Assembly (NCBI GenBank): GCA_017881265.1
Contig: JADGRA010000029.1
Coordinates: 1 to 35,847 of the forward strand
Length of the DNA: 35,847 bases
Direction of reading: 5' to 3'
Origin: Myxococcaceae bacterium
Lineage (GTDB): Bacteria; Myxococcota; Myxococcia; Myxococcales; Myxococcaceae
Part shown: in pieces, positions 1 through 35,847 of the stretch
How positions within the stretch are numbered: the first letter of the stretch is position 1
Layout: each line of letters begins with the position of its first letter
Notes under the pieces: generated by a model
Told to the model about the DNA's origin: nothing
The model's input: only the letters and a program-made list of their open reading frames with translations
The model's database searches: none
Translations under genes and position numbers: made by a program

Positions 1-1135
1 CTGTCCGGGGCCCGAGGCCCTCGAGGAGGGTGGGCTCCACGAAGAAGCCCTCCTGGCACCGGCCCTTCACCAGGGCCCGCTTTCCGCCGCACAGCACCTG
101 GCCGCCCTCGGCCCGGGCGACGTCCAGGCAGCCCAGCACCTTGTCCAGGTGGGCCCGACTGACGAGGGCGCCCTGCTGCGTGTCGGCCTCCAGGGGGTCG
201 CCCACCCGCAGGGCCCGGGCGCGCTCCACCAGTGCGTCGCGGAAGCGCCCGTACAGCGACGCTTCGACGAGGATGCGTGAGCCGCAGAGGCAAATCTGCC
301 CCTGGTTGGTGAAGGCCGAGCGCAGCGTCGTCGCCACGGCCGCTTCGAAGTCGCAGTCGGCGAAGACGAGGGTGGGGTTCTTCCCGCCCATCTCCAAGGA
401 CAGCTTCTTGAAGGCCGGGCCCGCGGTGCGCGCAATCTCCGCCCCGGTGCGGGTGCTGCCGGTGAAGGAGATGGCCTTCACCCCTGGGTGCGCCGTCAGG
501 GCGGCCCCCACCTTGGGGCCCAGGCCGTGCACCAGGTTGAGGACGCCCGGCGGCAGTCCCGCCTCGGCGGAGAGGCGGCCGAGCCAGTCCGCCGTCACCG
601 GTGTCACCTCCGAGGGCTTGGCCACCACGCAGTTTCCCGCCGCCAGGGCGGGCGCCACCTTCCAGCTGAGGAGGTAGAGGGGGAGGTTCCACGGGGAGAT
701 GCAGCCCACCACCCCCAGCGGGTGCCGCAGCGTGTAGTTGAGGGCCCTCCCCTCCATGGGGTGCGCCTCGCTGGCGAATTGGCTGGCCGCGTCGGCGAAG
801 AAATCGAAGTTGGCCACCGCCCGGGGAATGTCCAGGGAGGTGGCCAGCGACAGCGGCTTTCCGGTGTCGACCGACTCGGCGTAGGCCAGCTCCGCTGCCC
901 GGGCGCGCAGGGCGTCCGCCAGTCGGTGCAGGGCCCGGGCCCGTTCCGTGGCCGGAGTGCCCGCCCAGGCGGGGAAGGCCCGCTCGGCCGCCTGCACCGC
1001 GGCAGCGACGTCGGCGGCGTCAGAGTCGGGGAGGGTGCCGGAGGCCGCCCCGGTGGCCGGTTCCCAGTTGTCCAGCGTCGCGCCGGAGCGCGCCGGCACC
1101 TGCCGGCCGTCAATGTGGTTTTGGACGGTCAGCAT
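1..1135 (-). CDS. Aldehyde dehydrogenase, NAD(P)-dependent (C-terminus cut by the left edge)
   Basis: Oxidises an aldehyde or semialdehyde to the acid with NAD(P)+ in the cytoplasm. About 378 residues are visible, starting at the ATG at 1135; the C-terminal quarter lies outside the window. Seen: the ALDH N-terminal region with PLGVVGCISPWNLPL, the cofactor-binding stretch VVAKPSEVTP, the general base in LSLEMGGKNP (Glu at about 248) and the nucleophile in NQGQICLCGSR (Cys at about 282), 34 residues apart as usual. The NQGQ-CLCGSR context resembles the hydroxymuconic/aminomuconic semialdehyde dehydrogenase (ALDH8-like) branch. It is divergent from a 4-oxalocrotonate decarboxylase/hydratase gene, which fits a 2-hydroxy- or 2-aminomuconate semialdehyde substrate. 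The family call is firm; the substrate is inferred. Confidence 0.92.
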   Translation of the reverse strand, partial: MLTVQNHIDGRQVPARSGATLDNWEPATGAASGTLPDSDAADVAAAVQAAERAFPAWAGTPATERARALHRLADALRARAAELAYAESVDTGKPLSLATSLDIPRAVANFDFFADAASQFASEAHPMEGRALNYTLRHPLGVVGCISPWNLPLYLLSWKVAPALAAGNCVVAKPSEVTPVTADWLGRLSAEAGLPPGVLNLVHGLGPKVGAALTAHPGVKAISFTGSTRTGAEIARTAGPAFKKLSLEMGGKNPTLVFADCDFEAAVATTLRSAFTNQGQICLCGSRILVEASLYGRFRDALVERARALRVGDPLEADTQQGALVSRAHLDKVLGCLDVARAEGGQVLCGGKRALVKGRCQEGFFVEPTLLEGLGPRT

Positions 1136-1150
1136 CGCCCACCCGCTGTC

Positions 1151-1156
1151 CTAGCA
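1151..1156 (-). promoter_or_regulatory. Possible -10 element of the aldehyde dehydrogenase gene
   Basis: On the minus strand TGCTAG (within CATGCTAGGAC) lies 15 nt before the ATG at 1135. It fits an extended -10 (TGnTAnnnT) only partly, and no clear -35 is seen. A similar TGCTAGAC occurs just upstream of the E1 alpha gene at 9935. This is suggestive only. Confidence 0.25.
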
Positions 1157-1212
1157 TGCGGATGGCCGCAAGACGCCTCCGCCCACCCCGGGGGGGCTAG
1201 TGTAGAAGCAGA

Positions 1213-1229
1213 CGCCCCCTCTTGGGGCG
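1213..1229 (+). promoter_or_regulatory. Leader hairpin upstream of the oxalocrotonate decarboxylase gene
   Basis: CGCCCC-CTCTT-GGGGCG is a perfect 6-bp stem with a 5-nt loop in the 133-bp divergent region, 39 nt before the start codon at 1269. It could be a leader structure or a protein-binding inverted repeat. GC-rich palindromes arise easily at this base composition, so its function is uncertain. Confidence 0.3.
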
Positions 1230-1268
1230 CACGCCCACGGGGGCCCGCCGGAGAGGAACCGCAAAGGG

Positions 1269-2045
1269 ATGGTCCTGGACGTGAATGCGTTGGCGCGTCG
1301 GCTGGACGAGGCGCGGCTCTCGGGGCGGGAGGTGGAACGCCTCACCCTGGAATTCCCGGACCTCACCCTGGAACAGGCCTACCGGATTATGGACGCGGGC
1401 ATTGCCCTGCGGCGCGAGCGGGGGGAGCGCGACGCGGGCCTGAAGATGGGGCTGACGTCCGAGGCCAAGCGGCAGCAGATGGGACTGGGTGCGCCCATCT
1501 ACGGCGTGCTGACGGAGGCCATGCGGGTGCGGGGCAGCTTCTCCATGGCCGGGACGCTGCACCCGAAAATAGAACCCGAGCTGGCCTTCCACTTCGCGGA
1601 CGGCCTCCGCGGCGGCCCCACCCGGGCCGAGGCGCTGGCCGCCTGCACCGGGGTATGCGCGGCGCTGGAGATTCTCGACTCGCGCTACCGCGACTTCAAA
1701 TACTTTAGCCTCCCGGACGTCGTGGCGGACAACGCCTCCTCCTCGCACTTCGTCCTGGCCGACGCCTGGACGGACGCCGCGGGCCTCGCGCTGGGGGACG
1801 TTGAGCTAGCCATGTCCATCGACGGCGTGGTGCTCCAGCGCGCCAAGGCAAGCGCCATCTCCGGGGACCCGCTGCTCTCGGTGGTGCAGCTGTGTGCGCT
1901 GCTCGACGACCGGGGGCGCGCGCTGCCGCCAGGCAGCCTCGTCCTGGCTGGCGCCGCCACCGTCGCCGAGCCACTGCGCGCCGGGCAGACGGTGTCGTTG
2001 CACGTGCCCCCGCTTGCGCCGGTGCGTGTCGCCATCACGCCCTGA
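1269..2045 (+). CDS. 4-oxalocrotonate decarboxylase / 2-keto-4-pentenoate hydratase family protein
   Basis: A 258-residue member of the MhpD/DmpE/DmpH family (fumarylacetoacetase-like fold, divalent metal). Family members either decarboxylate 4-oxalocrotonate or hydrate 2-hydroxypenta-2,4-dienoate in meta-cleavage pathways. Seen: KMGLTSEAK and PIYGVLTEAM in the N-terminal part, the metal-binding HPKIEPELAF, LEILDSRYRDFKYF followed by DVVADNASSS, and the C-terminal SGDPLLSV and GAATVAEPL. The length is normal for the family. The GLTS-AK and ADNASSS blocks favour the decarboxylase branch, but hydratases are very similar. The start is the ATG at 1269, preceded by a purine-rich GGAGAGGAA. It is divergent from the semialdehyde dehydrogenase that could feed it. 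Confidence 0.88.
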   Translation: MVLDVNALARRLDEARLSGREVERLTLEFPDLTLEQAYRIMDAGIALRRERGERDAGLKMGLTSEAKRQQMGLGAPIYGVLTEAMRVRGSFSMAGTLHPKIEPELAFHFADGLRGGPTRAEALAACTGVCAALEILDSRYRDFKYFSLPDVVADNASSSHFVLADAWTDAAGLALGDVELAMSIDGVVLQRAKASAISGDPLLSVVQLCALLDDRGRALPPGSLVLAGAATVAEPLRAGQTVSLHVPPLAPVRVAITP

Positions 2046-2091
2046 AGCCGTCTGGCCGGGCCGTGGCACAATGGCCTGCCTGCTGCCCCTC

Positions 2092-3585
2092 ATGACTCGA
2101 CGCCTCCGACTCCCCACCCTCCTGCTGCTGCTGGCCGGCTGCGCCACCGTGCAGCCGCCACCTGCCCCGGCGGCCCCGCCGGCCGCGGTGGCTCCGCCCG
2201 CGCCTGCATCGCCCCCGCTCGCGGCGCCCGTGCGAGAGCCGGCCAGCGCCCTGGCGCTGGTGGAGGAGGGCCGGACGGTGCAGCGCGAGAAGGGGGAGGG
2301 CGGCGCCGGCGAGGCCATTGCGCTGTACCGGAAGGCCCTGGCACTCGACCCCCAGTGCACCGCTGCCTGGTGGGAATTGGGCTGGTCCGAGCAGCTGCGC
2401 GGCCGGCATGAAGCCGCCCTCGAGGCGTGGACCACGTTGGAAGGGCTGGACAGCCATTTCCCGGAACTTTCCGAACATCTGCCGGAGCTGGCCGAACGGG
2501 TGCGCCAGTTGCGTCTCCTCGACGCCCTGCCGGACCCGGGGCCGTTGCCTCCCCGCGATGAGGTGCCGTCCCCCGGGCCAGGCCTGACGGTGGCCGCGGT
2601 GGGGGACGTGCAGCTGGGCATGGCCTGGCCGCCCGGCCACGTGGCGCTGCCCCCCAACGACGCGAGTGACATGTTCGACGCGGTGAAGGAAACCCTCGGC
2701 CGCGCCGAGGTGCGCTTCGGCAACCTCGAGACGGTGCTGGCGGACAGTGGCGACAGCAAGAAGTGCGGGAAGAAGTCCACCAAGTGCTACGCCTTTCGCG
2801 TCCCGACGTCTTTTGCCAACAGCCTGCACGCCGCGGGCTTCAACGTGATGAGCATCGCCAACAACCACGCCGGGGACTTCGGCCCGGAGGGTAGGCGCTC
2901 CACCATCGCCGCGCTGGATGCCGCAGGCATCCGCCACAGCGGGCCCTTGGGAGACATCGCCAGCTGGGACGTCGGGGGACGGCGGGTGGCGCTGGTCGGC
3001 TTTTCCTTCGGTTCAGACGTCTACCGGATTCAGGACCTGGTGGTGGCCCGGAAGCTGGTGGCGGACTTGAAGAAGCGCCACGACCTGGTCTTCGTCTCCT
3101 TCCACGGCGGCGCGGAGGGCGTCGGCGCGGCGCGCGTGCCACAGGGCGTGGAGACGTTTCTGGGTGAGAACCGCGGGGACGTCCGCGGCTTCGCCCATAC
3201 CGTCGTCGACGCGGGTGCGGACCTGGTGCTGGGAAGCAGTCCCCACCTGCTGCGGGCCTTGGAAGTCTACCGGGGCCGCCTCATCGCCTACTCGCTGGGC
3301 AACTTCTCCACCTGGGACACCTTCAACCTCACCGGGCCGCTCGGCATCACCGGTATTCTCGAAGTGGCACTGGCCCCCAACGGCGTCGCCACCCGCGTCG
3401 CCCTGGTGCCTGCCCTCATTGAAAAGCCAGGCCGGCCAGTCCTTGACCCGGCGCGCCAGGGGGTGGCGCTGGTCCGCAGCCTCTCGGCGCTGGACTTCGG
3501 CAGTCCGCTTCTGGACGAGAACGGCCTGTGGGTGCGTGACACGTTGCCGGTGCAGGCCACGCGCCCGGACTCAGTCCGAGAGTGA
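2092..3585 (+). CDS. CapA-family lipoprotein with an N-terminal TPR-like segment
   Basis: A 497-residue exported protein. The ATG at 2092 is chosen over the in-frame ATG at 2071 because it gives a compact signal peptide, MTRRLRLPTLLLLLAGC, with a lipobox (LAGC, Cys at about 17). A Pro/Ala-rich linker follows, then a TPR-like helical stretch at roughly residues 50-135 (ALYRKALALDPQCTAAWWELG). The CapA / poly-gamma-glutamate capsule domain (PGA_cap, calcineurin-like fold) fills the rest: VAAVGDVQLG, FGNLETVL, MSIANNHAGDFG, SFHGGAEG, GSSPHLLRALEVY and YSLGNF. The domain is known in polyglutamate capsule synthesis, but many homologues have no assigned substrate, and no capB/capC genes are adjacent. 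It probably sits on the periplasmic face of a membrane. The function in this organism is unknown. Confidence 0.85.
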   Translation: MTRRLRLPTLLLLLAGCATVQPPPAPAAPPAAVAPPAPASPPLAAPVREPASALALVEEGRTVQREKGEGGAGEAIALYRKALALDPQCTAAWWELGWSEQLRGRHEAALEAWTTLEGLDSHFPELSEHLPELAERVRQLRLLDALPDPGPLPPRDEVPSPGPGLTVAAVGDVQLGMAWPPGHVALPPNDASDMFDAVKETLGRAEVRFGNLETVLADSGDSKKCGKKSTKCYAFRVPTSFANSLHAAGFNVMSIANNHAGDFGPEGRRSTIAALDAAGIRHSGPLGDIASWDVGGRRVALVGFSFGSDVYRIQDLVVARKLVADLKKRHDLVFVSFHGGAEGVGAARVPQGVETFLGENRGDVRGFAHTVVDAGADLVLGSSPHLLRALEVYRGRLIAYSLGNFSTWDTFNLTGPLGITGILEVALAPNGVATRVALVPALIEKPGRPVLDPARQGVALVRSLSALDFGSPLLDENGLWVRDTLPVQATRPDSVRE

Positions 3586-3709
3586 AACGAGCCATCTGCC
3601 CGCCGGGCTGTTGACTGGAGCTGGGCAATCTCCGTGGCCCGGGATTGTCGCTTGACCGCGACCTCGGACAAACCCAAAGTCCCGGCCCTTTCTCACGGGA
3701 GCGAACCTG

Positions 3710-4273
3710 ATGAAGCCCACCAAGGGTCTTGTGCTCATCGCCGCGCTGGGCGTCGGCTGCGTCTCTGACAGCACCTACAAGCAGGAAGAGCAGAACGCGG
3801 ACGCGTTGGCCGCTCAGAACGCGACCTATAAGCAGCTCGACACGCAGCTCCAGAGCGAGGTCAAGGCAGACCAGGTTCAAATCCAACAGCTGAAGGACCA
3901 GCTGAAGGTGACCATCGTCAACCAGATTCTGTTCCCCGAAGGCGGCTGGGAGCTCAACCGCGCCGGCGAGCAGACCTTGGAGAAGCTTGTCCCGACTTTG
4001 AAGACGCTGAAGGGCGAGCGAATCGAAGTGAATGGCTACACGGACAACGTGCCGATTGGGCCCGAGCTCAAGAGCCGCTTTCCGTCCAACTGGGAACTGT
4101 CCACGGCGCGGGCCACGGACGTCGTCCGGTACCTGGTGAGCAAGGGCGTCGACCCGAAGCTGCTGTCCGCGACAGGATTCGGTGACACTCAGCCCGTGGC
4201 GTCCAACGACACCCCGCAGGGTCGAGCGAAGAACCGGCGCATCGAGCTGGTGCTCAAGTCGACAGGCTCATAA
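3710..4273 (+). CDS. OmpA-family peptidoglycan-binding lipoprotein
   Basis: A 187-residue protein. The N-terminus MKPTKGLVLIAALGVGC ends in a lipobox, so the mature protein is predicted to be lipid-anchored at Cys17. Residues of about 20-70 are rich in Gln, Lys and Glu and predicted to be a short coiled coil. Residues of about 72-185 form an OmpA/MotB C-terminal domain: NQILFPEGGWELNRAG, VNGYTDNVPIG, NWELSTARATDVVRYL, and GFGDTQPVASNDTPQGRAKNRRIEL with the conserved NRRIE end. The domain binds meso-diaminopimelate in peptidoglycan, so the protein likely tethers the membrane to the wall. GGGAG lies 7 nt before the ATG. It is flanked by other envelope genes but separated by more than 100 bp on both sides, so it is probably transcribed alone. 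Confidence 0.92.
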   Translation: MKPTKGLVLIAALGVGCVSDSTYKQEEQNADALAAQNATYKQLDTQLQSEVKADQVQIQQLKDQLKVTIVNQILFPEGGWELNRAGEQTLEKLVPTLKTLKGERIEVNGYTDNVPIGPELKSRFPSNWELSTARATDVVRYLVSKGVDPKLLSATGFGDTQPVASNDTPQGRAKNRRIELVLKSTGS

Positions 4274-4402
4274 GCCGCTTGCGGCAGCGCGCTCCGCCGC
4301 CTGGCTTCGACTGGGGCGGGTCGGAGGTCCTTTGGGAGGCCGTCGAATCCCCGACGCGAAGATGAGAGGCTAGCGGCCACTCAATCCCGTCAAGGGGTGC
4401 AG

Positions 4403-6439
4403 ATGGCTCGCTTGCTCCGATTCGGTCTCGCCCTGGTGTCGTTCGTGCTCTGTACGCGGGCGGCAGCGGCAGAGGAATCCACCGTCGAGCGCTACGCCTT
4501 CCTGACGAATGGGGAGCGCGTTGGAACCATGGTGGTCGCCACCACTGGCCACCGCGTCACGGTGGACTGGAGCGTGGACGACAACGGCCGCGGGTCGAAG
4601 TTCAAAGAAGCCGTCGAACTCGGCGCGGACGGCTTTCCCCGCGTGTGGGCCATCACCGGGACAGCCTGGTACGGAGCGCCGGTGAAGGAGTCCTTCGAGG
4701 TCCACGGCACCACGGCGAGTTGGAAGTCACTGGACGACTCCGGCTCGGCGCAGACGAAGCGTCCGATGCTCTACCTCCCTAACAACTCGAGTCTTTGGAA
4801 CCTCGGCCTCAGCTTGCGCCTCCTGCTTGCCGCCCCCGGCGGCAGGCTGTCGGTCTTGCCCGCTGGCGAGTTACGGGCCGAGCGGGTGCGAGAGGTCCGC
4901 GTAGGGCGGGAGGGTGCCGCCATCGACGCGACCGCCTACGTGCTGTGGGGCCTCGACGTCACGCCGACCTTCGTGCTTGCCGATGGAAAGGGCCGTTTCC
5001 TCGGGCAAGTCAGCGCACAGGGCGTCGTCATCGACGAGCGCTTCGCCGACCAATTCGAGGCGCTCTCACGTCTCGGGGAAGCCCTGGACCGCGAATACCT
5101 CGGGCGGCTGACGCGCGAGCTGACGCACACCTTCGACCGGCCGGTGTACCTCACCAACGTCCACGTCTTCGACGCGGCGGCCGGAACGGTGGGCCCGGCG
5201 ACCAATGTCGTCGTCTTCGGCCAGCGGATTGCCGGGACCCGGACCGGCGCGCCCCCGGCCGACGCGGTGGTCATCGACGGCGCGGGGGGAACCCTCCTTC
5301 CAGGGCTGTGCGACGTCCACGCCCACGCCTACGCCTGGGGCGGACCTCTCCACCTCGCCGCCGGTGTGACGAACACCCGCGACCCTGGAAACGACAACCG
5401 TGTCCTGCTCGAGCTGACGCGGGAGATTGAAACGGACGAGGTCCTTGGGCCCCGCATCGTCCGCGCCGGCTTTCTCGAGGGACGTAGCCCCTTCTCGGCG
5501 CGAACCGGCTTTGTCGTGGACAAGCTCGACGACGCCCTGGACAAGGTGCGCTGGTACGCAGACCACGGGTACACCGGCATCAAGATTTACAATTCCATGA
5601 CGCCGGACTGGGTGAAGCCCATTGCAGAAGAAGCGCACCGGCTGGGTCTGCGCGTCAGCGGCCATGTCCCGGCCTTCATGACGTCGGAGCGCGCCGTCCG
5701 CGATGGCTACGACGAGGTCACCCACATCAACCAGCTGGTCCTGATGTTCCTCATCGGACCCAAGGACGACACCCGCACGCCCTTCCGCTTCACTGCCCTT
5801 GGTGAGCGGACGGCAGCGCTGGACCTCCAAAGTGAGCCGGTGCAGCGCCTGGTGCGGCTGATGAAGGAGCGCAACACCACGCACGACCCGACGATGGCGA
5901 CCTTTCGCTCCATGCTTCTGTCGCGGCCCGGAAAAACTTCCCCCACCGACGCGGAGTGGCTTGACCACATGCCCGGGCCCTACCAGCGCAGCCGGCGGAG
6001 CAGCGTGCTCGACGTGAAGCCGGAGCAGTACCCGACCTACGACGCGTCCGCTCAGAAGCTTCTCGACGTGCTGCGCATGCTGGACCGCGAAGGAATCCGC
6101 CTCATTCCGGGAACGGATGACACTCCAGGCTTCATGTTGCACAGCGAGCTGGAGGCCTGGGTGGCGGCCGGCCTCTCCCCGGCCCGCGTGCTGCAACTCG
6201 CCACCCTGGGCTGTGCCCGCTATCTCGGGAATGACCAGCAGCTCGGCTCGATTACGCTCGGCAAGCTGGCCGACCTGCTGCTGGTGGCGGGTGACCCCAC
6301 CAAGGACATTTCCGCCATTCGCCAGGTCCGACTGGTGATGAAGGGCGGCGCAACCTACTACCCCGCGGAAATCTACAGGGCGATGACCATTGCGCCCTTC
6401 GGGACGAAGCCCAACGTCACCGCGCCTGCGTCCAAATAG
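4403..6439 (+). CDS. Secreted amidohydrolase (imidazolonepropionase-like)
   Basis: A 678-residue protein with a Sec signal peptide (MARLLRFGLALVSFVLCTRA, cleavage near AAA-EE). The ATG at 4403 follows AAGGGG; a GTG two codons upstream is less likely. Residues of about 25-235 form a beta-rich N-terminal region that I do not recognise. The amidohydrolase domain begins near VYLTNVHVFDAAAG. All metal-site residues of the family are visible: HAH in CDVHAHAYAWGG, the likely carboxylated Lys in YTGIKIYNSM, His in VSGHVPAF, His in EVTHINQ, and Asp in IPGTDDTPG. The C-terminus has the usual LGSITLGKLADLLLV return strand. Homologues hydrolyse amide bonds of small molecules or dipeptides. The substrate is unknown, and the site of action is the periplasm or outside the cell. 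Confidence 0.9.
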   Translation: MARLLRFGLALVSFVLCTRAAAAEESTVERYAFLTNGERVGTMVVATTGHRVTVDWSVDDNGRGSKFKEAVELGADGFPRVWAITGTAWYGAPVKESFEVHGTTASWKSLDDSGSAQTKRPMLYLPNNSSLWNLGLSLRLLLAAPGGRLSVLPAGELRAERVREVRVGREGAAIDATAYVLWGLDVTPTFVLADGKGRFLGQVSAQGVVIDERFADQFEALSRLGEALDREYLGRLTRELTHTFDRPVYLTNVHVFDAAAGTVGPATNVVVFGQRIAGTRTGAPPADAVVIDGAGGTLLPGLCDVHAHAYAWGGPLHLAAGVTNTRDPGNDNRVLLELTREIETDEVLGPRIVRAGFLEGRSPFSARTGFVVDKLDDALDKVRWYADHGYTGIKIYNSMTPDWVKPIAEEAHRLGLRVSGHVPAFMTSERAVRDGYDEVTHINQLVLMFLIGPKDDTRTPFRFTALGERTAALDLQSEPVQRLVRLMKERNTTHDPTMATFRSMLLSRPGKTSPTDAEWLDHMPGPYQRSRRSSVLDVKPEQYPTYDASAQKLLDVLRMLDREGIRLIPGTDDTPGFMLHSELEAWVAAGLSPARVLQLATLGCARYLGNDQQLGSITLGKLADLLLVAGDPTKDISAIRQVRLVMKGGATYYPAEIYRAMTIAPFGTKPNVTAPASK

Positions 6440-6509
6440 TCTGCCCTGCTTCGGCCACGCTGCCGGCCGGCTCGTCGGCGCAGACGGCGTCCACCCGCCT
6501 CTCGGCGAC

Positions 6510-6525
6510 GGACTTCGGTCCTTTT
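6510..6525 (+). terminator. Rho-independent terminator after the amidohydrolase gene
   Basis: GGAC-TTCG-GTCC followed at once by TTTT, 70 nt after the stop codon. The C(UUCG)G tetraloop makes a short stem unusually stable. The stem is only 4 bp, so the call is moderate. Confidence 0.5.
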
Positions 6526-6590
6526 CTGGAGTCTTGGGCACTGCCCAGCGCCGGTGGGCGGCGCGCGGGGGAATGACATGGAGTCGGGCG

Positions 6591-7278
6591 CTACCCCTTC
6601 GCCTTCAGGACATTCTTCAGCGCTTCCCGCCTGCTGAGCCCGCTCAGCTGCTTCGCGTGCTGACGCACGTAGCGCTGGACCTCCCGCGGGTTGGTCCACG
6701 CGTACTGGCGAAGGGCCCAGCCAATCGCCTTTCGCAGGAAAAACTCGCGGGTGGCCAGCGAAGGCTCGATGCAGGCGTAGAGAAGCTCCAGGTCGGTGTC
6801 CTCCTTGAATCGGATTTGGCAGAGGATGGCGCTGCGTCGCTTCCATAGATTCTGGTCGCGGCACCACGCGCGCATCTTCCGTTTCATGGCGACTCGTTCA
6901 TTCCGCAACAAGTCGCCCAGACGGTGCGTCGCCAGGGTGTCGACGGTGTCCCACCACGCGCCCGTCACAATCATCTCCTCGTACATCGGGAGTGCCTCCA
7001 CCGTCTGGAAGGGGCGCGCCCGGCGGTCCGCGCACAATTCGACTGCTCCGTAGGAAGCGCGCCTTCCGCCAGATGCCGAGGACGGTCTGCTTCCAGGTGG
7101 CAGCGTCCGGAAGCTCGATTCTGGAAAATGCGCGCTTACACGCGACGCGCATCGGAACGGCGCCGACGCCAAGGTAGGGCATGGTTGACTTCATGTAGGC
7201 CTGAATCGCGGGCGCCCGCGACGGAACGGCGACCCGGAGGAGTTCTTCGTGGAGGAGGGCCAGCGCCGACCTTGGCAT
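6591..7278 (-). pseudogene. DNA alkylation repair protein (AlkD-like), frameshifted
   Basis: Two overlapping reading frames together make one member of the AlkD-like HEAT-repeat DNA glycosylase family (COG4912), which removes alkylated bases. The N-terminal part starts at the ATG at 7278 (MPRSALALLHEELL, then YMKSTMPYLGVGAVPMR) and runs to GIWRKARF near 7054. The rest is in another frame from about 7052: RRASYGAVEL, LPMYEEMIVTGAWWDTVD, HRLGDLL, REFFLRKAIGWALRQYAWTNP and a stop at 6591. The break lies between about 7050 and 7065, where one extra base (or two missing) near 7053 shifts the frame. The WWDTVD and WALRQYA blocks are intact. It is the last gene of the apt-led minus-strand cluster, 44 bp after the dehydrogenase. 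It is either a recent pseudogene or a sequencing error. Confidence 0.82.
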
Positions 7279-7322
7279 CGGCGCGGGAGTGTACTTCTCG
7301 ACGGAAGAATCCAGGCTTCAGC

Positions 7323-8288
7323 TTAGGCGACGGCGTCGGACGGCTCCCGCCCGGACAGGACGGCGTCGACGTTGTCCAGGGCGCGGAAGCCCATGGCCGT
7401 GCGCGTCTCCAGCGTTGCCGTCCCCAGGTGCGGCAACAGAAACACGTTGGGCAGCGTCCGGTAGCCGGGGTGCAGGGCCGGCTCCCCGGCGTACACGTCC
7501 AGCCCCGCGGCGAAGAGGTGGCCGCTCTTGAGGGCGGCCAGCAGCGCCTCGTCGTCCACCAAGTCCCCCCGCGCGGAATTCACCAGCACCGCCCCCTTGG
7601 GCAGCAGCGCCAGGGTGCGGGCGTTGATGAGGTTTCGCGTGGCGGCCGTGGCCGGGGTGTGCAGGGACAGGAAGTTGCTCACCGCCAAGAGGCCTTCCAG
7701 CGTGTCATGGAAGTGCGCGCCTAGCTCCAGCTCGGCCGGAAGCCGCGTGCGGTTGCAGTAGTGGATGTCCACGCCCAAGGGACGGACGCGGGCGGCGAAG
7801 GCCCGGCCGATGCGGCCCATGCCGACAATCCCCAGACGCTTGCCTGCAAACCCCCGCCCCAGCAGCTGGGTGGGGGCCCAGCCCGTCCAGGCGCCCGTGC
7901 GTACCAGCTGCTCTCCCTCGCTGGCGCGCCGGGCGGCCCCCAACAGCAACAGGAGGGCAATGTCCGCGGTGGCCTCCGTCACGACGTCCGGGGTGTTGGT
8001 GACGCGGAGGCCGCGCTCGCGCGCGGCCGGCAAGTCCACGTGGTCCGTCCCGACGGACACCGAGGCGAGCAGGCGCACCCGGGGGCCAAGTCGGGCGATG
8101 AGGGCGCGCGGGAAGCGGTCCGTGATGCAGCAGAGGATGGCGTCGGCGTCGGCGCTGCGGGCCACCATCTCCTCGTCCGACAGTGGCCGGTCCTCGGGGT
8201 TGAAGAGGCCGCGGTAGGTGCGCTGGACGCGCGCCTCCACCGCTTCGGGCAGCCGGCGGGTGAGCAGCACCGAGGGAGCTGTCTTCAT
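7323..8288 (-). CDS. D-isomer-specific 2-hydroxyacid dehydrogenase (glyoxylate/hydroxypyruvate reductase type)
   Basis: A 321-residue NAD(P)H-dependent enzyme that reduces 2-oxoacids to D-2-hydroxyacids. Seen: SVSVGTDHVDLPAARERG and TNTPDVVTEATADIALLL in the catalytic domain, the Rossmann loop LGIVGMGRIGRAFA, and the catalytic triad Arg in NSARGDLVDD, Glu in VYAGEP and His in LLPHLGTAT. This arrangement is typical of glyoxylate/hydroxypyruvate reductases (GhrB/GRHPR-like). It starts at the ATG at 8288 after a purine-rich GGGGAGAGAGGA. It lies 33 bp downstream of the AcuI-type reductase and probably in one operon with it and apt. The exact 2-oxoacid is not determined. Confidence 0.92.
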   Translation of the reverse strand: MKTAPSVLLTRRLPEAVEARVQRTYRGLFNPEDRPLSDEEMVARSADADAILCCITDRFPRALIARLGPRVRLLASVSVGTDHVDLPAARERGLRVTNTPDVVTEATADIALLLLLGAARRASEGEQLVRTGAWTGWAPTQLLGRGFAGKRLGIVGMGRIGRAFAARVRPLGVDIHYCNRTRLPAELELGAHFHDTLEGLLAVSNFLSLHTPATAATRNLINARTLALLPKGAVLVNSARGDLVDDEALLAALKSGHLFAAGLDVYAGEPALHPGYRTLPNVFLLPHLGTATLETRTAMGFRALDNVDAVLSGREPSDAVA

Positions 8289-8321
8289 GGGCCGCGGTCC
8301 TCTCTCCCCCGCCTTTGCGCC

Positions 8322-9314
8322 TCAGGCGTTGACGTCCACCACCACCCTGCCGCGCGTCTTGCCGGCAAGGATGTCGGGGGCGACCTCCAACAGGCGCGTC
8401 ATGGGCACCACCGTGGTGCTGGCGTCCAGCTTCTCCATCGGCAGCAATTCCCCGAGGCGCTTCCAGGCGCGCTCGCGCTGCTCCATCGGCGCCAGCACCG
8501 ACTCGACGCCGAGCAGCTTCACGCCGCGAAGGATGAAGGGGAAGACGCTGGCCGGGAGGTCGGCTCCCCCGGCCAGGCCGCAGGCAGCCACCGCGCCGTA
8601 GTAGGCCGTCTGGCTCAGCACCGTGGCCAGCGTCTGCCCGCCCACCGTGTCGACGCCCGCCCCCCAGCGCTCGGCCCCAAGCGGCGGGCCCTTCTGCGCC
8701 AGCTCGGCGCGGTCGACCAGGCTGGTGGCGCCCAGCGACGTCAGCCAGTCGCGCAGTTCCGGACGCCCGGTGGAGGCGGCCACCTTCTGGCCCAGCGCGG
8801 CCAGCAGGGCGACGGCGACGGAGCCCACCCCACCCCCTGCCCCCGTCACCACCACGTCCCGGCCACTCTTCAGGGCGCCGGCCTCCTCCAGGGCCTGCAC
8901 GCACAGCATGGCGGTGAAGCCGGCCGTGCCGAGGGCCATGGTGCGCTTCAAGTCCAGGCCCGGAGCCAGGTGCTGCAGCAGCGCAGCCCCCAGGCGCGTC
9001 CTCTGGGTGTAGCCGCCCCACAGGGACTCGCCGAGATTCCACCCGGTGGCGAACACCTGCTCGCCCGGGCGGAAGCGCGGCGACGTCGAGGCACGCACGG
9101 TGCCGGCGACGTCAATGCCGGGGACAAGGGGCAGCTTGCGCAGCACCTTGCCCTTGCCGGTGAGGGCCAGTCCGTCCTTGTAGTTGAGGGAGCTGTAGGC
9201 GACGTCCAGCGTCACCTCGCCTGGGGGCAGCACCTCGTCGGTGAGGGACACCAGACTCACCCGGGGACGTCCCTCGGCTTGCTCGGCGTACAGCGCGCGA
9301 AAGGTGTCGGCCAT
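8322..9314 (-). CDS. AcuI/YhdH-type medium-chain quinone-oxidoreductase-like reductase
   Basis: A 330-residue medium-chain dehydrogenase/reductase. The start is the ATG at 9314, 13 nt after the apt stop and preceded by GGGGAG; the upstream in-frame extension overlaps apt and is discarded. Seen: YSSLNYKDGLALTGKGKV, PLVPGIDVAGTV, GYTQRTR, ALGTAGFTAMLCVQALEEAG, the cofactor loop VVTGAGGGVGSVAVALLAALG and CGLAGGADLP. These match the acrylyl-CoA reductase AcuI / YhdH subfamily, which uses NADPH and lacks the catalytic zinc of alcohol dehydrogenases. In other bacteria AcuI detoxifies acryloyl-CoA to propionyl-CoA. That substrate is inferred by family, not shown here. Confidence 0.9.
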   Translation of the reverse strand: MADTFRALYAEQAEGRPRVSLVSLTDEVLPPGEVTLDVAYSSLNYKDGLALTGKGKVLRKLPLVPGIDVAGTVRASTSPRFRPGEQVFATGWNLGESLWGGYTQRTRLGAALLQHLAPGLDLKRTMALGTAGFTAMLCVQALEEAGALKSGRDVVVTGAGGGVGSVAVALLAALGQKVAASTGRPELRDWLTSLGATSLVDRAELAQKGPPLGAERWGAGVDTVGGQTLATVLSQTAYYGAVAACGLAGGADLPASVFPFILRGVKLLGVESVLAPMEQRERAWKRLGELLPMEKLDASTTVVPMTRLLEVAPDILAGKTRGRVVVDVNA

Positions 9315-9327
9315 GGGAGACTCCCCT

Positions 9328-9861
9328 TCAGTCGTAGCGGGTGAAGGCGTACAGGGGCGTCCCCTGCAGCTTGTCGGCGCCCTTGAGAAAGCCCAGCTCC
9401 ACCAGGAAGACAAAAGCGGCCACCGTCGCCCCGGCACGTTCCACCAGCGTGCGGGTGGCCAGGGCGGTGCCCCCGGTGGCGAGCACGTCATCCACCACCA
9501 GCACCCGCTCCCCCTTGGAAAGCGCGTCGGTGTGCAACTCCAGGGCGTCGCGCCCGTATTCCAGCCCGTAGGACTCCCGGTGCGTGGCCCGGGGCAGCTT
9601 GGAGGGCTTGCGCACCGGCACGAATCCACGGCGCAGCGCGTAGGCCAGCGGCGCGGCGAAGATGAAGCCCCGGGCTTCAATGCCCACCACCCGGTCGACG
9701 TCCAGGGTGGCCACCCGGGCCGCCAGGGCGGCGATGACCCCGTGAAACAGCGCGGCGTCGGCCAGCACCGGCGTCACGTCCTTGAAGACAATCCCGGGCT
9801 TGGGGAAGTCCGGGACGTCTCGAATTTTGGCGCGGACGGCTTCGAGCAAGGGGGGGGCCAT
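9328..9861 (-). CDS. apt: Adenine phosphoribosyltransferase
   Basis: Makes AMP from adenine and PRPP in purine salvage, in the cytoplasm. It has 177 residues, normal for Apt. Seen: the N-terminal RDVPDFPKPGIVFKDVTPVL, GIEARGFIFAAPLAYALRRGFVPVRKP with the RKPSKLP loop, YGLEYG, and the PRPP-binding loop VLVVDDVLATGGTA. It is the first gene of a minus-strand cluster with the AcuI-type reductase 13 nt downstream. It is divergent from the E1 alpha gene; the 88-bp gap contains both promoters. Confidence 0.97.
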   Translation of the reverse strand: MAPPLLEAVRAKIRDVPDFPKPGIVFKDVTPVLADAALFHGVIAALAARVATLDVDRVVGIEARGFIFAAPLAYALRRGFVPVRKPSKLPRATHRESYGLEYGRDALELHTDALSKGERVLVVDDVLATGGTALATRTLVERAGATVAAFVFLVELGFLKGADKLQGTPLYAFTRYD

Positions 9862-9874
9862 GGGGATGGGGGCC

Positions 9875-9880
9875 TGTATA
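9875..9880 (-). promoter_or_regulatory. Possible -10 box of apt
   Basis: On the minus strand TATACA (GGGCTATACAGG) ends 13 nt before the apt ATG at 9861. It stands out in a GC-rich stretch. No convincing -35 is present at 17 nt. Confidence 0.35.
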
Positions 9881-9934
9881 GCCCGAGCCGAGGGGGGTGC
9901 GGTGCGACGCGTCGGGTGAAATGCCAGGCACTTC

Positions 9935-9942
9935 TGCTAGAC
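9935..9942 (+). promoter_or_regulatory. Possible extended -10 of the E1 alpha/beta genes
   Basis: TGCTAGAC lies 7 nt before the ATG at 9950 and resembles an extended -10. If used, the mRNA would be almost leaderless, in keeping with the lack of a Shine-Dalgarno sequence. The 10-bp palindrome CGACGCGTCG (9905-9914) lies just upstream and could be an operator. Both are tentative. Confidence 0.25.
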
Positions 9943-9949
9943 GGGGGCC

Positions 9950-10978
9950 ATGAGCGAACGAGGCCCCAGCCGCCCCCGTCCGCAGCTCGTCCGGGCCGAA
10001 GGAGAAGGGCTCGGCATCGACCGCGAGCTGCTGGTGCGCATGCACGAGTTGATGGTCAAGGCGCGCGTCCTCGAGGAGCGCCTCATCCAGATGTACAAGG
10101 CCGGCCACGGCTACTTCTGGATTGGCGGACCCGGGGAGGAGGCCTTCAACGTCCCCTTGGGCCTGCTCATGAAGCGCGGACAGGGTCCGGCCTACGACTA
10201 CCTGCATGGGCATTACCGGCAGTCGGCCACGCTCCTGGCGTTGGGAGAGGAGCCGGTGGGCGCCCTGCGGCAGATGAAGAACACGGCGACCGACCCATAC
10301 TCCGCCGGCCGCAACTTCGCCGGCCACTTCACCAAGCGCGCGTGGAACATCGCCCCCATCACCTCCCCCATTGAAGTCCAGTACGCCATCGCTCCCGGGA
10401 CGGCGATGGCCCAGAAGCGCTTCGGGGGCGACGGCATCACCATCGTCACCGGCGGCGACGCGGGCACGGCCGAGGGGGATTTCGCCAGCTGCCTCGTGTG
10501 GAGCAGCCGCCCCGGCCAGGAGTTGCCCATCCTCATCATCGTCACCAACAACCACTGGGGCATCTCCACGGCGGCCGCGACGCAGCAGGGGGCGAAGAGT
10601 CTCGCCGACCGGGGCAAGGCCTTCGGCATGCGCACGGCCAGCGTCGACGGCAACGACGTGGTGGGGAGCTACCTCGCGCTGAAGGAAGCGTTCGGCTACG
10701 TCCGCAGCGAGCGCAAGCCGTTTCTCATGGAGGCCATGGTGAGCCGCCTCTACGGGCACTCGAGCGCCTCGGGCGCCAACCCCGTTCCGGGCGAGGTGGA
10801 CTGCATCGCCACCTTCGAGGAGCAGCTCGAGAAGGGCGGCATCCTCAATCGTGCCGCCATGGTGCAGGTGCGCGAGCGCTGGACGAAGGAGATTGGAGAG
10901 GCCGCCCGCCGGGTGCGGGACGAGCCGATGCCCGCGCCGGAGAGCATCTGGAACAACATCTACAAGGAACGGTCCTAA
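9950..10978 (+). CDS. 2-oxoacid dehydrogenase E1 component, alpha subunit
   Basis: A 342-residue thiamine-diphosphate subunit that, with the beta subunit, decarboxylates a 2-oxoacid (branched-chain 2-oxoacid or pyruvate type) and passes the acyl group to E2 lipoamide. Seen: LLVRMHELMVKARVLEERL, GYFWIGGPGEEAFNVPLG, YDYLHGHYRQSATLLALG, and the TPP/Mg motif GGDAGTAEGDF with the downstream NN in IVTNNHWGIS, followed by AFGMRTASVDGNDV. The family resembles branched-chain 2-oxoacid dehydrogenase E1 alpha. The beta subunit follows 4 nt later. E2 and E3 are not nearby, so they must be encoded elsewhere. Substrate specificity is inferred. Confidence 0.93.
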   Translation: MSERGPSRPRPQLVRAEGEGLGIDRELLVRMHELMVKARVLEERLIQMYKAGHGYFWIGGPGEEAFNVPLGLLMKRGQGPAYDYLHGHYRQSATLLALGEEPVGALRQMKNTATDPYSAGRNFAGHFTKRAWNIAPITSPIEVQYAIAPGTAMAQKRFGGDGITIVTGGDAGTAEGDFASCLVWSSRPGQELPILIIVTNNHWGISTAAATQQGAKSLADRGKAFGMRTASVDGNDVVGSYLALKEAFGYVRSERKPFLMEAMVSRLYGHSSASGANPVPGEVDCIATFEEQLEKGGILNRAAMVQVRERWTKEIGEAARRVRDEPMPAPESIWNNIYKERS

Positions 10979-10982
10979 CCCC

Positions 10983-12038
10983 ATGGCCAACATGGCACAG
11001 GCCGTCCGGATGGCGCTCCACTACGCGGAGGAGAACCTCGGCGTCACCGACGTCTTCGGCGAGGACGTCGGCCCCCCGCTGGGCGGCGTCTTCACCGCCA
11101 CCCAGGGGTTGAAGACGGCGTGGAACAGTCCGCTGGACGAGCGCGGCATCATCGGCGTGGCGATGGGACTGGCCATGGCCGGCCAGCGACCGGTGGCCGA
11201 AATCCAGTTCTGCGACTACATCTACAACACCATTGACTTGCTCAAAATCGCCGGCAACACCTGCTGGTGCACCAATGGCGACTGGAACCTGCCGATGGTG
11301 GTGAAGACGCCGGTCGGCAGCGGCATCCGCGGCAGCATCTACCACTCGCACAGCTTCGACGCGACGGCCACCCACATCCCGGGCTGGAAGATTGTCATGC
11401 CGAGTACGCCGCTAGACGCCTACGGGCTCATGCTCTCGGCCTGCCAGGACGACAACCCCGTCCTCTTCCTTGAACCGAAAGCCCTCCTGCGCATCAAGGG
11501 GGACGAGCCCATCCCCGGCGAGCCAGCCGACGAGCGGGCGCTCTCCAAGATGATTGACGCTCCTTTGGGTGACCGGTCGGCCTGGAAGCCGGACTGGCCG
11601 GCGCTCGAGCCGTACTTCGTCCCCATCGGCAAGGCGCGGCTGGTCCGGGAAGGCACCACCCTCAGCGTCGTCAGCTACGGCCGCATGTTGCCCTTGTGCG
11701 TCCGGGCGGCAGCAGCCCTGGCGGAGACCGGCATCCGCGCCGAGGTCATCGACCTCCGCTCGCTCTGGCCTTACGACTGGGAGGCCATCCGCGACTCGGT
11801 GGAGAAGACGGGGAAAGTCCTTTTCGTCAACGAGGACACCGAGGTCACCAACTTCGGCGAGCACCTGCTGCGGCGCACGGTGGAGGAACTTTTCTACCGG
11901 CTGCTGGCTCCGCCGCGCCTCCTCGCCGGGAAATTCGTGCCCGGCATTGGGCTGGCCGACCCCCTGGAAGCCGCCTCCGTCCCGCAGCTGTCGGACATCA
12001 CCGAGGCCATCCGTTCCCTGGCCGCCGAGCAGGCCTGA
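10983..12038 (+). CDS. 2-oxoacid dehydrogenase E1 component, beta subunit
   Basis: A 351-residue partner of the E1 alpha subunit. It carries the pyrimidine-binding domain and the C-terminal transketolase domain. Seen: VFGEDVGPPLGGVFTATQGL, the conserved Glu-containing DERGIIGVAMGLAMAGQRPV, AEIQFCDYIYNTIDLL, VVKTPVGSGIRGSIYHSHS, and the C-terminal VSYGRMLPLCV, EVIDLRSLWPYDW and VNEDTEVTNFGEHL. The start is the ATG at 10983; an upstream in-frame extension lies inside E1 alpha. The 4-nt spacing implies one operon and probably coupled translation. Confidence 0.93.
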   Translation: MANMAQAVRMALHYAEENLGVTDVFGEDVGPPLGGVFTATQGLKTAWNSPLDERGIIGVAMGLAMAGQRPVAEIQFCDYIYNTIDLLKIAGNTCWCTNGDWNLPMVVKTPVGSGIRGSIYHSHSFDATATHIPGWKIVMPSTPLDAYGLMLSACQDDNPVLFLEPKALLRIKGDEPIPGEPADERALSKMIDAPLGDRSAWKPDWPALEPYFVPIGKARLVREGTTLSVVSYGRMLPLCVRAAAALAETGIRAEVIDLRSLWPYDWEAIRDSVEKTGKVLFVNEDTEVTNFGEHLLRRTVEELFYRLLAPPRLLAGKFVPGIGLADPLEAASVPQLSDITEAIRSLAAEQA

Positions 12039-12110
12039 CCCTGTCCTAAGGCCAAGCAGCCGGCCCCCCCCCGGGCGGAAGGCCCCGTGTGACGGTCGAG
12101 CGACGGCCCC

Positions 12111-12132
12111 CGCCCCGGCCTCCGGCGTTTTT
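12111..12132 (+). terminator. Terminator of the E1 alpha/beta operon
   Basis: CGCC-CCGGCCTCC-GGCG is followed by TTTTT, 73 nt after the E1 beta stop. The stem is short, but the T run is rare in this GC-rich sequence and in the right place. Confidence 0.45.
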
Positions 12133-12353
12133 CTTTGCGGGCCGCCGACCCGGCTGTCAGGATTGGCACTGCCCTACGGGGCGAGAGGAGGTGATGCCTT
12201 GAACCACGACCATCAAGGCGCCACCTCTCCGGGCGCGGCGTAGCCAGAGGTTCCGCGGCTTCGGAGGCGGCGCAAAGGCTGTGCACCCGCCGCCCGGTGG
12301 CTGGAGGCGCAGTGTCTGGCCATCGGGCAGGCGGGTGTTTTTTGTCCTCCCGC
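12133..12353. other. Gene-free part of the convergent intergenic region
   Basis: The space between the E1 beta stop (12038) and the MATE stop (12356) is 315 bp. Apart from the plus-strand terminator candidate I see no gene with plausible coding character. AGGCGGG (12329-12335) and CCCGCCT (12349-12355) form a 7-bp inverted repeat around a T-rich 13-nt loop at the end of the MATE gene. It could end MATE transcription, but no T run follows it on the minus strand. Confidence 0.4.
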
Positions 12354-13772
12354 CTACACGTAGCGCAGCTTCCAGCGACCGGTCCGGAACACCAGCGCCC
12401 CGGCCACCGCCACGCTGCAGAAGGCCGCCAAAAGGGCGAAGAAGGCCCCCAGGGGACCCAGCCCTAGCCCGTGGGAGAGGACCCAGGCCAGCGGCAGCTC
12501 CAGCACCCAGAAGCAGGCGAAGTTGATGAGGGTGGGCGTCCAGGTGTCCCCCGCACCGTTGAGTGCCTGCGTCATCACCATGCCCAGCCCGTAGAAGGCA
12601 AAGCCCAGGGACACCACGCGCAAGCAGTTGACCCCGAAGCCCACCACCGCCGCGTCGGTGCTGAAGAGGTGAATCAGCCCCGGGGCGAAGGCCAGCAGCA
12701 AAAGGCCGACGCCGAGGAGGAAGCCCGAATTGAAGCCGGCGGCCAGCCAGACGCTGCGCTCGGCGCGCTCGGGCTTCTTGGCCCCGAGGTTCTGCCCCAC
12801 CAGCGTCGCCGCGGCCGTGGCCAAGCCGTAGGAGGGCAACAGGGCGAAGGTGACAATCCGGATGGCGACGGTGTACCCGGCCACGGCGTTGCTGCCGAAG
12901 CCTGAGATGATGCGCACCATGCCCACCCAGCTCGCCATGCCCACCAGCATCTGCAGCGTCGCCGAGCCGGACAGCCGCAGCACCTGCAGGATGGTCTTCC
13001 ACTCGATGTGGAGGTGGCGGCGCTGCAGGCGGATGCGCCCGCCCGGCCGGGACAGCAGCCACAGCTGGTAGGCTACGCCGGTCGTTCTGCCGAGGGTGGT
13101 GGCGACGGCGGCCCCCACCACGCCCAGCCGCGGGAAGGGCCCGAGGCCGAGCACCAGGCAGGGAGCGAGGATGCAGTTGAGGCCGTTGGCCAGCCACAGC
13201 ACGCGCATCGCCACTGCCGCGTCCCCGGCCCCGCGAAAGATGGCGTTGATGAGGAAGAGCAGGGTGATGCTGAGGGTGCTGCCCATCATCACCTGCATGT
13301 AGGGGACGCCATGCGACAGCACCCAGGGGCTTCCCCCCATCAGCCCCAGCAGTCGCCGGGCGAAGGCAATCCCGGTGGCGGCCACCGGCAGCGCCAGCAG
13401 GACCCCCAGGACGATGGCCTGGACGGCCGTCCGCGACGCGCGCTCCGCGTCCTTCTCCCCCACCCTGCGGGCGATGAGCGCCATCGCGCCGATGGCCACC
13501 CCCATGGCGACGGCGTACACCAGCGTGAGCAAGGATTCCGTCAGCCCCACGGTGGCCACGGCGTCGGGCCCCAGCCGCGAGACGACGAAGACGTCCACCA
13601 CCGCGAACACCGACTCCATGCCGAACTCGAGCACCATGGGCACCGCGAGAACGAAGATGGCCCGCGGGATGGAACCCGCGGTGAAGTCGCGGTGCGAGCC
13701 GCGGAGGGCCTCGCGCAGGGCGCTCCACAGCCCCTGGGCGGGTGCCGCCGGCGCTGGGGTGAAGGCGTCCAT
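12354..13772 (-). CDS. MATE family multidrug/metabolite exporter
   Basis: A 472-residue inner-membrane protein with about 12 predicted TM helices in two MatE halves. It is expected to export organic cations, drugs or metabolites in exchange for Na+ or H+. Seen: FVLAVPMVLEFGMESVFAVVDVFVVSRLG in the first helices, GVAIGAMALIARRVGEKD (the conserved loop), LINAIFRGAGDAAVAMR, and in the second half VGMASWVGMVRIISGFGSNAVAGYTVAIRI, AAATLVGQNLGAKKPERAERSVW and MTQALNGAGDTWTP. The paired RGAGD and NGAGDT motifs are characteristic of the two halves. The start at 13772 is preceded by GGAGAGGGG. It is 36 bp downstream of the flavin reductase gene, probably in one operon. The substrate is unknown. Confidence 0.93.
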   Translation of the reverse strand: MDAFTPAPAAPAQGLWSALREALRGSHRDFTAGSIPRAIFVLAVPMVLEFGMESVFAVVDVFVVSRLGPDAVATVGLTESLLTLVYAVAMGVAIGAMALIARRVGEKDAERASRTAVQAIVLGVLLALPVAATGIAFARRLLGLMGGSPWVLSHGVPYMQVMMGSTLSITLLFLINAIFRGAGDAAVAMRVLWLANGLNCILAPCLVLGLGPFPRLGVVGAAVATTLGRTTGVAYQLWLLSRPGGRIRLQRRHLHIEWKTILQVLRLSGSATLQMLVGMASWVGMVRIISGFGSNAVAGYTVAIRIVTFALLPSYGLATAAATLVGQNLGAKKPERAERSVWLAAGFNSGFLLGVGLLLLAFAPGLIHLFSTDAAVVGFGVNCLRVVSLGFAFYGLGMVMTQALNGAGDTWTPTLINFACFWVLELPLAWVLSHGLGLGPLGAFFALLAAFCSVAVAGALVFRTGRWKLRYV

Positions 13773-13808
13773 GGTGCCCCTCTCCGGGCGGCGCGGGCGG
13801 CGGATTGC

Positions 13809-14336
13809 CTAGTCCAGGGGGCCGACGCGGGCATGCCCGCGGTGCTGGTAGACGAGTGTCCGGTGCGTGTCCCCTTGGTGAATGGCCGTGACCTCGCCGA
13901 TGACGAGGATGTGGTCCCCGACGTCGATGCGGTCGCGCACCCGCGCCGAGAAGGCCCCGGCCGTCCCCTGCAGCAACGGGACGCCGGCAGCATCCTCCTC
14001 GGCCGGAAAGCGTTCCCAGGTGTCCGTCCGGTGCTCCCAGTGGCGGGCGAAGGCCAGGCTGTGCTCGGCCTGCGCCTCGGAGAGGAAGTTGACCGCGAAG
14101 CAGTCCGCGTCAGCCAGCAGCGCTGCGGAGCCGGCGCCCCGTTCCACCGCCACCGCGATGAGGGGCGGGTCAATGCTCAGCATGACGAAGGCGGTAGCGG
14201 TGAAGCCGTCGGTGCGGGGGGCGCCCGGCCCGCCTGCACCCTGGCGCCGCCGGGCGGTGACCACGGTGACGGTGGCCGCCCATGTCCGGGCCAGCCGTCG
14301 GAAGGCCTCGGCGTCGCCTGGCGGAAAGGATTGCAT
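13809..14336 (-). CDS. Flavin reductase-like FMN-binding split-barrel protein
   Basis: A 175-residue protein of the flavin reductase domain family (Flavin_Reduct, FMN-binding split barrel). Such proteins supply reduced FMN/FAD to two-component monooxygenases or act as oxidoreductases. Seen: TWAATVTVVTARR at the start, DGFTATAFVMLSIDPPLIAVAV (flavin-binding core), FAVNFLSEAQ and DHILVIGEVTAIH near the end. The usual length is about 160-190 residues. No monooxygenase partner is adjacent. It is divergent from a fumarylacetoacetate-hydrolase gene, which would fit aromatic hydroxylation and ring cleavage, but that link is inferred. The MATE exporter follows in the same direction. Confidence 0.85.
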   Translation of the reverse strand: MQSFPPGDAEAFRRLARTWAATVTVVTARRRQGAGGPGAPRTDGFTATAFVMLSIDPPLIAVAVERGAGSAALLADADCFAVNFLSEAQAEHSLAFARHWEHRTDTWERFPAEEDAAGVPLLQGTAGAFSARVRDRIDVGDHILVIGEVTAIHQGDTHRTLVYQHRGHARVGPLD

Positions 14337-14342
14337 GCCCCG

Positions 14343-14361
14343 GGTTCTCTAGGTCAGAACC
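14343..14361. promoter_or_regulatory. Candidate operator between the flavin reductase and FAH-family genes
   Basis: GGTTCT-CTAGGTC-AGAACC is a perfect 6-bp inverted repeat with a 7-nt spacer, centred in the 59-bp divergent region and only 6 nt from the flavin reductase start at 14336. The size and symmetry fit a dimeric repressor or activator site. It is less GC-rich than its surroundings, so chance is less likely than for the GC palindromes elsewhere. Confidence 0.4.
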
Positions 14362-14371
14362 GCCCTTCGCA

Positions 14372-14384
14372 CCACTCGAAGTGG
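14372..14384. promoter_or_regulatory. Second inverted repeat in the same divergent promoter
   Basis: CCACT-CGA-AGTGG is a perfect 5-bp inverted repeat just before the GGAGGG ribosome binding site of the FAH-family gene. Binding here could block transcription or translation of that gene. It is short and tentative. Confidence 0.3.
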
Positions 14385-14395
14385 AGGGTTGAAGC

Positions 14396-15253
14396 ATGAG
14401 GCTCGTCTCCTACCGACGGGGCGCCGTGGACAGCTTCGGCGTGGTGGTCGATGCCGGCGTGGTGGACGGCCGCCGCCTCCTCGGCGGCCGCGTTGCCACC
14501 CTCAAGGCAGCCCTGGCGGCCGGTGCACTTCCGGAGCTCGCCCGGGCCGCCCTGGGGGCGACGCCCGACGTCCGCCTGGATGCGGTCCAGCTTCTCCCGC
14601 CCATTCCGGAGCCGGACAAAATCCTCTGCGTCGGCATCAACTACGTCGCCCACCGCGAGGAGACCGGACGCGGCGAGAGTGCCCACCCGACCCTCTTCAC
14701 CCGCTTCGCCAACACCCAGGTGGGCCATGGCCAGGCCCTGGTGCGCCCCCGGGTCTCCACCGAATTCGATTACGAGGCCGAGCTGGCCGTCGTCATCGGC
14801 CGGCGGTGTCGCCACGTGCGACGCGAGGACGCCCTGGCTTGCGTCGCCGGGTACAGCTGCTACCAGGATGCGACGCTGCGGGACTGGCAACGGCACACCA
14901 GCCAATTCACCGCGGGGAAGAATTTCGTCGCCACGGGGGGGTTTGGGCCGTGGCTGGTGACCACGGACGAAGTGGCCGACCCCTCCCGATTGACTGTGGT
15001 GGGCCGTCTGAATGGCCAGGAGATGCAGCGCTCGGCCACGGACCTGCTCATCTTCGACATCCCGGAACTCATCGCCTACATCACCACCTTCACGGAACTC
15101 GTCCCCGGCGACGTCCTCTCGACTGGGACGCCCGGTGGCGTCGGCAGCAAACGCACCCCCCCGGTGTGGCTGAAGCCCGGGGACGTCTTCGAGGTGGAAG
15201 TGACTGGGGTGGGCGTGCTCCGCAACCCCGTGGTGGAGGAGCAGGCCGCCTGA
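14396..15253 (+). CDS. Fumarylacetoacetate hydrolase family protein
   Basis: A 285-residue FAH-superfamily enzyme. Members hydrolyse, hydrate or decarboxylate 2-oxo acids such as fumarylpyruvate, acylpyruvates or 2-keto-4-pentenoates in aromatic catabolism. Seen: the N-terminal cap region MRLVSYRRGAVDSFGVV, DKILCVGINYVAHREETG, the metal-binding FDYEAELAVVIGRRC, GYSCYQDATLRDWQRHTSQF, AGKNFVATGGFGPWLVTTDE, and LVPGDVLSTGTPGGVGSKR near the end. The metal ligands (Glu pair in YEAEL and a downstream Asp in YQDATLRD) are present. The start ATG follows GGAGGG by 7 nt. It is divergent from the flavin reductase and ends in a strong hairpin. The exact substrate is not determined. Confidence 0.9.
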   Translation: MRLVSYRRGAVDSFGVVVDAGVVDGRRLLGGRVATLKAALAAGALPELARAALGATPDVRLDAVQLLPPIPEPDKILCVGINYVAHREETGRGESAHPTLFTRFANTQVGHGQALVRPRVSTEFDYEAELAVVIGRRCRHVRREDALACVAGYSCYQDATLRDWQRHTSQFTAGKNFVATGGFGPWLVTTDEVADPSRLTVVGRLNGQEMQRSATDLLIFDIPELIAYITTFTELVPGDVLSTGTPGGVGSKRTPPVWLKPGDVFEVEVTGVGVLRNPVVEEQAA

Positions 15254-15256
15254 AAG

Positions 15257-15289
15257 GGCCCGCGGCCCTTGCGGCTGGGGCCGCGGGCC
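15257..15289 (+). terminator. Strong hairpin after the FAH-family gene
   Basis: A perfect 12-bp G/C stem (15257-15268 with 15278-15289) around a 9-nt loop, starting 4 nt after the stop codon. No T run follows, so it is either a stem-only terminator or an mRNA 3-prime stabiliser. It is the longest perfect inverted repeat noticed in the window. Confidence 0.55.
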
Positions 15290-15445
15290 GTGGAGGAGAC
15301 GCTCCTACCCAGCCGCCCCGGAGGGGGTTTTCCCACAGGGTCGCGCCGGACCAGCCGGCCGGGACTGCACCCCCCTCTCCAAGGGGAGACATTCTGGACT
15401 TCTCGGGACTTAGCTAGCGGATCGCCCCTTGCAAACCCACAGGTT

Positions 15446-16222
15446 GTGAACAACCGCGTGGTCCTCATCGGCGCTGAGCAGGACTTCTTCCTCGACCTCT
15501 TGGAGATGCTTGTCCCAGGCGGTGCCTGCGACCCGTTGACGTCTCTGGACGAGGTGGCGCCTGGCCAGGTGCCGCCACCCCCGACCGGCCCCTTCGAGGT
15601 CTGGTTCATCGGCAGTGACGTGGACGGCCTGAACGAAGTTCGCCGGATGCGCGCCCTGGGAGAACCCCCCGCGGTGGCCTTCCTCAACGTGTGCGGCGTG
15701 GAAGACAACGTGCTGTTTCACGCGGACCGCCTGCTGTCCGAGGACCCCCGCCTGCAGGTGGTGCTCGTCGTGCCGGCCAACCACGAGGACTGGGAAGCCA
15801 GCGCCACCGCCCTCGGACACCGGGACCAGGTGGTGGTGCTAAAGCGGCCGTTTGACGGCATTGAAGCCCGCGAGCTCGCCCACCAGCTGGTGGAGCGCTG
15901 GAACCAGTTCGACCGGGTCCTGGCGCGCCTGCCGCTGCCGCTGCACGTGGCCGAGCCCGTCAAGCCGGTCACCTTGGGCGGTGGCTCCGACAACCGGGTG
16001 GCCGTGCTGAAGGACGCCTTCCGTGCCATCCGCGCCCTGGTCGACGCCTTGTCCGCCCGCTGTTCGGAGCTCGAGTCCCACGCGGCCCGTGCCAACGAGT
16101 TGGAGGAGGCCGGAAATACCTTCGAGGTGGTGGCGCGTGCGCTGGCCGGCCTCCGACGGATGGAGTCGCTGGTGGAGCGCGACGGCAGTCCGGTCGACTT
16201 GCGCAGGCTTCCTCAAGCCTGA
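15446..16222 (+). CDS. Degenerate receiver-domain (pseudo-receiver) protein with a C-terminal helical tail
   Basis: A 258-residue protein from the GTG at 15446; the in-frame stretch upstream has no convincing start. Residues of about 1-150 align by eye with the receiver domain of myxobacterial hybrid histidine kinases, including LQVVLVVPANHEDWEASATALG and the typical end VVVLKRPFDGIEARELA with the conserved Lys-Pro (Lys at about 133). The phospho-acceptor position is Asn81 in VAFLNVCGVE where active homologues have Asp, and the N-terminal acidic pair is reduced to GAEQD. It should therefore not be phosphorylated normally. Residues of about 185-245 are predicted to be a helical coiled coil (ALSARCSELESHAARANELE). 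No kinase domain is present. It may be a phosphorylation-independent partner protein. Confidence 0.7.
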   Translation: MNNRVVLIGAEQDFFLDLLEMLVPGGACDPLTSLDEVAPGQVPPPPTGPFEVWFIGSDVDGLNEVRRMRALGEPPAVAFLNVCGVEDNVLFHADRLLSEDPRLQVVLVVPANHEDWEASATALGHRDQVVVLKRPFDGIEARELAHQLVERWNQFDRVLARLPLPLHVAEPVKPVTLGGGSDNRVAVLKDAFRAIRALVDALSARCSELESHAARANELEEAGNTFEVVARALAGLRRMESLVERDGSPVDLRRLPQA

Positions 16223-16252
16223 GCCGTCCTGGTTGGCCCTATGGCCTCTTCC

Positions 16253-17275
16253 TCACTTCGTGGCGGGAAGTGTGTCGGTGAAGACGAGAAGCTTTCCGGC
16301 CTTTGGGTCACAGACGTAGGCGTGGCCGACGTCGTCCGCCGCGACGCAGTGGGCGTCGGCGGCAGTCAGCACGGTGGCCAGGGCCTGTAGGCTTCCATCC
16401 GGCTTCACCCCGAGGATGGCCATGGTGGCGGTGTCGCCACCGGGCACGTAGAGGTGGGCCAGGCTTGGGCTGTAGGCCAGAATGTCGACTCCCTTGCCGC
16501 TCGTGTCCAGCGAGCCGACGATGCGGCCCGAGTGAGTCACATCCAGGACGGTGGCCTTGCCCTCCTCGCAGCCGGCGAAGAGCAGGCCGCGCGCCTCGTC
16601 CAGGGCGCTGCCGCGGGCGCCCACGCAGCCGTTTGACCAGTGGGCGACGTCCTTGTGCCCCTGAAGGTCGAGGGCCACCGTGGTGCTGTGCCAGGTGTGG
16701 GTGTAGGCGCGACCGCGCGTTCCATCGATGACCAGCGACTCGGGTCCGTCCGCAATGGGGATGGTGCCCTGAGACACCAGCGCCGGGACCCCGCTGCCAT
16801 CCAGCTTGAAGTACTCGATGACTTTGCGGGCCGGCTCGGTGACCCAGACCTCGGAGGTGGCGTCCACCCAGCGCACGTAGTCTGGCGCTCCCCCAAGTTT
16901 GGCCGAGGCGAGGATGCGCAGCCGGACGGGGTCGACGATGTCGACGGTTTTGCGGCTGCGGTCGGACGCAAACACCAGGCCGTGCCCCGAGTCCGCCGAC
17001 GTGGTGCCGGCGGCGTGGCCACCGCCAAAGCCTGCCTGCGTGCTGAAGCCGTTGACGGATTCGATGGCCAACGTCTTCGGGTCAATCAGGTTGAGCAGCC
17101 CGGTCCGTCCCGAAGGGACCAGCACGCGCTTCAACGCGGGCGAAAACTGCAGGTCGTCGAAGCCGATGCCTCCGTGCCCGTGGGGCAGGAACAGCAGCGT
17201 CAGGGAGGAGGCGGCGACGGCCGCAAGCGGAACGGCAACTGCAGCTGCAAGAAGAAACTTCGCGACACGTCGCAT
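16253..17275 (-). CDS. Exported YncE-like beta-propeller protein
   Basis: A 340-residue protein with an N-terminal signal peptide or anchor (MRRVAKFLLAAAVAVPLAAVAA). The rest consists of repeated blades resembling YncE / cytochrome cd1-type beta-propellers: LNLIDPKTLAIESV, GLVFASDRSRKTVDIVDP, APDYVRWVDATSEVWVTEP, GPESLVIDGTRGRAYTHTW, SALDEARGLLFAGCEEGKATVLDV, VDILAYSPSLAHLYVPGGD and AYVCDPKAGKLLVF. No catalytic or haem-binding motif is visible. Such propellers act in the periplasm as binding or scaffold proteins. Its ligand is unknown. It converges with the pseudo-receiver gene. Confidence 0.8.
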   Translation of the reverse strand: MRRVAKFLLAAAVAVPLAAVAASSLTLLFLPHGHGGIGFDDLQFSPALKRVLVPSGRTGLLNLIDPKTLAIESVNGFSTQAGFGGGHAAGTTSADSGHGLVFASDRSRKTVDIVDPVRLRILASAKLGGAPDYVRWVDATSEVWVTEPARKVIEYFKLDGSGVPALVSQGTIPIADGPESLVIDGTRGRAYTHTWHSTTVALDLQGHKDVAHWSNGCVGARGSALDEARGLLFAGCEEGKATVLDVTHSGRIVGSLDTSGKGVDILAYSPSLAHLYVPGGDTATMAILGVKPDGSLQALATVLTAADAHCVAADDVGHAYVCDPKAGKLLVFTDTLPATK

Positions 17276-17381
17276 GGCTTGCCTTCAGTGGTCAGGGGCG
17301 CCCTGCTCCCCAGCATGCTTCAGGGGCTGGGCGGGAAGTGAAGTAAACAAGTACGGACCCCTCAAGGGGGGACTGTCCAGC

Positions 17382-18132
17382 TCAGCGCGCGGTGGCCTGG
17401 AGCGCCTTGCTCACCACCGCAGGGTCTCCGGTGAGCAGAAGCACCGCGGTCCGTCTGCACTCGCCCGCCACCCGCGCCACGTCCTCGGCGGTGACGGCTG
17501 CCAGCCGCTCGGGGTACCCGGAAAGGAAATCGATGGGGAGGTCTGCCATCCTGAGCGCGACGAGGCCCCGCGCGAGTTGGTCGTTGGTGGTCAACCGAAC
17601 GTTCGAGGCGATGCCCTGGCGCCATTTGAGAACGGCGAGCTCTTGCGGACTCAGCTGAAGGCTCCCGAGCTCATCCACGTCCTTGCGTGCGATGGCTAAC
17701 CCGCGTCAGCGACCGGTCGTCGACGCTGCCTTCAATTTGCAAGTCGCTTGCCTGCCGGAAAAAGGAGGCGGCGCCCGAAAAGCCAGCTTGCTCCCAGACT
17801 GCTTCGGGCCAGACTCCAGAGGTGCTGCCGTACCCGTTCGGCCAGCAGGCGTAGGGCGATGCGGTCGGTCGGCGTCTGGGCCCGCACCGAGCAGCCGAGC
17901 CGGATGTCGGTCTGCTTCACGCCTGTCCGGTCGATGCGGACCACTGCCACCGAACCTCCCCGTTCGGTGGCGTCCCGGGGTGGCGCTTACCCGAGGGCAA
18001 CTCGAGGTTCTTCATCTTGAAGCCGATGTCCCGGATGGCCACGCCAGGGGGCGGGACGGCGCTCACGCTCCCCGCAGCGAGGAGGGCGACGAGCACGAGG
18101 CCTCTCCACTCCCACCACCCACGTCGCGGCAT
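17382..18132 (-). pseudogene. M16-family (insulinase-like) peptidase remnant with internal deletion and frameshifts
   Basis: Pieces of one M16 zinc-peptidase-like protein lie in order on the minus strand but in changing frames. From 18132: MPRRGWW and a signal peptide (VLVALLAAGSVSA), then VPPPGVAIRDIGFKMKNLELPSG, the normal start of the mature protein. Near 17960-18000 it jumps to the second half: AVVRIDRTGVKQTDIRLGC and ALRLLAERVRQHLWSLARSSLGA. After about 17780 the frame changes (FRQASDLQIEGSVDDRSLTRV) and again near 17690 (AIARKDVDELGSLQLSPQEL, VLKWRQGIASNVR), ending at 17382 with EDVARVAGECRRTAVLLLTGDP. The first catalytic half with the HxxEH zinc motif is missing. The gene is clearly dead. 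Confidence 0.78.
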
Positions 18133-18288
18133 GGCGCCCCCAGTCAGGCCTCCCAACGGACGCAGTCTGGCTTTCCCGTGGAAAGGGTCAAGTAGAGCAA
18201 ACCGTGCAACGGGAAGCTGGGCCTGGGCGGAGGCAAAAGCGCCGGGGAGCCGCTCCTCCGTCCTGCCGGGCGTGTTACCAATTCCTCA

Positions 18289-18966
18289 ATGTGCGGCCGC
18301 TTCACGACACGACTGACGCCGGCGGAATTGATTGAGGCCTTCGGGCTGGCCGGTACCGACGTGCCCCTGGCACAGGCCCTCCCTCTCCGCTTCAACGTGG
18401 CCCCCCGGCAGCCTGTGCCGGTCGTCACCAACCAGGCCCCTCGCCTCCTCCAGGCATTTCGCTGGGGACTCGTCCCCTGGTGGGCCAAGGACCTTCGCGC
18501 TGGCGACCACCTCATCAACGCGCGCCTCGAATCACTGGGCCAGCGCCGCGCCTTCGCCAGCGGGGAGCGGCACCGCTGTCTGGTGCTGGCCGACGGCTTC
18601 TACGAGTGGAAGCGCGAGGGCGCCCGCAAGCGGCCCTTCTTCTTCGAATTGCCCGGCAGCGCCCCGTTCGCCTTCGCCGGCCTGTGGGACCGCTGGCACT
18701 CCCCCTCCGGGGAGACGGTGCACTCCTGCGTGCTGCTCACCCAGCCGGCGGTGGGGGAAGTGGCAGCCGTGCACGAGCGGATGCCGGTGGTGCTTCCGAA
18801 GCGGCTGTACGCTGAATGGCTAGCCCCCGGCGCCGTGCCGCTCTCCGCCTGGCGAGAGCCGCTGGGCAGCCTGGCGCCCCCCTTTGCCCCCCGGCCGGTC
18901 TCCACCTACGTCAATGCGGCCGCCCACGAAGGCCCGGAGTGCCTGTTGCCACCGCCGCCCGGTTGA
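18289..18966 (+). CDS. SRAP (SOS response-associated peptidase) family protein, YedK/HMCES-like
   Basis: A 225-residue protein that forms a covalent DNA-protein crosslink with abasic sites in single-stranded DNA, shielding them during replication, as known for E. coli YedK and human HMCES. All key residues are visible: catalytic Cys2 in MCGRF, Asn36 in RFNVAPRQP, Glu106 in LADGFYEWK and His162 in VHERMPVVL. Other conserved blocks are FRWGLVPWWAKD and INARLES. The initiator Met must be removed to expose Cys2. It has the normal length. The Lhr helicase gene starts 40 bp downstream on the same strand, so co-expression is likely. Confidence 0.95.
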   Translation: MCGRFTTRLTPAELIEAFGLAGTDVPLAQALPLRFNVAPRQPVPVVTNQAPRLLQAFRWGLVPWWAKDLRAGDHLINARLESLGQRRAFASGERHRCLVLADGFYEWKREGARKRPFFFELPGSAPFAFAGLWDRWHSPSGETVHSCVLLTQPAVGEVAAVHERMPVVLPKRLYAEWLAPGAVPLSAWREPLGSLAPPFAPRPVSTYVNAAAHEGPECLLPPPPG

Positions 18967-19006
18967 GAGCCCCCGCCCGCAGGGGGCATTACAGTCCTCA
19001 GACGCC

Positions 19007-22000
19007 ATGGCTGCCACCGCTGACGCCCTCGCCCACTTCCAGCCCGCGGTGCGGGACTGGTTCCGGGCATCGTTTGCCGGACCCACCGACGCACAGCGGT
19101 TCGGCTGGCCGGTGCTGGCCCGCCGAGAGTCGGCGCTCCTTTTGGCCCCCACCGGAAGTGGCAAGACGCTGGCCGCCTTCCTCAGCTGCATCGACCGGCT
19201 GATGTTTGCGCCGCTCCCTCCCCGCACGGAGCGCTGCCGCGTCCTCTACATCTCCCCACTGAAAGCCCTGGCGGTTGACGTGGAAAAGAATCTCCGCGTC
19301 CCCTTGGCCGGCATCGCCAACGTCGCGGCCGGCCGGGGCGATGCCCACCGCTTCCCCTCCATCAGCGTGCGCACCGGGGACACGCCGGCCTCGGCCCGGG
19401 CTCGCTTCCGCCGCGAGCCAGCCGACATCCTCATCACCACGCCCGAGTCGCTCTACTTGCTGTTGACGTCGCTGGCCAGAGACGCCCTGCGCAGCGTGGA
19501 CACCGTCATCATCGACGAGATTCACGCCCTCGTCCCCACCAAGCGGGGTGCCCACCTGCTGCTCAGTCTCGAGCGGCTGGAGGCCCTCGCCGGCCGCCCG
19601 CTCCAGCGCATTGGCCTCTCCGCCACGCAGCGCCCGCTGGAGGAGGTGGCCCGCTTCCTCGGGGGGGCCGTTGCCGGTGCGCCCAGCCCCGGACATGCAG
19701 TGCTGCCGCCGCTCGCGGAGGGCGCGGTGGACGCGGCCGAGGTGCGGAGCGAATTTGCCAGCGGCTGGGAGACAGCTCCCGTCTGGCGGCCCGTTACCAT
19801 CATCGACGCGGGGTCGCGCAAGGCGCTCTCCTTGCGCATTGAAGTGCCCGTCGAGGACATGGCCCGCCTGGCCCCACCGGAGGTGCGGGGAGGGCCGTCG
19901 TCCCCGCGGCCTGCCGGGGCCTCCATCTGGAGCGCCATTCACCCGCGCCTGCTGGAGTTGGTGCGCTCGCACACCTCCACGCTGGTTTTCGTCAACAGCC
20001 GCCGCACGGCGGAGCGCCTGGCAGCGGCCCTCAATGAATTGGCCGGGGAGACGCTGGTCCGGGCGCACCACGGCTCCCTGGCCCGGGCGCAGCGCCAGGA
20101 GATTGAAGAGGCGCTGAAAGCGGGAAGTCTCCGCGGGCTGGTGGCCACCAGTTCGCTCGAGCTGGGCATCGACATGGGGGCCATCGACCTGGTGGTGCAG
20201 GTGGAGGCGCCGCCCAGCGTGGCCGCCGGCTTGCAGCGCATCGGTCGCGCCGGCCACCAGCTGGGGGCGGCGAGCTCGGGCGTCCTGTTTCCAAAATACC
20301 GAGCGGACTTGGTGGCCTGTGCGGCGCTCACCCGCGCCATGCATGCCGGCGAGGTGGAGTCCATCCGTTACGCGCGCAACCCGCTCGACGTCCTCGCCCA
20401 GCAGCTGGTGGCGATGGCGGCGGTGGACGTCTGGGACGTGGACGCGCTGTTTGCGCGCGTCCGGGGCGCGGCGCCGTTCGTGGAGTTGTCGCGGCCCATC
20501 TTCGACGCTGTGCTGGACATGCTGGCCGGCCGTTATGCCTCGGAGGCGTTCGCGGACCTCCGGCCACGCCTCACCTGGGACCGCGTGGCGAATACCGTCA
20601 CCGCGCGGGAAGGCAGCCAGCGCATCGCCATCGCCAACGGCGGCACCATCCCGGACCGCGGGCTGTACGGTGTCTTCCTCGCCGGTGGCGCCCAGGGACA
20701 CGCGCGGGTGGGCGAGCTCGACGAGGAGATGGTCTTCGAGAGCAAACCCGGGGAGACCTTCCTCCTCGGCGCCTCCAGCTGGCGGATTGAGGAAATCACC
20801 CACGACCGGGTCCTCGTCTCGCCCGCGCCAGGGCAGCCGGGGAAGATGCCCTTCTGGCACGGGGACGCGGCGGCGCGGCCGCTCGAGACGGGTCAGGCCA
20901 TCGGGGCGCTGGTGCGCGAGCTGTTGAGTGTGCCCCCGCCGGTGGCTCGCGCGCGCCTCACTCAGCAGCACGACCTGGACGCGCTGGCGGCGGACAACCT
21001 CCTCCGCTATCTCGAGGACCAGCGCGCCGCCACGCAGGTCGTCCCTGACGACACGACGCTGGTCATCGAGCGGACGCGGGATGAGTTGGGCGACTGGCGC
21101 GTCTGCGTGCTCTCCCCCCTCGGGGGACGCGTCCATGCCCCCTGGGCGATGGCCATTTCTGCCCGGGTGCGACAGCGGACCGGGCTGGACGTGGAGACCA
21201 CCTGGACCAATGACGGGATTGTCGTGCGCTTCCCGGAGTCGGAGGTCCCTCCGGACACGGCTTGGCTTCTGCCCGCGGCGGACGAGGTGGAGGCCCTGGT
21301 GCTGGGCGAGCTCGGCGGGACGTCGCTGTTTGCTGCGCGTTTCCGCGAGGTGGCCGGCCGGGCCCTGCTGCTGCCCAGGAGGCGGGCCGGGGCGCGCATG
21401 CCGTTGTGGGCGCAACGCAAGCGAGCCACGGATTTACTCGCCGTGGCCTCCCGCTTCGGCAGCTTTCCCATGCTGCTCGAGACGTACCGGGAATGTCTGC
21501 GCGACGTCTTCGACATGCCGGCGCTGGTGGCGACGCTGCGGGCGGTGGGCGAGCAGCGGATGTCCGTCCGGACCGCCGACACCGCCACGCCATCCCCCTT
21601 TGCGGCCTCGCTGCTCTTCGGCTTCGTCGCCAACTTCATCTACGACGGGGATGCGCCCGTGGCCGAGCGGCGGGCGCAGGCGCTCAGCGTGGACCAGTCC
21701 CAGCTACGCGAGTTGCTGGGGGAGACGGAGCTCCGCGAACTCCTCGACGCGGAGGCCATGGCCCAGCTGGAGGCGGAGTTGCAACGCACCGACGTGCGCG
21801 CCCGGGCGCGCACCGCCGACGCCGTGCACGACCTGCTTTTGCGCCTGGGCGACTTGACGCGAAGCGAGCTTGCCGAGCGCTGCGCCTCCGAGGAAGTCAC
21901 GGCCAGCGTGGACGCGCTGGTGGCCGAGCGGCGCGCGGTGCCGCTTCGGCTGCAGGCCGAGACGCGCTACGTGGCGGTGGAGGACGCGGTGCGCTTTCGC

Positions 22001-23614
22001 GACGGGCTGGGCATCCCGCTGCCCGAGACGCTGCCTGCCGCCCTGCTGGTCCCCGTCCGGGAGCCACTCCGGGAGCTGGTGGCCCGTTACGCGCGCACCC
22101 ATGGGCCCTTCACCCTCCAGGCGCTGTGCAGCCGCTTCGGACTTTCCCCGCCTGCTGCCCGGGCCGTCCTGGGCGCGCTTGCGGCCGGCGGCGGGCTTCT
22201 GGAAGGCGCCTTCCGGCCCGGCGGGACGCAGCGGGAGTGGTGTGACGCCTCGGTGCTGTCCACGCTGCGCCAGCGCTCGCTGGCCCGGCTGCGCCACGCG
22301 GTGGAACCGGTGGAGCCCCGGACGCTGGGGCGGCTGCTGTGCAGCTGGCACGGCGTCCTGCGGCCGAGGCCCGGCCTGGACGCCATTCTGGACGCGGTGG
22401 AGCGCCTGCAGGGGTGCCCGCTTCCCGCCTCGGTGCTGGAGGCGGACGTGCTGCCGGCGCGCGTGGCGCACTACCAGCCGGGGGACTTGGACACGCTGGC
22501 GGCGGCCGGCGAGGTGGTGTGGGTGGGCGTGGAGTCCTTGGGCGAGCGGGATGGCCGGCTCGCCCTCTACCTGACGGACGCGTTGCCCCGCCTTCTACCC
22601 CCGGGGCAGGCAGCGCCCCCGGCTGAGACGCTAACCGATCGCGAGCGCGCCATCCTGTCCTACCTGGGGGGTGCCGGCGCTTCCTTCTTTGCCACCCTCC
22701 ACCAGGGCGTGGGTGGCGGCTTTGCGCGGCCCACCGTGGGCGCGTTGTGGAGCCTCGTCTGGAAGGGCCTCGTCACCAACGACACCTTCCGCGCTCTGCG
22801 TGCATTCCTGGCGCCGCCGGCGGAGGCCCGGGGCCGGCGCAGCGCCCGGGCCGTCCCGGCCTACCGCAGCCGCCGGGCGGCGCCGCCCGCGGCGGAAGGG
22901 CGCTGGTCGCTTTTGCCCGAGCGCCTCGCCCAGTCCCCGACGGAGTGGAGCATGGCCGAGGCCCAGCAGCTGCTCAGCCGGTATGGCCTGGTGACGCGGG
23001 CCATGGCGCAGGCCGAAGGGCTGCCCGGGGGCTTCAGCGCCGTGTACGACGTCTTCAAAGCCCTCGAGGAGAGTGGCCGCATCCGCCGCGGCTACTTCGT
23101 CTCGGGCGTGAGCGCGACGCAGTTTGTCCTCCCCCCCGTGGTGGACCTCCTCCGTTCGCTGCGCCAGCCGCCGGAGGTGCCGGAGGTGGTGTGCCTGGCT
23201 GCCACCGACCCGGCCAACCCCTACGGCGCGCTGCTACCGTGGAGCGAGCCGGGCGCCGCGCCTGCCCGCGCGGCCCGCGCCGTGGGCGCGCACGTGGTGC
23301 TGGTGGACGGGGCTCTCGCGGCGTGGATGGGCCGGGGAGGGCGACAAAGCTGGGTGTGGCTCCCCGACGCCGAGCCAGACAGGGGCCGCATGGCACATGC
23401 GGTGGCGCAGCAGTTCGCGGCCCTCGGACACGCGGCGCAGGCCGAACGGCACGGGGGCCTGGTGCTGGAGGAGGTGAACGGGGGCCCGGCCGAGCAGCAC
23501 CCGCTGGCGCTTTTCCTTACCGAGGCGGGCTTCGTCCCCTCCTCGTTGGGCTTTCACCTGCGGCGGCCGCGCCCGACGCTGTACGGGCTGCTGGCCCCCA
23601 AGGACGACAGCTAG
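19007..23614 (+). CDS. lhr: Lhr-family ATP-dependent DNA helicase, full length
   Basis: A 1535-residue superfamily 2 helicase, close to the usual Lhr length (about 1500). The ATG at 19007 is chosen because MAATADALAHFQPAVRDWF is the normal Lhr N-terminus; the longer in-frame extension overlaps the SRAP gene. Seen: Q-like TDAQRFGWPVL, Walker A APTGSGKT (about 47-54), DEIH box (about 170-173), IGLSATQRP, and the motif V/VI region ATSSLELGIDMGAIDLVVQ with LQRIGRAGH (about 409-417). The Lhr-specific winged-helix and core domains follow to about residue 850, then the large Lhr C-terminal region of about 680 residues (GVGGGFARPTVGALWSLVWKGL). Lhr tracks 3-prime to 5-prime on ssDNA and unwinds RNA:DNA hybrids. 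It is linked to DNA damage repair in mycobacteria. Confidence 0.95.
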   Translation: MAATADALAHFQPAVRDWFRASFAGPTDAQRFGWPVLARRESALLLAPTGSGKTLAAFLSCIDRLMFAPLPPRTERCRVLYISPLKALAVDVEKNLRVPLAGIANVAAGRGDAHRFPSISVRTGDTPASARARFRREPADILITTPESLYLLLTSLARDALRSVDTVIIDEIHALVPTKRGAHLLLSLERLEALAGRPLQRIGLSATQRPLEEVARFLGGAVAGAPSPGHAVLPPLAEGAVDAAEVRSEFASGWETAPVWRPVTIIDAGSRKALSLRIEVPVEDMARLAPPEVRGGPSSPRPAGASIWSAIHPRLLELVRSHTSTLVFVNSRRTAERLAAALNELAGETLVRAHHGSLARAQRQEIEEALKAGSLRGLVATSSLELGIDMGAIDLVVQVEAPPSVAAGLQRIGRAGHQLGAASSGVLFPKYRADLVACAALTRAMHAGEVESIRYARNPLDVLAQQLVAMAAVDVWDVDALFARVRGAAPFVELSRPIFDAVLDMLAGRYASEAFADLRPRLTWDRVANTVTAREGSQRIAIANGGTIPDRGLYGVFLAGGAQGHARVGELDEEMVFESKPGETFLLGASSWRIEEITHDRVLVSPAPGQPGKMPFWHGDAAARPLETGQAIGALVRELLSVPPPVARARLTQQHDLDALAADNLLRYLEDQRAATQVVPDDTTLVIERTRDELGDWRVCVLSPLGGRVHAPWAMAISARVRQRTGLDVETTWTNDGIVVRFPESEVPPDTAWLLPAADEVEALVLGELGGTSLFAARFREVAGRALLLPRRRAGARMPLWAQRKRATDLLAVASRFGSFPMLLETYRECLRDVFDMPALVATLRAVGEQRMSVRTADTATPSPFAASLLFGFVANFIYDGDAPVAERRAQALSVDQSQLRELLGETELRELLDAEAMAQLEAELQRTDVRARARTADAVHDLLLRLGDLTRSELAERCASEEVTASVDALVAERRAVPLRLQAETRYVAVEDAVRFRDGLGIPLPETLPAALLVPVREPLRELVARYARTHGPFTLQALCSRFGLSPPAARAVLGALAAGGGLLEGAFRPGGTQREWCDASVLSTLRQRSLARLRHAVEPVEPRTLGRLLCSWHGVLRPRPGLDAILDAVERLQGCPLPASVLEADVLPARVAHYQPGDLDTLAAAGEVVWVGVESLGERDGRLALYLTDALPRLLPPGQAAPPAETLTDRERAILSYLGGAGASFFATLHQGVGGGFARPTVGALWSLVWKGLVTNDTFRALRAFLAPPAEARGRRSARAVPAYRSRRAAPPAAEGRWSLLPERLAQSPTEWSMAEAQQLLSRYGLVTRAMAQAEGLPGGFSAVYDVFKALEESGRIRRGYFVSGVSATQFVLPPVVDLLRSLRQPPEVPEVVCLAATDPANPYGALLPWSEPGAAPARAARAVGAHVVLVDGALAAWMGRGGRQSWVWLPDAEPDRGRMAHAVAQQFAALGHAAQAERHGGLVLEEVNGGPAEQHPLALFLTEAGFVPSSLGFHLRRPRPTLYGLLAPKDDS

Positions 23615-23648
23615 CGCCAGCGCGGGTGACGTCCTCGGCGCGGGCCCG

Positions 23649-24062
23649 TCAGGCCTGGGCCTGACTGGCGAGGTCCTGGGAGGCGAGCCGGACCATGTGG
23701 ACCAGTTCCCCCAAATCGACGGGCTTCTGCGCCCGTCCCACCACCATCGGGTGGTCGGCGGCGACCGTCGCGACGGTGTGGTGTGCCGACACCAGGACGA
23801 CGCGGATGGTGGCGGCATGCGGGCCCTTGGCGAGCTCGCGCAGCAACTGGTGCCCGCTCACCTGCGGCAACATGAGGTCCAGCAGGACGACGAGGGGCGT
23901 CTTGGACCGGCTCACCAGCGCGAGCGCGGCAAACGCGTCCCGGGCGGTAGACACCGAGTAGCCCAATTCCTGGAACTTCTCCTGGAGGAAGCCGGCGAAG
24001 AAGGCCTGGTCGTCGACGACGAGGAGTTGTTGCCTGTGGGCAGAAATTTGCGGCTTCTCCAT
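23649..24062 (-). CDS. Single-domain response regulator (CheY-like receiver)
   Basis: A 137-residue stand-alone receiver domain. All phosphorylation-site residues are present: Asp17-Asp18 in LLVVDDQ, phospho-acceptor Asp62 in VVLLDLMLPQVSG, Ser92 in VVLVSAHH and Lys113-Pro in AQKPVDL. There is no output domain, so it should act by protein contact or in a phosphorelay. No sensor kinase is adjacent. It converges with lhr (34-bp gap). The start is the ATG at 24062. Confidence 0.93.
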   Translation of the reverse strand: MEKPQISAHRQQLLVVDDQAFFAGFLQEKFQELGYSVSTARDAFAALALVSRSKTPLVVLLDLMLPQVSGHQLLRELAKGPHAATIRVVLVSAHHTVATVAADHPMVVGRAQKPVDLGELVHMVRLASQDLASQAQA

Positions 24063-24169
24063 TTGTCGCGAAACGTCTCACGCCCCAGCCGGGTCCGGGT
24101 AGAGAGGCCAACAGGACCCTGGGTCACGCTGGTCCCGGCCGGGCGAAGCAACGAAAAACGGGAAATTTT

Positions 24170-24188
24170 CCGCCTGTGAATCAGGCGG
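24170..24188. terminator. Inverted repeat between the unknown gene and the response regulator
   Basis: CCGCCTG-TGAAT-CAGGCGG is a perfect 7-bp stem with a 5-nt loop. Read on the minus strand it is followed by AAAATTT and, 7 nt on, TTTTT. It may therefore end transcription of the unknown gene at 24243, upstream of the response regulator promoter. Confidence 0.4.
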
Positions 24189-24242
24189 TGCCGGCCGCGG
24201 CTGCCATGGCATGGGCCGATTCGAAAAGGTCGCTGCCGCCTG

Positions 24243-24626
24243 CTAGCGCAGCGCACCCGGTGAGTCCTCCAGCGCAGCCAGGGCATGTGCGGCCAGCTGC
24301 CGCACCTGTGCCCACTCCCCGCTTCCCGCCAGGGCCTCGGCCGTCCAGAGGTGCGCGCTGCGCCCCTCGCGCAGCACGGACAGCTGCGCAGCCAGCGCGG
24401 CCAGGGCCTGCTCCTTCTCCTCCCCGAGGAGGCCAAAGGGTGACAACGCCTGGGCCGCGTCCTCGAATTGCAGCGCGAGTTCCTCCACCGAGGCGTCTCC
24501 GTCCGTCCGCGCCTGGCGCAAGTAGTCGGCGAGCCACGTGCGCTGGGCGTCCGGGGGGTCCGCTAGCAGGCGCAGCGCCGCCACCAGCTGTGCCACCACC
24601 CGGCTTGGCTGCCGCAGCCCGCCCAT
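24243..24626 (-). CDS. Hypothetical helical protein
   Basis: A 127-residue protein I do not recognise. It is Ala/Leu/Gln-rich and predicted all-helical (VAQLVAALRLLADPPDAQ, VEELALQFEDAAQALSPFG, EEKEQALAALAAQLSVLREG, WAQVRQLAAHALAALED), with no signal peptide, TM segment or Cys/His cluster. The helix-pair layout is TPR-like, but no TPR consensus can be claimed. The start is the ATG at 24626. An alternative frame just past its stop reads SDLFESAHAMAAAAGTA to a stop at 24181, so the C-terminus could have been longer before a frameshift. It lies 133 bp downstream of the LYC1-like acetyltransferase in the same direction. Confidence 0.6.
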   Translation of the reverse strand: MGGLRQPSRVVAQLVAALRLLADPPDAQRTWLADYLRQARTDGDASVEELALQFEDAAQALSPFGLLGEEKEQALAALAAQLSVLREGRSAHLWTAEALAGSGEWAQVRQLAAHALAALEDSPGALR

Positions 24627-24759
24627 GTGCGCCGTTTGCGTTGTTGGCCTCCAGGGCCAGCCTACCCCTCGCCTCCCACCTCCGCCGGCGTGCCTTGTCC
24701 CTCCGGAAGGGTAGCTCCGGGGCAGCACAACCCAGTGTGGGTGGAAGGCCCGCCCGGAC

Positions 24760-25728
24760 TCACACCCAGAGCGCGCGGGGAATGCGACGCCAATCCTCGG
24801 GCCGGACGCGGGCGTCCAGGGGCCGCAGCATGGGCAGGCCTCCGGAGCGCTTTTCCCGCCTTCCCCCTTCCAGCCCCTCCGGCGAGGGGAAGCCGCCCAA
24901 GTCCTCCCACAGGCGCACCTCGGACAGGCCCGCGTCGCGTGCCACGACGCGGGCTGCGTGGAGGAGGGCGCGGCACGTCTTCGCGTCCGCCGCGTCCAGC
25001 CAGTGCACCCACAGCCGCGCGTCCTTGGGCTGCGCGTACCAAAGGGCCAGCGAATTGCCGACGGCGGCCCCGCAGGCGGCAGGCCGCGGGGTGCCGAGTT
25101 CCGTGCAGTAGATGCGCTCGCGCTCGAGAAACCAGTCGAAGGTGTCCGCGGTGGGGTGCACGACGAAGTTACCGCCAGCCGGCGGGTGCGCCGCCCACCG
25201 CCAGCCCAGGGCGTCTTCGGTGAAAAGCACCGCCTCGCTGGTCGCGCCCGGCGGTGCCGCCGACCAGCGCCAGTCGAAGGCGGGACGTGGAACGAAGCCG
25301 CTCCGGGAATACTGGGCCGCGCCCACGTCCGAGTAGAGCACCACCGCGTGGGCCGCCGGCTCCCGGGCGAGCGTCTCGCACACCCTGTCCAACACCCGGG
25401 TGGCATGGCCCTGGCCGCGCAACGGCCCTTCGGTAAACACCGACGCCACGCCGTATGTATGCCCCCGGCTTCGGCCGGCGTCCGTCAGCAGCAGGCTCGG
25501 GAAGGACAGTGTCTCGCAGGAAGAAAGTACCCGGCGCGAGGCGTCCACCAACAGCCAGGTGCGCATGTCCAACCGCGGCACGGCCAGCGCCCGGAGGCAC
25601 TTCTCCCGCCGCTGGTAAGCCTCGGTGGTGAGTCCGCCGCCCCACGCCTGGGCCGTCAGGAGGTCGCGCGCCTCCTTCTCCGCCTCAGTGGCGAGCACCA
25701 ACTGGGCATCGTCAGCGGCCGGCGCCAT
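24760..25728 (-). CDS. LYC1-like GNAT family N-acetyltransferase
   Basis: A 322-residue protein. The start is the ATG at 25728; in-frame sequence upstream overlaps the thioredoxin-TPR gene and is discarded. The first half resembles the fungal LYC1 (lysine N6-acetyltransferase) type of GNAT: LTTEAYQRREKCLRAL, TWLLVDASRRVLSSCETLSF, then YGVASVFTEGPLRGQGHATRVLD, which holds the acetyl-CoA pyrophosphate-binding R/Q-G-x-G/A loop (RGQGHA), and AVVLYSDVGAAQYSRSGF. The second half (about 170-322) resembles the LYC1 C-terminal domain (DTFDWFLERERIY). In yeasts LYC1 acetylates lysine. Whether this protein does so is not known. It follows the thioredoxin-TPR gene by 37 bp. Confidence 0.75.
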   Translation of the reverse strand: MAPAADDAQLVLATEAEKEARDLLTAQAWGGGLTTEAYQRREKCLRALAVPRLDMRTWLLVDASRRVLSSCETLSFPSLLLTDAGRSRGHTYGVASVFTEGPLRGQGHATRVLDRVCETLAREPAAHAVVLYSDVGAAQYSRSGFVPRPAFDWRWSAAPPGATSEAVLFTEDALGWRWAAHPPAGGNFVVHPTADTFDWFLERERIYCTELGTPRPAACGAAVGNSLALWYAQPKDARLWVHWLDAADAKTCRALLHAARVVARDAGLSEVRLWEDLGGFPSPEGLEGGRREKRSGGLPMLRPLDARVRPEDWRRIPRALWV

Positions 25729-25765
25729 GCGGGGACTCTGGCCTCCTGGGCGGGGCGCGCCGCCC

Positions 25766-27091
25766 CTACTGCAGCAGCGCCTTGCGCTTGGACTCGATGG
25801 CGGACGCCATCCACGGCCCGCGCTGGGCCTGGGGCAGGCTGGCCACCAACTCGTCTGCCCGCGCCAGCGTGGCCTGCGCCGCTGCCTTGTCGCCCGTGGC
25901 CGCCTGCGCCTCGGCCTTGGTGAGGAGGACGCGCAGCGTCCGCGGCCCGTACACCAGGGCCTCCGCCTGCTCGGCGGCGGCGACGGCCTGCGCCGGCTGG
26001 TGCATGGCGAGGTAGGCCACCGCCAGCCGGGCCGAGGGGTTGTAGTCCCGCGGGAAGTCCTTGCGGGACTGCTGCAGCATGGGCACCGCCCGCTCCGGCT
26101 GGCCGAGGGCGAGGTAGGCCGCCAGCCGGTGGGAGTCGAAGACGGCGCGCGCCTCGGGCGTCTTGGCCTTTGCCGCCTCGCCCTCCAGGTAGCTCGCCCA
26201 CTCGGCCGCCGCGCTGAGAGCGCCGGCGGCGTCCCCGCGCTCGCGGCGTGCGTCCACCAGCGTCTCGAAGAGGCCACTCCTGTCATCGGCCAGCATGGGC
26301 ACCGAAGTGTCCCGGGTGAGCTCCACCACCCGCGCCTCCAGCACCGGCGCCGCCGCCTTGCGGTCGGGGTCCGTGGCCGGAAGCTCCAGGGCACAGCCGA
26401 GGCCCGTCCCGGCCACGGTGGCCAGAGACGTCCCCGGTGGGACGGAGGGCAACTCGGCCAGCGCGGTGCGGGTGCATTCCGCCGCCTGGCGGGTGAGGGA
26501 TAGCTGAAGGACGAGCAACTCGGCGGCCTGGGCGTGCTCCAGCGTCCCCGGCCGCGAGGCCGCCGCCGCCGCCCGGTAGGCCACGGCCGCCTCGGCCCGC
26601 TTGCCCCCGGCCACCAGCGCGGCGCCTTCGGCGAGCGAGCGCTGGGCGACGTCGCCGCCGTGCTGGGCCTGGTCCACCGCCTGCAGCCGGGCCACCAGCT
26701 CGCTGGCGGTGGCGCTTCCCAGCCAGCGACGCAACGGCGTTCCGGTGGCAGCGTCCACCACCAACAGGGTGGGCCAGACGTCCACCGGGAAGCGCTCCAG
26801 CACGCCGCTGTTGACGGGGTTCTCGGTGTCCACGGCGAGCCAGACGAAGCGGCCCTGCAGCTTGTCGAGGCTCGGGTCCGGGAAGACGTAGGCCCGCATG
26901 CTGAGGCAGCTGTGGCACCAGGGTGCCCAGAAGTCGATGAAGAGCAGCTTGCCGCTAGCGCGTGCCTCGGCCAAGGCCGCCGGGTAGTCGTTCTCGAGGA
27001 AGACGGCGCCCGTCGGTTGCGGGACGGGCTTCGGCGCAGCGGCACAGGCCAGGCTGAGGCCTGCAAGCAGAAGGGGGCCGGGAAGTCGCAT
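25766..27091 (-). CDS. Exported thioredoxin-fold protein with TPR repeats
   Basis: A 441-residue envelope protein. An N-terminal signal peptide, MRLPGPLLLAGLSLAC, may end in a lipobox at Cys16, although Ser at -3 is unusual. Residues of about 30-145 form a thioredoxin domain close to the DsbD C-terminal / Thioredoxin_7 type: LLFIDFWAPWCHSC with CxxC at 59-62, FVWLAVDTEN, and the cis-Pro region VDVWPTLLVVD. Residues of about 150-441 are alanine-rich TPR-like helical repeats (AYRAAAAASRPGTLEHAQAAELL; YNPSARLAVAYLAMHQPAQAV). It is expected to reduce or exchange disulfides outside the cytoplasm. It lies 74 bp after coxD on the same strand, so a role in oxidase or cytochrome c maturation is possible but inferred. 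Confidence 0.82.
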   Translation of the reverse strand: MRLPGPLLLAGLSLACAAAPKPVPQPTGAVFLENDYPAALAEARASGKLLFIDFWAPWCHSCLSMRAYVFPDPSLDKLQGRFVWLAVDTENPVNSGVLERFPVDVWPTLLVVDAATGTPLRRWLGSATASELVARLQAVDQAQHGGDVAQRSLAEGAALVAGGKRAEAAVAYRAAAAASRPGTLEHAQAAELLVLQLSLTRQAAECTRTALAELPSVPPGTSLATVAGTGLGCALELPATDPDRKAAAPVLEARVVELTRDTSVPMLADDRSGLFETLVDARRERGDAAGALSAAAEWASYLEGEAAKAKTPEARAVFDSHRLAAYLALGQPERAVPMLQQSRKDFPRDYNPSARLAVAYLAMHQPAQAVAAAEQAEALVYGPRTLRVLLTKAEAQAATGDKAAAQATLARADELVASLPQAQRGPWMASAIESKRKALLQ

Positions 27092-27130
27092 GGTCACCTG
27101 CGGGAGCGTCAGCCGGTTCGCCGTCCGGGG

Positions 27131-27159
27131 TCAAACCCCCTCCGCCCGCTGGGGGGGGT
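27131..27159 (-). terminator. Possible terminator after the act-cox operon
   Basis: On the minus strand ACCCCC and GGGGGT (27159-27154 and 27140-27135) flank a 13-nt spacer and are followed by TT. It sits 7 nt past the coxD stop and before the thioredoxin-TPR gene. The T run is poor, so read-through is possible. Confidence 0.35.
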
Positions 27160-27165
27160 GAAACC

Positions 27166-27582
27166 CTACTTCGCCGGCGCTTCCGGGGACGGGGGGCGCT
27201 GGTGCTGCAGAATGGACTGGTCGATGTCCGGCAGCGGGCGGATGCGCGAGTTGGTGAGGGTGAAGCGCGTGGCCACATCCGCCAGGACGAAGAAGAGGAG
27301 CGTCGCGACGAAGAAGAAGGAGACGCCGAAGACGAGCTTGTTGGTCCCCTCGGAACCCCACAAGTGCATGAAGAAGCACGCCACCAGGAAGACCTTGATG
27401 CAGGCGATGAAGATGGCGGCCGCCAGGTGCATGTGGCCACTCATCGGAATCCGGCTGACGCCGAAGGTGGTGACGGTGAGCGTCAGAAGCGCAATCCACA
27501 CCACGAAGTAGCGGGCGGCCGAGGCGTGGTGGGTGGCGTGGCTATGGGCCGGCTCGGTGCCGGCAGCGTGCGGGGTGGCCAT
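27166..27582 (-). CDS. coxD: Cytochrome c oxidase subunit IV (caa3 type)
   Basis: A 138-residue small membrane subunit of the caa3 oxidase (prokaryotic COX4/CyoD family) with three predicted TM helices: RYFVVWIALLTLTVTTFGV, LAAAIFIACIKVFLVACFFM and KLVFGVSFFFVATLLFFVL. The KVFLVACFFMHL block is the family signature. The family supports assembly and stability of the core rather than catalysis. The ATG at 27582 is used, 2 nt after the coxC stop; a GTG at 27588 would overlap that stop by 4 nt and is an equally good start. It is the last gene of the act-cox array. Confidence 0.92.
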   Translation of the reverse strand: MATPHAAGTEPAHSHATHHASAARYFVVWIALLTLTVTTFGVSRIPMSGHMHLAAAIFIACIKVFLVACFFMHLWGSEGTNKLVFGVSFFFVATLLFFVLADVATRFTLTNSRIRPLPDIDQSILQHQRPPSPEAPAK

Positions 27583-27584
27583 GG

Positions 27585-28259
27585 TCACACCAGGTAGAGC
27601 AGCGGGTAGAGGAAAATCCAGACCAGGTCGACGAGGTGCCAGTACAGGCCAGCGTTCTCCACCGGGGCGTAGTGGGTGGGGGAAAACTCCTTGTGCCAGC
27701 AGCGGATGGCAACCCAGGTGAGCAAGCTCATCCCGACGATGACGTGGAGCGCGTGCAGCCCCGTTGCGAAGAAATAGACGACGTAGAACATCGGCCCGCC
27801 CGGGGCCGTAATCTCCGAGAAGGCGAAGAAGCGGCCCGGCAGCGCGCCCTCGCGGAATTTCTCTGTGTACTCAATGGCCTTGATGCAGAGAAAGCCGCCG
27901 CCCATGGCGATGGAGACGAGGAGCAGCCAGAAGGCGTTGCGATTCTTTCCGTGCTCGGCGTTGTGGTGTGCCAGTGCCACTGTCAGCGAGCTGGTGAGTA
28001 GGAGCAGCGTGTTGGTGGTGCCGAGGAAGAGGCTCAGGTGGCGCGCTGCCTGGTCGAAGGCCTCCGGGAAGTCGGTGCGGAAGACGGCGTAGCCGACGAA
28101 GAGACCGGCGAAGAGCAGAATCTCGGTGGCCAGGAACAGCCACATCCCGAAGCGCACGGCGTGCTTGTGCGCTGCCGGGTTCCCCTCGTAGTGGTGGGGG
28201 GTGGGGGGAGGGGCGAGGTAGCCCTCCGCCGTCATGACGCGCGCGGACGTCGCTTCCAT
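27585..28259 (-). CDS. coxC: Cytochrome c oxidase subunit III
   Basis: A 224-residue membrane subunit with about five TM helices, typical of the short subunit III of caa3 oxidases. Seen: [22 protein letters not shown], the conserved ETIxF-like region, [50 protein letters not shown] (signature THxHVxxG-like) and the C-terminal [19 protein letters not shown]. The start ATG at 28259 abuts the coxA stop codon with no gap; an internal ATG at 28235 is possible. Subunit III maintains proton uptake in the complex. Confidence 0.96.
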
Positions 28260-29924
28260 TTACGTCGTCCTCGCGTGGGCGAAGTCCGGGTCACCGACCG
28301 CGTCCTCGGTGTAGTCGTGCGGCGGATGGGCGAAGGTGGGCGTCACGTCGAAGTTCTCGGTGGGTGGCGGGGACGGCGTCATCCACTCGTAGCCGCGGCT
28401 ACCCCAGGGGTTGGGACCGGCCACCGGCCCGTACTTCAGGGCGAAGCCCAGGTAGATGGCGATGATGATGAAGCCGATGGCCAAAAGCGAGGAGCCCGCG
28501 GTGGAGGCCACGTTGAGCGCCTGGAAGCGCTCCGGGTACTCGTAGTAGCGGCGCGGCATGCCGGCGTTCCCGAGCAGGAATTGCGGGATGAAGGTGGCGT
28601 TGAAACCGAGGACGATGAGCGCGGCGGACACCAGCGCCCAGCCTTCGTGGTAGGTGCGGCCGAACATCTTCGGGAACCAGTAGTGGAGGCCGGCCAGAAA
28701 GCCCATGATGACCGCACCGACCATGATGAAGTGGAAGTGCGCGACGACGAAGTAGGTGTCCTGCCAGTGGATGTCGAGTGACACCGTGGCCAGCGCGATG
28801 CCGGTCATCCCGCCGAACACCAGGAAGAAGAGGAACCCGCAGATGTAGGCGTACGGGGCGGTGAAGGCGATGGCGCCCTTGTAGAGCGTCCCCACCCAGT
28901 TGAAGACCTTGATGGCGGTGAAGACGCCGACCAGCATCGAGATGACCGCGAAGGCCCCGGCGTCGAACGCGCTCTGGCCCGAGGTGAAGAGGTGGTGACC
29001 CCAGGCGAAGAAGCCGACGAAAGCGATGCCGAGGGAGCTGGCGGCAATCATCGAGTAGCCGAAAATGTTCTTCCGGCTGTAGGCGCTGATGGTCTCGGAG
29101 ATGACGCCCATCGCCGGGAGCACCATGATGTAGACGGCCGGGTGGCTGTAGAACCAGAAGAGGTGCTGGAAGAGCACCGGGTCCCCGCCGCGGGCCGGGT
29201 CGAAAAAGCCGAAGCCAAAGGCGCTCTCGGCCGCTACCAGCATGGCCACCAGCCCGATGACCGGCGTGGCCAGCACCTGGATGATGGCGGTGCCGTAGAG
29301 CGCCCAGATGAAGAGCGGCAGCTTGAACCAGGTGATGCCCGGGGCCCGTAGGGTGTGGATGGTGACGATGAAGTTCAGCCCGGTGAGGATGGAGCTGAAG
29401 CCAATGACGAAGACGCCGAGCAGGACCGGCAGCACGCCCTGGGCGGTGGTGGTGGAGTACGGCGTGTAGAAGGTCCAGCCGGTGTCCGTGCCGCCATTCA
29501 GCATCCCCCACAGCGCGAGGACGGCGCCGGCGAAGTACAGGTAGAAGGACACCAGATTCCAGCGCGGGAAGGCCACGTCCTTCGCCCCAATCATGATGGG
29601 CAGGAAGAAGTTGCCGAACACCGCCGGGATGGCCGGAATCATGAATAGAAAAATCATGACCACCCCATGCAGGGTGAACATCCGGTTGTAGGTGAGTGCC
29701 TCGATGATGGTCGGCCCCGGGGTGAGGAGCTCCAGCCGGATGACCATGGCGAAGATGCCGCCGAGCAGGAACGACACCATCACCACCGACAGGTAGAGCA
29801 GCGCGATGCGCTTGTGGTCGAGGGTGAGCAGCCAGGAGCGAACGGTGGTCCCGTTGTTCAGGTAGTGGTGCTCGGGAAACACCGCCGGCCCACCGGCCGC
29901 GGCGCTACTGGCGGAGCTGCTCAT
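28260..29924 (-). CDS. coxA: Cytochrome c oxidase subunit I, A2-type haem-copper oxidase
   Basis: A 554-residue catalytic subunit with 12 TM helices, reducing O2 to water at the haem a3-CuB site and pumping protons. Ligands visible: His86 (MFTLHGVV) and His398 for low-spin haem, His396 (VVAHFHF) for haem a3, and His261, His310 and His311 for CuB (FYSHPAVY, WGHHLF). The D-channel entry Asp116 (GAKDVAFP) and K-channel Lys339 (FTAIKVFNW) are present. The usual Glu of HPEVY is Ala263, and Tyr259-Ser260 precede His261. This YSHPxV motif defines the A2 subfamily known from Rhodothermus caa3 oxidase. Its start overlaps the end of coxB by 20 nt. Confidence 0.97.
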   Translation of the reverse strand: MSSSASSAAAGGPAVFPEHHYLNNGTTVRSWLLTLDHKRIALLYLSVVMVSFLLGGIFAMVIRLELLTPGPTIIEALTYNRMFTLHGVVMIFLFMIPAIPAVFGNFFLPIMIGAKDVAFPRWNLVSFYLYFAGAVLALWGMLNGGTDTGWTFYTPYSTTTAQGVLPVLLGVFVIGFSSILTGLNFIVTIHTLRAPGITWFKLPLFIWALYGTAIIQVLATPVIGLVAMLVAAESAFGFGFFDPARGGDPVLFQHLFWFYSHPAVYIMVLPAMGVISETISAYSRKNIFGYSMIAASSLGIAFVGFFAWGHHLFTSGQSAFDAGAFAVISMLVGVFTAIKVFNWVGTLYKGAIAFTAPYAYICGFLFFLVFGGMTGIALATVSLDIHWQDTYFVVAHFHFIMVGAVIMGFLAGLHYWFPKMFGRTYHEGWALVSAALIVLGFNATFIPQFLLGNAGMPRRYYEYPERFQALNVASTAGSSLLAIGFIIIAIYLGFALKYGPVAGPNPWGSRGYEWMTPSPPPTENFDVTPTFAHPPHDYTEDAVGDPDFAHARTT

Positions 29925-30984
29925 AGACGGGTCCCTTCACAGGCTGGAGCTCGGCGCTGTCCGACCGCAAGCTCTTGATGTATTCGACCACCGCGGCGGT
30001 GTCCGGACCGCTCATCTTCCCCTGGTAGCTGGGCATGAGGGGCTGGTAGCCGGCCACGATTTTGTTGTTGGGCTCCATCATCGACTCGGTGAGGTAGGCC
30101 TCGTCGGCGACGATGGTGTCGCCGGTGGTCAGCTTGGTGGGCCGCTGGTAGAGGTCCACCCAGGTCGGGCCGATGTGGCGCTCGGTGTCGTTCACCGCGC
30201 TGTTGATGCTGTGGCAGCGCAGGCACCCCTGCTCCATCGCCACCCGCTTGCCCTGCTCCACCAAGTTTCCCTGGATGCTCACCATGTCCGGGTCGGCGAG
30301 GATGTCGGCCCGGGCCACCAGCCCGCGCTGCTGTTCCTTCAGCCAGGCGTCGAAGGCCTCCGGCGCCAGCACCACCACCGTCGCCCACATCTTGCTGTGC
30401 TGCGTGCCGCAGTACTCCGCGCACAGCACTTGGTAGCGGCCCGGCTTGGTGGCCTGGAACCAAGTCTCGGTGTAGCGGTTGGGCAGCACGTCCTGCTTGA
30501 GACGGAAGGCCGGGATGTAGAAGGAGTGGATGACGTCCCGGGAGGTGAGCAGCAGGCGCACCGGGCGGTTGGCGGGCACGTGCAGGACCCCGACCGAGTT
30601 GGGGCCGTCCGGGTAGGCGAACTTCCACATCCACTGCTTGCCCATGACGTAGACGTCCATCGCGTCAGGCGGCGGATTGGCCAGCTTGGCGTAGTCGCCG
30701 AAGCCGATGACGAACCAGGCCAGGAAGACCACCAGCGGGACGCTCACCGCGGCGACCTCGAAGCCCACCGTCGGATGGACTGCCGGCGTGGTCTGGTTCT
30801 CGCTGAGCCGCCGGTAGCGGAAGAAGAAGTAGAAGGCCAGAGCGCCGGTCAGGCCACTCATCACCATGGTGGTGATGATGACGAAGTAGTGCAGTCGGTC
30901 CACGCTGACCGCAAAGGTCGAGGCCTGCTCGGGGAGCCAGAGCAGGCGCCGGAGCCAGTCCGTGTCGAGGAGGTCGCCGTTCAT
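29905..30984 (-). CDS. coxB: Cytochrome c oxidase subunit II with fused C-terminal cytochrome c (caa3)
   Basis: A 359-residue protein with two N-terminal TM helices (about 31-55 and 74-94), a cupredoxin domain and a C-terminal cytochrome c domain. CuA ligands: His153 (VIHSFYIP), Cys188, Glu190, Cys192, His196 and Met199 in LCAEYCGTQHSKM; GKQWMWKF is the conserved electron-entry aromatic block. The haem motif CLRCH (Cys254, Cys257, His258) and a likely Met ligand in PLMPSYQGKM mark it as caa3 type. No lipobox or cleavable signal is evident. The start ATG at 30984 overlaps the sco stop by 4 nt (ATGA). It receives electrons from the upstream-encoded complex III or its cytochrome. Confidence 0.97.
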   Translation of the reverse strand: MNGDLLDTDWLRRLLWLPEQASTFAVSVDRLHYFVIITTMVMSGLTGALAFYFFFRYRRLSENQTTPAVHPTVGFEVAAVSVPLVVFLAWFVIGFGDYAKLANPPPDAMDVYVMGKQWMWKFAYPDGPNSVGVLHVPANRPVRLLLTSRDVIHSFYIPAFRLKQDVLPNRYTETWFQATKPGRYQVLCAEYCGTQHSKMWATVVVLAPEAFDAWLKEQQRGLVARADILADPDMVSIQGNLVEQGKRVAMEQGCLRCHSINSAVNDTERHIGPTWVDLYQRPTKLTTGDTIVADEAYLTESMMEPNNKIVAGYQPLMPSYQGKMSGPDTAAVVEYIKSLRSDSAELQPVKGPVYEQLRQ

Positions 30985-31820
30985 GCCCGCGCGCCTCGCT
31001 TCTTCATCTTCATTTCCTGTCTCCAGAGGACGGTGAGCAGCGTTGCCAGCGCAACGAAGACGAACGAGGCGCCGATGCGGACGAAGCCCAGCACGTAGGG
31101 CTCGAATCTTCGTGTGGTGGCGTCGTACTTGAAGCAGGTGAGCAGCACCCGGTCGAGCGCAGTGCCCACCTTGCCCTTGCCCGCCTCGACCAGCGCCATC
31201 TTCACGTCGCGGGCGGGGAAGTCGATGCCGTACAGGTAGCGGGAGATTTTCCCATCCGGGGACAGCACGAAGATGGCGGCCGCGTGCGCGTACTGCTTGC
31301 TCGCCTCGTCGTAGGTGTATTGGAAGCCGAGCGCCCCGGCCAGGGCGTGAACGTCCTCGTCCTGCCCGGTGGCAAACGTCCACGCCGGGCTGAGCGGGTC
31401 GACGCCCAGGGCCTGCAGGTGCCCCCGCTTGCTCTCCGCGGCCTGCCTCGACGTCTCCGTCGGGTCAATGCTCACCGTCACCACCCGGTAGTCCTGGCCG
31501 AGCTTGAGGTCGAGGTTGCGGAGCGAGCGGGTGAGCCCGGACAGCACCAGGCTGCACAGGGCTGGGCACCGGTAGTAGACGAGGGTCAGCACCACCGGCG
31601 TGCCGCGGTGGAGCACGTCTGAGAGTTGAAAGGGCTGCCCTTCGGAGTCGACGAAGTGCCCGGCCTCGGGGACGTTGTCACCAAGGCGTTCCAGGACGTC
31701 GACGCCCTTGACCGCGGCCGGCGCCTGGCTGCGCGCCGCCCCGTGCGCCTGCCGGTCGCCCGGGTATTGCGCCCAGGCTCCCGTTGCCAGGACCAGCGCC
31801 AGCGCCGCCACAGGCTTCAC
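30981..31820 (-). CDS. sco: SCO1/SenC family copper-insertion protein
   Basis: A 279-residue protein. The GTG at 31820 overlaps the previous gene by GTGA and gives a clean signal peptide (MKPVAALALVLATGAWAQ). The thioredoxin-like SCO domain has the copper site Cys85-Pro-Ala-Leu-Cys89 in YYRCPALCSLVLSGL and His179 in QYAHAAAIFVLSPDG; VVTVSIDPTET is also typical. A TM helix near the C-terminus (ASFVFVALATLLTVLW, about 252-268) anchors it with a short basic cytoplasmic tail, an arrangement unlike the N-anchored Sco1. It probably delivers copper to CuA of the CoxB encoded directly after it. Confidence 0.93.
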   Translation of the reverse strand: MKPVAALALVLATGAWAQYPGDRQAHGAARSQAPAAVKGVDVLERLGDNVPEAGHFVDSEGQPFQLSDVLHRGTPVVLTLVYYRCPALCSLVLSGLTRSLRNLDLKLGQDYRVVTVSIDPTETSRQAAESKRGHLQALGVDPLSPAWTFATGQDEDVHALAGALGFQYTYDEASKQYAHAAAIFVLSPDGKISRYLYGIDFPARDVKMALVEAGKGKVGTALDRVLLTCFKYDATTRRFEPYVLGFVRIGASFVFVALATLLTVLWRQEMKMKKRGARA

Positions 31821-32199
31821 TTCTTCTGCTCCTGGACCAGCATGTCCATGGCCACGTCGATGGGGACGTGGACAACGCCTGCCGGCCGGTCGAGCCAGCC
31901 ATAGGTGCTGAGCCGGTTCATCTGCTGCAAGCGCTTCTGCGCCGCGCGCTGGTCGAGGCTGAACAGGCGCTGGTTGACGATGCCGACCTCGTACTGGTTG
32001 ACGCCCGGTGGAATGGGCGCCGGTCCGACCGGCTGCATCTCCTTGGCCGCGCTGTTGAGGAGGGCGGTCGACCACAGGATGCCCAGGGCGAAGACGAAGA
32101 CGGAGCCCACCCCCACGCCCACAATCTTCCGGTAGGGGAGATTCTTGTCCTCGAGGTCGCCGGGCTTCTGGGCCAAGGGAGCGCTGTGGGCAGAGGAGC

Positions 32200-32203
<4 letters not shown>
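31817..32203 (-). CDS. Unknown one-TM protein inside the alternative complex III / caa3 operon
   Basis: A 128-residue protein of unknown function. The start ATG at 32203 overlaps the actF stop by 4 nt and its own stop overlaps the sco start by 4 nt. Residues of about 1-26 are polar and end in the basic PYRK; about 27-50 form a single TM helix (IVGVGVGSVFVFALGILWS). The rest is a periplasmic domain with IPPGVNQYEVGIVNQRLFSL, an Arg/Gln-rich helix (DQRAAQKRLQQMNRL) and the end STYGWLDRPAGVVHVPIDVAMDMLV. The STYGWLDRPAGVVHVPIDVAM block looks conserved-type, but I cannot name the family. There are no Cys/His metal motifs. Its position suggests a subunit or assembly factor of ACIII or the caa3 complex. 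Confidence 0.85.
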
Positions 32204-33422
<1,219 letters not shown>

Positions 33423-33435
<13 letters not shown>

Positions 33436-34028
33436 GTCTGGCCCTCCCGGAGCCGGCGCTGCACGTCCTGCGGCAGTGCCTGGATGGGCGTGTTCTGGCT
33501 CAGTTGCAGCGCCTTCACGTACGCCACCACCGCCCAACGCTCGTCCAGCGGAATCTCCCCGGAGAAGCTGGGCATCAGCCCGTAGCCCTGCGTGATGGCC
33601 TTGTAGAAGAAGCCTGCGGGCTTGTCGGTGAGCGCCACCAGCGAGGGAGGAAGCCTGGTCGCCATGTTGTCCGCCACCATGCTGTCGCCATTGCCCACCA
33701 GGCCATGGCAGTTGGCGCACACAATCTCGTAGCGGTGCCGACCCCGGCGGAGCAGCTCGGCGGTGATGGGAACCGGGACTTCCGTCACCGGCACCCCGTT
33801 GACCTCGCCAGAGGTGATGGCGGGGTGGCCCACCAGCCGCTCCCGCGGCACCGTGCCCTCGGGCGGGGTGCGCATGGCGCGGCCATCGGCAAAAATGTCG
33901 TTGGACCTGTAGGGCAGGTACTTCTCCTGCACCTCCATCCGCTGCAGGACTTGGCTCGCGCTCGTGTTGCCGCAGGTGCACCCACTCGCGGCGAGCGCCA
34001 GGGCGGCCAGGGGAAGGAAGGCCTTCAT
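33423..34028 (-). CDS. actE: Alternative complex III monohaem cytochrome c subunit ActE
   Basis: A 201-residue lipoprotein cytochrome c. The N-terminus [17 protein letters not shown] carries a likely lipobox (ASGC, Cys17). One haem motif CANCH lies at Cys104-Cys107-His108 (EIVCANCHGLVGNGDS), with a likely Met ligand in LMPSFSGEIPL and the usual end DERWAVVAYVKALQLS. ActE is the electron-carrying cytochrome of ACIII and may pass electrons to the caa3 cytochrome domain. It overlaps actD by ATGA upstream and actF by 13 nt downstream. Confidence 0.94.
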
Positions 34029-34579
34029 TCCAAGGACTCCTTCACCACGCTCACCTGGGTGGCGCCGACCGACTCGAGCTCCCGCACGGCCTCCTTGCCG
34101 TCGCTGCCGGGGGCCTGGGCCACGCTAAGCCAGAAGCCGTCGGTGACCGCACTGCGGAAGGCCTCCAATTCGAAGACCGCATGGTACGGCTGGGGCAGTC
34201 GCATCATGATGAGCAGCCCGAAGAAGATGCTGAGCGAGGTCAGCAGCACCGTCGTCTCGAAGGTGATGGGGATGTAGGACAGCGGGCTGATGGGCGGTCG
34301 GCCGCCGACGTTCATGGGCCAGTTGATGCCATTCATCCACACCATCATTGCCATCCCACCGAACATCCCGGTGAGCGCCCCGGCCAGTGCCACCTTGGGC
34401 ACCACCGAGCGCTTCAGCCCGAGGGCCTCATCGCCGCCGTGGAGCGGGTAGGGCGAGTGGGTGTCGACGTCCGTGAAGCCTTTCTCGCGGACCTGGCGGC
34501 AGGCCTTGACCAGCGCCGCGCCCGTCGGGAACTGCCCCAGTACGTAGGTGCGGCCCTGCGGCGCGGTCCCGGTGCTCAT
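34025..34579 (-). CDS. actD: Alternative complex III subunit ActD (DUF3341)
   Basis: A 184-residue membrane subunit with two TM helices (about 62-82, [20 protein letters not shown], and about 102-125, [20 protein letters not shown]) in the DUF3341 layout. A cytoplasmic N-terminal domain begins [24 protein letters not shown] and contains [19 protein letters not shown], the family signature region. [20 protein letters not shown] between the helices is also conserved. The start at 34579 overlaps the actC stop by 4 nt. It helps hold ActC and ActF in the ACIII complex. Confidence 0.94.
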
Positions 34580-35847
34580 GTCGTCACCACCTGGACGGCA
34601 ACCGCCGGGTGCTGAAGCTCCTCGTTGAGCTCCTTGACCTCGCTCACCGCCACCGCCGGCAGGTACTTGAGGAAGAGCAGGAAGTTCGTACTGAAGAAGC
34701 CGATGGTTCCAACGAAGAGCGTGATGTCGACCCAGGTCGGCGCGTACATGCCCCAGCTCGCGGGCAAGAAGTCGCGGTGCAGCGAGGTGACGATGATGAC
34801 AAACCGCTCGCACCACATGCCGATGTTCACGAGGATGGAGGCCACCCACATGATGGCGATGTTGGTCCGGCAGAACTTGAACCAGAAGATGTGCGGGGTG
34901 ACGACGTTACAGGCAATCATCAGCCAGTAGATGATGCGGAACGGTCCGGTGGCGCGGTTGTAGAAGACGAACCATTCCTCCGGGTTGCCCGAGTACCAGG
35001 CGATGAAGTGCTCCATCAGGTAGCCATAGGAGACGACCATCCCGGTCACCAGGATGAGCTTGTTCATCGCCTCCAGGTGCCGCATCGTGACGACGTGCTT
35101 GAGGCCGAGGAAGTGCCGGGCCGGAACGAGCCACGTCATCACCATCGCGAAGCCAGAGAAGATGGCGCCGGCGACGAAGTAGGGCGGGAAGATGGTGGTG
35201 TGCCAGCCGGGCAGTAAGGCCACCGCGAAGTCGAAGGAGACGATGGTGTGGACGCTCACCACCAGCGGGGTGGAAAGCCCCGCCAAGAGCAGGTAGGCCA
35301 CCTTGTAGTTGTGCCAGTGCCGGCCAGACCCGCGCCAGCCGAGGGCGAACAGGCCGTACACCTTGCGCTGGATGGGGTTGCTGGAAGCGTCCCGGAGCGC
35401 GGCCAGGTCCGGAATCAGGCCCACGAACCAGAACAACACCGACACCGTGAGGTAGGTCGATACCGCGAAGACGTCCCACACGAGCGGGCTCTTGAACTGC
35501 GGCCACATCTGCAGGTCGCTCGGGTAGGGGAACATGAAGTAGGCGAACCACGGCCGTCCGGTGTGCAGCGCCGGGAAGAGCCCGGCGCACATCACCGCGA
35601 AGATGGTCATCGCCTCGGCGAAGCGGTTGATCGCCGTCCGCCACTGCTGCTGGAAGAGGAAGAGGATGGCGGAGATCAGCGTCCCGGCGTGGCCGATGCC
35701 GATCCACCACACGAAGTTGATGATCCCGAACCCCCAGCCGACGGGGATGTTGTTGCCCCAGGTGCCGATGCCGGCGGCCAGCGTGTACGAGAGCGCCAGC
35801 ACGAACAGCCCGACCAGGCCGAGGCACGGCAGGAAGAGCGTCCACCA
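34576..35847 (-). CDS. actC: Alternative complex III membrane subunit ActC (NrfD/PsrC-like), N-terminus cut by the right edge
   Basis: 423 residues are visible; the reading frame is open to the window end, and an internal GTG at 35802 lies within a TM helix and is not the real start. It is a quinol-oxidising membrane subunit of ACIII. Seen: [119 protein letters not shown] and [22 protein letters not shown]. These are the NrfD-like helices of ActC. The electron input modules actA (multihaem) and actB (Fe-S/molybdopterin-like) should lie just right of the window. Confidence 0.96.

Follow-up and report, generated by a model that had tools for sequence, protein, structure and literature searches.

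The window analysed here is the whole stretch of 35,847 nucleotides from a Myxococcaceae metagenome assembly, and the open reading frame (ORF) under study lies near its middle (Table 1). GC content at its codon positions 1/2/3 (0.775/0.422/0.876) is coding-like, its start position and reading frame are kept in the alignment with both orthologues and, as far as sequence can tell, the ORF is a genuine gene. The HisKA and HATPase_c domains that follow the receiver in a hybrid histidine kinase are absent, the ORF ending at residue 258 with no Pfam match, in agreement with the initial annotation, which had described 15446-16222 as a frame without an attached kinase.

Upstream of the gene, the order of MatE, a flavin reductase frame and FAA hydrolase is common to the window and to the two genomes that carry orthologues (G006 and G026). 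The block conserved with these genomes (7326-15250) holds genes for a 2-hydroxyacid dehydrogenase, a zinc-binding alcohol dehydrogenase, a phosphoribosyltransferase and E1 dehydrogenase subunits, followed by MatE, flavin reductase and FAA hydrolase. On the other side, a 340-aa ORF on the minus strand (16253-17275) is convergent with the gene; it has no Pfam match at E 0.001, and by eye we take it to resemble a YncE-type beta-propeller. Further downstream, 18884-23614 (+) encodes an Lhr-type helicase of 1576 aa, in which Pfam recognises Lhr winged-helix domains. The helicase is matched in part by a stretch downstream of the G006 orthologue, and the G026 contig stops short of there. Genes for COX1, for COX2 with cytochrome c and for NrfD form a respiratory cluster (28263-35802, minus strand) and are interspersed with large ORFs that Pfam leaves unmatched. 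No histidine kinase or receiver appeared among the Pfam matches of the 29 other window ORFs, a set that includes several opposite-strand overlaps which do not represent genes. The protein thus has the look of an orphan.

In an alignment of the three upstream regions, the best-kept block just before the start codon was GGATCG-N4-TTGCA-N-AC. Its GGATCG-N4-TTGCA portion ends 12 to 14 bases before the GTG in the window and in the orthologous loci (L059 and L060, just upstream of base 6001). Sigma-54 promoters have a GG-N10-GC spacing, which the element fits, and it is possibly a promoter of this type. The pattern GGNNCGNNNNTTGCA occurs once in the window compared with 0.63 occurrences expected, which is not significant for the window taken by itself. 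A search of 15250-16320 for sigma-70-like sites gave no match. If the element is a sigma-54 promoter, the transcript would begin almost at the start codon (i.e., leaderless).

Table 1 Features of the pseudo-receiver gene (window coordinates) and positions of its receiver relatives (coordinates of the respective loci).
Feature	Position	Strand	Basis
Pseudo-receiver gene	15446..16222	+	GTG 15446 to TGA 16222, 258 aa
Candidate sigma-54 type -24/-12 element, GGATCG-N4-TTGCA	15419..15433	+	kept in all three orthologues
Receiver-fold domain, residues 1-160	15446..15925	+	AlphaFold2 element order, PDB fold matches, tblastn
G9-A10 at metal-binding Asp-Asp pair	15470..15475	+	D-D in 39/39 relatives, G-T in both orthologues
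Asn81 (AAC) at phospho-acceptor column	15686..15688	+	Asp in 39/39 relatives and 2/2 orthologues (GAT)
Val109 at Ser/Thr column	15770..15772	+	relatives Ser 35/39, Thr 4/39; orthologues Ser, Ala
Residues 123-138, LGHRDQVVVLKRPFDG, α4-β5 loop, β5 and β5-α5 turn	15812..15859	+	16/16 identical in three orthologues
Arg134 at catalytic Lys column	15845..15847	+	K in 39/39 relatives; R in both orthologues
Predicted helical tail, residues 184-245	15995..16180	+	AlphaFold2 helix, low confidence
Cys206	16061..16063	+	alignment; lone cysteine kept in 3/3, invariant in three orthologues
Relatives of the receiver subfamily	L005 1501-2343; L013 1312-2499; L037 1501-2823; L024 1483-1983		

Two orthologues were identified, in G006 and G026 (E <1e-65; 52-53% identity in the alignment), and their ORFs are open and similar in length to the window copy. 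Matches to the window protein at E ≤0.001 were found in 13 of the 60 genomes of the relatives set (its own genome being among the 60). Across 96 Myxococcaceae genomes, matches above 100 bits were confined to the three carriers, the next best reaching 84 bits, and neither the order set (145 genomes) nor the overlapping phylum set (195 genomes) added further orthologues. Genome contigs were also scanned with patterns, a limited number of candidates being scored per genome: the protein pattern gave no further orthologue, and the profile pattern returned two Myxococcaceae MAG loci, which we take to be the known pair, and none beyond. In its own genome (4.4 Mb, 81 contigs, 95.7% complete) no second copy was found, the sole other match at E ≤1 scoring 17 bits. 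The protein has a narrow distribution, i.e., three Myxococcaceae metagenome assemblies from two genera. Where it is measurable, namely between the two orthologues, the gene is under purifying selection by the NG86 estimates (dN 0.104, dS 0.546, ratio ~0.19). Between the window copy and the orthologues dN was 0.43 and dS 0.77-0.84, the latter probably near saturation. The family sample consists of three sequences, two of them close to each other.

All other matches of the window protein were to receiver domains in other ORFs (~27-36% identity, best tblastn E 8e-21), and PF00072 was present in all four of those that were scanned with Pfam, joined to HisKA and HATPase_c in one, to GGDEF in another and to STAS in a third, and without a partner domain in the fourth. 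The closest relatives found are N-terminal receivers of myxobacterial HisKA hybrid kinases together with GGDEF and STAS versions; they share with the window protein a long α1-β2 loop, an LxKPFD-like end of β5 and W at 116 and 152. Among Myxococcaceae relatives, this one receiver subfamily with the long loop occurs fused to STAS, GGDEF or HisKA-HATPase_c and also stands alone. Pfam at E ≤10 returned no family for the window protein, for its first 167 residues or for both orthologues, and NCBIfam returned none for the window protein. The PF00072 Response_reg gathering score was missed by all three proteins. As judged by homology, the window protein is a diverged receiver relative that lies outside Pfam-called PF00072 membership, and further groups outside PF00072 are named in a 2025 review of pseudo-receivers (PMC12632262).

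The predicted structure agrees with this homology. AlphaFold2, run on the three orthologues with a three-row alignment, gave a model of low confidence (mean pLDDT 51.7) with strands at 3-8, 50-55, 77-81, 104-110 and 129-134 and helices at 12-22, (30-36), 61-70, 86-99, 116-122, 139-160 and 184-245. The element order, E H (H) E H E H E H E H, is that of a (βα)5 fold. Foldseek recovered 10 PDB matches at E ≤0.001, of which nine were response regulators or CheY-like by title, and in VIA-align 2 (best Z 12.4, rmsd 3.5 over 125 residues) receivers stood in the top rows. Confidence was low as well for a second model, built from a single orthologue with no alignment, and Foldseek gave no match at E ≤0.001 for it, with receivers still leading. 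A profile search against PDB sequences returned three matches at E ≤1, none of them a receiver, and was left out as evidence. The model is weak, yet fold and homology agree that the window protein is a diverged receiver domain. The receiver fold proposed in the initial annotation is upheld, and a structure prediction without such a fold, which it had named as grounds against its own reading, is not what was obtained. In a tree of 42 receiver rows the three orthologues formed one branch (3.1 changes per column, support 100/100), and because of the long branches a sister canonical receiver could not be assigned.

To characterise the former active site, we used 39 canonical receiver rows, with columns aligned to the window protein. 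The rows derive from 52 matching ORFs (two being the orthologues) in loci fetched from the relatives and family searches; dropping identical extracts left 41 rows, and only part of the family-search match sites contributed loci. These relatives keep D-D, D, S/T and K (39/39 per column), whereas the window copy has replaced all five conserved residues, with G9, A10, N81, V109 and R134 standing for D, D, D, S/T and K. Two of these losses are common to all three orthologous proteins: GA or GT stands in place of the metal-binding DD, and RP in place of the KP that holds the catalytic Lys. The acidic pair, which had been described as weakened, is altered as claimed, but this understates the change, both Asp being gone (G9-A10 in the window, G9-T10 in the orthologues). 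The reported Lys133-Pro proved to be a misreading: the residues are L132-K133-R134-P135, the relatives have R, K or H at column 133, and their Lys before Pro sits at column 134. Given the Arg at column 134, the catalytic Lys is lost in all three proteins. The change at the Ser/Thr column (V109), found here, had not been mentioned previously. Of the residues R-M-P-P-G that form the β3-α3 turn in the relatives, the window copy retains none and the orthologues a single Pro.

The acceptor column itself tells a different story from the one first proposed. The residue is Asn as stated, but Asn81 is private to the window genome and, with Asp in both orthologues, fails as a marker on the very test that the initial annotation had set for it. 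The orthologue at L059 keeps both the Asp and the Ser of the acceptor and Ser/Thr columns. With Asp at column 81 in 2/2 orthologues, Asn81 is a late change in a single lineage, and Asn81 and Val109 would together represent the late completion of the loss in the window lineage rather than its founding event. By parsimony from the three sequences, we infer that the metal pair and the Lys were lost before the three split and that the acceptor Asp went last. An acceptor column without Asp, which defines Asp-less receivers (ALRs), is found in the window copy and in neither orthologue. Pseudo-receivers (PsRs), as the 2025 review has it, are computationally recognisable as receivers, miss key phosphotransfer residues and carry out no phosphotransfer (PMC12632262). 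The window protein is recognisable by homology and fold and misses these residues; judged by these two features in alignment and model, it is a pseudo-receiver.

Conservation within residues 1-160 (90 identical across all three proteins) is uneven. Residues 123-145 are identical at 21 of 23 positions compared with 69 of 137 elsewhere in the domain (Fisher p 0.0002), and residues 79-99, which span the strand and loop of the former acceptor together with helix 3, are identical at only 5 of 21, below the rest of the domain (Fisher p 0.002); both segments were picked after viewing the alignment, so these p-values err on the optimistic side. At 129-137 the relatives, too, show fair conservation. 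Since working relatives are rather conserved across the same stretch, the conservation of 123-138 may be structural, i.e., partly related to the fold.

Beyond a variable stretch (residues 161-183), the tail is identical at 28 of 62 positions in the three orthologues (184-245). It had been described as a coiled coil. The helix is predicted, with low pLDDT, and a coiled coil is unproven, Leu/Ile/Val/Met/Phe filling at most 44% of a/d positions in any heptad register. We also considered the tail as a remnant of the HisKA dimerisation region and rejected this: hhalign of the three tails against 30 post-receiver stretches gave P ~0.07, and the tail profile against ORFs of the fetched loci gave a best non-orthologue E of 0.0097 and a best single stretch at E 0.06. 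Weak tail matches (E 4e-4 to 7e-3) occurred in 4 of the 96 family genomes besides the three carriers. The best of the four was inspected; it is a short stretch inside a membrane protein (presumably DsbD-like) and was taken as chance, and no convincing tail relative was found in these 96 genomes outside the three orthologues. The same subfamily occurs with GGDEF, with STAS or alone, and the tail shows no HisKA trace; with long branches and no assignable sister receiver, a hybrid-kinase origin specifically is unsupported.

The nearest working precedent that we can name is FrzS of Myxococcus xanthus, which we liken to the window protein by its published description (PMC1974792). Both have a myxobacterial N-terminal receiver fold, an unusable phosphorylation site, a helical C-terminus (predicted for the window protein) and no kinase. 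The FrzS family is further marked by dynamic polar localisation. In FrzS, Ala53 occupies the Asp site and Ser10 the metal site, and Thr is missing (PMC1974792). The two differ in that FrzS has a tail in addition to its 258-residue coiled coil, and a Tyr as switch residue (PMC1974792), whereas the window protein has a predicted tail helix of ~60 residues with a weak heptad pattern and Val at column K-3. FrzS was not among the best 50 fold-search matches listed, which excludes nothing. Among the papers that one literature library listed for pseudo-receivers in myxobacteria and for pseudo-receiver domains with FrzS (FrzS papers, the 2025 review and one Clostridioides paper), we found no description of the present protein family.

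We consider it fairly probable that the protein is a pseudo-receiver adaptor that works independently of phosphorylation, analogous to FrzS (PMC1974792, PMC12632262, PMC11580455). We favour this because of the receiver homology and fold, the loss of DD and K in 3/3 proteins, the invariant 123-138 next to a less conserved 79-99, purifying selection, shared synteny and the FrzS precedent. Asp phosphorylation would be unable to switch such a protein. The receiver fold would have been retained to serve as a constitutive docking module, most likely with the conserved α4-β5-α5 side as its contact face, and the C-terminal helix would oligomerise or anchor it. Activity would then depend on the amount of protein (possibly through sigma-54 dependent transcription) or on whether partners are available, as for FrzS and SgmX in Myxococcus. 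The initial annotation had already proposed a receiver turned phosphorylation-independent scaffold. Its first half stands, and on stronger grounds than Asn81, since a stand-alone protein lacks the phosphorylation residues and the metal pair and Lys are missing in 3/3; a scaffold or regulator role is what we infer from this. Overall that annotation is partly supported: the pseudo-receiver was correctly spotted, the key residue was misjudged and one residue was misread. Several points count against the adaptor: the model is of low confidence, the sample is small (three sequences, two of them close) and the conservation of 123-138 may be structural. In addition, FrzS binds SgmX through its α3-β4-α4 surface (PMC12632262), which differs from the best-conserved side here, and the Asp kept in two orthologues is odd if the pocket is irrelevant.

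That retained Asp is also an argument for a weakened rather than dead switch, in which the acceptor would still be used in an unusual manner (metal-free phosphorylation, or Asn81 deamidating to Asp). One orthologue has Ser at the Ser/Thr column as well, and Asn at the acceptor position of a receiver can revert to Asp, as reported by Maule et al. (PMC4395418), who list Asn as the second most common acceptor replacement in the ALR class. Nonetheless, with the metal-binding pair and the Lys missing in 3/3 and the R-M-P-P-G turn absent from the window copy and reduced to one Pro in the orthologues, we regard such a switch as unlikely. Control might instead reside in the tail, with a disulfide or oxidation at Cys206 governing self-association in the manner of the RitR linker cysteine. 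RitR is an Asn-type ALR (PMC4395418) that forms dimers once its linker residue Cys128 is oxidised (PMC5965902), and Cys206 is the sole cysteine conserved in 3/3. However, one conserved Cys in three sequences is a weak sign, and this one lies within a conserved helical stretch where it may serve packing. RitR resembles the window copy in the Asn at its acceptor site and differs in that the orthologues have Asp and no DNA-binding domain is attached (none matched with Pfam); we hold a redox-switched dimer to be quite unlikely.

It is also conceivable that the gene has been decaying since the loss of a kinase and has no present function, as the absence of all five active-site residues in the window copy and the occurrence in 3 of 96 family genomes could suggest. 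Against this stand frames that are open and similar in length across three genomes, the dN/dS of ~0.19 between orthologues, the conserved upstream element and the invariant 123-138, and we give decay little credence. More ambitious, and improbable in our estimate, is a new family of pseudo-receivers with tail-controlled output (through Cys206 redox or tail-driven assembly), a constitutive α4-β5-α5 docking face and a phospho-Asp that was lost last. If this were true, the stepwise death of a switch could be read from three genomes.

Under the adaptor reading that we prefer, the find is a modest one: dead switches are a kind already known, and what is new is a narrowly distributed member. PsRs account for ~6% of the bacterial receivers in a representative set, and their activation and inactivation is called a "mystery" in the 2025 review (PMC12632262). 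To this the family adds intermediates, in which the acceptor Asp was kept after the metal site and the Lys had gone. These suggest that the Asp was the last to go and that Asp or Asn, taken by itself, marks a working receiver poorly. Calling pseudo-receivers from nothing but the acceptor residue would overlook two of the three proteins, and all three escape recognition as receivers by Pfam.
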